Assembly (NCBI RefSeq): GCF_009720255.1
Contig: NZ_WJSP02000001.1
Span: 1-54,092, forward strand
DNA: 54,092 nt
Source: Agromyces humi
GTDB lineage: Bacteria > Actinomycetota > Actinomycetes > Actinomycetales > Microbacteriaceae
Direction: 5' to 3'
Shown: piece by piece, positions 1 to 54,092 of the stretch
How positions within the stretch are numbered: the stretch's first letter is position 1
Layout: the number at the start of each line of letters is the position of its first letter
Notes under the pieces: generated by a model
The model's database searches: none
What the model was told of the DNA's origin: nothing
What the model saw: the letters and a program-made list of their open reading frames with translations, nothing else
Program-made: the position numbers and the translations under genes

Positions 1-117
1 CTGTGGCTCGAGCAGCACCTCGCCAAGTAGCCCGGCGCCGTGCTCGCCGTCACCCACGACCGGTACTTCCTCGACCACGTCGCCGAGTGGATCTGCGAGG
101 TCGACCGCGGTCGGCTC
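1..117 (+). pseudogene. ettA: ettA-like ABC-F fragment (3' part), disrupted
   Basis: Frame 1 encodes a strongly EttA-like stretch around the second Walker B/H-switch region: WLEQHLAK, an in-frame TAG at 28-30, then AVTHDRYFLDHVAEW and CEVDRGRL. In EttA (energy-dependent translational throttle, an ABC-F ATPase on the ribosome) this segment continues with a Tyr-rich stretch. Here homology stops at about 117 and the sequence becomes antisense to a LuxR-type regulator. The stop sits where EttA normally has a Tyr codon (TAC to TAG). I read this as a dead fragment left by a recombination or deletion. The upstream part lies outside the window, so a longer pseudogene is possible. Confidence 0.6.
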
Positions 118-1812
118 GTCGGAGGCCACCACCGGCACGAGCCGGGCGAGCGCGTCCTGGAGCACCGGCGCGGCGGCCGTGTACCCGTCCGTGGTCAGCA
201 TGGCGAGCCCGCGCAGGGCGTCGGCGGCAGCGAGGGCGGAGTCGCCGAGGGGTGGCGCGGGGTCGGCGTCGCGTATCGCTGCTGCGACCTCCGGAAGTCC
301 GACGGCTTCGGCATGCGTTCCGGCCGAGATCGCGGCGATCATCGCGTCGGCGTACGTCGCAAGGGCGGTCTCTCCGTCGTGTCGCTCGAGCAGGCGAGCG
401 GCCGTCACCAGCCGTGCGGCGGCGCCGCGACCGCGGGTCGTGCTCGAGGCGACGTGCGCGCGCACGAGTTCGATGCGCGCACGCTGGTGTTCGTCGAGGA
501 GTGCGGGATCCGCGAGGTCGAGGAGCCGCAGCGCGTCGTTCATCGCGCCCGCCCGGTACGTGTCCTCGGCCGCCATGAGGGCGCGTCTGGACCGAGTTCG
601 CGGGTCGGGCGTGAGCTCGGCACCCCGGGCATGGAATGTCGCGCCGGCGGCCATCCCCCCTCGTGCTTGCGCGCGTCGCGCGGAGCGCACGAGCTCGGCG
701 GCGACCTCCTCGTCGAAGCCGATGGCGGCCTCGGCGAGATGCCAGGCACGCCGGTCGGGGTCGGTGGACGGGTCGGTCGCGGTCGCGAGCGCCCGGTGGG
801 CGGCTCTTCGCGCGCCGACCGGGCTCGCGCGCACGGCAGCAGACCGGACGAGCGGGTGCCGGAATCGAACGCGGGCGCCGAACTCGATCAGTTCGTCCTC
901 GATCGCAGGGGCCACCGCTTCCGTTGCGATGCCCAGAATTGCGGCCGCCCGCTGGATCAGTGCGGGATCGCCGATGGGTTCCACAGCGGCGACCAGCAGT
1001 GCCGATCGCGTCTCGGGCGGCAGTGCTCGGATGCGGTCGACGAACATGTCCTCGATACGACTCGTGAGGCTCGGCGGCGACGTCATGCCGTACCCGCCCG
1101 CGATCTCCACCGCGCCTCTTCCGCGCGACAGGATGAGGAGCGCCAACGGGTTGCCGCGAGCCTCGCCGATCAGCCGATCGCGGACGTCAGGATCGAGCGG
1201 ACCGGAGATCACCGACTCGAGCAGCAGCCGCGCATCGGCGGGCTCGAGCCCCTCGACGATGAGGTCCTCGATACCGGTGAAGTCGTCGCCGACCGGCTCG
1301 CGTACCGCGAAGAGGATGCCGACCGACTCGGCGACGAGCCGGCGTGCGACGAACGTGAGCACTTGAGCGGAGGCGCGGTCCAGCCACTGTGCATCATCGA
1401 TCAGGCAGAGCACCGGTCGAGCACCCGCGGCCTCCGCGAGCAACCCGAGAACCGCGAGTCCGACGAGGAATCGATCCGGCGCTTCCCCGCTCCGTAGGCC
1501 GAAGGCGACGCCGAGCGCTGCCGCCTGAGGTGCGGGCAGCGCATCGAGCCGGTCGAGCACCGGAGAGCACAGTTGGTGGAGACCGGCGTAGGCGAGTTCC
1601 ATCTCCGACTGCACGCCGGTCGCGCGCAGCACCTGGTAGGCCGTGGCCTGCTCGGCTGCGTAATCGAGCAGCGCCGACTTGCCGGCGCCGGCCTCGGCGC
1701 GCAGCACGAGGGCGCGACTCTGGCCACCGCCGAGGCTTGCGATCATCCGGCTGACCGCCTCGCACTCACGCCGCCGGCCCAGCAGTGACGGGCTCGGCGT
1801 GCGGTGCTCCAT
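1..1812 (-). CDS. LuxR-type AAA ATPase transcriptional regulator, truncated at window edge
   Basis: Minus frame open from an ATG at 1812 to the window edge (at least 604 codons). The start has an AGGA about 9 nt upstream; an in-frame ATG at 1842 lacks a good RBS. The N-terminus has a P-loop (EAGAGKSALLDYA, about residues 38-50), then CLIDDAQWLD as Walker B, then a long helical TPR-like region. This is the layout of large LuxR-family (MalT/LAL-like) regulators, which usually run about 900 residues and end in an HTH. Here the recognisable protein ends near position 118, and the last ~40 codons are simply the antisense of the ettA fragment. The HTH has therefore probably been lost unless it resumes beyond the edge. 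It may regulate the neighbouring SnoaL, VOC and SDR genes. Confidence 0.75.
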   Translation of the reverse strand, partial: MEHRTPSPSLLGRRRECEAVSRMIASLGGGQSRALVLRAEAGAGKSALLDYAAEQATAYQVLRATGVQSEMELAYAGLHQLCSPVLDRLDALPAPQAAALGVAFGLRSGEAPDRFLVGLAVLGLLAEAAGARPVLCLIDDAQWLDRASAQVLTFVARRLVAESVGILFAVREPVGDDFTGIEDLIVEGLEPADARLLLESVISGPLDPDVRDRLIGEARGNPLALLILSRGRGAVEIAGGYGMTSPPSLTSRIEDMFVDRIRALPPETRSALLVAAVEPIGDPALIQRAAAILGIATEAVAPAIEDELIEFGARVRFRHPLVRSAAVRASPVGARRAAHRALATATDPSTDPDRRAWHLAEAAIGFDEEVAAELVRSARRAQARGGMAAGATFHARGAELTPDPRTRSRRALMAAEDTYRAGAMNDALRLLDLADPALLDEHQRARIELVRAHVASSTTRGRGAAARLVTAARLLERHDGETALATYADAMIAAISAGTHAEAVGLPEVAAAIRDADPAPPLGDSALAAADALRGLAMLTTDGYTAAAPVLQDALARLVPVVASDEPTAVDLADPLGDVVEEVPVVGDGEHGAGLLGEVLLEPQ

Positions 1813-1858
1813 GATGGCCGATCCTATGTGCTCGGCCGTCATGGTCGCACCGCCGGGT

Positions 1859-2293
1859 TCAGCTCCGCAGTCGCCGGATGAGATCGATCGATCGGATGAA
1901 CCATCGGTCGCCGTCCCGGATGTAGGTCTGGTGGAGCCGGCAGTATCCGTTCCGTGCGCGCGCCGGTGAGCCGTCCCGACCGACGAGGTACTCCGCCGCC
2001 CACACACCTTCGGCGCGCGTCTCGGATCGGAGGGTCAGCTCGGCGCCGAACGCGTGCACGACGAGTGTTCCGTCACCCGCTTCGAGGTCGATCGTCGCTC
2101 CGATGTGCGGGCTCAGCGCGAACCACGCCAGCGAACCGTCCGGGTCGAACACCCGCAGTTGCCCTCCCTCGGCGAAGCATCGCTCGAACTCGTTCCAAGC
2201 CCGGTCGCCGGCGGAACGGCAGAGCCGGCCCTGCAGGGATCGGAGCTCCTCGAAGACGAGCAGGCGGGAGAGCGGTGCGGACTCGTCGATCAT
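1859..2293 (-). CDS. SnoaL-like (NTF2-fold) protein
   Basis: A 144-residue protein with the N-terminal helix pattern of the SnoaL/NTF2-like superfamily: RL..SAGDRAWNEFERCFAEGGQL, then alternating beta strands and a C-terminal HQTYIRDGDRWFIRSI strand pair. These small cone-shaped folds bind hydrophobic ligands and include isomerases, hydrolases and limonene-epoxide-hydrolase relatives. The specific reaction cannot be read from sequence. Its ATG overlaps the stop of the VOC gene upstream (ATGA), so the two are probably translationally coupled. Confidence 0.75.
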   Translation of the reverse strand: MIDESAPLSRLLVFEELRSLQGRLCRSAGDRAWNEFERCFAEGGQLRVFDPDGSLAWFALSPHIGATIDLEAGDGTLVVHAFGAELTLRSETRAEGVWAAEYLVGRDGSPARARNGYCRLHQTYIRDGDRWFIRSIDLIRRLRS

Positions 2294-2961
2294 TCAGGAA
2301 GCTCCTGGCCCGCCGCCGCACGCACCATGTACTCCGCGTACCATTCGGGCCATCCGGCATCCTCGTGTCCGATCCTGGCCTCGTGCGCGCCGTGCGCCTC
2401 CGCGGCCGCGCGCAGGGCCGCTGCCAGCTCGGCGGGCGAGTCGTATCTCGTCTGCACGATTCGGCCCGGGATCCGCTCGGTGACCTCCTGGACGAGCCAT
2501 TCGTTGCCGTCCGGGTCATTGAACGCGACCCATGAGCCGTACGAACGACGCTCGGGCGCGAGGCCGGACACACGAGCTGTCGTGCCGCCGTGGTGGAAGA
2601 CGCCGGTCGCGTCGTGGAAGACGTCGCTGACCGGCGCGCCGGCGCCCTGCAGGGCCGCGCGCGTCGCCTCGATGTCGGATGCCACGAGCTGCAGTCCACG
2701 AACCGACCCCGGCTCGGCGTCGGTCACTCCGGCGCCGAAGATGATCGACGTCGGCGAGCCGGGAGGTGTGAACTCGACGACCCGGTAGTCGTCCGAGATG
2801 ACGAGATCGACGTCGAGCGTCCACCCGAGGCCCGCATAGAACGCCTTCGCCCGGTCGACGTCGCTCACGGGGAGGACGACGACCTCGAGCTTCAGGGCGG
2901 CGGTCGCCTCGTCCGTCGCAGTTCCGGATGCGGTCGCGACGGTCATCGTTTCGGTGTCCAT
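2290..2961 (-). CDS. VOC-family (glyoxalase/dioxygenase-like) protein
   Basis: A 223-residue protein. The ATG at 2961 follows AGAGGG at 6 nt; the frame stays open upstream but without protein-like sequence. One VOC module is visible: VVLPVSDVDRAKAFYAGLGW, the strand VVEFTPPGSPTSIIFG, and WVAFNDPDGNEWLVQEV near residue 150. About 50 C-terminal residues resemble the short tail often found on actinobacterial 'glyoxalase' proteins. VOC proteins are metal-dependent lyases, dioxygenases or drug-binding proteins, and the substrate is unknown here. It heads a two-gene operon with the SnoaL-like gene, divergent from the SDR operon. Confidence 0.85.
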   Translation of the reverse strand: MDTETMTVATASGTATDEATAALKLEVVVLPVSDVDRAKAFYAGLGWTLDVDLVISDDYRVVEFTPPGSPTSIIFGAGVTDAEPGSVRGLQLVASDIEATRAALQGAGAPVSDVFHDATGVFHHGGTTARVSGLAPERRSYGSWVAFNDPDGNEWLVQEVTERIPGRIVQTRYDSPAELAAALRAAAEAHGAHEARIGHEDAGWPEWYAEYMVRAAAGQELPE

Positions 2962-3222
2962 GAGAACCCTCTTTCTTTCGTTCGGATGATTCGAGGGTGC
3001 CGCGGCTCGTCGGGCGGAGGCGCCCGTGCGACACACTGGCGGACACCCGGGACCGTGGGTTGCGGCATCCGGTGCACCGGGGCTTCCCGGGCGACCGGGG
3101 ACCGGTCTCGATGGGACCGGGGACCTTCCCGGGGAGTTGCCCGGGCGCGACGCCGCACCACCGGGCAGCACGCTGGATCGGGTACAGCGTCGGCACGGGC
3201 CGGCCGCGGAAGGGACACACTG
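2962..3222. promoter_or_regulatory. Divergent promoter region between VOC and SDR operons
   Basis: 261 bp without a credible gene separate the VOC/SnoaL operon (minus) from the SDR/LtrA/ABC-F operon (plus). The segment is very G/C-rich and contains repeated GGGACCGG-type words around 3085-3125, which could be a binding site. No convincing -35/-10 pair is visible on either strand. Both flanking genes have clear RBSs (AGAGGG for VOC, GGAAGGG for the SDR). Confidence 0.4.
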
Positions 3223-4140
3223 ATGAACGAGCAACGGAGGGGTCAGGGCGACGCCTTGGTCTGGCTGATCACGGGAAGCTCCCGTGGCTTCGGCAAGGAG
3301 ATCGCTGAAGCCGCGCTCGAACGCGGCGACGTCGTCGTGGCCACCGCCCGGCGCGCAACGGCCATCGACGGATTCGCGCAGCACTACGGTCCGGACCGCA
3401 TCCTGGTCGCCGAACTCGACGTCACCGACGCCGATGCTGCGAGACAGGTCGTCGGCCGCGCCGTTGAGCGGTTCGGCCGTCTGGACGTCGTGGTCGACAA
3501 CGCCGGGTACGCGAACAGCGGGTCGATCGAGGAGACGCCGGAAGAGGACTTCCGGGCGCAAGTCGAGACCAACTTCTTCGGCGTGGTCAACGTCACCCGC
3601 GCGGCACTGCCGGTCATGCGCGCCCAGCGCTCGGGCCTGTTCCTGCAGTTCTCATCCGTGGGCGGCCGCATCGGCGGCACCCCGGGCCTCGGCGCCTACC
3701 AGGCCGCCAAGTTCGCCGTCGAGGGCTTCTCCGAGGTGCTGGCCGCCGAGTCGGCCCCGTTCGGGGTGCGGGTCGTCATCGTCGAGCCGGGTGCATTCCG
3801 CACCGACTGGCAGGGCGCCTCGATGACCAAGCACCCGGTCGGACCCGACTACGAGACGACCGTCGGCGCGATCCACGCGATGCGCGAGCAGGGCGACGGC
3901 AGGCAACCCGGCGACCCGACGCGCGGTGCTCGGGTGCTCGTCGACCTCGCCCACGGCGACCTCGTCCGAGCCGGCGCCGACCTGCCGCTTCGCCTGCCGC
4001 TCGGCAGCGACGCGGTCGCCCGCGTGCTCAGCGGCGAGCAGGTTCGCCTCGAGGAGGCGACGGCGTGGGCCGATGTCAGCCGATCTGCCGATTTCAGGGC
4101 GGATGACGCGGACGCGGCGGTGGGGGGAACTGCAGCATGA
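3223..4140 (+). CDS. Short-chain dehydrogenase/reductase (SDR)
   Basis: A 305-residue classical SDR. The ATG at 3223 has GGAAGGG 8 nt upstream; the frame is open further left but non-protein-like. The Rossmann cofactor motif is TGSSRGFG (residues 17-24), followed by the DNAG variant of NNAG and the catalytic YQAAK (Y159/K163) with the preceding Ser in FSSVGG. It probably uses NAD(P)H to reduce or oxidise an unknown alcohol/ketone in the cytoplasm. Its stop overlaps the ATG of a second SDR (ATGA), so the pair is co-translated. Confidence 0.9.
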   Translation: MNEQRRGQGDALVWLITGSSRGFGKEIAEAALERGDVVVATARRATAIDGFAQHYGPDRILVAELDVTDADAARQVVGRAVERFGRLDVVVDNAGYANSGSIEETPEEDFRAQVETNFFGVVNVTRAALPVMRAQRSGLFLQFSSVGGRIGGTPGLGAYQAAKFAVEGFSEVLAAESAPFGVRVVIVEPGAFRTDWQGASMTKHPVGPDYETTVGAIHAMREQGDGRQPGDPTRGARVLVDLAHGDLVRAGADLPLRLPLGSDAVARVLSGEQVRLEEATAWADVSRSADFRADDADAAVGGTAA

Positions 4141-4994
4141 ACGACACCCTGACCTGGTTCATCACGGGCGCCGGGAGCGGCCTCGGCGCAGCACTCGCCG
4201 AACACGCGCTCGAGACCGGCGATCGGGTCGTCATAGCGGCTCGAAGCGGTCACGATCTCTCCGCGGTCCGTGAACGGCACCCAGAGACCGCGTTCCCGGT
4301 CGCACTCGACGTGGTCGACGCGGAACAGCGGCGCCAGGCGATCGCCGCCGCCACTGAGTGGGCGGGCGGGATCGACGTGCTCGTCAACAACGCCGCGATC
4401 GACTTCCTCGGCGCGCTCGAAGAACAGGACGAACGCGACATCCGTGCCCAGTTCGAAGTGAACGTGTTCGCACCGATCGAACTGATCCGGCTGGTGCTCC
4501 CTGGCATGCGGGCCCGCCGCAGCGGAACGATCGTGAACATCTCGTCGATGGACGGCATCTCCAGCTTGCCGGCGAACGGGTACTATTCGGCGACGAAGTT
4601 CGCGCTCGAGGGCCTCACCGAGGCGCTCTGGCAGGAGATCGAGCCGAACGGGCTGCGGGCGTTCCTCGTCGAGCCCGGATCGTTCCGCACCGGCATCGAG
4701 CGGCGCACGCATGTGTCGGGACGGACGATCCCCGACTACGACGCGACGTCGGGCGCCTTCATCCGAGCCGTGTCGGCCGTGCGGCCGGAGCAATTCCCCG
4801 GTGATCCCGACCGCGCCGCCGAAGCGATCATCGGCAACGTGCGCGCCGCCAAGCCCAGGCATTGGCTGGTGCTCGGCAGCGATGCGTATCGCCGGATCGA
4901 CGAGAAGCTGAGCCGCTTCCACGCCGAGTTCGACTCCGGTCGTGAGCTTGCCGCATCCACCGATTTCCCGGGCAGCGGGCCGGCGGTGCTGTGA
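4137..4994 (+). CDS. Short-chain dehydrogenase/reductase (SDR), second copy
   Basis: A 285-residue SDR beginning in the ATGA overlap with the preceding SDR. It has TGAGSGLG (residues 10-17), NNAA at the NNAG position, and YYSATK with catalytic Y150/K154. The two tandem SDRs are clearly related (same length class, GSFRTG-type C-terminal motif) but divergent, so they look like an old duplication. The substrate is unknown. The gene is followed by a GTGA overlap with the LtrA-like gene. Confidence 0.9.
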   Translation: MNDTLTWFITGAGSGLGAALAEHALETGDRVVIAARSGHDLSAVRERHPETAFPVALDVVDAEQRRQAIAAATEWAGGIDVLVNNAAIDFLGALEEQDERDIRAQFEVNVFAPIELIRLVLPGMRARRSGTIVNISSMDGISSLPANGYYSATKFALEGLTEALWQEIEPNGLRAFLVEPGSFRTGIERRTHVSGRTIPDYDATSGAFIRAVSAVRPEQFPGDPDRAAEAIIGNVRAAKPRHWLVLGSDAYRRIDEKLSRFHAEFDSGRELAASTDFPGSGPAVL

Positions 4995-6028
4995 ACGCGA
5001 ACCGCGACGCCCTGAGACCGCCCCCCGTGGTCAGCCCACCGCGCCGAGCGACCGAACCCGGCCGGCCGGCCGCCGTGCTGCCCGAGGGCGATCGCGTCAC
5101 GATGTTCGAGATCTTCTTCGACCTCGTCTTCGTGTTCGCCCTGATGCGGGTGATCGAGCTCATGGAGACGCAGCAGGGACTGGGCGGCCTCGGCCGAGGG
5201 CTGCTGGTGCTGCTGCTGCTCTGGTGGGCCTGGTGCGCGTTCATCTGGCTCGGCAACCGGGTGCGCCTCGACCGCGGTCGTGTGGTCGTCGCGATCCTCG
5301 TGGCGATGTCGGCGTTGTTCGTTGCGGCGCTGGTGATTCCGTACGCCTGGGAGCCGCCGTCCGACTGGCTGAGCCCGGCCCTCGTACTCGCGCTGGCGTT
5401 CACCGTGGTGCGGGCGAGCTACGTCTCGACGTTCCTCTGGACGTCGCGCGGCGATCGGCGACTCCGCACGCAGGTGCTGATCGATGCGATCCCGCAGACG
5501 GGATCGAGCGTGCTGCTGATCATCGGAGCCGTGCTCGGCGGAGACCTGCAGGGCGTGTGCTGGGCTGTTGCGTTCGCGCTCGACTTCGGGGTGGGATGGC
5601 TCGTCTCCCGCTACAACGGATGGCGGGTTGCCAGTCCGGCGCATTTCGTCGAGCGGCATGGCCTGGTCCTGATCATCGCGCTCGGCGAGACAGTGCTCTC
5701 GTCGGGAGCGGGGGTGGGTTCGGACCTGGATGACGGCACGGTCCACGGGCTGTCGATTGTCGCAGCACTGCTCGCCTTCGTGGTCGTCGTCAGCCTGTGG
5801 TGGGCATACTTCCGCGGCCCGTCGGCCGCAGCCCGACATGCCCTCGTGAGTGCGGACCCGATACGCCGCCCCGCGATCGTGCTCGGCGTGGTCGCCCTTG
5901 GACTTCCCTCCCTCGTGGCGCTGTTCCTCGTCGCAGCCCTCGTGGTCGCCGCCGCCCTCACCACCGCATCTCGGGAACGCCATGCGACCGCCGGCAGTCG
6001 GCAGAAGGAGCACCATCCATGTCCGTGA
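4991..6028 (+). CDS. Low temperature requirement protein A (LtrA)-like membrane protein, shortened
   Basis: A 345-residue protein starting at a GTG that overlaps the SDR stop (GTGA). It has the LtrA hallmark FEIFFDLVFVFALMRV near residue 40, then multiple hydrophobic helices, including the LWWAYF motif. LtrA-like proteins usually have 380-400 residues. Here the segment that normally follows WWAYF (the helix with a conserved Tyr/His-rich 'sYaHlp' patch) appears to be missing, and the sequence jumps to the last helices. Possibly it is internally deleted. The biochemical function of LtrA proteins is unknown. The end overlaps the ABC-F start by 10 bp. Confidence 0.75.
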   Translation: MNANRDALRPPPVVSPPRRATEPGRPAAVLPEGDRVTMFEIFFDLVFVFALMRVIELMETQQGLGGLGRGLLVLLLLWWAWCAFIWLGNRVRLDRGRVVVAILVAMSALFVAALVIPYAWEPPSDWLSPALVLALAFTVVRASYVSTFLWTSRGDRRLRTQVLIDAIPQTGSSVLLIIGAVLGGDLQGVCWAVAFALDFGVGWLVSRYNGWRVASPAHFVERHGLVLIIALGETVLSSGAGVGSDLDDGTVHGLSIVAALLAFVVVVSLWWAYFRGPSAAARHALVSADPIRRPAIVLGVVALGLPSLVALFLVAALVVAAALTTASRERHATAGSRQKEHHPCP

Positions 6029-7626
6029 AATCCACCATCACCCTCCGCGACCTGTCGTTCGAGTGGCCGGACGGGACCGTCGCGCTCGAGCACGTCAACG
6101 GCATCCTCTCTGCGGGTCGCACCGGCCTCGTCGGCCGCAACGGCGCCGGCAAGTCCACCCTGCTGCGGCTGATCGCCGGAGAACTCCACCCGACATCGGG
6201 ACGGGTCGATGCCGACGGCGACATCGGCTACCTGCCACAGACCCTGACGCTGAGCACCTCCACGACCGTGGCCGAACTCCTGGGCATCGACCGGGCGCTC
6301 ACGGCCCTGCGTGCCATCGAGGCGGGTGACGTCGACGAGCGCCACTTCGACGCCGTCGGCGACGACTGGGACATCGAATCCCGCGCCGACGAAGCGCTTT
6401 CGGAGATCGGGTTCTCGGCCGCCGACCTCGGCCGACGCGTCGAGGAGGTCTCCGGCGGTGAGGCCATGCTCATCGCGATCACCGCCCTGCGCCTTCGCCG
6501 CACGGCGATCACCCTGCTCGACGAACCGACGAACAACCTCGACCGGCCCAGCCGGGCGAGACTCGCGCGCATCGTCGACGCGTGGCCGGGCACGCTCGTC
6601 GTCGTGAGCCACGACCTCGAGCTGCTCGAGCACATGGACGACACCGCGGAACTGCACGCCGGCCGGCTCGAGGTGTTCGGCGGCCCGTACAGTGCCTGGC
6701 GGGCATACCGGGACCAGGAGCAGGATGCCGCAACGCAGGCGGCCCGGACCGCACAACTGGCGCTGAACGCCGAGAAGCGCCAGCGCGTCGAAGCCGAGAC
6801 CAAGCTCGCCCGACGCGAACGCACCGCGAGGAAGACGCAGCAGGACGGCGGCATCCCCAAGATCCTCGCAGGCGCCCGCGTCGGCAGGGCCCAAGGATCC
6901 GCCGGATCGATGCGCTCGACCCTCGACGACAGGGTCCGGGCCGCGCAGGCCGCCGTCGACGCCGCCGACTCGCGCGTCCGCAACGACGCGCACATCCGCC
7001 TCACGTTGCCCGATCCCGACGTTCCGCGCAGCCGTCGCATCGCCGAGATCTCCGACTGGAATCGCACGATGGTCATCCAGGGCCCCGAACGCGTGGCCCT
7101 CGTCGGGCCGAACGGGGCCGGGAAGTCGACGCTCTTGGGCCAGCTGCTCACCGGCGCCGAGTCGATGGGCCAGCGACCGCAGGGAACGCTCCTGACCGAT
7201 CGGGTCGGGTTCCTGCCGCAACGCCTCGACGGCCTCGACGAGACCTCGAGTGCTCTGGAGAACGTGAGCGTGGTGGCCCCCGGCGTCACACCCGGGGCCA
7301 TCCGCAACCAGCTCGCGAGGCTCCTGCTGCGCGGGGACACCGTCGACCGTCCCGTGTCGACCCTGTCCGGTGGTGAGCGCTTCCGCGTCGCCCTCGCCCG
7401 GCTGCTGCTCGCCGAGCCGCCAGCGCAGCTGCTCATCCTCGACGAGCCGACGAACAACCTCGACATCGCGAGCGTGGAGCACCTGGCCGAAGCGCTCGAC
7501 GGCTACCGGGGCGCTCTGCTCATCGTCAGCCACGACCAGTCATTCCTGGGCCGGATCGGTATCGACACGGTGATCGAGCTCGACGCAGCCGGGCGAATCC
7601 GGCAGGGCGGAGCGCGAGACAACTGA
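6019..7626 (+). CDS. ABC-F family ATPase (ribosome-associated/antibiotic-resistance type)
   Basis: A 535-residue protein; the ATG at 6019 has GAAGGAG 8 nt upstream, inside the end of the LtrA-like gene. Two ABC domains without transmembrane segments are joined by an Arg/Lys/Ala-rich helical linker (about residues 225-320), as in ABC-F proteins. Domain 1 has GRNGAGKST (39-47), the signature variant VSGGEAML and DEPTNNLD. Domain 2 has GPNGAGKST (about 364), LSGGERF and DEPTNNLD. ABC-F proteins act on the ribosome E site, as translation factors or antibiotic protection proteins. Its partial relative at the window's left edge is EttA-like, a different subfamily. Confidence 0.9.
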   Translation: MSVKSTITLRDLSFEWPDGTVALEHVNGILSAGRTGLVGRNGAGKSTLLRLIAGELHPTSGRVDADGDIGYLPQTLTLSTSTTVAELLGIDRALTALRAIEAGDVDERHFDAVGDDWDIESRADEALSEIGFSAADLGRRVEEVSGGEAMLIAITALRLRRTAITLLDEPTNNLDRPSRARLARIVDAWPGTLVVVSHDLELLEHMDDTAELHAGRLEVFGGPYSAWRAYRDQEQDAATQAARTAQLALNAEKRQRVEAETKLARRERTARKTQQDGGIPKILAGARVGRAQGSAGSMRSTLDDRVRAAQAAVDAADSRVRNDAHIRLTLPDPDVPRSRRIAEISDWNRTMVIQGPERVALVGPNGAGKSTLLGQLLTGAESMGQRPQGTLLTDRVGFLPQRLDGLDETSSALENVSVVAPGVTPGAIRNQLARLLLRGDTVDRPVSTLSGGERFRVALARLLLAEPPAQLLILDEPTNNLDIASVEHLAEALDGYRGALLIVSHDQSFLGRIGIDTVIELDAAGRIRQGGARDN

Positions 7627-7677
7627 CCGAGGCGTCGCCGCCGTGGAGGGGGTGGGGCGTGGCGCAGATCACACGAG

Positions 7678-7714
7678 AAAACCCCTGAGAACTTCTCGTT
7701 CATCAGGGGTTTTT
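7678..7714. terminator. Bidirectional intrinsic terminator
   Basis: A perfect inverted repeat, AAAACCCCTGA (7678-7688) and TCAGGGGTTTT (7703-7713), encloses a 14-nt loop and is flanked by A and T runs. It can end transcripts from the ABC-F operon (plus) and from the minus strand. On the minus strand it lies directly downstream of the CCA end of the tRNA remnant, the usual position for a tRNA terminator. Confidence 0.75.
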
Positions 7715-7750
7715 GGTGGATCTGAGGGGACTCGAACCCCTGACCCCCTG
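7714..7750 (-). other. 3' remnant of a tRNA gene (probable tRNA-Ala): predicted ICE attachment site
   Basis: On the minus strand the last 37 nt of a tRNA are intact: the 3' anticodon-stem bases plus variable loop (CAGGGGGTC), a perfect T-arm (AGGGG-TTCGAGT-CCCCT), acceptor strand CAGATCC, discriminator A and encoded CCA. The 5' half is absent and the sequence becomes unrelated exactly inside the anticodon stem. U at position 70 and the overall pattern fit tRNA-Ala. Actinobacterial tyrosine-recombinase ICEs insert into tRNA 3' ends and leave such a remnant at one end. The terminator beyond the CCA marks the left side as the original chromosome. Confidence 0.65.
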
Positions 7751-7781
7751 ACAGTGCTGCATATCGCTTGAGCGCAAGTGT

Positions 7782-7877
7782 TTGGTTGTGGATGCCGGTA
7801 ATTATACGGGCAGGGCGGCTGTGCGGACGATGTGGAGATGCCGGTTGGTTGTGGTCGATTGGCGGTGTTTGTGGTTG
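7782..7877. repeat. Short direct repeats beside the attachment site
   Basis: TTGGTTGTGG occurs exactly at 7782-7791 and 7845-7854, with a near copy TTTGTGGTTG at 7868-7877. GATGCCGGT occurs at 7791-7799 and 7837-7845. They lie 30-165 bp inside the tRNA remnant, where arm-type sites for an integrase or excisionase would be expected. Chance similarity cannot be excluded. Confidence 0.4.
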
Positions 7878-8017
7878 AAAAAGTACCCAAAAGGGACTCG
7901 GGCGTCGACGTGCGCGCCGGCGCGAGCGGCGCTGATCTCCTGGTGACTGGGGCCGCCGGCCGCACTCGGAACTCTCATGCTCGACGACCAGCAACGACCG
8001 GCGCGCACGTGCAGGCG

Positions 8018-8068
8018 ACCGACGACCGGACTTGAACCCGTGACCGATGGCTTACGCCAAGCCTTACT
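8018..8068 (-). pseudogene. Degenerate tRNA-like 3' fragment
   Basis: On the minus strand a B-box-like GGTTCAAGTCC sits in an imperfect T-arm (ACGGG/CCGGT, one mismatch). It is preceded by a GGCTT/AAGCC hairpin that resembles an anticodon arm but with a 5-nt loop. No D-arm or acceptor 5' strand is visible. It may be the decayed trace of an earlier tRNA-targeted insertion, or coincidental. Confidence 0.3.
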
Positions 8069-8368
8069 CCCCCGGCCCACACACCTCGCGATTCCTCGGG
8101 CGATCTCGACCTGATCAGGCTCTTCTCTTCGAACCTGCAACAGAGTCTATCGAGATACCTCGACTCGCCTCGGGCGGAATCGAGTCGATCAACAACCAAT
8201 AATCGTCCACGCATCAGGTAACTTCGCCTCTCGGCGCCCGTTCTGGTGCTGTTCAATCCATTTTCAACTCGCGGCCTGAAAGCGCCAGCGAATTGCGGCC
8301 ACGAAGGCAGTCATGGCGGGGTGTCTGGGAAGCTGGAGACACACGCACGCGGATCCGCCGCATATCAA

Positions 8369-10667
8369 CTAGAGGCCCACCTCGACCAGCGCCCGCACGA
8401 GAGCGGCGCCCTTCACGACGCGGTCCTCCGCGTCGATCAGCTCTCCGTTGTCCTCCAACTGGCGGATGGGGAGGAACCCCCCAACTGTCCCGCCATGCGC
8501 TTCACAGACCGCCGAGAAGCGGCTCGCAGCGTCGGCATCTTGTGGTGCTGCCAGCTCGAAACCCTCCTCCACGCACCGAATACCACTGCCGCTCCTCGAG
8601 AGCCGAAGCCACCTGGGCGACGTCTCATACCCGCGGAACCAAGGGTCGTTGATTCGGTCCACGAGTGCACTGGTGCGGTAGATCGATAGCAGGTACGGGT
8701 CTCGGTAGTATGCGCTACCCGTCAGAGACGCGGTCCGGAGCATGCACATCGAATATCCCCAGACACCGCGAGTGGATCGGTGCTCGCCGTAGTAGATGCC
8801 CGTTGCTCCCTCACGCATTGCCGGGTAGGCGACCATGTAGTAGCGCCAGTCCAGGCGGCCAGATGCGCGGCGGGAGGTGACGAACTCCGCGGCTACGCGT
8901 TCCAGGCTGCCCAGCGCAGGGTCATTCGATGCGGCGACTTCGTCAAGCAGGGCTCCGAGCGCCGTGCGCAGTGCGCCGTTCCGCCCACGTCCGGAATGAG
9001 AGAACACTTCACGCCATCGAGACGCCTGGTTCGCAGCTCGCGTTCCGAACTGTCTGACCCGCCCGCTGCCGAGATCAAAGCCATAGTCCCCCTTGGCGAG
9101 CAGGGCAGCAGTTAGGAGCCCCCATGCATCCGGCTCGGTAACGCGGACGAAGGCGTCGGCCCTCGACGGAAGCGTTGACGGCTCCAGGTCGAACGCGAAG
9201 ATTCGTCCACGGAGAAGCGGATGATCCTCGAGGCGATGAATCACCAGCTCGAGCTCACCACCGACGAACGATTGCTTCGCCTGCTCGTCACGGAGTCGGT
9301 CGGGATTGAAGCCACGGAGTTCATCGAGGGACCCATCCCTAATCAACCGCTCGACAGCGGGAACAAGGTCGGTCATGCGAGCTTCGCGGAGCTCGTCATC
9401 CGCGAGGTCGATGAGGTTTCGCAAGACGCGAACCCGCTGGGCGAATTCGTCTGTGCGGTATTGACGGTGGACAAGCACTGCGAGCAGGAAGAGCGTCTCT
9501 GCCAAGGAGAACTGGCGGCCGCGACCGCGCTTGATGCCGTATGTACGCAAGCACGATGTAAACAGGTTGGTATCCGCCGCGTCGAAGAGCGGAACCTTCC
9601 CGTGCTCGGCTGCGTTCACTGCGCTGTCCGCGTCAGTGAACACGGCCGCGAATGCCGCCCCTACGTCATCAACATCCACCCACGTGTCAAATGCGTGCTC
9701 CAGGAAGTCCAGGTGCGGCTCACGCCGTGGGTTGGCTAGGCCGAAAGCCCGCTCCGCGCGCTCAAGAAGGGTTGCGCTCTGCGTCGGCTCCCCGTCCCGC
9801 CACTCGCACACTTCGACCACGAACTCGAAATACCTCAGAAACTCGTCGTCGATGATGTCGTCGCCACCGTCGAATTGCCAAAGCACGTCAGTCCACACTC
9901 CGTCGATCTTGTGGATAATGCGCTCGAACCTCTCGATGTCGGCCCCGCCAGCGAGCAGCTTCTCGAAGCGGGCCTTGAAGTTCTCGAAGTCGGTTAGCGG
10001 CTTCCCCCGAGAGTTCATTTTGATGTACAGCTCGTCTCCGGAAGGCATGTCATCAATTGGGAGGAAGTAGAACGAGATCGCCGGCGAATCCTTGTCCGTA
10101 AGGCGTGACCATACGTCATCAAGGTCCACGCGTGCGCGGCCGAGCCTGTTGTGGATGGCGTCCAGCATGACGAGCATGGCCTGCACTGTCGGGTCGTGCC
10201 GCCATGAAAACAGATACCAGGCCTGGTTCGTGATCCATTCGGATGGCGTGGTGAAGTCGTCGGTCAGGGGATGCTGCGGGTTCACGAGCTGTCGACAGAA
10301 GAGCTCCGCGGTCGGGCGAGTCGCGTAGGTGAGCTTGAGGAGCTCTGCCGCAGCGCTGAGTCGATCGGTTCGCGCCGCGACGTACCAGTGGAGGAGGAAG
10401 AGCGTGGTGAGTCGTTGTTGCCCGTCCAACGGCTTGAGCGTCGACTCTTCGATCTCCCCATAGACGAAGTCGAGGTCCAGCGGTTCACCGCCGGCAATCG
10501 CTTCAATGAGCGCATCGAGGAAGTCGTGTCGAATCGTCTCGACAAGCGACCCAGTCCTGCCCTGCGCATAGTCGCGCTGGATTAGGGGAATCTCCACGCG
10601 CGACGCGCGGCATCTCTCCCGCGGCCGCGCCGAACATTCCGGCGAATGATGTCTTGTGACCCTTCAC
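8369..10667 (-). CDS. DUF262 (GmrS-like) protein, apparent N-terminal frameshift
   Basis: The DUF262 core is in one frame: IPLIQRDYAQGR, then LDGQQRLTTLFLL (DGQQR about 58 residues after a GTG at 10597), followed by about 600 residues of helical sequence. No DUF1524/HNH motif is present. Beginning at 10597 is implausible because it lies inside the first conserved motif. A GTG at 10665-10667 overlaps the upstream stop (GTGA) and opens a frame reading SFAGMFGAAAGEMPRVA, which leads straight into VEIPLIQ if about 1 nt is shifted near 10598-10605. So the gene probably started at 10667 and is either frameshifted or contains a sequencing error. DUF262 is the NTP-binding half of GmrSD, type IV restriction of modified DNA. 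Confidence 0.7.
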
Positions 10668-12409
10668 GCGGCGAACTCCTGTTCGTTCAAATCGGGGTCA
10701 GGTCTTAGGTAGGGCGCGACCGCCGAGAGAATCGCTTGTAGATACGCCTCGCGATCCTGGACTCCCCAGAAGTGAATTTGCTGGGCGTCGGCGTCGGTGT
10801 AGTACTTCAAGAACACATGGCGCGTGCAAGCGGGGATGTACGAGCCCGTCTTGTCGCGGCTGAGGATTTCCCGTCGCTTGACTTCGAATGTCGAGTTCGA
10901 CAGTGCGCTGTTGTCGCCACTGGCCAGTAGCGCCAGGTTGGAGATGGTGTGCACGCCGTCCTCGTTATCCTCGTCTCCCTCGGTGAGTGCGTTCTCGACG
11001 CGAGCCTTGATCTGATCGAACTGCGTGCCCACTGCAACGATCCGAGGGTCGGCAATTGATGCAAGGACGTCGTCGATCTCGATCAGGAGCTCTGAGCGAA
11101 GAACCTCGTCAAGGCTTGGGACGTCGCTGATGGCGCTGCGGTGGAGGCGGAGCCATTCGGCCCACACTTTCTCATCGCGCTTGATGTCGAGGGCGTTTTG
11201 CGCGTGGATGTGCTCGAGCGACCAGACGCCACGCGAGTGCGCATGGAAGGAGTAATGCTCTGTCGAGTCGGCTCGGAGCCGAATGGTCTCGACGTTCATG
11301 AGGAGGAGGACGTCAGAGCACTTCGATCCTGACTTCTGGTAGTCGAGGTCGGCGACCTGACCTGCAGTGAGGTTCAGGTGTTTGCCGATGAGTTCATCGA
11401 GCACAGCCTGGAGCGCGGGCCTGGTCAGTCCCGCGACTGCCTCGAGGAGGCCCGCGAACGTGTGCTTCCTCGTCGCGATCAGGTAGCCAACCTTATGGAA
11501 GATGTCACGGTCCTCGTACCAGCCGACGATGAGGGAGTGCAGGGCGACGACGTCGTCCCAGAACGACTGAGGGTCGGCATCGATGGCCGGGCGAAGCGTC
11601 TCGAATGTGTAGTAGCGCGGCCGATGTCCGCCGGATGGTGTGCCTCCGAGTCGATCAGCGAGGGTGTCCAGGATCAAACTGATTCGCGTCGGGTCATCCT
11701 CACTGCGGGCGGTCACGAACGACCAGACCTCTGGTACCCGGAGTTCGCGTTCGAATTGATCCCATTGAGCCGCGGTCTGCTCGCTGCGATCGGAAAATCC
11801 CGGGCGATGCTGAAGCTTCGCGAGCAACTGTGCTTTGACGAGTTCGGCATCCGATAGCGGGATCCGTCCAACGTTCAATCGGGTGAAGAGAGCGATCGAA
11901 TCAAGTTCCTTCGCGGCCTCGTACCAGATCACCCGAACCGACTCGAAGAGGTAGTCGTAGAACCGGTTTGCGGCCCATTGCTTGCGGTGCTCGTACTGGG
12001 CGAACCATTGGTCGATGTGCGTGTAAGCGGCGAAGATGTGATGGAAGTCGATGTTGTCGCGCCGGAGGCCTTCCGACGGATTGTTCAGAAACTCGGCGCT
12101 TCCGCCTCGCGTTTCAAACTCGAGCGCGAATCCCGCGCCCGCGTTCTGAAGGCCGTCGATTCGCATGTATTGGAAGATCAAGAACAACGTGGTCAGCCGC
12201 TGTTGCCCGTCGATCAACTCCCACCTTCCATCGGACATCGCCTTCACGACGACCGGCTGCAAGTAGTAGGCGTCACCGCCGCTCGCCCAGATATCGTCGA
12301 GCAACCGCCCGACCTCCTCGGTACCCCACCGATATCCGCGTTGGTATGACGGAACGAAGAATGACCCTGAGATGTCTCCGACAGTTCGTCGTTCGAGAAT
12401 CGCTTCCAC
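10664..12409 (-). CDS. DUF262-DUF1524 (GmrSD-like) restriction nuclease
   Basis: About 581 residues from the GTG at 12409 (VEAILERRTVGDIS), where protein-like sequence begins; a GTG at 12574 would add 55 unconvincing residues. DUF262 motifs are intact: PSYQRGYRW (about 20-28) and DGQQRLTT (67-74). The C-terminal DUF1524 His-Me nuclease is also intact: SLEHIHAQN (about 397-405) and NLALLASGDNSALSN (491-505). In GmrSD this fusion cleaves glucosyl-hydroxymethylcytosine phage DNA in an NTP-stimulated way. Its stop overlaps the GTG of a second DUF262 gene, so two DUF262 proteins are probably made together and may form a heteromer. Confidence 0.85.
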   Translation of the reverse strand: MEAILERRTVGDISGSFFVPSYQRGYRWGTEEVGRLLDDIWASGGDAYYLQPVVVKAMSDGRWELIDGQQRLTTLFLIFQYMRIDGLQNAGAGFALEFETRGGSAEFLNNPSEGLRRDNIDFHHIFAAYTHIDQWFAQYEHRKQWAANRFYDYLFESVRVIWYEAAKELDSIALFTRLNVGRIPLSDAELVKAQLLAKLQHRPGFSDRSEQTAAQWDQFERELRVPEVWSFVTARSEDDPTRISLILDTLADRLGGTPSGGHRPRYYTFETLRPAIDADPQSFWDDVVALHSLIVGWYEDRDIFHKVGYLIATRKHTFAGLLEAVAGLTRPALQAVLDELIGKHLNLTAGQVADLDYQKSGSKCSDVLLLMNVETIRLRADSTEHYSFHAHSRGVWSLEHIHAQNALDIKRDEKVWAEWLRLHRSAISDVPSLDEVLRSELLIEIDDVLASIADPRIVAVGTQFDQIKARVENALTEGDEDNEDGVHTISNLALLASGDNSALSNSTFEVKRREILSRDKTGSYIPACTRHVFLKYYTDADAQQIHFWGVQDREAYLQAILSAVAPYLRPDPDLNEQEFAA

Positions 12410-12579
12410 CCGCCAACAATATGCCGAACGCTCAACTCGCTGGTGGCAGCTCCGATCACCTTCGGAACCTTCTTGGTCGTCAGGTCCTGTTGAACGAACT
12501 GGTGAGGGGGTGTCACCTATCCGTTTAGCAGACCCCGATCCGCGCACGAGCCGACATGGAGTGCTCCCCCACACGAGCT

Positions 12580-13872
12580 CTAAAGGCGCCCGATGCCGTT
12601 GTTATTGAAGGTCAGAATGTATTGGTCGTGGACCTTGATCCGCTTCACGTTTAGCCTGTCGGCGGCGAACACGAGAGCATCACCGTCGATGCCGAGATGT
12701 TGTGCGACGACCAGTGTGACGATCACATCGGTGGCGGCGCGAAGGGCCCTTAGTCCGGGGCCGATCATGAACTCTCTGTGTGCCAGTCTCTGTTCGCTGG
12801 AGTGCGCGACAAGGTTCCGGTGTCGCTTCATCGAGGCGAGCCAGGAGTCGCGATCGATCCTGACCTTCTCCCAGACTTCGTCGCTCAGTGTTTCGAGGAT
12901 GGCCACGACCCGTGCATGGAAGACGGGACGATTGTCGACATTGAACTGTTCGGGCACCTCGAGACGCGAAGCAGCCTCCTTCATGCCGTTGTACTGCTCG
13001 GCAGAAAGCAGGCCCGGTAGGTTCGTCCAAGCATCACTGAGCCGATCCAGAACGGTCGCGAGTAGGAAGAAGTCCGAATCGAGGTAGCCAGGCTGGTATT
13101 TGAGCGCTGTCATGATTTGCGGGATTGGCCGCAGGTCATCCATCATGGCCCACCAGCGATCGACGATTGTCTGAGTGTTCGCCCGAGACAGTCGCAGGGG
13201 AAAGTCTCGGTAGTCGACGGACTTGGCAGGGCGCGGAGTCACAGTAACGCCGCGGTAGACCTCGATCTCTGTCCCGGCGCCGTTCCAGACCGTAAGCAGG
13301 TTTCGTGTCGACGGCTGCTGTGCCGCGACGGTGATGAGTCGCTGGAGTGCATCGAGCTGAGTCTCGAACTGTTCGATTGAAGCGCCACGCTCGCAGCGGA
13401 GCTCAATAGGCAACCCGTCAGCTCGGGGAGCATACAGAAGCGACATCGCTGGTGCGCCGTCGAGCGCCGGGACATCGAGCGGATCGTTCGGGAAACGAGC
13501 GGCGCCATCCCGCGTGTAGTAGCTGGCAACCGCGTTCGCGTAGTCGTATAGAGGTGTCGCTCTGAAGAGTAGTTCCCCGGGGTCGCCCGATCCGACACGT
13601 AGGTCATCGATCCGAAGCTTCCGAACGCCGTTAACAACGACCGGGACTCCGAGCAGATAGAACGGGCCGCGGCCAGACGAGCCGGTGAGCTCAATCGGTT
13701 CGGTCGCGGCGGTTCCAGCGATCTGTCGAACAGGCCAATTGGTTCTCGAATCGAGCCACAGGTAGCCGTCTTCCGCTGCAATCTCACCCGCGGACATCGA
13801 CTGTTCATTCCACCAGCTCACGGCGAGTGGGAATCGAGCTATCTCCTCGGCAGAACGGGGACCCTCTGACAC
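12580..13872 (-). CDS. ApeA-like HEPN RNase (abortive infection)
   Basis: A 430-residue protein. A beta-rich N-terminal half (to about residue 230) is followed by a helical C-terminal domain ending with the HEPN motif RNLVAH (R352...H357, Rx4H) in KRHRNLVAHSSEQRLAHREF. This layout matches ApeA-like anti-phage proteins: a sensor-like N-terminus plus Apea-like HEPN that cuts RNA and stops growth. Only the HEPN motif is firmly recognisable; the N-terminal assignment is by architecture. The GTG at 13872 has no spaced RBS but is preceded by a -10-like TATAGA, which suggests a leaderless mRNA. It lies upstream of the DUF262 pair, same strand. Confidence 0.65.
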   Translation of the reverse strand: MSEGPRSAEEIARFPLAVSWWNEQSMSAGEIAAEDGYLWLDSRTNWPVRQIAGTAATEPIELTGSSGRGPFYLLGVPVVVNGVRKLRIDDLRVGSGDPGELLFRATPLYDYANAVASYYTRDGAARFPNDPLDVPALDGAPAMSLLYAPRADGLPIELRCERGASIEQFETQLDALQRLITVAAQQPSTRNLLTVWNGAGTEIEVYRGVTVTPRPAKSVDYRDFPLRLSRANTQTIVDRWWAMMDDLRPIPQIMTALKYQPGYLDSDFFLLATVLDRLSDAWTNLPGLLSAEQYNGMKEAASRLEVPEQFNVDNRPVFHARVVAILETLSDEVWEKVRIDRDSWLASMKRHRNLVAHSSEQRLAHREFMIGPGLRALRAATDVIVTLVVAQHLGIDGDALVFAADRLNVKRIKVHDQYILTFNNNGIGRL

Positions 13873-14156
13873 CTTCTATACATTGGCAGACACCCGCACT
13901 CGACATCTACTAGCGGGTGGACCATGAACCGTCAGCCGCGCAGGAACGTGGGACGCAAGAACGTCCGAGTTGGCGTGGGTTCGCCTTAGTCAATCCCATC
14001 CGGAGGTCCCGCACGTTCAACCAAGCGAGCTCTCCTTCACGTGCGTGCAGAAATCTATTGGACTAGGAACGACCGACATCCGCTCTGGCATCGTCCCGGC
14101 GACATTCGCCGCTGTGACGTGCTATCGACGGGCGGGCTACGGCCGATTCGCCACCC
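13873..14156 (-). promoter_or_regulatory. Promoter/operator region of the ApeA-like gene
   Basis: 284 bp without a credible gene between the NucS-like gene and the ApeA-like gene. Reading the minus strand, TATAGA ends about 5 nt before the GTG at 13872, as expected for a leaderless transcript. An inverted repeat, CACCCGC (13891-13897) and GCGGGTG (13913-13919) with a 15-nt spacer, covers the likely -35 area and could bind a repressor. No regulator is encoded next to it. Confidence 0.45.
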
Positions 14157-15233
14157 TCAATCGCCGTCGCTGTGGACGTCGAAGTGTTGAGCGAGTCGTT
14201 CGAGCGTGAACTCCTGTCGGAGCTTGCAAGCGCTGTTCTGATTCGCGAACAGCCCCTTTTGCCAGTAGGCGTCCTTCTGTGGGACTGTACGGATCCACTC
14301 GACCGGGACCACCCACTCGGCGTCATCGTGCGCCGCGGTGTTTCGATGCGTATACGACCCGGTAAGGGACTGCGTCGCGAGTGGCACGAGCGCACCATCA
14401 ACCGGGACTCGTGCGTCGTTGAAGTGGACCGCTGGTCCGGTAACTGTGCCGACACCGACGTAGCCGGTCTGCGGGATATTGACCCATACCCGCGCACCTT
14501 CCGGCAGAGCACGAATCGTCTGCGTGTAGAACTTCCCTCCGCCGGCGGAGATGAAGCCTAGCCTGCGGGCGTCGTCCCACGACCGGTCGCCACCGAACGA
14601 CACGTACCAATCGAGACCGTTCCACGTCGCACGCTTCGACGTCGACTTCGCGCTGCTGCTCGCGGATCGCTCGTCGGATGCCGCGAGCCACGACCGCGCG
14701 AGATAGCGTCGATCGTCGTCCTCAATGTAAGTGAAGAACACAGCGTTGATCGGCACCCCGAAGCCACGCAGGTAAGTGACGATCCGCTCCGAACTCGCGT
14801 CCAGCGCGGAGGAAACCACGGTCAGCTGCAGCTCGCCATTGAGCTCGTCTGGCGGCGCGACTCCGAACACCTCCTCGAACGCCGCCTCGAACGGCTGGCC
14901 GAGGTACTTTTCAGCGATGTCGATGACGTCGTCGCGGGAAAGAGTCGACACCCAAGAGCCGTAGTCGAGCACCTGAGCGACGACCTCCCGTGGTGTGCGA
15001 TCGCGCTTGAGTTCCAGGACGTGCAGGTTCCCGTCGGCGTCGATTGCCAACAGGTCCAGACGCTTGCCGTAGGGCGTGATGACCTCACTACCGATAACGA
15101 GCAGCGCCGTACCAAGCAGCGACGGGTCCTGCCGCAGAAACTGATGAAGTTCGTTCTCCGTAGGAAGCGCTGCCGGTGTGAGTGGCTTCGGATTCTGGCC
15201 GTCGATCCGCCACATTCTCATTTCAACCGGCAT
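14157..15233 (-). CDS. NucS/DUF91-like PD-(D/E)XK nuclease with C-terminal (possibly PUA-like) domain
   Basis: A 358-residue protein; the ATG at 15233 has GAGGAGG 9 nt upstream and begins 20 bp after the GIY-YIG gene. The nuclease core is clear: GKRLDLLAIDADG with D60, then HVLELKRD with E74 and K76, and the following amphipathic helix with Q and Y. This is the pattern of NucS/DUF91-type nucleases, which cut DNA at mismatches or branched ends. A compact C-terminal domain begins near residue 203 (GLDWYVSFGG...SAGGGKFYTQTI...GYVGVGTV). It looks like a small beta-barrel, perhaps PUA/EVE-like, and could read modified bases; that is inference. It is probably the fourth gene of the methyltransferase operon. 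Confidence 0.7.
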   Translation of the reverse strand: MPVEMRMWRIDGQNPKPLTPAALPTENELHQFLRQDPSLLGTALLVIGSEVITPYGKRLDLLAIDADGNLHVLELKRDRTPREVVAQVLDYGSWVSTLSRDDVIDIAEKYLGQPFEAAFEEVFGVAPPDELNGELQLTVVSSALDASSERIVTYLRGFGVPINAVFFTYIEDDDRRYLARSWLAASDERSASSSAKSTSKRATWNGLDWYVSFGGDRSWDDARRLGFISAGGGKFYTQTIRALPEGARVWVNIPQTGYVGVGTVTGPAVHFNDARVPVDGALVPLATQSLTGSYTHRNTAAHDDAEWVVPVEWIRTVPQKDAYWQKGLFANQNSACKLRQEFTLERLAQHFDVHSDGD

Positions 15234-15253
15234 CAGTCAGAGCCTCCTCGAAA

Positions 15254-16435
15254 TCAGGCGCGTTCGACGAGCTTCTGGAGCTGAGCGTCGTACACGTAGT
15301 CCGTGATCTCGCCCGACATGATCATCGCCACGGCCTGGTTGATGGCGTCGCGTGGCACGACGAACCACTCCGTCGGGTCGTAGTCCCGGCCCTTCTTGTC
15401 GACTTGCGTCAGGTCGAGGCGCACGTCGGCGAAGACTCGGTGGAGTAGGTGCTCCAGCCAGGACGCCTTGACGTTGTAAAGCCGGTAGTCCGCCACGACC
15501 TTAACCGGGGCCATGAGGTACGTCGGCGACTTCTCCGCGTTCTTGATGCGCTGCTCAACGCTCGTCGTCGAGAACCCGATCTTGTGCAGGTCCTTCATGT
15601 TCGCGATCAGAGGGTCTGCGCTCAGAGACTGCAGGACGTAAATGTGGCCGCTCTCCACGTCCGCATCGAGGACCTCGCTCGGGTCGTGTCCCGTGCGCGC
15701 CAAGACCTGGCCCTGCGCCTCGTACATGCGCGTCATCAGGCTCTGCTTGTACATAGCCGACTCGGTGCCATTCTCGAACACGACCTTCAGGCGCTGCTTC
15801 TGCTTCGGCTTGCCGCCGACGACCAGGTCCACGTCCTCGCCGACTTCGGCCACGAAGCACATGACGCCGCTCAGCACGAAGAACACGCCCTCGCGGACAA
15901 GATCCAGACCTGTGAAAGGCATCAGCCTGTAGCTGCCCTCGGCCAGCTCTGCATGCTTGGCCTTGAACAGCGGCTCGTACAAGTCGAAGTCCTCCGACTT
16001 CACCCGCTGGGCGACCGAGTCCGGCGATTCGGGACGCTTGAGCACCGGCAGGTCCGAGACGTCGAGGATCCCGCTGTCGTCGCCCAGGAGGTCGTCCAGG
16101 TCGTCACCCTCGAGCAGCTCGTCGATCGATGTTGGCGCTTCGGGTGCCTCGAGCAGCCCGAACTCGTCCAGGTGTTTGACCGCAGCGGCTCTCTCGTCGT
16201 TAGCCCGGAACCCGTCCAGTCGCGCGCCGAGCTTGCGCTCCGCGATCTCCCGGGTCGACGAGCTCGGCACACGGTCATGCGCCTTGTAGAACTCGACAAT
16301 CTCCAGGAACGCCCGCTCGAGACGATCCGAAGACGTGACCTTCTGGGGCTTCTCCGGCGTGATCAGCAGGTCGTCGTCGAGGATGTCATCCAGGCTCAGC
16401 GCGGCCCCAGGTTCGATGAGCTCGCTCTCGTTCAT
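15254..16435 (-). CDS. GIY-YIG nuclease (T5orf172-like) of the methyltransferase operon
   Basis: A 393-residue protein whose ATG overlaps the helicase stop (ATGA). The N-terminal third is acidic and helical; the middle (about 160-240) is unassigned. A C-terminal GIY-YIG domain has GHIYVLQS (263-270), KIGFS in place of YIG, the catalytic Arg in VEQRI (R296) and Glu in WLEHL (E328). All key residues are present, so it should be an active nuclease, the T5orf172/Mub113 flavour. Since the methyltransferase lacks a visible nuclease motif, this is the likely cutting subunit of a helicase-driven restriction complex. Confidence 0.8.
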   Translation of the reverse strand: MNESELIEPGAALSLDDILDDDLLITPEKPQKVTSSDRLERAFLEIVEFYKAHDRVPSSSTREIAERKLGARLDGFRANDERAAAVKHLDEFGLLEAPEAPTSIDELLEGDDLDDLLGDDSGILDVSDLPVLKRPESPDSVAQRVKSEDFDLYEPLFKAKHAELAEGSYRLMPFTGLDLVREGVFFVLSGVMCFVAEVGEDVDLVVGGKPKQKQRLKVVFENGTESAMYKQSLMTRMYEAQGQVLARTGHDPSEVLDADVESGHIYVLQSLSADPLIANMKDLHKIGFSTTSVEQRIKNAEKSPTYLMAPVKVVADYRLYNVKASWLEHLLHRVFADVRLDLTQVDKKGRDYDPTEWFVVPRDAINQAVAMIMSGEITDYVYDAQLQKLVERA

Positions 16436-18420
16436 TCGTCCGTCACCATCTGCGTCGCGCGCTTCTCGGCCTCGCGCTGCTGCTTGAGCTTCTGCAGGAA
16501 CAGCAGAGCCTCCGCCATCCGCTTCTCCTGAGGGTCCTCCGCGCGCACGTCCGGTCGCTTGCCGCCGTGGACCTGCACCCAGGTCTTGATCTTCGGGTAG
16601 AGCGCCAGAGCCTCTTCCTCGCTGAACTCGACCCGAGTGGCCGCGATTTGATCCCGGATGATCCTCAGCACCGAGGGCGTGACCGACTTAGACATGACCT
16701 CGAAGGCGCGCTGGAAGGGGTTCACCGAATCGATGAGGTTGATGCTGAGCTCGTCGATGTTGACGAACTTCTCGGCCATCTTGATGAAACGCTGGTCGCC
16801 GACCGGGCGCACCTCGCCGTTCTTGATCACTGAGTCCACGATGACCTGCTGGCGAACCTCCTCGACCTGCGCCTCGGTGAGGTCCGGGTATTTCTCGCGG
16901 ATGATCTTCGGGATCAGCACCTTGTTCGCCGTCTCGGCGTCGATCGAGCCCGCGGCCGCTCTGGCGAAGGTGTCGTCCTGCAGGATCGTGGCCTTCAGGT
17001 CGTTCAGGTCAGTCTCGACGATCTGCTTCACGCGCTCGGTCGTGGGCTCCTTGAAGCCCTTGATCTTGAGCTCGCCGGGGGCCTTCGCGTCATCGCCGTC
17101 GAACTTCTTGGTCTTGAAGGTGAAGTTCTGCGCCAGTACCTGCTCCATCAGCAGCGACGCTGTGATCGCCTTGAGCATGTTGTTCACGGACACCTTGACC
17201 TCGCCCTGCGAGGCGTCCGGCTCGGCGATGAGGTTCGTGAACTGCGCGTGGGCCTTGCCCGGACTGTCGCGCGTCACGCGCCCGATGATCTGGATGACCT
17301 CAGTCAGGGATGCCCGGTAGCCGACGGTCAGGGCGTGTTCGGCGAAGGGCCAGTCAAAGCCTTCCTTCGCCATGCCGAGGGCGATGATGACGTCCACGGC
17401 GTCGCCGTCCTTTGAGGCCGTGTGCGCGAGGTAGTGCAGCGTGTCGCCGCGCTTCTTCTGGTCTGTGTCGTCGACCAGGTCCGCTACCCGCAGAATCTCT
17501 CCTGTGTCCGCGCGACGCAGGCTGATGATTCCCGTATCGTCGTCCTCGTCCACGACCTCGCCGATGACATCGAGGATGAAGCCGACCTCCTCGAGCTTGT
17601 CCTTCGTGGACTCGCCGGAGTTGACGTTCGGGATGTGCACGATTGTCTTCTTGTCGAGGTCGAGGACCTCGCCGATCGCGTCGGTGTACCGACCCTGGTA
17701 GAAGTGGTGGCCAATGCCCAGCGAGCGCAGGTGCTCGTAGCCGTTGAGCTGATCGTAGTAGTTGAACGTGACCGGCGTGAACTTGGCCTCGTCCTCGGGT
17801 GAGAGCACCGGCACCGAGTCGCCGCGGAAGTACGAGCCCGTCATCGCGACGATGTGCACGTCCGAACCGTTCATCACGTCGCGCAACAGCGCGCCCAGGC
17901 GCGAGGACTCCGTGTCGGCCGAGACATGATGGAACTCGTCGATGGCGAGCACCGTCCCGTTGAACGATTCCGGCGCGAGCTTCTCGAACGCGAAGCGCAA
18001 CGTCGCGTGCGTGCACACGAGCGTCGCGTCGGGCCCCTCAAGGAACTCGATGAACGCGTCGACCTTGCCGGCAGAAGAACCCGCGTCACAAAGGTTGTGC
18101 TCGTCCTTGATCTCCCAGTCTGCCCAGAAGCCGAACTTCGAGAGGTTCGTCGAGGCGAAGGACGCACCGATCGAGCGCTCTGGCACCGCGACAATGACCT
18201 TCTTGCGACCCTGGTTGAAGAGCTTGTCCAGCGCAACGAACATCAGCGCGCGGGACTTGCCCGAGGCCGGCGGGGCTTTCACCAGCAGGTGCTGGGCGTC
18301 GCGCTGGGCGAAGACGCGCTGCTGCATCTCCCGCATGCCGAGCTTGTCTGTGTTCACTGACGCCTTGGTCTGGGCGTAGGTGACGTTAACAATGTTGACG
18401 GGCTTTTTGATCGCGTTCAC
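16432..18420 (-). CDS. DExH-box SF2 helicase, restriction-system subunit
   Basis: A 662-residue protein starting at a GTG that overlaps the methyltransferase stop (GTGA). Helicase motifs: motif I APPASGKS (49-56), motif II DEFHH (161-165), motif III MTGSY (about 193-197), GFDWPF and motif VI QIIGRVTR (377-384). The N-terminus carries the short REMQQRVF Q-motif-like segment. The C-terminal 260 residues are helical and unassigned. It probably translocates on dsDNA like the helicase subunits of type I/III restriction enzymes and DISARM/BREX, coupling target recognition by the methyltransferase to cleavage by the GIY-YIG protein. Confidence 0.85.
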   Translation of the reverse strand: MNAIKKPVNIVNVTYAQTKASVNTDKLGMREMQQRVFAQRDAQHLLVKAPPASGKSRALMFVALDKLFNQGRKKVIVAVPERSIGASFASTNLSKFGFWADWEIKDEHNLCDAGSSAGKVDAFIEFLEGPDATLVCTHATLRFAFEKLAPESFNGTVLAIDEFHHVSADTESSRLGALLRDVMNGSDVHIVAMTGSYFRGDSVPVLSPEDEAKFTPVTFNYYDQLNGYEHLRSLGIGHHFYQGRYTDAIGEVLDLDKKTIVHIPNVNSGESTKDKLEEVGFILDVIGEVVDEDDDTGIISLRRADTGEILRVADLVDDTDQKKRGDTLHYLAHTASKDGDAVDVIIALGMAKEGFDWPFAEHALTVGYRASLTEVIQIIGRVTRDSPGKAHAQFTNLIAEPDASQGEVKVSVNNMLKAITASLLMEQVLAQNFTFKTKKFDGDDAKAPGELKIKGFKEPTTERVKQIVETDLNDLKATILQDDTFARAAAGSIDAETANKVLIPKIIREKYPDLTEAQVEEVRQQVIVDSVIKNGEVRPVGDQRFIKMAEKFVNIDELSINLIDSVNPFQRAFEVMSKSVTPSVLRIIRDQIAATRVEFSEEEALALYPKIKTWVQVHGGKRPDVRAEDPQEKRMAEALLFLQKLKQQREAEKRATQMVTDE

Positions 18421-21134
18421 TTCGCGGTCCTCCGGGATGTCTTGGCCAGGGCCTTCATGGCCTCCTCGGCGGTTATGCGTTCGTACATCACGAACAGGTC
18501 GGACAAGCGCTGCTCGTCCGTCTCGTAGCCACGCTTCGAATAAATGGAGTCGACGAGTGCGTCCACTTCCGCGTGTGCCTCGCGCAGGTCGTCAGGCATC
18601 TTGTCCGGGTCGTAGAGCTCGGCAAGCGTCTGCTCGCAGTGGTACTCGCGGACATCCAGCACCCGCAGCGCTGCGACCGTCAACCTCTCCTTGACAACGT
18701 CTGAGAGCGGGGGCACGGGAAAGTTGTTGTAGACGATGGTGTTCGAGTAGCGGTAATCGGTCTTCATCTTGCCTCCAACCGCCCGTGTCCACGCCATGTG
18801 CATTGCCGAGGTCAGCATCGCGAACACCCACGTCTCGGCGTTGTAGACGGCATACGCGAGGTTTGAGACCACGGTGTCGGGGCCGAGATAACCGATTGGG
18901 ACATAGGCCCGTCGCTCGGATGAGACGCTTGGGACGATGATCGAGTCCGTCGCTCTATAGCTGATCTGAACGAACCGGTGCGGCTGAGCAGCGTACGCTG
19001 CCGTGCTGGCAGCCTTGCTCTTAGCGCGGTCTGTGGCCACGAACTCCAGCCGGGATTCGATCGATGGTATCGATCGAGCGTCTGCCACGGAGTTGCCGGG
19101 GATCCAGAGGCAGTACCTCTCGCCGTCGTTGATCGCCTCAGACGAGCCCATATACCGCTTGATGAACTGCGCGCTTCGCGGATCAGCCTCGAGCATTTTT
19201 CGGCGCTCGTCCGGTGACAGGATGAGGCCGCCGCCGTCGCGAGGCATTGATCCGAACACCATGTCAGGGAGTGCTGCGCCCAGCGGGACCTTACGGCGCT
19301 CGATCACAACGTTCGCGCCGTCGGCGAGGTAGCCGTTGATGTTCGTCGCTGCGATTTGCAGGCCTTCGGTGTAGATGTACTTCTGCCCAGATCGAGCAGT
19401 ACGGAGCCCGATGACAGCGACGGTAACGCCGGCGTTGCGCTTGGCGTTGTTCTCCCACTTGAACGACGTGTAGGCGAAGCCGATCTCTATGCCCTTTGCA
19501 AAGATCATCGGGAACATGAGGCCAACATGCTCGCCCTGCGACACCGAGTTCGTCGTGACGAACGCGAGCTCAGCCCGGGTGCCCTCGATATAGTCCGAAC
19601 CCTTGATGAACCAAAGCGCGATGTAATCGAGGTTCTTCGAGAAAGGGCGTCGCCCGAAGACAAAGTCGTAGTCTGCCTTCTGATCCTTCGTCTGAGTCTT
19701 CGCCCCCGCATACGGCGGGTTGCTGATCAGATAAATCTCGCCGCCGTCGTTTGGGCAAACCTCATCCCAGTCGACACGCGTTGCGTTGCCCTGCTTTACC
19801 TGACCGGTCTCCTTTAGCGGGATCAGCGGGATCGAGACGCCGAACTTGTCCTTGAACTCGGCGTTCATCTGGTGCTTCGCGATCCACAGCGACAGGATCG
19901 CGACTTCGACTGCGAAGTCGTCGATCTCGATGCCGTAGAAGCTCTCGATGTTGATCTTCGACTCTGCGAAGAGCACGGTGTGCTTGCTATCCAGTTCAGC
20001 CAGCCGTTCGAGGATCGCGTGCTCGAGCCTGCGCAGCTCCTTGTAAGCGATGACCAGGAAGTTGCCCGACCCACACGCCGGGTCGAAGACCTTGATCGCG
20101 CTGATGCGCTCGAGCAGAGCCTCGAGCTTCTTGACCGAGTCGAAGTTCTCGTCGAGCTCGTCCTTCAGAGCATTCAGGAACAACGGCTCGATCGTCTTCA
20201 GGATGTTTGGAACCGAGGTGTAATGCTGGCCCAGGTCGCTGCGCTTGCCCGGCGTGACGATCGCCTGGAACATCGATCCAAAAATGTCGGGGTTGATCTC
20301 GCGCCAGATGAGCTTGCCGGCGTCGATGAGCTCCTGGCGCGCCTTCTTCGTGAACCGCGGCACGACGTGGTCCGGCGACATCGCGAAGAGCCTGCCGTTA
20401 ACGTAGGGAAATGCCGCGAGGCGCTTCGGCTTGTCGGACGTGCTGGCAGTGTCGAGTGCCGTGAAAAGTTCGGTCAGAAACTCAGAGGTGTCCGAGCCGT
20501 CCGCGAGCGTGTGCGAGCCGACCGCGTTCGTGAATTGGTTCTCCCCGAAGATCCCGGTGTCCTCGGCGAAGAAGCAGAACAGTAGGCGCGTGAAGAAGAG
20601 GTTCAGCGCATGGCGACCGTGCGGCTGCTCCAGCAAGCCAGGGTTTGCGTGCAGCAGCTCATCGAAGAGCTTGCCCATGCGCTCGGCAGCCTTGACGTCC
20701 GCGTGCGCCTCGGCGACGTACTGCGCCTTCTCCATGCCTGCCCAGGGCAGGAAGAAGGTGAAGTGCTGGTCGATCTCGCGGATCGGGAAGCCGATGGTCT
20801 CGTTCGTCTGGGTGTCGGTCGCGACCAGCTCTGCGTAGTCGGTGACGATCACGAAGCGCGCGCTGAAACGCACAACATCGGGCGAAGTCTTCAGCTCCTC
20901 GAGCGCTTCGAGCGGATCACCGGCCGTCTGCTTGAAGTAGACGACCTTCTTCTGCGCGACCTCGGTGGACTTCTCTGCGGCGACATTCAGGTCCCCGTTG
21001 CGCAGGCGCGTAATGCTGCTCTGAGGCTTCCCATAGGCGAGCAGCAAGTCGAAGATGAACTCGCGATCGTACGTGTCACGACCTGCGAGCGGCGCTACGC
21101 GCTCTTCGACGGCCTTGAGGTTCAGCCTTGCCAT
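18417..21134 (-). CDS. MmeI-like class I DNA N6-adenine methyltransferase, nuclease motif not seen
   Basis: A 905-residue protein; the ATG at 21134 has AGGA 7 nt upstream. Methylase motifs: motif I DPACGSG (351-357), GIEIDDFAVEVA (401-412) and motif IV NPPY (472-475). The framework matches the MmeI/type IIG family: N-terminal domain, helical spacer, methylase, target-recognition domain (about 620-800), C-terminal helices. MmeI carries an N-terminal D...EXK nuclease. In the corresponding residues 20-110 here I see no such motif, so it probably methylates only. It heads a GTGA/ATGA-coupled operon with helicase and GIY-YIG nuclease. The target sequence cannot be predicted. Confidence 0.85.
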   Translation of the reverse strand: MARLNLKAVEERVAPLAGRDTYDREFIFDLLLAYGKPQSSITRLRNGDLNVAAEKSTEVAQKKVVYFKQTAGDPLEALEELKTSPDVVRFSARFVIVTDYAELVATDTQTNETIGFPIREIDQHFTFFLPWAGMEKAQYVAEAHADVKAAERMGKLFDELLHANPGLLEQPHGRHALNLFFTRLLFCFFAEDTGIFGENQFTNAVGSHTLADGSDTSEFLTELFTALDTASTSDKPKRLAAFPYVNGRLFAMSPDHVVPRFTKKARQELIDAGKLIWREINPDIFGSMFQAIVTPGKRSDLGQHYTSVPNILKTIEPLFLNALKDELDENFDSVKKLEALLERISAIKVFDPACGSGNFLVIAYKELRRLEHAILERLAELDSKHTVLFAESKINIESFYGIEIDDFAVEVAILSLWIAKHQMNAEFKDKFGVSIPLIPLKETGQVKQGNATRVDWDEVCPNDGGEIYLISNPPYAGAKTQTKDQKADYDFVFGRRPFSKNLDYIALWFIKGSDYIEGTRAELAFVTTNSVSQGEHVGLMFPMIFAKGIEIGFAYTSFKWENNAKRNAGVTVAVIGLRTARSGQKYIYTEGLQIAATNINGYLADGANVVIERRKVPLGAALPDMVFGSMPRDGGGLILSPDERRKMLEADPRSAQFIKRYMGSSEAINDGERYCLWIPGNSVADARSIPSIESRLEFVATDRAKSKAASTAAYAAQPHRFVQISYRATDSIIVPSVSSERRAYVPIGYLGPDTVVSNLAYAVYNAETWVFAMLTSAMHMAWTRAVGGKMKTDYRYSNTIVYNNFPVPPLSDVVKERLTVAALRVLDVREYHCEQTLAELYDPDKMPDDLREAHAEVDALVDSIYSKRGYETDEQRLSDLFVMYERITAEEAMKALAKTSRRTAK

Positions 21135-21231
21135 GAAGACGTCCTGTTCTCGCGCGCGCTGTTTCAGGGAGAACGCAGCGGGTTAACGCGCACTCTGACT
21201 TCAGGCTTCGAGGTCGGAATGTCGCGCAGTC

Positions 21232-21438
21232 TCAAATCCTATCTATGAGCTCGGATGCCACCGGGAGCGAGGTCGCCAGCTCCTCGATCGGGGGCCAAGG
21301 CTGAAGTCGGACAGGCTTGTCACGGCCGCCAAGTGAGATTGCGATCGAGTCCAAGGTCTCACTATCACCGCAGATGAGGACGCTATCGCACGATCGGTTC
21401 CTGGCCTGGCGCGATTGCTTGACGTCGCTCAGCATTAG
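21232..21438 (-). CDS. Small hypothetical protein
   Basis: A possible 68-residue protein (MLSDVKQSRQ...ASELIDRI) lies between the Arg-rich gene and the methyltransferase, overlapping the former by 56 bp in another frame. Third codon positions look G/C-biased, and the segment SVLICGDSETLDSIAIS is protein-like. No domain is recognised and no good RBS is seen. The alternative is non-coding leader DNA for the methyltransferase operon; a TAGGAT -10-like box occurs near 21236. Confidence 0.25.
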   Translation of the reverse strand, partial: LMLSDVKQSRQARNRSCDSVLICGDSETLDSIAISLGGRDKPVRLQPWPPIEELATSLPVASELIDRI

Positions 21439-22675
21439 GCGCGAGAATGGCGCTCTCGATTCGCGCGGCGAGCCGCCCATCATCGACGGGCAGTCGATCC
21501 GCTGGCACACTTGCGAGGACCTCACAAATCGCTATCTGCAACGCCAGAGCATCAGTATCGATGCGAGGCCTGTTCCGCTTCGCGCGGGCGCGGTTCTCCA
21601 GCTCGGCGTCCGCTGACAGCCGAGCACGGTTCTTCCGCACATGCACGGCTACCGCCTTTACAACGCGGTCGTACCGCTGCTTCTGATCGGCCCTCCGCAC
21701 AGCCACCTTCGCAGTCTGGACCGCCGCCGCAACATCCCGGCTCGTGAGCAAGTCGACCCCTCGGCGTCCGTCGAGCACGACGTCGACCGCCCTCGCCCAC
21801 ACCACGTCCTCGACCTGAACGGGCGGCAGTCCCATCCGGTCGCGGGTCGCGACGTAGGCGTCGGCGAACTCGCGCATCCGCACGTGGTGATTGAGCATGT
21901 GCTTTGTCAGGGACTCGCCGAAGAGCGTCGCCTGCCGCACGTGCTCGGGGAGTGTGGCATCGCCGAAGAACTCGACGGCGGCTCGCTCGTTGGCGCGGCG
22001 TTCGGCAGCGGACGCCGGGTGCAGACGCTTCGGCGGAAGGCCTGCCCGTGCGAGCGCGCGTTTGAGGCGACGGGCAGCAGCGTTCGCCTCGAGCTCAGCC
22101 GTGTAGATCTCCGGGTTTGCGCGGCGCGCGCGCTGCAGCTCGGCGCGTTGCTCTTTGTGGTCCGCCGCCCACGCCTGCTTACCCGCCGTGGTGCTCAATG
22201 GGTCGGCGTCGCGGCGGGCCGTCGCCCGGGCGTTCACCTCGTCGCGGTGTGAGCGGTAGTAGCGGTTGTAGTACTCGCGCACCTTGCCGCGGTTCGCCTC
22301 GACCCAACCGCGTTGGTAGTCCCGAACGCGATCAGGATGCTCCTGCCGCCAGACGCGCACGCGTGTGCGCGCCTTGGCTCGAGTCTCAGCATCGCGACGC
22401 TTTCGGGCAGCGGCGCGGCGCATCGAGTCACGGTTGAGCTCACGGGCGCGCTCGAGATGCTCTTCGCGCCACCGGCGGTTCGACTCGCGGATGCGATCGC
22501 GGTTCGCCTCGACCCATTTGCGGCGCTGCGCGGCGTGCTTCTCCGGATGCTCGAGTCGGTAGCGCCGATCCCGCTCGCGCTTTCGCGCGCGAGCATCCTC
22601 ATCTCGCTTGGCAGTGCGGGACGCCGACCCCGGCTGGGGCGCAGCATCCTTGTCGGCCGGGCCACGCATGATCAC
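21383..22675 (-). CDS. Arg/Glu-rich helical repeat protein
   Basis: 430 residues from a GTG at 22675 that overlaps the preceding stop by one base; an in-frame ATG lies at 22669. The N-terminal half contains about seven degenerate repeats of 15-17 residues with the pattern R-x-W/Y-x-E-x-(H/N)-R-x-x-(V/I)-R-E, for example RRKWVEANRDRIRES and QRGWVEANRGKVREY. The rest is helical and basic, with GLPPKRLHPAS and EFFGDATLPEHVRQATLF segments. Similar repeat-rich basic proteins occur beside relaxases in actinobacterial ICEs. DNA binding is likely but unproven; the function is unknown. Confidence 0.7.
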   Translation of the reverse strand: MIMRGPADKDAAPQPGSASRTAKRDEDARARKRERDRRYRLEHPEKHAAQRRKWVEANRDRIRESNRRWREEHLERARELNRDSMRRAAARKRRDAETRAKARTRVRVWRQEHPDRVRDYQRGWVEANRGKVREYYNRYYRSHRDEVNARATARRDADPLSTTAGKQAWAADHKEQRAELQRARRANPEIYTAELEANAAARRLKRALARAGLPPKRLHPASAAERRANERAAVEFFGDATLPEHVRQATLFGESLTKHMLNHHVRMREFADAYVATRDRMGLPPVQVEDVVWARAVDVVLDGRRGVDLLTSRDVAAAVQTAKVAVRRADQKQRYDRVVKAVAVHVRKNRARLSADAELENRARAKRNRPRIDTDALALQIAICEVLASVPADRLPVDDGRLAARIESAILAPNAERRQAIAPGQEPIVR

Positions 22676-22941
22676 TACTCGCTCGGTGGCGGCGCCAGTT
22701 CGACGACGAGCGCGAGCAACTCGGACCGGTACGCGGTCGGGTCGGCGATCGCTCGCGCGACCGCCTGACCCAGCCGCTCGACATCGGCAGCGGGCAGTCC
22801 CACGACGGGCTGCAGGCAGTACTCGACGTCATCCTGGATGCGGTACTCGCCGTTCTCAACCGTGACCTCGGGGAAGTAGAACAGCGCCGCCAGCGCGGTG
22901 CGTCCGAGCAGGTCGTCGAACTGCTCCTGCGAGATCGTCAT
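22675..22941 (-). CDS. Small hypothetical ICE protein
   Basis: An 88-residue acidic protein, start ATG at 22941 with GGGGAGG 6 nt upstream. No known domain is recognised. It has helices and a central DDVEYCLQPVVGLP segment. It lies between a small membrane protein and the Arg-rich protein, downstream of the MobF relaxase on the same strand, and is coupled to the next gene by a one-base stop/start overlap. It is probably part of the mobilisation operon. Confidence 0.65.
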   Translation of the reverse strand: MTISQEQFDDLLGRTALAALFYFPEVTVENGEYRIQDDVEYCLQPVVGLPAADVERLGQAVARAIADPTAYRSELLALVVELAPPPSE

Positions 22942-23030
22942 GGCGGGCCTCCCCTGTCGGCGTGCTCGAATGCGACCAGCCTGCCGTGAACGAGAGGTGC
23001 GCCGGCAACGCCGTGCCGTGCGACCGTTCT

Positions 23031-23408
23031 TCAGCTTCGGAGCGCCGCCTCCGCAGCCCGGGCCGGCTCCTGCTCTGCCTCGCGTTCGAGCATCGCGAGA
23101 ACACGGCGAGTGCGTGACTCTTGTGCGCGCACTCGCAGTAGCCGCACGAGGGTCGCGGGGCCGGCCACGAGGAACTTGAATGCGTTCCAGACACACAGCA
23201 GCGCGAGCACGCTGAACCAGCCGCCGTAATCCGTCATTTCAGCAAAGGCGACGGCGGCGATCAGGTATGGGATCGCGAGCAGCATCGCCGGCACCCCCCA
23301 CTTCAAGCCCCGCCGCGTGTGGATGACGTCGAGCAAGACGCTGGTCGGCATGAAGCGGCGAAGGAACATTCCAGTGCGGACGCTCATGGTCCAAACGAGT
23401 GCGAACAT
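23031..23408 (-). CDS. Small membrane protein of the mobilisation region
   Basis: A 125-residue protein; the ATG at 23408 has GGAGAG about 8 nt upstream, and a longer reading to 23495 lacks protein-like sequence. It has a basic N-terminus (LRRFMPTSVLLDVIHTRRGLKWG) and two hydrophobic segments (about 38-56 and 62-80), then a charged helical tail with two RR-rich clusters. Similar two-helix proteins with the IHTRRGLKWG motif are common next to MobF relaxases in Microbacteriaceae-type elements. Their function is unknown; a membrane-anchoring or transfer accessory role is an inference from position. Confidence 0.7.
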   Translation of the reverse strand: MFALVWTMSVRTGMFLRRFMPTSVLLDVIHTRRGLKWGVPAMLLAIPYLIAAVAFAEMTDYGGWFSVLALLCVWNAFKFLVAGPATLVRLLRVRAQESRTRRVLAMLEREAEQEPARAAEAALRS

Positions 23409-23519
23409 GCGGCTGCTCTCCGATCGGTCAGCAGCGAGAACCTGGAGAGACGGCCTGTCAGTCGTCGTGCCATCGCATCGAACGATGGCGAACACATTGA
23501 ATGCTGCCTAACCCGCACT

Positions 23520-26500
23520 TTAGACCCGAAGACCGACCCCCGAAAGACCCGCGTTGACGATCGGCACATGACCGCGGGTCGGGTCATTCTCACGATCCGC
23601 GATCCGGCGGGCGGCCTCGAGGGCGGCGCGGGCCCGAGTGGCATCCGCTTTCTGGGCATCGGATGTCGGTTGCCCGATGCCGAGCGGACGGCCGCCGACG
23701 ATCCCATAGCGGTCGCGATACGCGGCGACAGTGGCCGCGTGGCGGCGCCACGCCTCCCCGACGGAGCCGATGGGCGGCGCCCCGAGCGCGCGCAACCACG
23801 ACTCCCCCGATGCAATCGCCTGCTCAGCCAACGCCGCGGCTCGCGACTCGATGAGGTCGGCACGCTCGCGCAGCGCGCGCCTCGATGCGGCATCCATCTC
23901 TCCGCCGGCGATCGGCAACAGCCCTGCGACGAGACGTGGCGTGTGCCCGCTACGTCCGGCTGCGGCATCCTGCATCATCGCTCGCGCAACCCGCGCACGC
24001 AGTACTGCGGCGATGTCTGCAGCATCCTCGAAACCGCGCTGGCCGACCACGCGAGCCAGCAAGCGCTCAGCATCCACCAGATGTGCCTCGGCCCGACGGA
24101 GCTCAGCCCCGAGCGGCCCGAACCCCTCCGAGCCGACCACTGCACCCGCCTGCTCGCCAGTGAGCCCGCTGCCTCGCACGAGCGCAACCCAGCGCTCCTG
24201 CTGTGCGGCGGCAGCGATGGTCTCGTACTCTGCGGCGAGCTGCGCGATCGATCCCCAGGTCTCCTGCTCAGCGGTGACCATCTCGTGCGCCGAAAGTTCC
24301 GCACCGACATGGTGAAGCACGCCGACGAGCACCGACTGGGCACTCGCGTCGACATCATCACGGGGCCGGATGCCTCTATGTGCGACATCTGGGCGGTCGA
24401 GGGCGACGTACGCGGTGTTCGCTTCGCGGCCGCGGGTCATCGCGACGTAGAGGTTCTCGCGGGTCATGCCGCGGGCGACGACGACGTGCGCGGTATCGGT
24501 CGTCAGACCCTGAGCGCGATGGGCGGTCACCGCGTACCCGAGTTCGACGTGCTCGGCAACGTACCCGGCAGGCAAGAGTGTGCTGCTCCCCCACCGGCGC
24601 CCCTGGCGCCGCGCCTCGAGCGCACCGTTCCGGTGCGTGGCGAGGACCGTCCATCGGTCGCCGTTGCGCACCCATGCCCGACCGGTCCGAAGACGCCGGT
24701 CATTGTGGCGGGTGATGATCATGTCTCCGACCGCGGCGCGGGTGCCGTCATGCAGGCTGACCTCGTGCAGGGCATCCACCCGCCCGTCGAGAATCGAGTC
24801 CGTGCGCGCCCGCTCATTCAGGGCTGCAACGGCCCCGTTCGAATCGCTGATCAGCACGCTCACCCGGCCCGCACGGGCGTCGGCCCGCCACGCGAGGTAC
24901 GCGGCATCCGCCATCTCCTCGGTGTCGCCATCCCGCACGCGGTCGTGCGCGAGATAGCGATCGATGGATGCCTCGTCGCCACGGCGCAGGCCGAGGGATG
25001 CCGCTTTCTCCCAGTCGTGCACGAATCGGTGCACATCGACGAGTTCAGGTGCATCGCGCCGGTCGTGCACCAGCATCGCGAACGCGCCGCCCGCATCCAC
25101 GGATTGCAGTTGGGCGTAGTCGCCGACGAGCAGCACCTTCGCACCTGCCGCCGCGGCGAGCGCGCTCACCCGGTCGAGAGCGAGCGTTCCGGCCAAGGAT
25201 GCTTCATCGACGATCACCAACTGGCCTGCGCGGAACGCGGCGCCATGGGCGATGTGGTTCTGCCACCACTTCGCGAGGTTCTCGGTTGCTATGGCGAGGT
25301 CTTCGGCGAGGACGTGTGCGGCTGCGGACGACGGGGCGAGGCCGATGACGGAGCCGCGGCCGTGCTCGGCCTCCCAGGCGCGCCGGAGCGCGCCCATGAC
25401 CGTGCTCTTGCCAGCGCCGGCCGGGCCGACGAGCACGTCGACGATTCGGCCCGACCCGACGATCGCCTGCAACGCGGCCGACTGATCATCACCGAGGGAA
25501 CCGCCGCCCGGCAGGCGTCGGCGGGCGTCCTCGTGCAACGTGGTGATAGCGATCGTCGGCCCCGAGAAAACCGTCGCCCGCTCGCGAAGCCGCGCCTCTG
25601 CGGCGATCAGTGCCTCGGAGCTGTAGACGATGGAGTGCTTCGGGCGGAAGACTGACGTGCCATCATCGCGCTGGAAGACGGCCGGGCTGGACGCGAGCTC
25701 GGGCGGGGTGATGCGCAATGACGCACGCTCGGCCGCGTCGACGGCGAGTCCGATGATGGCCTCACGATCGGACGCCGTTGCGAACCGGTATTGCATGGTC
25801 TGACGTGCGGCCTCGGCGGCGAGATTCCAGTGCCGCCACGTTGCACGCTTCTCGCTCACTGCCTGCAACACTTGTGTGCCGAGGGTTGGAATGACGTCGA
25901 GCGGCATGTCTTCCGCCCGCAACACCGGCGGCGAAACATCCGCGGATGCAATGCGCGCCCATTCGGTTGCATCCTGCCCGAGCACCCGCGTTGCACGCTC
26001 CCGCCATCGTTGCGTGAGCTCGGCGAGTGAGCGCACGTGTTTCTCGGGACGCGTCGACAGCGTCGCCTGCGCGCGCAGCTTCATGATCGTCGCCCGACTC
26101 GGGCGGTGGCCGCGCGCATCCACGTACGCCGCGATGAGGCGATCGGTCACGGCGTCGATGTGGCGCGAGCGTGTCGAGAACTCCGCGACCAGCGTCTCGG
26201 GCACCGCGGCGATCGCCCAGGCCGGATTGCGGTCGCGGCCGCGCTCGCGCTGCTCCCAATCGACGCCGAGCGCACGCGTGAGCGCATCCATGAAGAGCGC
26301 CTCGTGCATCTCTGACAGCGCCACGACCGCGCCGTGCAACGGGCGGCCGTCGAGGGATCGCCATTTGCCGTCGAGCACCGTCTGCACCTTGTTGCTCACT
26401 ACGACATGCGTGTGCAGGTGCGGATCGCCCGCGCGACTGTCGAAGTGATCGAACGCAGTCGCGATCAAACCAGCGACCTCGACCTGTGCGACCGCGCCAT

Positions 26501-26978
26501 CGCCAGCCGCGACTCCGGTGCGGGTGGCGGCAACCTCACGTTCCATGAACGCGACCACCTGCGCGACCGCGTCGTGGTGTGCGGTCACGATGATCTCCTG
26601 CGTCGCGGCATCTGCCACGCCCCAGAGCACGCTCGCCGACTTCGGCACCGAGAAGGTGAAGTCGAACCCGGCCACGGCGCGCTTGGCGCCCTCGTACTGC
26701 GGGAACGAGCGGCCGAGCGGATCACCGGTGACCGGATCCCGGCCAAGCCCGATTTGCAGTTGAAGCTGTTCCTCGGTGACTTCATCGCCAGGGGCGAGCT
26801 GCCCGTCGCCGAGTCCGCGGACACCGCTGCCCAACCAGCGTCCAGGCGGCGTGCCCTTCGCCTCGTAGTACCGCGTGAGAGGCGTCGCGAGTGAGCGTTC
26901 ACCGTCGTCGGCCGCGACTGTGCGGAGCAGGTACCGGAATCCGTCCCCGGCACTCATGACCCGCATCGACACCGTCAC
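23520..26978 (-). CDS. MobF-family conjugative relaxase-helicase
   Basis: 1152 residues from a GTG at 26978 (GGAGG about 10 nt upstream). The N-terminal TrwC-type relaxase carries candidate catalytic tyrosines (Y16, Y37/Y38) and the HUH metal site HLHTH (187-191). The C-terminal half is a RecD2/TraI-like SF1 helicase with Walker A GPAGAGKST (about 515-523), IVDEAS, GDYAQLQS and VTAHRAQGLT. Such proteins nick oriT, stay covalently bound to the 5' end and unwind the transferred strand. The gene is transcribed away from the phospho-signalling operon. An oriT would be expected close by, most likely in 26979-27220. Confidence 0.9.
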   Translation of the reverse strand: MTVSMRVMSAGDGFRYLLRTVAADDGERSLATPLTRYYEAKGTPPGRWLGSGVRGLGDGQLAPGDEVTEEQLQLQIGLGRDPVTGDPLGRSFPQYEGAKRAVAGFDFTFSVPKSASVLWGVADAATQEIIVTAHHDAVAQVVAFMEREVAATRTGVAAGDGAVAQVEVAGLIATAFDHFDSRAGDPHLHTHVVVSNKVQTVLDGKWRSLDGRPLHGAVVALSEMHEALFMDALTRALGVDWEQRERGRDRNPAWAIAAVPETLVAEFSTRSRHIDAVTDRLIAAYVDARGHRPSRATIMKLRAQATLSTRPEKHVRSLAELTQRWRERATRVLGQDATEWARIASADVSPPVLRAEDMPLDVIPTLGTQVLQAVSEKRATWRHWNLAAEAARQTMQYRFATASDREAIIGLAVDAAERASLRITPPELASSPAVFQRDDGTSVFRPKHSIVYSSEALIAAEARLRERATVFSGPTIAITTLHEDARRRLPGGGSLGDDQSAALQAIVGSGRIVDVLVGPAGAGKSTVMGALRRAWEAEHGRGSVIGLAPSSAAAHVLAEDLAIATENLAKWWQNHIAHGAAFRAGQLVIVDEASLAGTLALDRVSALAAAAGAKVLLVGDYAQLQSVDAGGAFAMLVHDRRDAPELVDVHRFVHDWEKAASLGLRRGDEASIDRYLAHDRVRDGDTEEMADAAYLAWRADARAGRVSVLISDSNGAVAALNERARTDSILDGRVDALHEVSLHDGTRAAVGDMIITRHNDRRLRTGRAWVRNGDRWTVLATHRNGALEARRQGRRWGSSTLLPAGYVAEHVELGYAVTAHRAQGLTTDTAHVVVARGMTRENLYVAMTRGREANTAYVALDRPDVAHRGIRPRDDVDASAQSVLVGVLHHVGAELSAHEMVTAEQETWGSIAQLAAEYETIAAAAQQERWVALVRGSGLTGEQAGAVVGSEGFGPLGAELRRAEAHLVDAERLLARVVGQRGFEDAADIAAVLRARVARAMMQDAAAGRSGHTPRLVAGLLPIAGGEMDAASRRALRERADLIESRAAALAEQAIASGESWLRALGAPPIGSVGEAWRRHAATVAAYRDRYGIVGGRPLGIGQPTSDAQKADATRARAALEAARRIADRENDPTRGHVPIVNAGLSGVGLRV

Positions 26979-27229
26979 CGCGTCCTACCTCCGTCGTCGC
27001 GGAGAAGGTGCGCCCTCGATCTGCAAGAGGCGTGGCGATCTCTGATGACAAGATTCGAGCGGTCGGAGGACCCCGAACAGCCGACTGCGACCACCGAGAT
27101 GTCCGGTACACCAAACTCAATCGGTGATGATACAAGTCTCGCGCGATGTGGGGTTGTCGAGTGGCCGCCTAGAACCGGTCGACACCGGGGGTCGACCCGC
27201 TGTCAGTCACCGTCAATAGGATGTTCGGC
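26979..27229. promoter_or_regulatory. Divergent promoter region, possible oriT/operator
   Basis: 251 bp between the MobF relaxase (minus) and the FHA/VWA/kinase operon (plus). A perfect inverted repeat, GGTCGAC (27177-27183) and GTCGACC (27191-27197), lies 33 bp upstream of the operon start. A -10-like TAGGAT (27217-27222) is 7 nt before the ATG at 27230, so a leaderless transcript with the repeat over the -35 region is plausible. No convincing nic-site consensus could be recognised by eye. Confidence 0.4.
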
Positions 27230-28291
27230 ATGGAGCAATCTTGGGGCAAGGCGCCCGCGCCGAGCGTCATCATGGACCTTTCCCCGATTGCGAGGCTCGA
27301 CGGCAATGCCCGGTGGGAGTTGGTCGATGCGACCGTCGAAGCGTGGCGAATCCAGGTTGACCCCGCCGCTCGGTTCTACGGCGTCGCAGACAACAGCCTC
27401 TACTACAAGCTCGATCCGAAGGGTCGGCAGAAATTGGGCGAGTGGAAACGCAGCCGCAGGGCGCGGTCAGTTTCTTGGGCGGACCCTGAGCTGCTCGAAC
27501 TCGCGACGCAGTTCAGTGATGCATCGGTCGTAACGACCGATCTTTTCCGTGACCATCGACGCACGTTCCCGTGGCTCCAGGGTACGACCCGAATATGGAA
27601 GCCGGTCTTTGTCGCCGGCACCATTCGCTTCGAGCAGCTTGACTACAGCCCGATCCCGGCGGAGGAAGTCTCGTGGCGCATCGAAGAGGCCAACCTCACC
27701 CCAAAGGGCTTCGGCGGCAAGGAAGTCCGCGATGCTCTTAGGTACGAGTGGGCGTGCACAAATACTGCGTGTCTTTGGTCCCGGAAGGCCGTGATCGAGG
27801 AAGACCCAGCGTTCAAGGACGGCGATGTCGTCTGCCCGTCTTGCTCCGCTCCTGCACGGCGACTGGCGGTCCGTGCGGGAACGAAGGAGATCGTCTTCTT
27901 CCTCGAAGACGACGAGATCGACAGGATCCCGCTCGCCGAGCGAGCAGAACTGGTCATCGGACGTAGTCGTGACCTCGGCAGGTATGACGTGCGCGAGGTG
28001 CTTGACGGAGCGGCTGCCGCGCGCATCAGCCGCGACCACCTCAAAGTGGTCAACAGAAACGGCCGCGTGTTTGCTGAAGAACTCGGTTCCAAGAATGGAA
28101 CCGAGTTTGTCGCTGCGGAAGGGCGAGTCGTACGCCTGCAGACCGGAATTCAACAAGCCCTCGCCACTGGCGAGCGGATCGCACTCGCGGGCGGCATACT
28201 GAACCTTCGCCTCTCCGGCAAGCACCGGCCCCGAGGTACGTACGAACCCGACTTGACGACTCCACCCTTTCTCCGAAACGAAAGTCACTAA
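27230..28291 (+). CDS. PIN-like RNase / zinc ribbon / FHA domain protein
   Basis: 353 residues from the ATG at 27230 (AGGA 8 nt upstream); an ATG 9 nt earlier is an alternative. The N-terminal ~140 residues look like a PIN/NYN-type nuclease: acidic residues D16 (VIMDLSP), D54 (VADNS), D85 (WADPE), D104 and D108 in TTDLFRDHRRTFPWL. A four-Cys zinc ribbon follows (C176, C181, C202, C205). The C-terminal FHA domain has GRS (244-246), SRDH (267-270) and NGT (289-291), the phosphothreonine-binding pattern. FHA suggests recruitment by the kinase two genes downstream; PIN suggests RNA cleavage. It is the first gene of a seven-gene operon, 2 bp before the VWA gene. Confidence 0.75.
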   Translation: MEQSWGKAPAPSVIMDLSPIARLDGNARWELVDATVEAWRIQVDPAARFYGVADNSLYYKLDPKGRQKLGEWKRSRRARSVSWADPELLELATQFSDASVVTTDLFRDHRRTFPWLQGTTRIWKPVFVAGTIRFEQLDYSPIPAEEVSWRIEEANLTPKGFGGKEVRDALRYEWACTNTACLWSRKAVIEEDPAFKDGDVVCPSCSAPARRLAVRAGTKEIVFFLEDDEIDRIPLAERAELVIGRSRDLGRYDVREVLDGAAAARISRDHLKVVNRNGRVFAEELGSKNGTEFVAAEGRVVRLQTGIQQALATGERIALAGGILNLRLSGKHRPRGTYEPDLTTPPFLRNESH

Positions 28292-28293
28292 CC

Positions 28294-28968
28294 ATGTCGA
28301 TGTTCACTGACATTGAGCCCGTCGCGGCGCGAGCCATTCCCGTCATCCTCTTGCTCGACACAAGCGGAAGCATGCGAGCCGACGACAAGATCGACGTGCT
28401 CAACGATAGTGTTGCCGAGATGATCAGGGAGCTCGCGACGGTTGATGCGGGCCACGGGTCGATCAAGCTTACGCTGATCACTTTCGGCGGGGACGCCGCG
28501 CAAGTCCTTCAAAAAAACGTTCCTGCAGGCGAGATCAAGTTCACACCACTCGTGGCCGCGGGCAGGACACCCATGGGGCAGGCGCTCACCCTCGCGCGCC
28601 AACTCGTCGAGGATCGGGAGGAGGTCCCCGCGCGCGCGTATCGCCCGACGATCGCTCTCGTCTCCGATGGCCTGCCCGTGCCAGGCCTGACCGACGAACT
28701 TGACGCGCTAATCAGTAGCGAGCGCGGTTCGAAGGCGTCCAGATTCGCGTTGGCGATCGGTGCCGATGCAGACCGCGATGTGCTCGCCAAGTTCGCATCC
28801 GGCGGCGACGTCAAAGAAGCAAGCGAATCGGCCGAAATCCGGAACTTCCTTCAATGGGTGACTAACACGGTCACCCAGGTGACCTTGTCCATCTTCGAGG
28901 CCGATGTGAACCCTCAGTCCCTGTCTGACGAATCGATCCAGCGGCTCCAACAAGACGATGCCTTCTGA
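28294..28968 (+). CDS. TerY-like VWA domain protein
   Basis: A 224-residue, essentially single-domain von Willebrand A protein. The metal-ion-dependent adhesion site is complete: DTSGSM (22-27), T92 in GRTPMG and D125 in SDG. Length and architecture match TerY-type VWA proteins, which with a kinase and a PP2C phosphatase form the TerY-P triad implicated in stress or phage response. Here the partner order is FHA protein, VWA, kinase. The end overlaps the kinase start by 11 bp. It probably acts as a metal-dependent scaffold or phosphorylation target. Confidence 0.85.
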   Translation: MSMFTDIEPVAARAIPVILLLDTSGSMRADDKIDVLNDSVAEMIRELATVDAGHGSIKLTLITFGGDAAQVLQKNVPAGEIKFTPLVAAGRTPMGQALTLARQLVEDREEVPARAYRPTIALVSDGLPVPGLTDELDALISSERGSKASRFALAIGADADRDVLAKFASGGDVKEASESAEIRNFLQWVTNTVTQVTLSIFEADVNPQSLSDESIQRLQQDDAF

Positions 28969-30313
28969 TATTCGCACCGGCAGCCTCGTTCGCGACGACA
29001 CGGGTATCGAGTACGTACTAGGCGACGTCATTGGCAAACCCGGCGCCCAGGGCATCGTCTACCGCGTGGAAGGCCAACCCGGCTTCGCAATCAAGCTACT
29101 CAAGCGCGAGTCAGACCTGGCTCGGATAGAAGCGGTCAGGCGCCTGCCCCTTGACGGGCTCCGCCTATCCCAACCGCTGTCGCTGATTCGCGACGGCGGG
29201 ACCGGCTATCTGATGCCGCTTGCCGGTGACATGAAGCCTCTCGCGGACCCCTACCTGCCGCGCGAATTCGGGCCACGAGAGACGAGTGGCGTTGACTGGT
29301 ATAGGGACACCGGTGGACTCAGGCGCCGTCTCGCGATAGCCGCGAATGTCGCGCAGTGCCTCGCATCCCTCCATGAACGCGGCCTCGCCTACGTGGATCT
29401 GAACCCCAACAACGTCATGGTCTCGGATGATGTGTACCGCGACGATACGTGGCTTATCGACACCGACAACCTAACGTCCCGAGCCAACCCCAAGTGGGAC
29501 ATCGTGGGGTTCCCGGGCTATGCGGTCCCCGAACGCGTCACGCGCAAAGCTCCGCCGTCCACCCTGGCGGACGCCTATACGCTGGCCATCGTTGCGTTTC
29601 GAATGCTGGTGCTGCGTCACCCGCTCGAAGGCGCCGCCGCTGACGCCCTTGACGGCGACGAGGCCGCAGACGCGATCAACACCGGGCTACTGGCATATGT
29701 CGGCGACCTTGTCGACGACTCGAATCGTCTTCCCGCAAGGAGCATGTCGTCGAAGCTATTTGAACTGGCGCTCAGCCGGCGAATTCATGGACTGCTTCGT
29801 GAGACCTTTGCCGACGGCAGGCTGGACCCGCTCAAGCGCCCTGGCGCAGGCCGATGGCGAGACGCGCTCTGGCTCGCTCACGACAACGTGGTGGACTGCG
29901 CGGCGCGTTGTGGCTGGAGCTACTTCCGCCTAGTCCGTAGCTGCCCCGCATGCGGGGCAGCTACGCAACCCGTCGTGCTGGCGACCGTGTTCCCGGCGTG
30001 GGGCGAAACGGAGTGGGCAGACGTCGACCCGCAGGCGCGCGACTCCCTCACGCTCTCATCTGATCGGCCGACAGAACTCGGAGAAAGACACCTCTGGGGC
30101 GCGTACCGATCGACCGACCCGCAGGTCACTTTCAGACCCGTGAGCAAGGGGTTCGAACTCAGCGCTAGTGAGGGGCTACACGTCACCGATGGCGCCGGGA
30201 AGAAGGTAGCGCGGATTCCCTACCCCGAGACCAGAAAGGAATACCGCGTCAGGATCGAGGCGAGCGGCCGTCCGACGCGCACGATCCGCATCACCGCTGT
30301 CGAGTCTCGATGA
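28958..30313 (+). CDS. Ser/Thr protein kinase-like protein with zinc-ribbon tail (TerY-P kinase type)
   Basis: A 451-residue protein. The N-lobe has GKPGAQGIVYRV and K46 in AIKLLKR. The catalytic loop is YVDLNPNN (D147, N152) instead of HRDxxxxN, and the metal motif is DTDN (168-171) in place of DFG. The VGFPGYAVPE segment matches the activation/APE region. All catalytic residues are present in variant form, so activity is likely. After the helical C-lobe, C314/C318 and C329/C332 form a small zinc ribbon, and a beta-rich tail follows. TerY-P kinases carry similar zinc-ribbon extensions. No PP2C phosphatase gene accompanies it. Confidence 0.8.
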   Translation: MPSDIRTGSLVRDDTGIEYVLGDVIGKPGAQGIVYRVEGQPGFAIKLLKRESDLARIEAVRRLPLDGLRLSQPLSLIRDGGTGYLMPLAGDMKPLADPYLPREFGPRETSGVDWYRDTGGLRRRLAIAANVAQCLASLHERGLAYVDLNPNNVMVSDDVYRDDTWLIDTDNLTSRANPKWDIVGFPGYAVPERVTRKAPPSTLADAYTLAIVAFRMLVLRHPLEGAAADALDGDEAADAINTGLLAYVGDLVDDSNRLPARSMSSKLFELALSRRIHGLLRETFADGRLDPLKRPGAGRWRDALWLAHDNVVDCAARCGWSYFRLVRSCPACGAATQPVVLATVFPAWGETEWADVDPQARDSLTLSSDRPTELGERHLWGAYRSTDPQVTFRPVSKGFELSASEGLHVTDGAGKKVARIPYPETRKEYRVRIEASGRPTRTIRITAVESR

Positions 30314-33300
30314 AGCTCGCACAGCTGGCGTACTCCGACGAGAGGGCCTTCACCCTCGTTCCATTGGCGACCACCACGCTCACCGTGGGATCCCTTGTCA
30401 GTCTGGATGTGACAGCGGCCGGAGTGGCTATTCGCCGGGACGCGGAGGTCCTGCTGTGCGAACCTCCCGGCTTCCAAGATGCCGACTGGCTTGCAGATGT
30501 CACCGCGAGAGGCGCATATCTCGCAGAGTTGTTGGCCGTCGATGACCCAACGAATCGGAACCGCGGTGAAGTCAAGCTTCGTGTCCTTCGGTACGACGGC
30601 GTCGAACGATGGGCAGAGTCCCGTGGCGTCGGCGTCGACGATGGCACCGTCGCGGATGTCAACCGGTACCGCAGGCGCAACGACCCCTCAGATGCGGTGC
30701 TGGCATGGTTGAGGTCGCAGCTGCTTCTGGACTCGCCGGATCCTGTCATCGTGGTTGCTGCGAGCAGCGGTCAGCTCAACGGCGCTGGCTTCCGCGTCGT
30801 CGGATCAGGCGTCGTTGCCGACATCGCCCTCGACGGTGACAAGCTCCTCATCAGGAGAGTGACCCAGAAGCCTCGGAATCGCGAACAGAAATTCGTCCTG
30901 GTCAGAGGAGACCTCGAAATCCGGGATCACACCCGCGTCGGACTCGTGACCGAAGAAGACCGCGAAGAACTACGACGGCTGTCATCTGCAGAGAACGCGT
31001 TCCTAGCAATCTGGAACGAGTACAGCCAGCTCGAAGAGAAAGCGGCGCGGGAGGCCGCACAAGACATCGGGTGGGCAGCGTACGACCGATACCGCATCCT
31101 AGGAGATGGGTCAATCGAGTTTGACCTTGTGCGGAGCACTCAAGCCGAAACGCTGCTCGATCGGGTCGGCGGCGGCACCTTCGGCCTCGAGGCTTCCCTT
31201 TCACGGAGCTTCCTTGACGATCGCCGGAAGCCCGACCGTCGGTTCGGGGAACGCGCCCGATCCGCCGACAGCGGCTTCGTGATCGGCGAAGCGCGCGCGA
31301 CCGAACGCGGCACCCTCGTGCTCATGCCAGACCGAGAAGTCAAGGGTGGTGATATCCCCGACAAGGGGGAACTCTACGGCGTCTACACGACCGACTCGAT
31401 TCGAATCGGCCGACGAGATGCGGCCCAACAACGAGTCTCCCTTGCACGAACCGCGCCGACACGCCAGCTGTCGCTGATACTCGCGGGTCGGCGCCCTGAC
31501 CCAGCCGGGCGGTTGCAGCACCATGCCCCGCTGTCCGCACGTGTTCGCCATCTGCTGGGGGGAGAGCCAACTCCGGCACAGGTCGAAGCCATCGACCTCG
31601 CGATCAACTCTCAGGATCTGGTGCTCATCCAGGGACCGCCAGGAACTGGAAAGACTCGCGTCATTGCTGCCATCCAGGCGCGGCTCGCCGAACTTGGCAA
31701 TGGCCAGCTAGCGAGCAATAAGCGAGTGCTGTTCGCGAGCTACCAACACGACGCAGTCGAAAACCTCATTCAGGCGGCGGACGACGGGGCTCTGCCGGCA
31801 GTGAAGATTGGCTCTCGACACCGCGGCGCAGAGGACGACGCATACCTCCAAGCATGGGTTTCGGACCTCCAACAGCGGCTGGAAGCCCGGTACGAAGGCG
31901 AAAAGCCGAGTGAACTCCTTCATCAGCTTCGCAAACTCCGCGAGAGGGCCACGGCCTACAAGGCCCAACCGTTCGACGTTCCGGGAACAGTCGACCTACT
32001 CATGTGGCTATCCGCGACGGCAAAACTGATTGATGGTGCTGTCGCGGGGAAGGCGAGGCGACTCGCAAAGCGAATCGAACAAGAACTCGGAGGCGGCGGA
32101 TCCACGAGGGCGCACAAGCAAGTCGAGACCCTCGCCCGGCGCCTTCGCTCGACGCCCGATAGCTTCGCCGACGATGGTCGTGAACGCGCGCGCGACGCCG
32201 CACTCTACACGCCTATCCGAGAGTTGCTGGATGACCGCCAACGCACAATGCTCGACGACGCGGCGACCGCAACCGACGTGCACGCGGCGTCGACGAACAT
32301 GGAGATCATCCGGCGAATCTTGCTCGACAAGGTCCGGAACGCGCGTGCGGCGTCCAGCATCATCGCCGTTCGTCCCGAAGTCCATGACCTGCTTCAACGT
32401 GCAATCGACGCGGTCGAGGCCGAGGTGCGAGCCTCGACAAGCGATATCGACCTCGCAGTCGAGGACTACCGAGATGCTGTTGCTCACCAACCAGGGGCGA
32501 TCCGCAAGTCACTGCAGTCGCACTCCCGAGCGCTCGCGGCAACGTGCCAGCAGTCCGCGTCGGGCGCCATGCGCGACGCACACCTGGGGCTGTTTGACAC
32601 GGTCATTCTGGACGAAGCTGCCCGGGCGAACCCGCTCGACTTGATGATCCCGATGAGCCTCGCGCAAAGCCGCATCATCCTTGTCGGCGACCATCGTCAG
32701 CTGCCGCAGCTTCTCGATGACGAGCTCCTACCCCTGCTTTCCCAGCGACACGACAGCGACGTCGTGGAGCTGACCTTGCGGCAGTCAATGTTCGAGCGGC
32801 TCTTCACCACCCTTCAAGAACTCGCGAGGGCGGATGGGCACAAGCGAGTTATCACACTCGATCGGCAGTTCCGCATGCACCCCACCCTCGGTAGGTTCAT
32901 CAGCGAACAGTTTTATTCGCCATTCGGGGAGCACTTGGAGAACGGCATCAATGATCCCGGCCGCTTCCGGCATGGCCTTGCGCAGTACGGTAGTTCAGCT
33001 TGCGGGTGGATCGATGTACCGGCCTCGGCTGGAGCGGAGCAACGCGTCGGGACGAGCATCGCCCGCCCTGCGGAGGCCAGGGTGATCGTCACGGAACTCG
33101 TGGCCGCGCTAAGGCAGTCTGACGAGTTGACATTTGGGGTCATCACGTTCTACTCCGGGCAGGTTGACGAGATCTGGCAGCGAATGCACGAGGCGGGTCT
33201 GGCGGTTCGCAATCGGCAGGGCTTGTGGGTCACTAACCCTGCCGCGCCATTCCTCTACACCGCGCGTGGCTTCCCCCGCGTACGTATTGGCACGGTCGAT

Positions 33301-33555
33301 GCCTTCCAAGGCCGGGAGTTCGACATTGTGTATCTGTCGACGACACGGTCAAGCCCGGCTGGGGCTCGTAGATCCGATCCGTTCGGCTTCCTCGTGCTGC
33401 CCAATCGCGTGAACGTCGCGATGAGTCGCCAGAGGAAACTCCTCATCGCAGTCGGTGACGCGGCGCTTGTGACCTCAAGTGTGGGTCGAGCCGCGGTCCC
33501 GCCTCTGGCCGCCTTCCACGAGTTGACAGGGGGCTCCGATGGATTCCGGCGATAG
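30310..33555 (+). CDS. SF1 helicase, Upf1/DNA2-like (AAA_11/AAA_12)
   Basis: A 1081-residue protein starting in an ATGA overlap with the kinase. The N-terminal ~400 residues are beta-rich and unassigned, possibly OB-like. Helicase core: GPPGTGKT (about 442-449), DEAA (768-771), GDHRQLPQ (about 794-801), LDRQFRMHP, and VDAFQGREFD (997-1006) with VAMSRQR near the end. A roughly 250-residue helical insertion lies between motifs Ia and II. Upf1-like helicases of this kind move 5'-3' on RNA or DNA and occur in coiled-coil McrBC (CoCoNuT) operons. The end overlaps the next gene by 17 bp. Confidence 0.85.
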   Translation: MKLAQLAYSDERAFTLVPLATTTLTVGSLVSLDVTAAGVAIRRDAEVLLCEPPGFQDADWLADVTARGAYLAELLAVDDPTNRNRGEVKLRVLRYDGVERWAESRGVGVDDGTVADVNRYRRRNDPSDAVLAWLRSQLLLDSPDPVIVVAASSGQLNGAGFRVVGSGVVADIALDGDKLLIRRVTQKPRNREQKFVLVRGDLEIRDHTRVGLVTEEDREELRRLSSAENAFLAIWNEYSQLEEKAAREAAQDIGWAAYDRYRILGDGSIEFDLVRSTQAETLLDRVGGGTFGLEASLSRSFLDDRRKPDRRFGERARSADSGFVIGEARATERGTLVLMPDREVKGGDIPDKGELYGVYTTDSIRIGRRDAAQQRVSLARTAPTRQLSLILAGRRPDPAGRLQHHAPLSARVRHLLGGEPTPAQVEAIDLAINSQDLVLIQGPPGTGKTRVIAAIQARLAELGNGQLASNKRVLFASYQHDAVENLIQAADDGALPAVKIGSRHRGAEDDAYLQAWVSDLQQRLEARYEGEKPSELLHQLRKLRERATAYKAQPFDVPGTVDLLMWLSATAKLIDGAVAGKARRLAKRIEQELGGGGSTRAHKQVETLARRLRSTPDSFADDGRERARDAALYTPIRELLDDRQRTMLDDAATATDVHAASTNMEIIRRILLDKVRNARAASSIIAVRPEVHDLLQRAIDAVEAEVRASTSDIDLAVEDYRDAVAHQPGAIRKSLQSHSRALAATCQQSASGAMRDAHLGLFDTVILDEAARANPLDLMIPMSLAQSRIILVGDHRQLPQLLDDELLPLLSQRHDSDVVELTLRQSMFERLFTTLQELARADGHKRVITLDRQFRMHPTLGRFISEQFYSPFGEHLENGINDPGRFRHGLAQYGSSACGWIDVPASAGAEQRVGTSIARPAEARVIVTELVAALRQSDELTFGVITFYSGQVDEIWQRMHEAGLAVRNRQGLWVTNPAAPFLYTARGFPRVRIGTVDAFQGREFDIVYLSTTRSSPAGARRSDPFGFLVLPNRVNVAMSRQRKLLIAVGDAALVTSSVGRAAVPPLAAFHELTGGSDGFRR

Positions 33556-34756
33556 CCGCGACCTGCCGGCCTACCTGCTGGGACGTTGGCCGTTGCAACG
33601 GCGACATGCGCTTCTCACGCCCGCGGTCAGATGGCGCGTGTTCATCGAGGACCAGCAGCAGATCGACAACGACGTCATCCTGAACACGGTGCTTCGCATT
33701 CGCCAGGCGGGCGAAAGGGATGCGGCGCGCATCGCGGATCTGCTTCAGTTGCCTGAAGATCTGATCCTGTACCTGCTCGCTACGGCCGACCAACAACGGC
33801 TGGGTGCGGCAAACTCCGGTCAGGCGGTCGTCGCTTTGCGTTCGACAGTTGGCTGGGTCTACCGCGACGCCGTGACGGGCGAGCTGTGGCCCGAACCCGG
33901 GGAACAGGTCGAGCCCCTCGATATCCGGTTCACGGGCCGGTTCAGAGCCAGGTTTGAGATGGGGACGGCAGGCCGACGAACCTCGATTGACTCGCTGCTG
34001 CTCGACTCGCGGGAGTCAGGACAGTTGATGCCGTCCGCGACCGAGCTCGCGCGTTTCAGCCGATCCAGCGATGCACACAAGAGGACTGCCGTGATCAGTT
34101 CGGGAGAGCATTGCCTTGTTGTCAGCCCGGTCAGTCGGGACAAAAGCGGGCTTGCGGTGCTCACAACCCAGGATGCGCCACAGTTGAGCTTGGGAAGACT
34201 GCTCAACAGTGCCCGCGAGCAGTTCGAGTCAGTCGCCAGCTGGGCGAACGAAGTCCCGTTCGGAGCGGAGGAAGGCAAGAAGTCCTCGCTCGAAGTCGCA
34301 CTTGACGAACTTGCCGCTCTGCTTGGAAGGCTTGGCATCGGTGACTTCCGAACCCTGGCTTCCGCGCACGTCGTCAGCGTGATCGAGCTAACGCTCGGTC
34401 GATGGGTGGATGACTACCGCTACCGGACCGGTCTCGATGGAACGGCCGGCCGGCTGTCAGAAGATGTGGCGCAGCTGGTTGCCACGATCTATGGCTTGTC
34501 GCAGGACGAGGTTCGTCGCTGGGCATCGTCGCCCCGGTCTGACTGCCGGCGAAAGGTAGTTGAGCTCTTGGTCGCACGCGGCCGGTCGGCCGACCCGTTG
34601 ATCCGAGAAGTTGCGTCGGCAACCGCCCGATACGATTCCTTGGCGAGCAACGATGCTTCCGCGAGAGATCTAGAAAAGCTCGCACACGCGGTGCTCGACC
34701 TGGGGAGAATCCTGACAAGCGAGGAATGGAGCGCAGATGGCCAATCGACGGGGTAG
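33539..34756 (+). CDS. Unknown conserved-operon protein
   Basis: A 405-residue protein; no domain is confidently recognised. Residues 45-80 (RIRQAGERDAARIADLLQLPEDLILYLL) look like a winged helix-turn-helix. The middle (about 95-215) is beta-rich and the C-terminal half is helical. It overlaps the helicase by 17 bp and the coiled-coil ATPase by 20 bp, so it is an obligate member of the operon. It may link the helicase to the McrB-like ATPase or bind nucleic acid, but this is positional inference only. Confidence 0.7.
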   Translation: MDSGDSRDLPAYLLGRWPLQRRHALLTPAVRWRVFIEDQQQIDNDVILNTVLRIRQAGERDAARIADLLQLPEDLILYLLATADQQRLGAANSGQAVVALRSTVGWVYRDAVTGELWPEPGEQVEPLDIRFTGRFRARFEMGTAGRRTSIDSLLLDSRESGQLMPSATELARFSRSSDAHKRTAVISSGEHCLVVSPVSRDKSGLAVLTTQDAPQLSLGRLLNSAREQFESVASWANEVPFGAEEGKKSSLEVALDELAALLGRLGIGDFRTLASAHVVSVIELTLGRWVDDYRYRTGLDGTAGRLSEDVAQLVATIYGLSQDEVRRWASSPRSDCRRKVVELLVARGRSADPLIREVASATARYDSLASNDASARDLEKLAHAVLDLGRILTSEEWSADGQSTG

Positions 34757-37004
34757 GGGAAACCCGCCACCCCAGCGCGCGGCACATCGCAGCGCAGTGA
34801 CCGATGCCCGCAAGGTGGACGAGGTTGAGAAGGCGCTTGCTGAACTGCCCGACCTCCCGGAGGAGGTTGCGGAGGAGGTATTGCCCGTGGAACCCGAGGC
34901 AGTCGAGGCCGACCCCGCCCGACTGAAGCGGTTGTATGACCAAACTAGGCGGCACTTCGACTACTACAAGCGTGAAAGCGACAAGCTCTCCGCGAGGGAA
35001 GAATCGCTCCGCGAGCGAGAGTCGGCAACCAAGGAACATGAGACCGAACTAGCCGGCCGCGAGGCTGAGCTTGCGTCGGCTGAGAAGGAAATCGCCGCGC
35101 AGCGCCTGTCTGCAAAGGCGGGCTTCGTTGACGACCTACGGGCAGCTACCAAGGAAGTGTCAGGCAAGCTCGACGCAATGCTGGTCGATGCCGCGACCTG
35201 GGGTGCCGAGGGCAAAGCGAAGGCATTGGCCGCAGCATCGGCTGAACAGGAGCGGCTCGATGTGGAGCGTGCACAGCTCGCGACGGAGTGGGAGTCGCTC
35301 CGGAGGTTGCAGGCGGAGGTGCGGGCGCTCCAGACACAGGTTGGCTCCGAAGCTGAGTTCGTGAAGGCTATGGAAGGCATGCTGGACGCCCGAATCCAGC
35401 GCCGGGTCGAGGCTGCAGTTGTGTCGCTCCGAGAAGACCTCGAAGATGCAACAGGTCAGTTGGAAGCTGCGCGCGAACGAATCGGGGCGAAAGAGGCGGA
35501 AGTCCAGCGTCTCCGCAACCAACTAGCTCAGTTCGGCGACGACCCCGAAGGGCTGAAACGACGAGTCGAAGATCTATCACAGAAACTGCGTGAGCGGAAG
35601 GATGAGCTATCCCGCAGGCCTCCAGAGGCCGAGATTGCCGACTTGCGCGCCAAGGCGTCCCGTGTTGCCGAGGCTGAAGGCGAAGTTGCCTACTGGCGTG
35701 CCCTGCATGACCAGATCGACTCCCAACTCCGCCGCTACCTGGTCAACGTCGGAGAACTGGAGATCGTCCGCGACGAGCGCGACGCCCTAACGGCACAGCG
35801 CCAAACACTTCGGCAGGCAATTGCGCAGCAGAAGAACGACTGGGAGGAACTCCAGACGAAGGAAAGCTCCGCCAGGCCGTTCCCTGCGTGTTCGACGTAC
35901 GACGAGGAACCGTCGCTCACGCGCGAGGTCCCTGGCCGCGAGGTCGATGATCTGGCAGACCTCGTCGACGAAATCCGCAACCGCATGGCGACGAACTCCT
36001 CGACAAGCTTCTTCTATTCGGAAGCGGACGTGCGAATCTTCCTTGCCGGCTTGGCAGCGAGTCGCCTGCACCTCCTGCAAGGCATTTCAGGCACCGGCAA
36101 GACGAGCCTCCCTCGCGAGTTTTTCAAGGCACTCGCCGGCGACACGGCGGTTCAGATTGTGGAGGTGCAGGCAGGCTGGCGAGACAAGGACGACCTCTTC
36201 GGCTACTACAACGCGTTCGAGAAGCGCTTCGCCGAGAGCGAATTCACGAAAGCCCTATACCGGGCGCTGCTGCCTGCCAACTCCGATCGTCCGATGGTCA
36301 TCGTCTTGGATGAGATGAACCTGGCGCATCCTGAGCAGTACTTCAGCGTGATGCTCTCGCTGCTCGAAAACCTGGAGACGGGGCAAGCACGCCTTGACCT
36401 TCTAACGAGCGAGATCCCCAACCTGCCTCGGAAGTTCGAAGGCTCCAGGCTTCCGCTCGCCCGCAACGTCTGGTTCGTCGGAACAGCGAATCACGACGAG
36501 ACGACCGTGGCGTTCGCCGACAAGACCTACGACCGCTCACATGTCCAGGTGCTGCCCCCCAACTACGAGCGTTTCCGGCCGACCATCGTCGGTAGGGCTG
36601 AGCCGATCTCGTTCCACGCGCTTGATCATTCGTTCAAGCGCGCGGCTCGTGACCACACCAACGAAGTGGCCGGTGTGAAGGAATTCCTCGCCAGCAGCAT
36701 GCGCGAGGAGTTTGCGAAGTTCGGCGTCGGGTGGGGCAACCGTCTTGAACGGCAGATTGAGCGCTTCGTCCCGGTGGTGCTCGCAGGAGAAGGGGATCTG
36801 ACCGAGGCGGTCGACCACCTGATTTCCACGAAGCTCGTGCGCAAGCTCGAAGACCGCTTCGGCGTGCGGCCCGAAGATCTTGAGTCCCTCGCCGACAACA
36901 TCGAGATCCACTGGGATCAGTTGGAGCGCGCCGGCCATCCGAGCAAGACCCTCGAGGGCCTTCACGCAGAAGCAAGGAAGCTGCGCGGCGGTTTCGGCTC
37001 GTGA
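34737..37004 (+). CDS. Coiled-coil + McrB-like AAA ATPase
   Basis: A 755-residue protein. Residues about 60-395 are an almost uninterrupted charged coiled coil (KLSAREESLRERESATKEHE and similar). The C-terminal AAA module has GISGTGKTS (about 449-457), the tract QAGWRDKDDLFGYYN, Walker B VIVLDEMNLA (about 521-530) and sensor I FVGTANHDETT. That combination (GxxGxGKT, DEMNLA, TANxD) is typical of the McrB/MoxR-related dynein-like clade. A coiled coil fused to a McrB-like motor followed by a DUF2357 partner is the defining layout of CoCoNuT-type systems. GTP versus ATP use cannot be told. A GTGA overlap couples it to the next gene. Confidence 0.85.
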   Translation: MANRRGRGNPPPQRAAHRSAVTDARKVDEVEKALAELPDLPEEVAEEVLPVEPEAVEADPARLKRLYDQTRRHFDYYKRESDKLSAREESLRERESATKEHETELAGREAELASAEKEIAAQRLSAKAGFVDDLRAATKEVSGKLDAMLVDAATWGAEGKAKALAAASAEQERLDVERAQLATEWESLRRLQAEVRALQTQVGSEAEFVKAMEGMLDARIQRRVEAAVVSLREDLEDATGQLEAARERIGAKEAEVQRLRNQLAQFGDDPEGLKRRVEDLSQKLRERKDELSRRPPEAEIADLRAKASRVAEAEGEVAYWRALHDQIDSQLRRYLVNVGELEIVRDERDALTAQRQTLRQAIAQQKNDWEELQTKESSARPFPACSTYDEEPSLTREVPGREVDDLADLVDEIRNRMATNSSTSFFYSEADVRIFLAGLAASRLHLLQGISGTGKTSLPREFFKALAGDTAVQIVEVQAGWRDKDDLFGYYNAFEKRFAESEFTKALYRALLPANSDRPMVIVLDEMNLAHPEQYFSVMLSLLENLETGQARLDLLTSEIPNLPRKFEGSRLPLARNVWFVGTANHDETTVAFADKTYDRSHVQVLPPNYERFRPTIVGRAEPISFHALDHSFKRAARDHTNEVAGVKEFLASSMREEFAKFGVGWGNRLERQIERFVPVVLAGEGDLTEAVDHLISTKLVRKLEDRFGVRPEDLESLADNIEIHWDQLERAGHPSKTLEGLHAEARKLRGGFGS

Positions 37005-39061
37005 CCGGAGTGCATGACCGTGTGACCGGGGCCCGGTCACCACAACGGGCGGGTTGGTCGGGTCGGTGGGCTTCGCTGTCGGTGCACCAACTCGATATCG
37101 CCAGTGGAAGTGATTCGCGCGATTTCGCAACTTCAGAGGATTTGGACGCACTTGGGTTGCTCAGGCAGTCGCTGGCTGCAGCGGCGGATTCGGATTCGTG
37201 GGCTTCCATGGTCAGCACACCGCTCCTCTCGGGGCATGACGAAGACACGGTTGATCTGGAGCAGCGCGAGAAGTTACTTGCTGATCGACTGCCGTCAATC
37301 GCACACATCACTGAGCGTTTCGTGACCCGTCTCGGCGAGCGGTCGGAATTACTCCCCGTCGCTCGCGTGAAACGACCCGCCAGGCGGGCGATTGAACGCC
37401 TCGCAGCCCACACCGAGGACTGGGCGGGCAGGACGCTTGCGGGGCCGGTTCCGCGTCGTGCCCTTGCGGTCACCCGCGAGCTCGACGCGAATCTCTACGA
37501 GAACCGCATGGTCACAGAACTCGTCCACCCGATCCTGAGCACTGCGATGGTGACGAGAATTCGCCGACTCCGGCGACTCGTTTCCGACCTCGCCGACTTG
37601 AAGGATGCTCAGCACGTCGGAACCCACCGGCGAACCAGCCGCCTGTACTCCTTCTGGGGAGAAGACGCGTCGAAGGCTGCGGAGAATCATGTCCACGCCG
37701 GCAACACTCTCGAGGTACTCGAGAAGGTCGCCGCATGGATCCAGTCGCTCCGCGCGAGCACACTGTCCCGCGCGCTCAAAGGCAAGGTCACGGGCCAGCG
37801 CAGTTTGAGGCGCACGAACGTCATCAACAACGACCGTCACTATCGGTCGGCAGGCGAGGTCTGGACAGCGTACGAGCGTCCGGAGGTCTTTGAAGAGTCT
37901 CACGATGAGCGTCAACGGCGGCTCACTTCCCGCCACAGAGCATTTGACCAGTACGTGCTCGGACTCGTTGTCCGTGGCTTGCGCAACCTGGGATACGCAC
38001 CGCTGGAGCAGCGTCTGCCCGCACCCGGTGGCCATGTCGACTTGTCGGGCACCTGGGGGACGGCCACGCTGCACCGTCGATTGGACGGTGTTCTTGAACT
38101 CACTTCTCAAGGCGTCACGACCCGCTTCGTACCGCTCCTCGACCTCGTCGGGCCTGATGATGACGCACTTGCCGTCGCACTCCGGTGGTCCGAGCTGCGG
38201 GACATAGTCGATCGGAAGACAGTGGTCGTATATCTTGGCGCCTCCACTGCGATCCGTGCGCATCCAAACAGGACGCTCGCGGCAGCGCTGAGCTCCGCAG
38301 TGGACGACGGGTTGGAGCAGGGTGGTCACCTCACAGGGATCCCGGTGTCACCTCTGGAGACGACGAGCCTGGAGCGTGTCGCACGCGGCGTCGCGCTCGC
38401 AGTCCTCACACCGCCCCTGATGGCCTATCCGCCTGCGCTCAATGTTGCTGACAGCGCCTTGCCCCAGAGAATCGTCGACCACCTCGCGGCTGCCAACATC
38501 GGAGAGTCAGGAGCCCCGTCGGTCTTCCATCAGTCAGGCAAGACCTTGAGGTTGCGACGGCCGCTTGTCGCTGCGGAGCAGGCGAGGCTCACGGGGGTTG
38601 TTGGCGACCTGACGGCGGCGACGAGGAGCACCGGTTGGCAACGTGACCTCGGCCCATCAATCTCGCTGCTGCAGGCCGCGTTCGACAGTGCATCGACCCA
38701 ACTCGCTCCCCTTCTTGGGTGTCCCGTGTGCTCCGCTGTCGCAGAGCCGAGGCAGTTCACGCGGGATGGGGACGTGTTCTTGATTGAGTGCCGATCGTGC
38801 AGCACTCGCTGGGGACACGAACGGTGTGGAAACTGCCAAGCGAGGATCCCGATTGTCGAGCCCTCCCAGGAACTCCTCAACCCAGAAGTCGCCGGACCGG
38901 GTTGGGTTGAGCGAGTGTTCGGCCAAGAAGCGCTTGCTTCGCCTTGCTGGGCCAGAAAGGCTGCGAACCGGTATATCTGCCCCGAGTGCCGCGTATGCCC
39001 GCTCAAGACCGATGCGCTTGGGTCAGAGTGCGGACGCTGCCATCGTGCCGAAGTTGCGTGA
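37001..39061 (+). CDS. DUF2357 (McrC-like) protein with C-terminal zinc clusters
   Basis: 686 residues starting at a GTG overlapping the AAA stop (GTGA). The DUF2357 signature is clear: RRAIERLAAHTEDWAGRTLAG, VTRELDANLYENR with E167-N-R. A conserved region at about 295-350 follows. DUF2357 proteins are McrC homologues that partner McrB-like AAA motors and normally contain a PD-(D/E)XK nuclease. In the expected stretch (RRLDGVLELTSQGV...FVPLLDLVG) I find D but no ExK. The C-terminal 120 residues hold at least five Cys pairs (CPVC, CRSC, CGNC, CPEC, CGRC), probably two or three zinc ribbons. It is the last gene of the operon. Confidence 0.8.
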   Translation: MTGVHDRVTGARSPQRAGWSGRWASLSVHQLDIASGSDSRDFATSEDLDALGLLRQSLAAAADSDSWASMVSTPLLSGHDEDTVDLEQREKLLADRLPSIAHITERFVTRLGERSELLPVARVKRPARRAIERLAAHTEDWAGRTLAGPVPRRALAVTRELDANLYENRMVTELVHPILSTAMVTRIRRLRRLVSDLADLKDAQHVGTHRRTSRLYSFWGEDASKAAENHVHAGNTLEVLEKVAAWIQSLRASTLSRALKGKVTGQRSLRRTNVINNDRHYRSAGEVWTAYERPEVFEESHDERQRRLTSRHRAFDQYVLGLVVRGLRNLGYAPLEQRLPAPGGHVDLSGTWGTATLHRRLDGVLELTSQGVTTRFVPLLDLVGPDDDALAVALRWSELRDIVDRKTVVVYLGASTAIRAHPNRTLAAALSSAVDDGLEQGGHLTGIPVSPLETTSLERVARGVALAVLTPPLMAYPPALNVADSALPQRIVDHLAAANIGESGAPSVFHQSGKTLRLRRPLVAAEQARLTGVVGDLTAATRSTGWQRDLGPSISLLQAAFDSASTQLAPLLGCPVCSAVAEPRQFTRDGDVFLIECRSCSTRWGHERCGNCQARIPIVEPSQELLNPEVAGPGWVERVFGQEALASPCWARKAANRYICPECRVCPLKTDALGSECGRCHRAEVA

Positions 39062-39319
39062 GCATCCGCCTCCCAGTCCCCTATCCGCGAGACCGGCTGT
39101 GAAGGGTACTGACTACAAAGGATGACGGCCTGTGCCGCCGCCGAGCACTCCTGCGAGGTCGTCCCCGAGCGCGGGTTACGCCGTTCAGCATAGGCCTCGC
39201 CTCTCGCGAGTACTCGCTGTGAGGCAGGGCCACAGGCCGGGCCCCCGCTGGCAACCTTGCGATTGTCAGCGAGGTGCCCTACGAGGGCCGATGCTCCAAC
39301 TTGAACTTCCGTGTCCTTG
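39062..39319. other. Intergenic, with 12-bp palindrome
   Basis: No gene is recognised in these 258 bp after the DUF2357 stop. A perfect palindrome GCGAGTACTCGC lies at 39206-39217, inside a looser GCCTC/GAGGC arm. It could be a protein-binding site or a weak terminator, but there is no T-run, so intrinsic termination is not convincing. Confidence 0.35.
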
Positions 39320-39421
39320 GCACGCATGAGGCCAGCCAGTCATGGACAAGCTCTCGCCAGCGCTCTGCGTCCGGGTTCTACGTCATCGTGTGGTCCGCAT
39401 CGAACTCCTCGAGCCGAACGA
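39320..39421 (-). pseudogene. C-terminal remnant of an alpha/beta hydrolase
   Basis: On the minus strand the peptide VRLEEFDADHTMT is followed by a stop (TAG at 39378-39380) where Trp is expected, then NPDAERWRELVHDWLASCV. It matches the last 35 residues of the intact hydrolase ending at 40379 (LERFDADHTMTW, then SDPERWRAAV). At DNA level 39353-39421 and 40420-40488 are about 84% identical with a 22-bp perfect core. It is a broken second copy, joined directly to an HNH remnant. Confidence 0.75.
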
Positions 39422-39460
39422 CGCTGCGACGGATGCTACCCAGGCGAGCAGCAACGCTCA

Positions 39461-39640
39461 AACGAAGAGCATTTGGCATTTCTCAGAAGTTGTCTAACCG
39501 CCCATACTCAGGGTTTGATGTGGTCGGCCTCCATCGTCCTGAGGTCGAAGACCATGTCGCCCGAGCTGTTGCCGGCGCCTTGCACTTGGTGCCGTCGACG
39601 CAGCGGCCCGTCTGACGCTCGTGGCCCGTCGTTCTTCGTG
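39461..39640 (-). pseudogene. HNH nuclease remnant (DUF262-associated type)
   Basis: Minus-strand pieces in three frames line up as one HNH module: HERQTGRCVDGTKCKAP, then NSSGDMVFDLRTMEADHIKP, then SMGG-stop-TTSEKCQML. Together they follow the pattern R-Q-x-G-x-C...C...MEADHI-P-W-S-x-G-G-K-T-x-x-x-N-C-Q-M-L-C seen at the C-terminus of DUF262-HNH proteins. One indel near 39573, a lost base at the Trp codon after IKP, and Lys to TAG after SMGG make it non-functional. The N-terminal part is missing. Confidence 0.7.
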
Positions 39641-39667
39641 GTCGAGCTGTCGCAAGCTGGGGTACAC

Positions 39668-40174
39668 CTATGCCAGTCGTGCACGCGCCGCTTCGCGCAC
39701 GAGTCGGTTTGGGTCGTCAACGATGATCGGGAGGAGAGGGTCGCTGGCTGCGGCTTGTCGCACATATTCCAATCTGTCGTCGATACCGCGAAGACCGATT
39801 GTGGAAAGCAGTTGAGGGGCACCCCCTGGGCCGGTCGGTGTCCAGTACGGTCTCACGCCGAAGATGGGCACGCTGGAATCTTTCTCATAGGCCTGCAGCC
39901 ACTGGCGCGCCATGCTCGCCTGCATGCCGCCCGTCGCTGCCAGTTGCAGTGCGACCTCGCGGTTGCGCGCCTTCGCAGTTAGATCTTCGTTGTCGGGCTG
40001 GATATTCGTTTGTGGTTTGGCCTGCGACATCGCGAGGCCAATGACCGCTGAAACGATGCCTCCAAGTGCCCAGGGAATCCCCGCGGCGAAGCTGTCCTGT
40101 GCGAACGAGAAGAAAAAGAGAAGGAGCCCGGCGATGAAGAACAAGCCGGCGAAGATTTGTCGCATGGCGGCCAT
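39668..40174 (-). CDS. Small membrane protein, two transmembrane helices
   Basis: A 168-residue protein (ATG 40174; ATG 40165 is an alternative). The N-terminus has two hydrophobic helices (about 6-25 and 31-48), followed by an Asp/Lys-rich soluble helical tail ending with VREAARARL. No family is recognised. It lies between the hydrolase and the HNH remnant on the same strand and may be cargo left from the same decayed insertion. Confidence 0.55.
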   Translation of the reverse strand: MAAMRQIFAGLFFIAGLLLFFFSFAQDSFAAGIPWALGGIVSAVIGLAMSQAKPQTNIQPDNEDLTAKARNREVALQLAATGGMQASMARQWLQAYEKDSSVPIFGVRPYWTPTGPGGAPQLLSTIGLRGIDDRLEYVRQAAASDPLLPIIVDDPNRLVREAARARLA

Positions 40175-40378
40175 TGAACCACCACGGTCGCTGAAGCCGA
40201 TATCCCCCGAAAGCGGAGTAGTGCCGTCTGGCAGTGGGATTGATGAGTGCGCACAGGCACCGGCAACGCTCGAACCGGATTAGAGCGAGGGGACGGCAAA
40301 TCGCCGCGCTCCCCGAAGCTTCAGCGGTGGCCCTGTTCCCAAGCAGTGTGCGCAACTGCAGCACCGCGCTGCGGCAGA

Positions 40379-41527
40379 TCACCCTCCGACACAATCAGCC
40401 AACGCGGTAGCCACGGCAGCTCGCCAACGCTCGGGGTCGGAGTTCCACGTCATCGTGTGGTCCGCATCAAAACGCTCGAGCTGAACGAGATCGGGTCTGC
40501 GATCTCGAAGGTGCGCCGCTACCCCGATCGGCGCCGATGTATCAGCGGATCCGTGGAGGATGAGCGTCGGGGCGGTGAGTTCATTGGCACGCGTGATCCA
40601 ATCGAAGCGGCGCAGCCCGACGGGCGTACCGAGACCTGTGATGCGTGACAACTGCCGGTTGTCGAGCCACGGCACGGCGAGCGCGCCGGTCCACGCGGGA
40701 AGCCCTGACCGCCTGCAGTTCGCCTTGATGGTCGAGACCCAGTCGAGCACCGGTGACTCGAGCACGAGCGCGGCGGCGATACCTCGAAGCTCGGGGCCCA
40801 CGGCCAATTGCAGTGCAATGCCAGCGCCCATCGACCATCCGAAGAGGATTACTCGGCTCGCGCCGTGCGCGAGCGCGTAGTCCACAGCCGCCCGCACGTC
40901 GTCGACTTCCGTTGCACCGAGTGTCGACCGTCCAGAACCCGTCCTCGGACCTTCGCCGTCGTTCCGGTAGCTCACGACGAGCGACATGAATCCGGCCTCG
41001 GCGGCGACCTGCACGCCGCGGAGCGTTCCGGCACGGGGGCTTCCGAGACCGTGAATGTGGATGGCCCACGTCGTCGATGAGCCAGCTCGAGGGCGAATGA
41101 GCCAGGCGGGAGCCGGGCCGGCATCCGTCGGGATGGCGACGTCCGATGCCTCGAGCCCCGCATCCTCCGGGCTCGAGAAGTAGATGCCGCTCCAGGATGC
41201 CCGTTCGCCGACTCGGAGACCTACGCGGGGGTCGCCCAATACGTCGCGGCCGACGAGCCCGAGACCGAGATCCTCGACTTCGCTCGACAGCCGAACCAAA
41301 CCCCCGTTCTCGAGCAGGAGGCAGTAGCGACCGGGCGCTGCCGTTTGCGGCGTGTGATCGAGCGCAACGATCGGCCGCTCTCCCGAGTCGTCCACCCCAC
41401 GAATGGTGAGGTGGTATTTTCGACCGCCCACAGGAGTGGTGAGGCGCCTCGCGATACCCAAGCCCAAGCCTCCGAGCGCGACGCCGACCGAGGCAATCGC
41501 GCCCGCTACTCCCCACCCCACTCTCAT
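40379..41527 (-). CDS. Alpha/beta hydrolase, membrane-anchored
   Basis: A 382-residue protein; the ATG at 41527 overlaps the upstream stop (ATGA), preferred over a GTG at 41545. One N-terminal transmembrane helix (about 8-28) is followed by a beta-rich region and a catalytic alpha/beta hydrolase domain: HGLG oxyanion region, nucleophile GWSMG, Asp in HGSADTSAP and His in DADHTMTW. This is the dipeptidyl-peptidase/BAAT-like hydrolase type, with unknown substrate. It ends a minus-strand cassette: XRE, ImmA/IrrE, MAB_1171c-like, hydrolase. A decayed copy of its C-terminus lies at 39320-39421. Confidence 0.85.
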   Translation of the reverse strand: MRVGWGVAGAIASVGVALGGLGLGIARRLTTPVGGRKYHLTIRGVDDSGERPIVALDHTPQTAAPGRYCLLLENGGLVRLSSEVEDLGLGLVGRDVLGDPRVGLRVGERASWSGIYFSSPEDAGLEASDVAIPTDAGPAPAWLIRPRAGSSTTWAIHIHGLGSPRAGTLRGVQVAAEAGFMSLVVSYRNDGEGPRTGSGRSTLGATEVDDVRAAVDYALAHGASRVILFGWSMGAGIALQLAVGPELRGIAAALVLESPVLDWVSTIKANCRRSGLPAWTGALAVPWLDNRQLSRITGLGTPVGLRRFDWITRANELTAPTLILHGSADTSAPIGVAAHLRDRRPDLVQLERFDADHTMTWNSDPERWRAAVATALADCVGG

Positions 41528-42546
41528 CGCTTCTGCTGCCCCCACCCGATATGCGGGTGCTCGCGTGCCACCGATGCAGCAGCACCCGATTCCGCTCCGA
41601 GCAGATGCCGTTCTGCCCGCTCCACCAGCTCCCGCTCCCCCTCACTCACTTCGAACGCCACCCGCGTGTCGATCATCGCGTCGCGGATCTCGACAACCTG
41701 GCGATGCAGCAGTGTTTCGCCGTTGTCGGCGTGGAATGAAGCATCCTCCCTCTGGCTGATACCGGGTCGGACCGCGATTGCTCGAGCCCACAAAGGCTCG
41801 AGCTCCTGCGTCAGGGCGCGCGTTGTCCGTTCGCGAGATCGCGCCTGCAGGCTTCGGGCCACCGGCTGGCCAGCGAAGCCGAGGCAGAGGAACAGAAACG
41901 TGAGTAAGTACAGCGGGCCGTACGCGACGGAGACGGCAGTCATCGCGTCGAGGTCCCCGGCCGCGTGCGCGATATCCATCGTGATGACGACGGCGGTGAG
42001 CGCGAAGCCGAAGATGCTGCCGATGACGAGCGAGGCCGGCGGCAGAAGTTGGACGCCCCGGTTGATTCGCAGCTGACGAGACGCAAGAACGGCCATCGCC
42101 GTGAGCACGATCGCGTAGTAGACGAAGTGGATCATCGAGTAGGCGGCGGCGGCCGCTTGGTCTCCGAGCTCGAGCATGAGGCTTGTAGTGGTCGAACGCC
42201 GATCGATGCGAAAGAACGCGGCGATCGCACAGACCAGGGTGGTCGCGAGCGCGGGTGTCCCGAGCGCGAGCTGTACGGATCGCGGCTGGCGATCGGATGC
42301 CTTCATGACCCCGCGACCGAGGAAGAACACGCCGACCGTCAGGGCGAGATCGGCCACGAGGGTCAGGAGGTTGGTCCCGCCGACAATCCCGTCGAGAGCG
42401 ATATAGACCGAGTCGATGTTCAGCGTCATCGCGATCGCGATGAGGACTGCGGCGTAGGTGATGGTGCGCTCGCCACGTCCCCGCCGCAGAATGAGCAGGC
42501 ATGCAAGCAGCAGCCACATCATTGCGGAGACGAGGGCCGGAATCAC
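41524..42546 (-). CDS. MAB_1171c-like integral membrane protein (DUF6545 type)
   Basis: 340 residues from a GTG overlapping the ImmA/IrrE stop (GTGA). About seven hydrophobic helices (residues 5 to ~225) are followed by a soluble C-terminal domain: ARSLQARSRERTTRALTQELEPLWARAI, then LHRQVVEIRDAMIDTRV. This N-TM/C-soluble layout and its place next to ImmA/IrrE and an alpha/beta hydrolase match the actinobacterial 'MAB_1171c putative transporter' family. Transport has not been shown for it as far as I know; a membrane sensor is equally possible. Confidence 0.75.
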   Translation of the reverse strand: MIPALVSAMMWLLLACLLILRRGRGERTITYAAVLIAIAMTLNIDSVYIALDGIVGGTNLLTLVADLALTVGVFFLGRGVMKASDRQPRSVQLALGTPALATTLVCAIAAFFRIDRRSTTTSLMLELGDQAAAAAYSMIHFVYYAIVLTAMAVLASRQLRINRGVQLLPPASLVIGSIFGFALTAVVITMDIAHAAGDLDAMTAVSVAYGPLYLLTFLFLCLGFAGQPVARSLQARSRERTTRALTQELEPLWARAIAVRPGISQREDASFHADNGETLLHRQVVEIRDAMIDTRVAFEVSEGERELVERAERHLLGAESGAAASVAREHPHIGWGQQKR

Positions 42547-43007
42547 CCGAAGATCTCCAGGAACCGCGACTCGTGCATCGCTGACCCGCGAATGGCGGCA
42601 GCCAGTTGGTCGGCGAGCGATTCCGCGAGAATCTCGTCGGCCGTGTTCAGATCCTGTCGCCTGAGTAGGCGCCGCCTAGTCTCAGGCGGGATGTCCGGCA
42701 GCAGGAAGTCGGGTTCCGCCGGATCATCATCGTCACCGTGATCGAAGATCATGTGCGCGAGCTCGTGCAAAACAAATTGCTGTCGATGCAGCACCGACTC
42801 GCTGTGTGCGTGAAGTACCAGATCTTCTGCGTCCGTCTTGAGCCAGATCGCGCAGAGCCCGTCGTGGTCCCCGAGCTCGGAGAGTTCGATGATCCGCAGG
42901 CCGCGCCCGCGCCGGGACTGCACCGCACCGACCAGCTCGTCGAACGTGAACACGTCCCCGAGGGCGAGTTCGTCGAATGCCGCTGACACGGCCGCCTCGC
43001 TGTTCAC
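42543..43007 (-). CDS. ImmA/IrrE-type metallopeptidase
   Basis: 154 residues from a GTG at 43007. It has the zinc-protease motif HELAH (in FVLHELAHMIFDH) with the third ligand probably E in EILAESLAD. In ICEBs1 and many phage-like elements ImmA cleaves an XRE repressor to switch the element on. The XRE gene lies 65 bp upstream on the same strand, so the same pairing is likely here. The membrane protein and hydrolase downstream are translationally coupled. Confidence 0.85.
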   Translation of the reverse strand: MNSEAAVSAAFDELALGDVFTFDELVGAVQSRRGRGLRIIELSELGDHDGLCAIWLKTDAEDLVLHAHSESVLHRQQFVLHELAHMIFDHGDDDDPAEPDFLLPDIPPETRRRLLRRQDLNTADEILAESLADQLAAAIRGSAMHESRFLEIFG

Positions 43008-43072
43008 GGGTCGTCACCTCCGTTGGGACGAGTTATAGGGTTTCGACGCCCGGGCGTATACGCGCCGTAGGC

Positions 43073-43504
43073 CTACGTTCTTGTGATCTCCTCGTCGAGG
43101 AACTTGCTGATCGCCACGAGCGCGTTCGGCGAGATATCTCCGAGTGTGCGAGCGGCGTACGACTTCACGCGAGCGGCGCGCATCGAGCGAACGAGATCGA
43201 GCTGTGCACTCACCCGCTCCGGAGCTTCCGCACCTTCGGCGCCCACCAAGAACTCGGTATCGACGTCGAAGTAGGCGGCGAGACCGTCGAACAAGGCGCG
43301 GTCCTGGACGTACCGGTGGCCGTTCACCATGTACGTCCAGCGGGATCGCGACAGGTTGATGCCGCGCTCTTCGAGGTACGCGGCGATCTGCGAGTAGGTC
43401 GGCTCGGATCCAGTTTCAGCGACCGCGACGTCGAGGAGGAGCCTGAGGCGCTTCGCAAGGTCCTCTGCTGCTGCTTTGCTCTCGTCTTCGTTCATGTCTC
43501 GCAT
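43073..43504 (-). CDS. XRE-family transcriptional regulator
   Basis: About 143 residues. The ATG at 43504 has GAGG 9 nt upstream (other candidates: GTG 43513, ATG 43495). The HTH fold covers about residues 20-80: TYSQIAAYLEERGINLSRSRWTYMVNG, then ALFDGLAAYFDVDTEFLV, the pattern of short actinobacterial XRE regulators. It faces the ArdC/prim-pol operon across an array of TTGAGCATGCTCAA palindromes, probably its own operators. Cleavage by the adjacent ImmA/IrrE peptidase would relieve repression. Confidence 0.85.
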   Translation of the reverse strand: MRDMNEDESKAAAEDLAKRLRLLLDVAVAETGSEPTYSQIAAYLEERGINLSRSRWTYMVNGHRYVQDRALFDGLAAYFDVDTEFLVGAEGAEAPERVSAQLDLVRSMRAARVKSYAARTLGDISPNALVAISKFLDEEITRT

Positions 43505-43667
43505 CACCATCACCCTCGGGATAGGTCTGGTTTCGCTGATCTGTTTCGCTCGCCATGAATGCGTTGGGCATGCTCAATCTACCCGTTGAGCATGCTCAAC
43601 GCAACTATTGCGCATGCTCAAATCGCGTGGTAGGAACGAGGCGAAACAGAGGTTTGAGCATGCTCAA
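43505..43667. promoter_or_regulatory. Divergent promoter with four phased operator palindromes
   Basis: TTGAGCATGCTCAA occurs perfectly at 43586-43599 and 43654-43667, and with one half-site change at 43564-43577 (TTGGGCATGCTCAA) and 43608-43621 (TTGCGCATGCTCAA). Start-to-start distances are 22, 22 and 46 bp, about two and four helical turns, so all sites face nearly the same side of the helix. The array sits between the XRE gene (minus) and the ArdC/prim-pol operon (plus). It is the likely switch for the element's maintenance and transfer genes. Confidence 0.75.
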
Positions 43668-43899
43668 CGAGGGAGGTCGGAGCAAGTTCAGCACTCCCGC
43701 GGTGTCCGAGCTGTTGTTGCACATGCGGGGCTCCGCGATGCCGCTCACCTACGCCCGGAGCATCCCGGGCGCAGACGGGCACACCTATGCGTCAGCTGCG
43801 CGCACAGCGCGCGCGGCGTTCGCTTCGAAGGGTGGTCACCGTGTCGACGAAACCGCAGCCGCATCACGTCTGGGAAGCGAAGCTCGTCGAGCTGCATGA
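43660..43899 (+). CDS. Possible small protein upstream of the ArdC-like gene
   Basis: A 79-residue frame beginning inside the last operator palindrome: ATG 43660 with GAGG 7 nt upstream. It overlaps the ArdC-like start by 59 bp in another frame. The N-terminal half (KFSTPAVSELLLHMRGSAMPLTYARS) is protein-like; the C-terminus reads as a by-product of the next gene. No family is recognised. It could instead be leader DNA. Confidence 0.3.
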   Translation: MLNEGGRSKFSTPAVSELLLHMRGSAMPLTYARSIPGADGHTYASAARTARAAFASKGGHRVDETAAASRLGSEARRAA

Positions 43900-44902
43900 G
43901 CACCTTGTCGCGTCAGTCGAGACGCTCGTGACCGGCGACGAGTGGAAGCGTGCCCTCGAGTTCGCCGCCCGATTCCGCACGCGATCGTTCAACAACACGC
44001 TGCTGATCTGGTGGCAGCACGAGGCCGCCTACCGGCAGGGACGCATCCCCGACCCGATGCCGACGTTCGTTGCCGGCTTCAAGCAGTGGCAAGCACTGGG
44101 CCGCCGAGTGATCGCCGGACAGCGCGGGTACATGATCTTCGCACCGCTCACCGCGCGGTTTGCGACGTCGGCGCCCACGGATGCGGACTCGTGGCGTCGG
44201 CTCGACCGCAACGAACGACCGCGCGCAGGCGAGATCGTCCGCTCGCGAATGGTCGGGGTTCGTCCCGCGTATGTATGGGACGTCTCGCAGACTGACGGTC
44301 GTCCGCTGCCCGAAGTGCCGGCTCCGCTCCTACTCCGCGGCGAGGCACCGCCGGGACTCTGGGATGGGCTCGCCGCGATCGTTCGAGACGAGGGCTTCAC
44401 CTTGTCGACGGTTTCGGATGCCACCGAGCTGCGCAGCGCGAACGGCGTCACGGATTTCGGGGCGCGCGCGGTGATGGTGCGCGACGACATGGATGCCGCC
44501 GCGCGCGTGAAGACCTTGGCGCACGAGCTCGCGCACATCCAGATGCACGAGCCCGAAAGCGATGCCTCCTCGCATCGCGGGATCGGCGAGGTCGAGGCAG
44601 AGTCGGTCGCGCTGATGATCGGCGCCGCGCACGGGATGGATACGAGCGACTACACGATCCCGTATGTGTCGTCGTGGGCGAACTCGGTGCAGGGCAGGTC
44701 GCCCACCGAGGTGGTTCAGGAGACCGGTGAGCGTGTGCGACGAACCGCCGCCGCGTTACTCGACCGGCTCCCCACCGCCCAAAGCGGTGCCGGAGATGCT
44801 CCCGGACTCGATCGGTCCGCGCACACTCAGCGAATCTCCGCGACGTCCGTCACGGCGTCGTCGGAGCGGCAGCCGGAACAGCTCGAAGCGCGGAGCCTCT
44901 GA
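43841..44902 (+). CDS. ArdC-like antirestriction protein / ImmA-IrrE-type metallopeptidase
   Basis: 353 residues from a GTG at 43841 (AAGG about 10 nt upstream). The N-terminal ArdC-like ssDNA-binding domain is recognisable: WKRALEFAARFRTRSFNNTLLIWWQH, then FKQWQALGRRVIAGQRGYMIFAP. The C-terminal zinc-protease motif HELAH is near residue 228 (KTLAHELAHIQMHEP), with EVEAESVA downstream. ArdC-type proteins protect incoming single-stranded conjugative DNA from host restriction early after transfer. It is the first substantial gene of the plus-strand operon, right after the operator array, and overlaps the prim-pol start by one base. Confidence 0.85.
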   Translation: MSTKPQPHHVWEAKLVELHEHLVASVETLVTGDEWKRALEFAARFRTRSFNNTLLIWWQHEAAYRQGRIPDPMPTFVAGFKQWQALGRRVIAGQRGYMIFAPLTARFATSAPTDADSWRRLDRNERPRAGEIVRSRMVGVRPAYVWDVSQTDGRPLPEVPAPLLLRGEAPPGLWDGLAAIVRDEGFTLSTVSDATELRSANGVTDFGARAVMVRDDMDAAARVKTLAHELAHIQMHEPESDASSHRGIGEVEAESVALMIGAAHGMDTSDYTIPYVSSWANSVQGRSPTEVVQETGERVRRTAAALLDRLPTAQSGAGDAPGLDRSAHTQRISATSVTASSERQPEQLEARSL

Positions 44903-45828
44903 TGGACATCGCAGAACTGCTGTTGACCACGAACCAGATGCCGGCGCGCAACGCGGCGATCGCATTCGCCCGTGCCGGCGTCCCGGTCTTCCCGTGTGCC
45001 CGCGAGGAGAAGTGGCCCCTGACCTCGGCCGGATTCCACGATGCCAGCTGCGACGTCCACCAAGTCGAGACCTGGTGGGCTCGTTGGCCTGAGGCGAACC
45101 TCGCCATGCCGACTGGCAACGCCTCCGGGGTCGACGTTGTCGATGTCGATGTGAAGGGTGACGCGGGGTCGGGTTTCCCCGCGCTCGAGCGCGCCGCCAT
45201 GGCCGGACTCGTCGATGGGGAACTCGCCCGCGTTCGCACGCCATCTGGCGGCTTGCACCTCTACTTCCCCGCGATGCGGTCCCGCCCGCAACCCTGCTGG
45301 CAGGCAGCCGTCGCGCGCATCGATTTCCGCGGGACTGGAGGATACGTGATCGCGCCGCCATCGATCCTGACGACGGATGGCGGCCGGGTCGCGTACCGGC
45401 TCTTCTCCGTGTCGGCATCCGACACCAATCCCGTCGACGCGGTCGCGCTTCGCGAGTTCGTCGACCCGCGGCGAGCACGACCAAGCACGCGCCCAGCAGA
45501 GTGGGCCCCAGCCCCGGCGCTCGATCCGAGCAGGCTGGCTGGATGGGTGGGTCGCCTCCAAGAGGGTGAGCGGAACGCAGGTCTCTTCTGGGCCGCCTGC
45601 CGACTCGCGGAGGCCGGTTTCCCACCCGACGCCGTCACATCCGCACTGGCGCCGGCCGCAGCGAGCGCGGGCCTCCCGGATGCCGAGATAGCGACCACGG
45701 TTCGGTCCGCGAGCCGTCAGGCCTCGGCGAGACCACCGCGGCCGCCAGGCCCGAGGCAGACGTCGATCCCCTGGTCCGCAAATCCGTCCCCGCCGCGAAG
45801 GGCATGTGACTCGCGATGCCTGCCCTGA
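44902..45828 (+). CDS. Bifunctional DNA primase/polymerase (prim-pol, AEP)
   Basis: A 308-residue protein. The AEP core shows AIAFARAGVPVFPCAREEKWPL, WWARWPEANLAMPTG, VDVVDVDVKGD with the metal-binding Asp pair, TPSGGLHLYF and DFRGTGGYVIAPPS. These are standard motifs of plasmid and phage prim-pol proteins that prime element DNA replication. A C-terminal helical segment (about 210-270) resembles the PriCT-like tail. No helicase domain is fused. It overlaps the DUF2637 gene by 13 bp. Confidence 0.9.
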   Translation: MDIAELLLTTNQMPARNAAIAFARAGVPVFPCAREEKWPLTSAGFHDASCDVHQVETWWARWPEANLAMPTGNASGVDVVDVDVKGDAGSGFPALERAAMAGLVDGELARVRTPSGGLHLYFPAMRSRPQPCWQAAVARIDFRGTGGYVIAPPSILTTDGGRVAYRLFSVSASDTNPVDAVALREFVDPRRARPSTRPAEWAPAPALDPSRLAGWVGRLQEGERNAGLFWAACRLAEAGFPPDAVTSALAPAAASAGLPDAEIATTVRSASRQASARPPRPPGPRQTSIPWSANPSPPRRACDSRCLP

Positions 45829-46511
45829 CCCGTCGCAACCCTCACACGCGCCCTGACGGCGTCCGCCTCGCGATGATCACCGCTGTAGTCGGCACTGTCT
45901 TCATCGCGGCCGGAGCGTTCTGGCTCTCGTTCACCTCGCTCAGCGACCTCGCGCGCCGCTCTGGTCTCGACCCGGCGCAATCGTGGGTGTGGCCACTCAT
46001 CGTCGATGGCATCATCGTCGTCGCGACAGTCGCCGCCGTCGCCCTCGCGCGGTCGCGCGTCGCCTGGTACCCGTGGATGCTCCTGATCGCCGGCACCGCC
46101 ATCTCCGTTGCCGCCAATGCGATCCACGCAATCGTCGCCGAGACGACCGAGGTGCCGCTGATACTCGCGGCATCTGTCTCGGCCGTCCCGCCGCTCGTGC
46201 TGCTCGCGATCACCCACCTGACCTCGGTCCTGATGCGCGCTCCACGGAAGACGAGTTCGGCCGAGGCCCTGGCGCCCGCAGCCACGAAGTCGCTGGCGAG
46301 ACTGCCGACGGCCACGATCATCCGTCAAGATCCCACCGCCGTCGCACCGCGCGACGACGCTTCCTCGCTGCGCGCGCTCGGGTGGTCGAATTCGGCGATC
46401 GCGCGTCACCTCGGCGTGCATCCCTCGACGATCGGGCGGTGGCTGCGTGATCACGTCGGCGCACCTACGTCACAGACCGGCATTGTGAGGGAGGGCGCGG
46501 GCGATGGATGA
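45816..46511 (+). CDS. DUF2637 membrane protein with C-terminal HTH
   Basis: A 231-residue protein. About four hydrophobic helices (residues 18-130) with the DUF2637 pattern AGAFWLSFTSLSDLARRSGL, then WVWPLIVDGIIVVAT. A C-terminal helix-turn-helix follows (RALGWSNSAIARHLGVHPSTIGRWLRDH, about 188-215). DUF2637 proteins are common in actinobacterial conjugative elements; some are linked to spread functions. A membrane-tethered DNA-binding role is inferred from the HTH. It overlaps the next gene by 8 bp. Confidence 0.85.
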   Translation: MPALTRRNPHTRPDGVRLAMITAVVGTVFIAAGAFWLSFTSLSDLARRSGLDPAQSWVWPLIVDGIIVVATVAAVALARSRVAWYPWMLLIAGTAISVAANAIHAIVAETTEVPLILAASVSAVPPLVLLAITHLTSVLMRAPRKTSSAEALAPAATKSLARLPTATIIRQDPTAVAPRDDASSLRALGWSNSAIARHLGVHPSTIGRWLRDHVGAPTSQTGIVREGAGDG

Positions 46512-46914
46512 AGACGAATTCGAGCAGAACCGCCGATTCGCAGTCGACGGGCGCACGGGCGTCCCGGACACGGATGCACCGACCGACGACGTCGCCGAGC
46601 GCATTTACGCTGCGCTCGCCGTTCGCAGCAGCGCGACCGAGGCAGGCCCGACCCCCTCGCTCGACCCGAGCGGGCCCCAGCAACGGCCCGGAATCGTGTG
46701 GGTTCGCGCATCCGACCTGCTGAGCTCCGGCACCGGCCGCATCGCTGGCCGAGGCCTCGATCTGGAAGCCGACCTCGCGCGACGGCTGCGCCGAGCGCCG
46801 GCGACGACCCGGCGAGCGATCCGCGAGCGGGCGGCGAAACTGCCTCCCCTCTCCGAGTTCGGCCGGTCACCCCAGCACCTCCAGTTCGCTCGCCCGGGGA
46901 TGGGACGGCGGTGA
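46504..46914 (+). CDS. Hypothetical ICE protein
   Basis: A 136-residue acidic-to-basic protein with no recognised domain. The N-terminus is Asp/Glu-rich (MDEDEFEQNRRFAVDG); the C-terminus is Arg-rich and helical (EADLARRLRRAPATTRRAIRER). It starts 8 bp inside the DUF2637 gene and sits within the maintenance operon, so it is probably co-expressed with it. Confidence 0.7.
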   Translation: MDEDEFEQNRRFAVDGRTGVPDTDAPTDDVAERIYAALAVRSSATEAGPTPSLDPSGPQQRPGIVWVRASDLLSSGTGRIAGRGLDLEADLARRLRRAPATTRRAIRERAAKLPPLSEFGRSPQHLQFARPGMGRR

Positions 46915-46917
46915 GTC

Positions 46918-47808
46918 ATGAGCATCGTGGAGACCGCGGCAACACGCACCGATCCGACGGGAGGTGCCGCGATGATCTGGAGCTCGACACGAGAATGCGA
47001 GCCGGAGGCCTTCCGGAATTCCGAAGGCCTGAGGATGCTGCTCAAGCGTATGCAGGAATCCGACGGCAGCGCTTGGCGCACCGACCCGGAAGCCAACGCC
47101 CTCCTGCAGTACGCCGCCGAGAAGTACTCGGCCCTCGCCCGCAAGCACCGCCTCGACCCGTGGGAGGCTGCCTCCGCGGCATTCGATGCGATGCGCGCCC
47201 CGGCGACGCTCCGCGCAGATGACCCGTGGGCGCTGGTGACCCGGGCCGTGCAGGTCACGTGCATCGCCGAGGAACGCGCACAGGGACTGCTGTGCTCGGT
47301 GCATCAGGCGCGGCGCGCGAAGGTGTCGGTGTTCCACGATGCCGAACGCTTCAGCGACCGCGAGCACGAACTGCCCGAGTACCACCCGGCGTTCCGCACC
47401 GCGGCCGCCGACGCGATCACCGACACTGAGACGGCGCCGCGCGAGGATGTGCAGGCCGCCATCCGCGACGCGATCACTTTCTTCACGCTGCTCGGCTGGC
47501 CGAGCGACCGGGCGCGCACCGGCGTTGAGTACGTTTGCGGTCGGCTTGTGGATGCCCCTTCCCGAGCGTCCGCGTATGAATCCCTCCGTCGTGACTATTC
47601 AGCTCGCGCCCAACTCGATCTACCGCAGCGCGCCTGGCACGCGATGCTCAAGGCCCTGCTCGGATGCTGCGACCCGGTGCACCAGCACACCGTCGCGGGC
47701 CGAGGCATCCTACTGCGGCTACTCGTTGGCGAACCGTTGCGCGCCTTGCTACGGGACGACGATCTCGTTGCCGACGTCGTCGTCAACACCCCGCGGGCGT
47801 CGGCATGA
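46918..47808 (+). CDS. Hypothetical ICE protein, helical
   Basis: A 296-residue helical protein with no confident family. The section YAALARKHRLDP-like (about 65-75) and LDPWEAASAAFDAMR...DPWALVTRAVQVTCIAEERA faintly resembles sigma-factor region 2 helices. The rest (ARTGVEYVCGRLVDAP...HAMLKALLGCCDPVHQHTVAGRGILLRLLVGEPL) looks like a second helical domain. It ends in an ATGA overlap with the ParB-like gene, which suggests a role in element replication or partition control. Confidence 0.7.
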   Translation: MSIVETAATRTDPTGGAAMIWSSTRECEPEAFRNSEGLRMLLKRMQESDGSAWRTDPEANALLQYAAEKYSALARKHRLDPWEAASAAFDAMRAPATLRADDPWALVTRAVQVTCIAEERAQGLLCSVHQARRAKVSVFHDAERFSDREHELPEYHPAFRTAAADAITDTETAPREDVQAAIRDAITFFTLLGWPSDRARTGVEYVCGRLVDAPSRASAYESLRRDYSARAQLDLPQRAWHAMLKALLGCCDPVHQHTVAGRGILLRLLVGEPLRALLRDDDLVADVVVNTPRASA

Positions 47809-48782
47809 CTAGCGGCCAGGGGCACATCGAGCTCGAGCGGGCGATCGACTCGATCCGTGTCGGCGCCCGCCACCGCACCGACCTCGGCGACATCGCCGCC
47901 CTCGCCGCCTCCATCGAACGCCAAGGACTACTCCAGCCGATCACGGTCACGCCTGACGGTGACCTCGTCTGCGGAGCGAGGCGACTCGCGGCGCTGCGCC
48001 AGCTCGGTCATCGAACGGTGAGCGTGTGGGTGCGATCCGGGATCTCCGACGACCTCGCGCGACTGCTCGCCGAACAAGACGACAACGCGCTGCACAAGTC
48101 CCTCGCGCCGACCGAGGCGGCGGCGCTCTATCGAGAAGTGAAGCAGCTGCTCGCCGAGGATGCCCAGAGGCGGCAAGCCACCGGTCGATTCGGCGTCGGC
48201 GGCGTCCACCAGGGCGGTGCCGCACCCGGTGCGGCACCGCGACCTCGGGGTTCCGGTGATACTCGTTCGCAGGCAGCACAGCTGGTGACCGGCAACCGTT
48301 CGTACAACACGCATGAACGAATCGGTCGGCTTCAGCAGATCGTCGACGACGAGGATGCCACGGACGAACTCCGAGCCGACGCGGATCGAGCACTCGCCAA
48401 TATCGACGGCGGCGCTCCAGTCAAGCCAGCGCTCCGGGCGGTCACGACGCAACTGCACGCGGTCGACGGATCGAGCACCCCTGCAGATCTTGAACAGCTC
48501 GCGAAGGAAGCACTCGCGCGCGTGAAAGCGGAATCGCGATTGAAGCGACGTAGCCGACCGGCTGTGAGCGAGGGCGATGAAATCGTGAAGCTGCCGATCC
48601 GGGCGTTCGTTCTCCAATGGTCCGACCTTCGGGAGTGGTGGCTGCACTTCGACGTCGACGAGATCGCAGCCGGGCTTACCGGTGAGCAGTGGGAGCAGTT
48701 CGAAGCGACGGTCGCCGGCACGGTCGAGTTCACCGAGGCGATCCGGGAACTCCGGAGCCAGACGCAGGCGATCGCCCGATGA
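47805..48782 (+). CDS. ParB/Srx-fold DNA-binding protein
   Basis: 325 residues from the ATG at 47805, in an ATGA overlap. The N-terminal ParB nuclease-like/Srx domain is clear: DSIRVGARHRTDLGDIAALAASIERQGLLQPITV, then GARRLAALRQLGH, then AEQDDNALHKSLAPTEAAALYREV. An HTH-like segment follows (TRSQAAQLVTGNRSYNTHERIGRLQQIV), then a helical tail. Such proteins bind DNA at centromere-like sites and use CTP or act as plasmid maintenance regulators. No ParA ATPase is visible in the window. Confidence 0.85.
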   Translation: MTSGQGHIELERAIDSIRVGARHRTDLGDIAALAASIERQGLLQPITVTPDGDLVCGARRLAALRQLGHRTVSVWVRSGISDDLARLLAEQDDNALHKSLAPTEAAALYREVKQLLAEDAQRRQATGRFGVGGVHQGGAAPGAAPRPRGSGDTRSQAAQLVTGNRSYNTHERIGRLQQIVDDEDATDELRADADRALANIDGGAPVKPALRAVTTQLHAVDGSSTPADLEQLAKEALARVKAESRLKRRSRPAVSEGDEIVKLPIRAFVLQWSDLREWWLHFDVDEIAAGLTGEQWEQFEATVAGTVEFTEAIRELRSQTQAIAR

Positions 48783-48839
48783 CCTCGCGCGCACCTGTCC
48801 CACGACCTTGCTCATCGGGACGCTGCAGAGGAGCTAACC

Positions 48840-49496
48840 ATGCCGTTCGCCCATCGCGGGCGACTGATCATCGCCGTCCTGGCGGGCGGATGCATCCTGC
48901 TCGCGCTCATCGGGGTGGGGATCTACGGGCTGCTGCGCGGGCAAGCGGTCGTGGCCGAGCGCGAGTCCCTGCCGGCGTCGGCGGCGAACACGGCCCCAAC
49001 CCGTCCGGACCCGATCTCCTGGCCGCACCCGATCGCCGACACCCCCGACCCCGAGCGCTTCGCGCGCAGCGTCGCTCGGTCGCTCTTCGACTGGGACACG
49101 CGATCGCCCGATAACGCCGCCGCGTGGGCACAGCCCCTCGTCGACGTCGCCGACTCCGACGAAGCGGTCGGCGTTGCTACCGATGTCCGCACCTACCTGC
49201 CCAGCTCGACTGTCTGGGACCAGTTGCAGACGTACGGCACGCGGCAGCGCCTCCAAATCGACACGGTCGAGGTCCCGGATGCCTGGATCACCGCCCGCGC
49301 GCAGTCATCCGCTGGCCAGCTCTCGAAGACCACCGTCGCCTACACCGTGACCGGCACCGCCTACCGAGACGGCACCTGGAACCGCGAGCCCGTCGAGAGC
49401 TCCCGCAGGGTGTCGTTCACCGTCTTCATCGACTGCCCGACCGGCGAGCTGTGCCGACTGCTCCGGCTGTCGCGCCCCGACGCGCCGCTGCAATGA
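48840..49496 (+). CDS. TcpC/VirB8-like membrane-anchored conjugation protein
   Basis: 218 residues; ATG with AGAGGAG about 7 nt upstream. One N-terminal transmembrane helix (RLIIAVLAGGCILLALIGVGIYGLL, about residues 8-32) is followed by an extracellular NTF2-like alpha/beta domain with PERFARSVARSLFDWDT and a YTVTGTAYRDGTWNREP strand pair. This is the architecture of Gram-positive TcpC/VirB8-like channel proteins. It starts the cell-envelope part of the transfer operon, before the M23 protein. Confidence 0.7.
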   Translation: MPFAHRGRLIIAVLAGGCILLALIGVGIYGLLRGQAVVAERESLPASAANTAPTRPDPISWPHPIADTPDPERFARSVARSLFDWDTRSPDNAAAWAQPLVDVADSDEAVGVATDVRTYLPSSTVWDQLQTYGTRQRLQIDTVEVPDAWITARAQSSAGQLSKTTVAYTVTGTAYRDGTWNREPVESSRRVSFTVFIDCPTGELCRLLRLSRPDAPLQ

Positions 49497-49505
49497 GGAT
49501 GCCTG

Positions 49506-50672
49506 GTGAAGAAGCTCCTCGTCATCCTGCTCGTGCTCGTCTTCATCGGCCCGCCCGCCGGGCTCGTGAGCGTCGCCGCACTCGTCAACCCGGCCGCACG
49601 CTCGTGCACGGTCGGCTCGCTCACCGTCGGCAGTATCCCGGATTCCCTCACCACCCGAACCAGCAACGGCCAGACTCTCACGCTGAACCGTCGGCAGCTG
49701 ACACATGCGGCCATGATTACCACGATCGGTTCGCAGATCGCCGGCGTCGGCCGCGACGGCGTGATGATTGCGCTCATGGCGGCGCTCACCGAGTCGGGCC
49801 TCAAAATGCTTGCCAACCCCAGCGCCTACCCCGAATCGGCGGACTACCCGAACGACGGCATCGGATTCGACCACGACTCCCTCGGCCTCTTCCAGATGCG
49901 CCCGGTCTCAGGATGGGGCACCGTAGCCGATCTCATGGATCCGAACTACCAGGCCCGCGCCTTTTACGGCGGACCGTCCGGCCCGAACGACGGCTCTCCG
50001 CGGGGTCTGCTCGATATCCCGGGTTGGCAGCAGCTCGAACGCGGCGCGGCTGCGCAAGCCGTCGAGGTCAGTGCCTACCCGGATCGCTACCGCGACTACG
50101 AGCCCGTCGCCGAAACGATTCTCGCCGCCCTCACCAGCTCGAACTCGACCGGCCCAGACAGCGGCGTCGCCCGCGTGCCCGAGACGACGCAGATCGTCTT
50201 CCCGCTCCCGCATGGCACCTATACGAGCACCGACAGCTTCGGCTGGCGAACCGACCCCGTCACCGGCGCGCACGCCTTCCACGCCGGCAGCGATCTCGCT
50301 GCACCTGGCGGCACCCCGATTCTTGCCGTCGCCGACGGCCGCGTCGTCTTCGCCGGCCCGCGCGGCACCTACGGCGGGTTGATCATCCTCGAGCACACGG
50401 TCGCCGGCCAGACCGTCGCCTCGTACTACGCGCACATGTACGAAACCGGTATCCACGTCAAAGTCGGTGACAGCGTCGCCGCCAGTCAACACATCGGGGA
50501 CGTCGGCTCGGCAGGCAAGTCCACCGGCCCACATCTGCACCTCCAGATCCACCCTGGCGGGCAAGGTCAACCCGCTGTCGATGCCCTCGATTGGCTCGCC
50601 GAACACGGCGCAGCTGGCATCGGCGACGCAGAGGTCACCCTTGTCGGATGCCGCCCAGAAAGGAACCCGTGA
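49506..50672 (+). CDS. Secreted M23 peptidase with lysozyme-like domain
   Basis: 388 residues from a GTG at 49506. There is an N-terminal signal/anchor helix (KKLLVILLVLVFIGPPAGLV). Residues about 60-190 form a transglycosylase-like domain (MAALTESGLKMLANP, then DHDSLGLFQMRP with a catalytic-type Glu in ALTESG). The C-terminal LytM/M23 zinc-peptidase domain has HAGSD (first His/Asp ligands) and HLHLQ. It cuts peptidoglycan locally so that the conjugation channel can pass the thick wall. Followed 1 bp later by a DUF6112 gene. Confidence 0.9.
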   Translation: MKKLLVILLVLVFIGPPAGLVSVAALVNPAARSCTVGSLTVGSIPDSLTTRTSNGQTLTLNRRQLTHAAMITTIGSQIAGVGRDGVMIALMAALTESGLKMLANPSAYPESADYPNDGIGFDHDSLGLFQMRPVSGWGTVADLMDPNYQARAFYGGPSGPNDGSPRGLLDIPGWQQLERGAAAQAVEVSAYPDRYRDYEPVAETILAALTSSNSTGPDSGVARVPETTQIVFPLPHGTYTSTDSFGWRTDPVTGAHAFHAGSDLAAPGGTPILAVADGRVVFAGPRGTYGGLIILEHTVAGQTVASYYAHMYETGIHVKVGDSVAASQHIGDVGSAGKSTGPHLHLQIHPGGQGQPAVDALDWLAEHGAAGIGDAEVTLVGCRPERNP

Positions 50673-50673
50673 A

Positions 50674-50940
50674 ATGGACATCTTCCCCGACTTCGGCGCC
50701 GTCGGCGCCGCCGCCGAACTCCGCAGCATCATCGGCGCCCTGATGACCTACGTCCTGATCTTCGCCGTACTCATGATGATCATCAGTGCCGTTACCTGGG
50801 CGCTCGCCACCGCCAACGGCCACTACCAAACGGCCACCCGCGCCCGCCTCGGACTCTGGATCGCGTGCGGTACCGCTGCGCTCTCGGGGCTCGGCGTAGC
50901 GTGGGCGAACTTCCTCCTCCGCATCGGGTCGGACCTATAG
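50674..50940 (+). CDS. DUF6112-type small membrane protein (copy 1)
   Basis: 88 residues with two hydrophobic helices (about 22-44 and 63-83) separated by TANGHYQTATRARLG. This is the size and pattern of DUF6112/pilin-like proteins (VirB2/TrbC-like two-helix proteins) found in actinobacterial transfer operons. It starts 1 bp after the M23 gene stop, in an AAAGGAA RBS context. A paralogue lies at 52629-52898. Confidence 0.8.
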   Translation: MDIFPDFGAVGAAAELRSIIGALMTYVLIFAVLMMIISAVTWALATANGHYQTATRARLGLWIACGTAALSGLGVAWANFLLRIGSDL

Positions 50941-51018
50941 CCCCACGACAGGAGCCCTCCGCAACTGCAGTCGGACGATTTCGCTGCCCCGAGATGGATC
51001 ACTTAAGAGGCGCCCGAT

Positions 51019-51585
51019 ATGCGACCCACGATGAGCTGGGCCCTGGCGGCGGCCGACGATGAGTGTGGTTACTCTGAGCCTGTGAGACGAACCGACTACC
51101 TGTTTCCTGAAACGTGGGATCGAGATGGACTGAAGGCTCGCGGCTTCGAGGGATTCGTCCCACTTGTAGGACTGGACGCGCGCTCGGTTCCCAAGGAGCA
51201 CGGCATCTACATGGTCCTGCTTCCGGACGCCAGCCTTCAACACACGTTCACCCTTGACAACCCGGTCAAGCGTGCCCGGCTCAAGAAATACTCCATTGAG
51301 GAGCTCGATCGACGCTGGGTTGCCGATACGCCAGTCCTCTATATCGGCAAGGCGATGGGGAAAGAGGGCCTTCGGGACCGGCTGAAGCCTTTCAGCAAAA
51401 GGAGCAGTAGCCATTCGGGTGGTCGAGCGATCTGGCAATTGCAGAACACCGACGCGCTCCTCGCGTGCTGGATTGAAACGCCCGGATACCGAGCGGATCA
51501 GGTCGAGGACGACCTGATTGATCAATTCAAAACCGCCCACGGTCAGACGCCGTTCGCGAACGTTCGCGAACGTGGCCTCCATTAG
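51019..51585 (+). CDS. GIY-YIG nuclease-like protein (cargo)
   Basis: 188 residues from the ATG at 51019 (AAGAGG 8 nt upstream). A GTG at 51082, preceded by a TACTCT -10-like box 6 nt away, could be a leaderless start and matches the start of the conserved part. GIY-YIG features: GIYMVLLPD (GIY), PVLYIGKA (YIG), the Arg in GLRDRL, SGGRAIWQL and Glu in VEDDLIDQF, then GQTPFANVRE. It is not a transfer gene family and interrupts the DUF6112 pair, so it is probably inserted cargo with a defence or competition role. Confidence 0.75.
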   Translation: MRPTMSWALAAADDECGYSEPVRRTDYLFPETWDRDGLKARGFEGFVPLVGLDARSVPKEHGIYMVLLPDASLQHTFTLDNPVKRARLKKYSIEELDRRWVADTPVLYIGKAMGKEGLRDRLKPFSKRSSSHSGGRAIWQLQNTDALLACWIETPGYRADQVEDDLIDQFKTAHGQTPFANVRERGLH

Positions 51586-51801
51586 CGAGCATCAGGGGCT
51601 CTGGTGGCGGGCCACAACAGGGTCATCCCTTCGCGGCAGAGTGACATCGACCTCCATCACAAAGATGCTTAGGTCGATCAACTTTGATGGTTCGGGGAAG
51701 GGCTGATTCGCCTGCCGCACCGCTTTCCTCGATTCGTGGCGAATTCGAGCCTGCGATGTCGCCGCTGCCCATATGCTCAACGTGACTCGTTTGGAGGGCC
51801 G

Positions 51802-52371
51802 ATGAGCACCAAGAAGAACCCGATGACACCAGGCGTTCGGAAGGTAGTCGTAGAGATCGCGACACATGACGACGACGGCAACCCCATCACCGACGCAATG
51901 CTGAGTTCCGGCGGCGCCCGCGACCACGGCCCAATCGTCAAGCAGTACACCAACCCGCAGCCCTATCAGCAGGCCCCCATTCGGTCCGAAGAGGATCGCG
52001 AGTTCGACGCATACATGCAGCGCGAAGCCGACACACGCAGGCGGCGCGAGGAAGAGGCCGAGGACCGGCGTCGACGTGAGAACCAGGAGTTCGTGGCCTC
52101 GCTCCTGCAGCCACTCTTCGACGGCGCCGAGCGACTTGTGCGAGAGATCGTCGTTCCATGGGCGGTAGAGAAACGTAACGAGCGTAAAGAAAGGAAGCTA
52201 GCGCTGCGCGAGTCCCCGGCCATAAGCCGCGCTGTGGTCGACTCACCAACCGGCGACGAGCCTGTATTGGTCACCATCGAGAGTGGAGCCGATATCGCAG
52301 AATCAGCCACCGTCGAGAACATCGCGCTCGCGCCAATCGTGCAAATCGAGGACTATCGCCGCTCCGCGTAG
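51802..52371 (+). CDS. Hypothetical protein, charged helix
   Basis: 189 residues; the ATG at 51802 has GGAGG 5 nt upstream, and a TATGCT -10-like box lies near 51774. No domain is recognised. The centre (about 65-130) is a highly charged helix (READTRRRREEEAEDRRRRE), and VVPWAVEKRNERKERKLALRE follows. It sits with the GIY-YIG gene between the two DUF6112 genes, probably part of the same cargo insertion. The 216 bp before it hold only this promoter-like stretch. Confidence 0.65.
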   Translation: MSTKKNPMTPGVRKVVVEIATHDDDGNPITDAMLSSGGARDHGPIVKQYTNPQPYQQAPIRSEEDREFDAYMQREADTRRRREEEAEDRRRRENQEFVASLLQPLFDGAERLVREIVVPWAVEKRNERKERKLALRESPAISRAVVDSPTGDEPVLVTIESGADIAESATVENIALAPIVQIEDYRRSA

Positions 52372-52628
52372 GCCTAGTTGGACATTGACGGCGGCCTGCC
52401 ACGACGAGGCGCCGGAAATCTCCAGGCATGCTCCGCAACGCCGCAAGCACTGGTGTGACGCCAACTGGCAGGTTCTGGATCCGCCAACTGGTTCTGGATC
52501 GAGGGCCCAGCTGTCTGCTTGGAGATCGCGTCCATTCCCCGTTGATCACGATCGGAAGGCAGAGCCTGGCTGTTCCGGAGGACGTTGCGTACCTCCCAGT
52601 CGACCTTCATACGACTGAGGAGCCCACC
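52372..52628. repeat. Non-coding gap with a 23-bp tandem repeat
   Basis: No credible gene in 257 bp. GCCAACTGG followed by TTCTGGATC occurs twice in tandem (52460-52481 and 52483-52500); the first copy has four extra bases. It may be a trace of the insertion that separates the two DUF6112 genes, or a regulatory site for the genes to the right. Confidence 0.4.
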
Positions 52629-52898
52629 GTGATCGACATTGACCCCAACGGCACCGGCCTGCCGGGCATCGACCAACTGCGCACAATCGTCGGCGCCGTT
52701 ATGACGATCGGCCTCATCATGGCCGTGCTCGCGCTGATCGTCGCGGCGATCGTGTGGGGGTTCGGCGCGAACTCGTCGAACCCGCACCTGGCCTCGCGCG
52801 GAAAGGCCGGCGTGCTGATCGCTTGCGGGGCCGCAGTCATCTGCGGCGCGGCGGTGACACTGACGAACTTCTTCTGGAATGTCGGACAGGCCGTCTGA
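52629..52898 (+). CDS. DUF6112-type small membrane protein (copy 2)
   Basis: 89 residues from a GTG at 52629 with GAGGAG 6 nt upstream. Two hydrophobic helices (about 22-45 and 63-82) flank ANSSNPHLASRGKAG, the same architecture as copy 1. The paralogues share GxxxxLRxIxGAxMT and an Ala/Gly-rich second helix. It is the likely pilin- or channel-like component next to the TrbL-like gene. Confidence 0.8.
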   Translation: MIDIDPNGTGLPGIDQLRTIVGAVMTIGLIMAVLALIVAAIVWGFGANSSNPHLASRGKAGVLIACGAAVICGAAVTLTNFFWNVGQAV

Positions 52899-52925
52899 GA
52901 CCGACGTGCCGATTTGGGCTCGACG

Positions 52926-54092
52926 ATGAGCGTCTGCGACATCCCAGTCATCGCCGAAGTCTGCACTGCGGTCGGCGAGGGCACCGCTTCCCTCGTCACG
53001 GCGCCCTTCGACTGGCTGGCCGCTGCGATGGGCGCTGCGGCCGCGTGGATGTTCGAGGCCGTCTGGACCGCCTTCGACACCACCACCCTCGTCGACGTCA
53101 CCGACCCGAGCTACCTCGAAGTATTCAACGTCCTCTTCGGGGTGGCAGTGTTCGTCACCCTGATCTTCTTCTTCCTGCAGCTGATCACGGGACTTGTGCA
53201 CCGCGATCCGACCGCCCTCCCCCGCGCCGCCATCGGCTTGGCCAAGTCGATCCTCGGCTCGTTCGTGATCGTCAGCCTCACCGCCCTCCTGCTGGAGATC
53301 ACCGATCAACTCTCGATCGGCGTAGTCCAGGCAACCGGTAACACCATGGAAGGCATGGGCGACCGCATCGCCCTCCTCGCTGGCGGACTGGCGACGGTCA
53401 GCATCGCTGCCCCCGGCGTCGGTGCGATCGTGACGATCTTCCTTTCTGCACTCGCGATCAGCGCGGCCGCGATCGTTTGGTTCTCCCTCCTGATTCGCAA
53501 GGCGCTGCTGCTGGTTGCGATCGTGTTTGGGCCAATCGCTTTGGCTGGGGCGACGTGGGATGCCACAAAAGGCTGGATCTCCAAATGGATCGCGTTCGTG
53601 GTGGCCCTTGTGCTGTCTAAGCTCGTGCTCGTCGTGATCTTCCTCGTCGCCATCGCGCAAGTTGCGGCCCCGATCGACGCCGACCTCGCCTCGATCAGCG
53701 ATCCGATCGCCGGCATCGTGCTGATGTTCATCGCCGCGTTCGCTCCCTACATCACGTACAAGTTCCTCAACTTCGTCGGCTTCGACATGTACCACGCCAT
53801 GTCCAGCGAGCAGGAGGCAAAGTCGGCTATGAATCGCCCAGTGCCGGTGCCCGGCGCGCCTGGCATCGACAACGCGAAGAAGATCCTTGACGGCGGCGGA
53901 AGCGGAACCAAGGGCGCCCAGGGCGATGGTCCTGTCCTGACCGGCGCGACCGCTGGGCATGCCGGAGCTCGAGCGGGCAGCGCTTCAGGTACGGCAGCTG
54001 GCGGTTCCGCCGGAGCGTCCAGCGCTGGCGTAGCGGGCGGCGGTGCAGCCGCCAGCGGAACCGAAGCCGGCGCAACGGGTGCGGGCGCGGCG
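52926..54092 (+). CDS. TrbL/VirB6-like conjugal membrane protein, runs off window
   Basis: The ATG at 52926 opens a frame to the window end (at least 389 codons); only a weak RBS is visible. A short N-terminal amphipathic part is followed by five or six long hydrophobic helices (about residues 70-290), including SLLIRKALLLVAIVFGPIAL and the FAPYITYKFLNFVG motif. A Gly/Ala/Ser-rich tail follows (from about residue 305). This is the TrbL/VirB6-like layout of actinobacterial transfer operons: inner-membrane channel component. The low-complexity tail continues beyond the edge. Confidence 0.85.
   Translation, partial: MSVCDIPVIAEVCTAVGEGTASLVTAPFDWLAAAMGAAAAWMFEAVWTAFDTTTLVDVTDPSYLEVFNVLFGVAVFVTLIFFFLQLITGLVHRDPTALPRAAIGLAKSILGSFVIVSLTALLLEITDQLSIGVVQATGNTMEGMGDRIALLAGGLATVSIAAPGVGAIVTIFLSALAISAAAIVWFSLLIRKALLLVAIVFGPIALAGATWDATKGWISKWIAFVVALVLSKLVLVVIFLVAIAQVAAPIDADLASISDPIAGIVLMFIAAFAPYITYKFLNFVGFDMYHAMSSEQEAKSAMNRPVPVPGAPGIDNAKKILDGGGSGTKGAQGDGPVLTGATAGHAGARAGSASGTAAGGSAGASSAGVAGGGAAASGTEAGATGAGAA

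Follow-up and report, generated by a model that had tools for sequence, protein, structure and literature searches.

A Type II CoCoNuT-like operon of Agromyces humi with a PIN-FHA gene in first place and no conserved HEPN motif in CnuE

Introduction

CoCoNuTs are derived from McrBC and are predicted to target RNA (Bell et al. 2024, PMC11090510). As set out in the parts of that paper used here, the CoCoNuT GTPase branch has an NxD signature instead of NxxD (section 7), and the helicase CnuH of a usual Type II system acts together with CnuE, a winged-helix protein that bears a HEPN RNase. Type II CnuE is described there with one HEPN domain with an RxxxxH motif "in most cases", Type II CnuH with a helical insertion after Walker A and with SPB and RTL domains at the N-terminus, and Type II CnuC with an inactivated PD-(D/E)xK and a zinc ribbon (PMC11090510). 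The TerY-P triad of the same paper consists of VWA, PP2C and STK-ZnR. The target of the CoCoNuT kinase/VWA modules is not named in these parts of the paper, and neither PIN (as a whole word) nor FHA occurs in its main text.

The window analysed here is a stretch of 54,092 nucleotides from Agromyces humi (GCF_009720255.1, contig NZ_WJSP02000001.1, positions 1 to 54,092). A sequence-only reading had described an operon on its plus strand as CoCoNuT-like with TerY-P-like signalling genes, and as having a composition that matched no nameable system. Judged from sequence, six of the seven genes correspond, one after another, to those of a Type II CoCoNuT that begins with TerY-P-like genes. The first description was borne out by the NxD signature, the CnuB tree, the gene order and the VWA and kinase genes. 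The second held in part, as six of the seven genes follow the Type II layout; the departures from it are the PIN-FHA gene, already noticed in that reading, and a conserved HEPN motif that is lost, which the reading could not have shown.

Results

Layout and conservation of the operon

The seven plus-strand ORFs were located at 27221-28291, 28294-28968, 28958-30313, 30310-33555, 33539-34756, 34737-37004 and 37001-39061. From 5' to 3', they are joined by a 2-bp gap and then by 11-, 4-, 17-, 20- and 4-bp overlaps, in agreement with the earlier description of seven genes with a 2-bp gap and overlaps of 4-20 bp. The operon start proposed earlier, 27230, lies in the same first ORF but is an internal ATG; the ORF begins at 27221. 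The claim that the seven genes are one conserved unit was upheld when gene neighbourhoods were compared. The same seven-gene order was found in Nocardia rhamnosiphila (L023), Lentzea albidocapillata (L024) and genome G681 (L040), and the set was also found spread over two contigs (L037 and L022) of one metagenome bin. The proteins of these relatives were 33-66% identical to those of the window, the 33% being that of a cut CnuB fragment in L037, and such identities with the same order indicate that the gene order is conserved and not due to chance. The gap between gene 1 and the VWA gene was 2, 8, 22 and 2 bp in four operons, and the VWA start was unclear in L040. The five operons are referred to below as the clade. 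The order VWA-(PP2C)-STK-CnuH-CnuE-CnuB-CnuC is one that the clade has in common with the Deinococcus, Pseudanabaena, Polaromonas, Rhodoferax and Nostoc plasmid operons.

The CnuB, CnuC and CnuH genes

Gene 6 (34737..37004, plus strand) encodes a coiled-coil McrB-like GTPase, CnuB (AAA_5, E 5.5e-9), whose residues 25-378 gave SMC-type matches (E 2e-9 or weaker) and which matched PADLOC PDC-M26A (E 1.2e-31). In the alignment, the NxD signature was found at N585-H586-D587 followed by E (TANHDET, residues 583-589; 36489..36497, plus strand), and NxD was present in 13/13 CnuB-type proteins, comprising five of the clade, seven Type II-like and one Type III-A-like. The CnuB tree had 18 rows, a group of 12 and six other McrB rows. 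The clade was recovered with support of 100/100 inside the Type II-like group of 12 (99/98), the inner forks that nest it there having support of 89/89 and 80/80; the references were typed by gene layout in this analysis and not from the published tree. L006, L008, L010, L016 and L017 were used, and L003/L004 are the L025/L026 proteins; L005, L007, L009, L011-L015 and L018 were omitted (short, no ORF, no Walker A pattern, or untried). The Walker A pattern was unmatched in L025, L026 and L016, which were entered at full length. The cut CnuB of L037 was unused, and L022 stands for that bin.

Gene 7 (37001..39061, plus strand) encodes a McrC-like CnuC of DUF2357 type. Its Pfam DUF2357 match was weak and below the cut-off (E 0.033), and the gene was placed by a YEN(R) block, YENR in the window, common to 13 aligned CnuC proteins, and by 26-29% identity to annotated DUF2357 proteins of L027, L028 and L030. 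The C-terminal zinc-ribbon region (38720..39040, plus strand) contains six CxxC motifs. No conserved D/ExK was found among the 13 aligned CnuC proteins, an alignment that omitted L032 and included L033. An NxD CnuB encoded together with a DUF2357-type McrC homologue gives the operon the features of the CoCoNuT class.

Gene 4 (30310..33555, plus strand) encodes a UPF1-like SF1 helicase, CnuH (AAA_11, E 1.9e-32; AAA_12, E 4.4e-33), which shared 29-35% identity with its counterparts in seven Type II-like operons and matched PADLOC MkoA at E 7.2e-88. Positions 5-251 of the AAA_11 profile were stretched over residues 423-799, leaving approximately 130 extra residues; their length, a matter of profile spread and not of fold, agrees with the Type II insertion after Walker A. 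The UPF1-like CnuH, the elongated winged helix of CnuE and the place of CnuB in the Type II branch are Type II features.

The signalling genes

Gene 2 (28294..28968, plus strand) encodes a TerY-like VWA protein (PF13519, E 4.9e-10; PADLOC TerY, E 0.0016) in which MIDAS-type residues, DTSGS, T and D, are visible in the window sequence. Gene 3 (28958..30313, plus strand) encodes a Ser/Thr kinase with a C-terminal zinc ribbon of the TerY-P type (PF00069, E 3.8e-9). Its lysine (AIKLL), aspartate (YVDLNPNN), IDTDN and paired cysteines were conserved in an alignment of 12, and it matched the N-terminal part of PADLOC MkoA at E 2.6e-5. No phospholipase D match was found among the seven operon proteins with Pfam. 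PP2C gave no match in the window, L023, L024, L037, L040 or L022 (tblastn, four PP2C queries, E<=0.01), in line, for the window, with the earlier statement that the operon has no phosphatase. PP2C is likewise missing in L025, L026 and Nostoc L031, and its loss was therefore rejected as a mark of the clade.

Gene 1 joins a PIN domain, a cysteine linker and an FHA domain

Gene 1 (27221..28291, plus strand; 356 aa) was assigned from Pfam, model and alignment as a protein in which a cysteine linker connects a Regnase/PRORP-like PIN domain to an FHA domain. The earlier placing of a PIN-like/FHA gene at the front was supported by the FHA match in Pfam and by the PIN fold of the model. The PIN domain (residues 12-143; 27254..27649, plus strand) had a Pfam match below the cut-off (E 0.032), and D19, D57, D88 and D107 were present in 5/5 operons of the clade. 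Its model, built like that of gene 5 on a three-row alignment, had a pLDDT of 76-95 (blocks of ten, residues 11-140), except for 66 at 111-120, and fell below 50 over most of the linker and FHA part. A Foldseek comparison matched the gene 1 model to the ZC3H12C PIN domain (E 3.7e-5, prob 1.00), and VIA gave Z scores of 13.5 to PRORP2 and 13.4 to ZC3H12C. Model, Foldseek, VIA and alignment thus agree on a PIN fold with conserved acidic residues. The PDB sequence search with gene 1 returned no match at the limits used, and that with the L023 PIN part alone returned one irrelevant match (E 0.74).

The zinc-ribbon-like cysteines C179, C184, C205 and C208 (27755..27844, plus strand) probably bind zinc. 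The first three were kept in 14/14 gene 1 homologues, and C208 was kept in 5/5 of the clade and was mostly H in distant homologues. The FHA domain (Pfam match at residues 245-321; 27953..28183, plus strand; PF00498, E 9.6e-6) had G247-R248, S270-R271-x-H273 and G293 in 14/14 homologues and T294 in 13/14; L041, L061 and L064 were omitted from this 14-row alignment (fusion, N stretch, contig end). Within the clade, mean identity was 56.3% for PIN and 47.4% for FHA.

Relatives of gene 1 were not found in plasmids and phages by tblastn (E<=0.01) or in IMG/VR viral contigs by pattern scan. Outside CoCoNuTs, the PIN-FHA family was found in 10/394 genomes of the class besides the window's own (E<=1e-10). 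A Ser/Thr kinase adjoined the PIN-FHA gene in 7/12 distant loci (five of the seven confirmed by Pfam), and the other 5/12 were without an adjacent kinase. No CoCoNuT genes were found beside the distant pairs in the 5-20 kb stretches fetched. Candidate PIN-FHA relatives upstream of VWA in Deinococcus L027, the class relatives L025 and L026, and Pseudanabaena L028 were rejected, as the five ORFs tried had no Pfam support and the upstream ORFs of L027 and L026 did not align with gene 1; upstream of the operon, the L026 contig extends for only 1285 bases.

CnuE of the clade has no conserved HEPN motif

Gene 5 (33539..34756, plus strand) was described earlier as a 405-aa unknown protein. By position and by its winged-helix profile it is CnuE, with the winged-helix half kept and the HEPN motif not conserved (profile, alignment). 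Although Pfam and PDB sequence searches (the latter at the limits used) returned no match for gene 5, comparison by hhalign with seven Type II-like CnuE proteins identified its winged-helix region (residues 22-168; 33602..34042, plus strand; prob 96.7, E 3.8e-10), ruling out a wholly new family. Among these seven, PF24409 wHTH was matched in six (E up to 1; best 1.4e-6). At the aligned place, HEPN R(N/D)x3-4H was present in 6/7 operons without a PIN gene compared to 0/5 with a PIN gene, so that the clade departs from the Type II pattern. Two rows stand outside this 12-row count: Klebsiella L032, which has a Type III-A-like layout, and Annamia L033, in which no CnuE was found. An Rx4H string was seen at the motif place of L032 in the first alignment. 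The one exception was Deinococcus L027, whose CnuE is without the R of the motif and where no PIN-FHA gene was found, indicating that HEPN decay needs no PIN partner.

The C-terminal helical domain (residues 240-401; 34256..34741, plus strand) is possibly a degenerate HEPN fold. Mean pairwise identity of CnuE in the clade was 49.6% over residues 1-240 compared to 26.2% over residues 241-405, and no profile similarity of the C-terminal domain to CnuE was found. The clade proteins have 401-421 aa, whereas those of five annotated plasmid operons have 479-547 aa; CnuE of L025 and L026 was translated without a known start. The top VIA match of the C-terminal domain was residues 294-451 of Csm6, which we take to be its HEPN region (Z 8.8, rmsd 4.3, 144 aligned); the gene 5 model has a mean pLDDT of only 46.9, which makes this match weak evidence, and Foldseek gave no match at E<=0.001 (best 0.33). 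The polar residues S280, R288 and D291 were invariant in 5/5 of the clade, suggesting that the domain may still act, even cut. At residues 271 and 376, the window CnuE shows Rx4-6H strings that are not conserved in the clade; they may give this one protein a residual RNase activity.

Discussion

The reading that we prefer for the clade is a phospho-gated exchange of nucleases, in which the kinase's mark recruits the PIN RNase through FHA, and we put its chances at about even. The kinase and VWA pair would sense infection and respond by phosphorylating a threonine on a member of the complex, which might be CnuE, CnuH, CnuB/C or the kinase. Through its FHA domain, the gene 1 protein would then bind the phosphothreonine and carry its PIN RNase to RNA on which the helicase and the GTPase assembly of CnuBC act. 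This RNA would be cut in trans by the Regnase/PRORP-like PIN domain, and the cleavage would lead to arrest of infection or of the cell. We infer a PIN domain that is active, replaces HEPN and is gated by phosphorylation, in a system that would defend against phage. In a more exacting form, a mobile PIN RNase would replace the covalent HEPN RNase and be recruited by FHA only once the operon's own kinase has marked the helicase-GTPase complex; this form is tentative, and the odds are somewhat against it.

Gating by kinase and FHA is plausible because the kinase, the VWA protein and the FHA signature residues are present and distant PIN-FHA genes adjoin kinases. Relays that run from a kinase through phosphothreonine to FHA are more familiar in the damage signalling of eukaryotes than in restriction by bacteria. 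In this operon the nuclease carries its own FHA domain, which points to a likely means by which the kinase's mark would be read. Since the HEPN active-site motif is gone from the clade, CnuE is probably now an adaptor, and since no D/ExK was conserved in the 13 CnuC proteins, PIN is the only nuclease domain recognised whose active site is conserved. The RTL domain that has been reported for CnuH may also be a nuclease. The five operons are one clade, so that they provide a single coincidence of PIN gain with HEPN loss, without independent replication.

It is unlikely, in our estimate, that CnuE of the clade is still a working RNase by way of a diverged HEPN active site, with PIN-FHA as an extra effector or second echelon. 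The helical C-terminal domain with its match to Csm6, the three invariant residues and the Rx4-6H strings of the window protein are in keeping with such an arrangement, and two nucleases would suit the theme of tandem nucleases presented for CoCoNuTs in the parts of PMC11090510 used here. However, no R...H pair was conserved among the five clade members, and identity within the domain is about half that in the winged-helix part of the protein.

The place of PIN-FHA at the signalling end, beside VWA and kinase in an operon where PP2C was not found, is also what would be expected of a regulator that trims operon mRNA or host RNA on the active kinase, or silences the system, replacing the PP2C brake. 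The distant PIN-FHA genes that adjoin kinases, away from CoCoNuT genes, fit this role. Yet the clade would then have no nuclease with a recognised active site, and in L025, L026 and L031, which are without PP2C, no PIN-FHA gene was found; we consider such a role improbable. The occurrence of PIN-FHA outside CoCoNuTs could even mean that it is a kinase-coupled module, separable from the operon that it joined and acting largely alone, but the tight junction of gene 1 with VWA and the fixed order in all five operons at 33-66% identity make this very unlikely. If the exchange of nucleases is true, it would support CnuH-CnuE as a general platform for changeable RNases.

Comparison with known systems

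Regnase-type PIN RNases carry a CCCH finger and PRORP carries PPR repeats. The PIN fold of gene 1 is common to Regnase/MCPIP1, ZC3H12B/C and PRORP RNases (VIA Z up to 13.5), whereas in gene 1 it is joined to a cysteine linker and FHA. The same architecture with a kinase next door is found in the actinobacterial pairs of PIN-FHA and Ser/Thr kinase (L041, L055, L057-L061), whose PIN-FHA proteins are approximately 25-29% identical to gene 1; four of the five kinases scanned with Pfam are fused to WD40, unlike the operon kinase. In type I Mokosh, MkoA is a kinase-helicase fusion with a PLD partner. Helicase and kinase of the operon match MkoA but are separate genes, and a CnuBC pair is present. 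The adjacent VWA protein with MIDAS-type residues and the STK with a C-terminal zinc ribbon resemble the TerY-P triad, from which the operon differs in that PP2C was not found and a PIN-FHA gene stands at the front. Compared to Type II CoCoNuTs, CnuE is shorter and has no conserved HEPN motif, PIN-FHA comes first and PP2C was not found. In contrast, the NxD coiled-coil CnuB, UPF1-like CnuH, winged-helix CnuE, DUF2357-type/zinc-ribbon CnuC without conserved D/ExK, overlapping genes, and VWA and STK-zinc ribbon at the 5' end are all shared with Type II CoCoNuTs as described in the parts of PMC11090510 used here. If the reading as a phospho-gated RNA-restriction system is true, the operon would represent a distinct Type II CoCoNuT subtype.

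Conservation of the seven-gene operon

The sequence-only reading had described seven overlapping plus-strand genes, and these were found as described in the window at 27221-39061. The first gene encodes a PIN domain, a cysteine linker and an FHA domain, and it is followed by genes for a VWA protein, a Ser/Thr kinase with a zinc ribbon, a UPF1-like SF1 helicase (CnuH), a protein with no assignment by Pfam, PADLOC or NCBIfam (gene 5), a coiled-coil McrB (CnuB) and a DUF2357-type McrC partner (CnuC). The further claim that the seven genes form a unit was borne out by their order, which is kept in Nocardia rhamnosiphila (L023), in Lentzea albidocapillata (L024), in L040 from genome G681 of the order of the Nocardia, which carries all seven genes in identical order, and in a metagenome bin labelled Armatimonadetes, where they are split over two contigs, L037 and L022. 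Since these contigs overlap by 563 bp at 94%, they are probably strain variants, and they were counted as one operon. Operon protein identity to the window was 33-66% across the relatives, the lowest value belonging to a cut CnuB fragment, indicating that gene order has been maintained over real divergence.

Bell et al. 2024 (PMC11090510) describe CoCoNuTs by an McrB-like GTPase that has an NxD signature and a fused coiled coil and is paired with McrC; Type II adds the UPF1-like helicase CnuH and a winged-helix/HEPN protein, CnuE. The window CnuB carries TANHDET, which is NxD followed by E, and NxD was present in 13/13 CnuB-type proteins examined, namely those of the five operons with a PIN-FHA gene, one from a Klebsiella operon with a Type III-A-like layout and seven from Type II-like reference operons without that gene, which were typed by layout. 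In a maximum-likelihood tree of CnuB-type proteins (18 rows), the Type II-like group of 12 had a support of 99/98 and contained the five PIN-FHA operons as a clade (100/100), with inner forks above it at 89/89 and 80/80. The clade was again recovered at 100/100 in the CnuH tree (13 rows), the deeper branching order in the trees being limited by long branches. On an Annamia plasmid (L033, 12261-14611), CnuC follows an 81-aa ORF that matches the CnuB end only, perhaps a decayed CoCoNuT.

A predicted PIN nuclease joined to an FHA domain

Gene 1 is predicted to combine a PIN domain with a domain that reads phosphothreonine. The model of its N-terminal domain had a pLDDT of 76-95 per block of ten across residues 11-140 (66 at 111-120) and matched the PIN domains of ZC3H12C, ZC3H12B and PRORP (Foldseek E 3.7e-5, prob 1.00; VIA Z 13.5, 131 residues, 2.7-2.8 Å). 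The Pfam PIN match was below cut-off in the window (0.032), L023 (5.2e-4) and L024 (0.0041). D19 and D107 were kept in 14/14 members of the PIN-FHA family and D57 and D88 in 13/14, and all four were present in 5/5 of the operon clade. The model aligned to MCPIP1 with residue 12 on residue 134, so that D19 would fall, if the alignment is ungapped, on residue 141, the catalytic aspartate of MCPIP1. The FHA domain was matched by Pfam at E 9.6e-6, and its signature residues G247-R248, S270-R271-x-H273 and G293 were found in 14/14 members, with T294 in 13/14.

Gene 5 as a CnuE that lacks a conserved HEPN motif

A profile of five gene 5 sequences aligned over residues 22-168 with the seven Type II-like CnuE proteins (prob 96.7, E 3.8e-10), which identifies gene 5, by sequence, as a CnuE. 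A Pfam winged-helix family was matched by 6/7 of those proteins (best E 1.4e-6), the match being below the Pfam cut-off in the member shown. For the C-terminal part of gene 5, no similarity was detected at profile level. In a joint alignment, R(N/D)x3-4H occupied one place in 6/7 CnuE from operons without a PIN-FHA gene and was found at that place in 0/5 from operons with it. The exception, the Deinococcus CnuE (L027, 11102-12565), carries C where the HEPN arginine would stand and keeps the histidine; a further Rx4H string lies upstream. In the window gene 5, Rx4-6H strings occur at 271 and 376, neither conserved.

Mean pairwise CnuE identity in the clade was 49.6% over residues 1-240 compared to 26.2% over residues 241-405. 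S280, R288 and D291 were nevertheless invariant in 5/5 members of the clade in the otherwise fast-changing C-terminal domain (window 34256-34741), indicating that it is under some constraint. The domain was predicted to be helical with moderate confidence, and its top structural match was residues 294-451 of Csm6, the HEPN region of that protein (Z 8.8 and rmsd 4.3 over 144 residues; the next unrelated match had Z 6.7). The match rests on a model with a mean pLDDT of 46.9, and helical-bundle matches at this Z do not amount to proof; the domain may be read as a degenerate HEPN. According to PMC11090510, the motif is kept by most Type II CnuE but not by every one.

Relatives of the PIN-FHA gene and its link to kinases

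At E<=1e-10, the gene 1 profile retrieved 3/397 genomes from the order to which the Nocardia belongs (G396 itself, G681 and a distant one) and 11/394 genomes of the window's class (its own and ten distant). At E<=1e-40, searches of 200 genomes from the Lentzea family and of 199 from the window's own family each returned the starting genome and no other. No CoCoNuT relatives were found around the 12 distant PIN-FHA loci (blastp E<=1e-3, 5-20 kb fetched each). A Ser/Thr kinase gene adjoins PIN-FHA in seven of the 12 (L041, L055, L057-L061), one neighbour pair overlapping by 4 bp, and Pfam confirmed the kinase in 5/5 neighbour genes scanned, four of them WD40-fused. No adjoining kinase was found in L054, where one lies about 10 kb away, L056, L062, L063 or L064, a 5.5-kb contig. 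PIN-FHA is thus a recurring neighbour of kinases, and in the operon a unit of this type is joined to a CoCoNuT. Gene 3 retains the kinase lysine, the aspartates and the zinc-ribbon cysteines. The pairing of PIN-FHA proteins with kinases in actinobacteria did not come up in a search of mostly open-access literature. L041 also holds, at 5671-9405, a 1244-aa ORF with a PIN-FHA-like region at its end, which may be a natural fusion or else an ORF called too long.

Genomic surroundings

Directly upstream of the operon and divergent from it is a TrwC/TraI-type relaxase-helicase gene (23520-26978, minus strand, TrwC E 3.4e-88), and downstream is a gene for an ArdC-N antirestriction-type protein (43787-44902), which also has a weak metallopeptidase match. 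These flanking genes suggest that the operon lies on a mobilisable element. A ParB-N protein is encoded at 47664-48782. The element appears to include a second defence-like, restriction-type cluster (8369-21134, minus strand), which encodes an MmeI-type restriction-methylase (E 2.8e-292 to the PADLOC Type IIG model), a DEAD helicase, a T5orf172/MUG113 protein, a PDC-S11/NucS-like protein (E 3.1e-152), two GmrSD-N proteins and one protein with an ApeA-like HEPN match below cut-off.

Proposed mechanism

No D/ExK was conserved in the aligned CnuC proteins. With CnuE lacking a conserved HEPN motif as well, PIN is the only nuclease recognised in the operon with a conserved active site. PMC11090510 notes that whenever a CoCoNuT has lost its McrC nuclease or carries an inactive one, HEPN or some other predicted nuclease is encoded alongside, and on these grounds a nuclease swap is proposed. 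The parts themselves are identified; in the proposal, the kinase would mark a member of the complex, the FHA domain of gene 1 would dock on that mark, and PIN would cut RNA presented by CnuH and CnuBC; we infer that a nuclease gated in this way might act in phage defence. All five operons belong to a single clade, so that the co-occurrence of PIN gain with HEPN loss counts only once and allows no statistics. The Deinococcus operon L027 has an HEPN change, and no PIN-FHA was found there.

Comparison with known systems

Neither 'FHA' (at word start) nor 'PIN' (as a whole word) occurs in the main text of PMC11090510. PIN combined with FHA is mentioned in PMC7159879 for vWA-MoxR ternary systems, a different context. 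The kinase and helicase genes (28958-33555) match consecutive parts of the MkoA (Mokosh) model, 67-247 and 315-1081, as if MkoA combined two genes of this kind in one. Type II CoCoNuTs are usually accompanied by the TerY-P triad of VWA, PP2C and STK-zinc ribbon (PMC11090510). On plasmids, Deinococcus, Pseudanabaena, Polaromonas and Rhodoferax carry operons laid out VWA-PP2C-STK-CnuH-CnuE-CnuB-CnuC, the Nostoc plasmid operon is the same minus PP2C, and the class relatives G246 (L025) and G161 (L026) have VWA-STK-CnuH-CnuE-CnuB-CnuC, also without PP2C. These seven are the reference operons typed as Type II by layout. Loss of PP2C is not specific to the clade, and the window operon matches the Type II layout.
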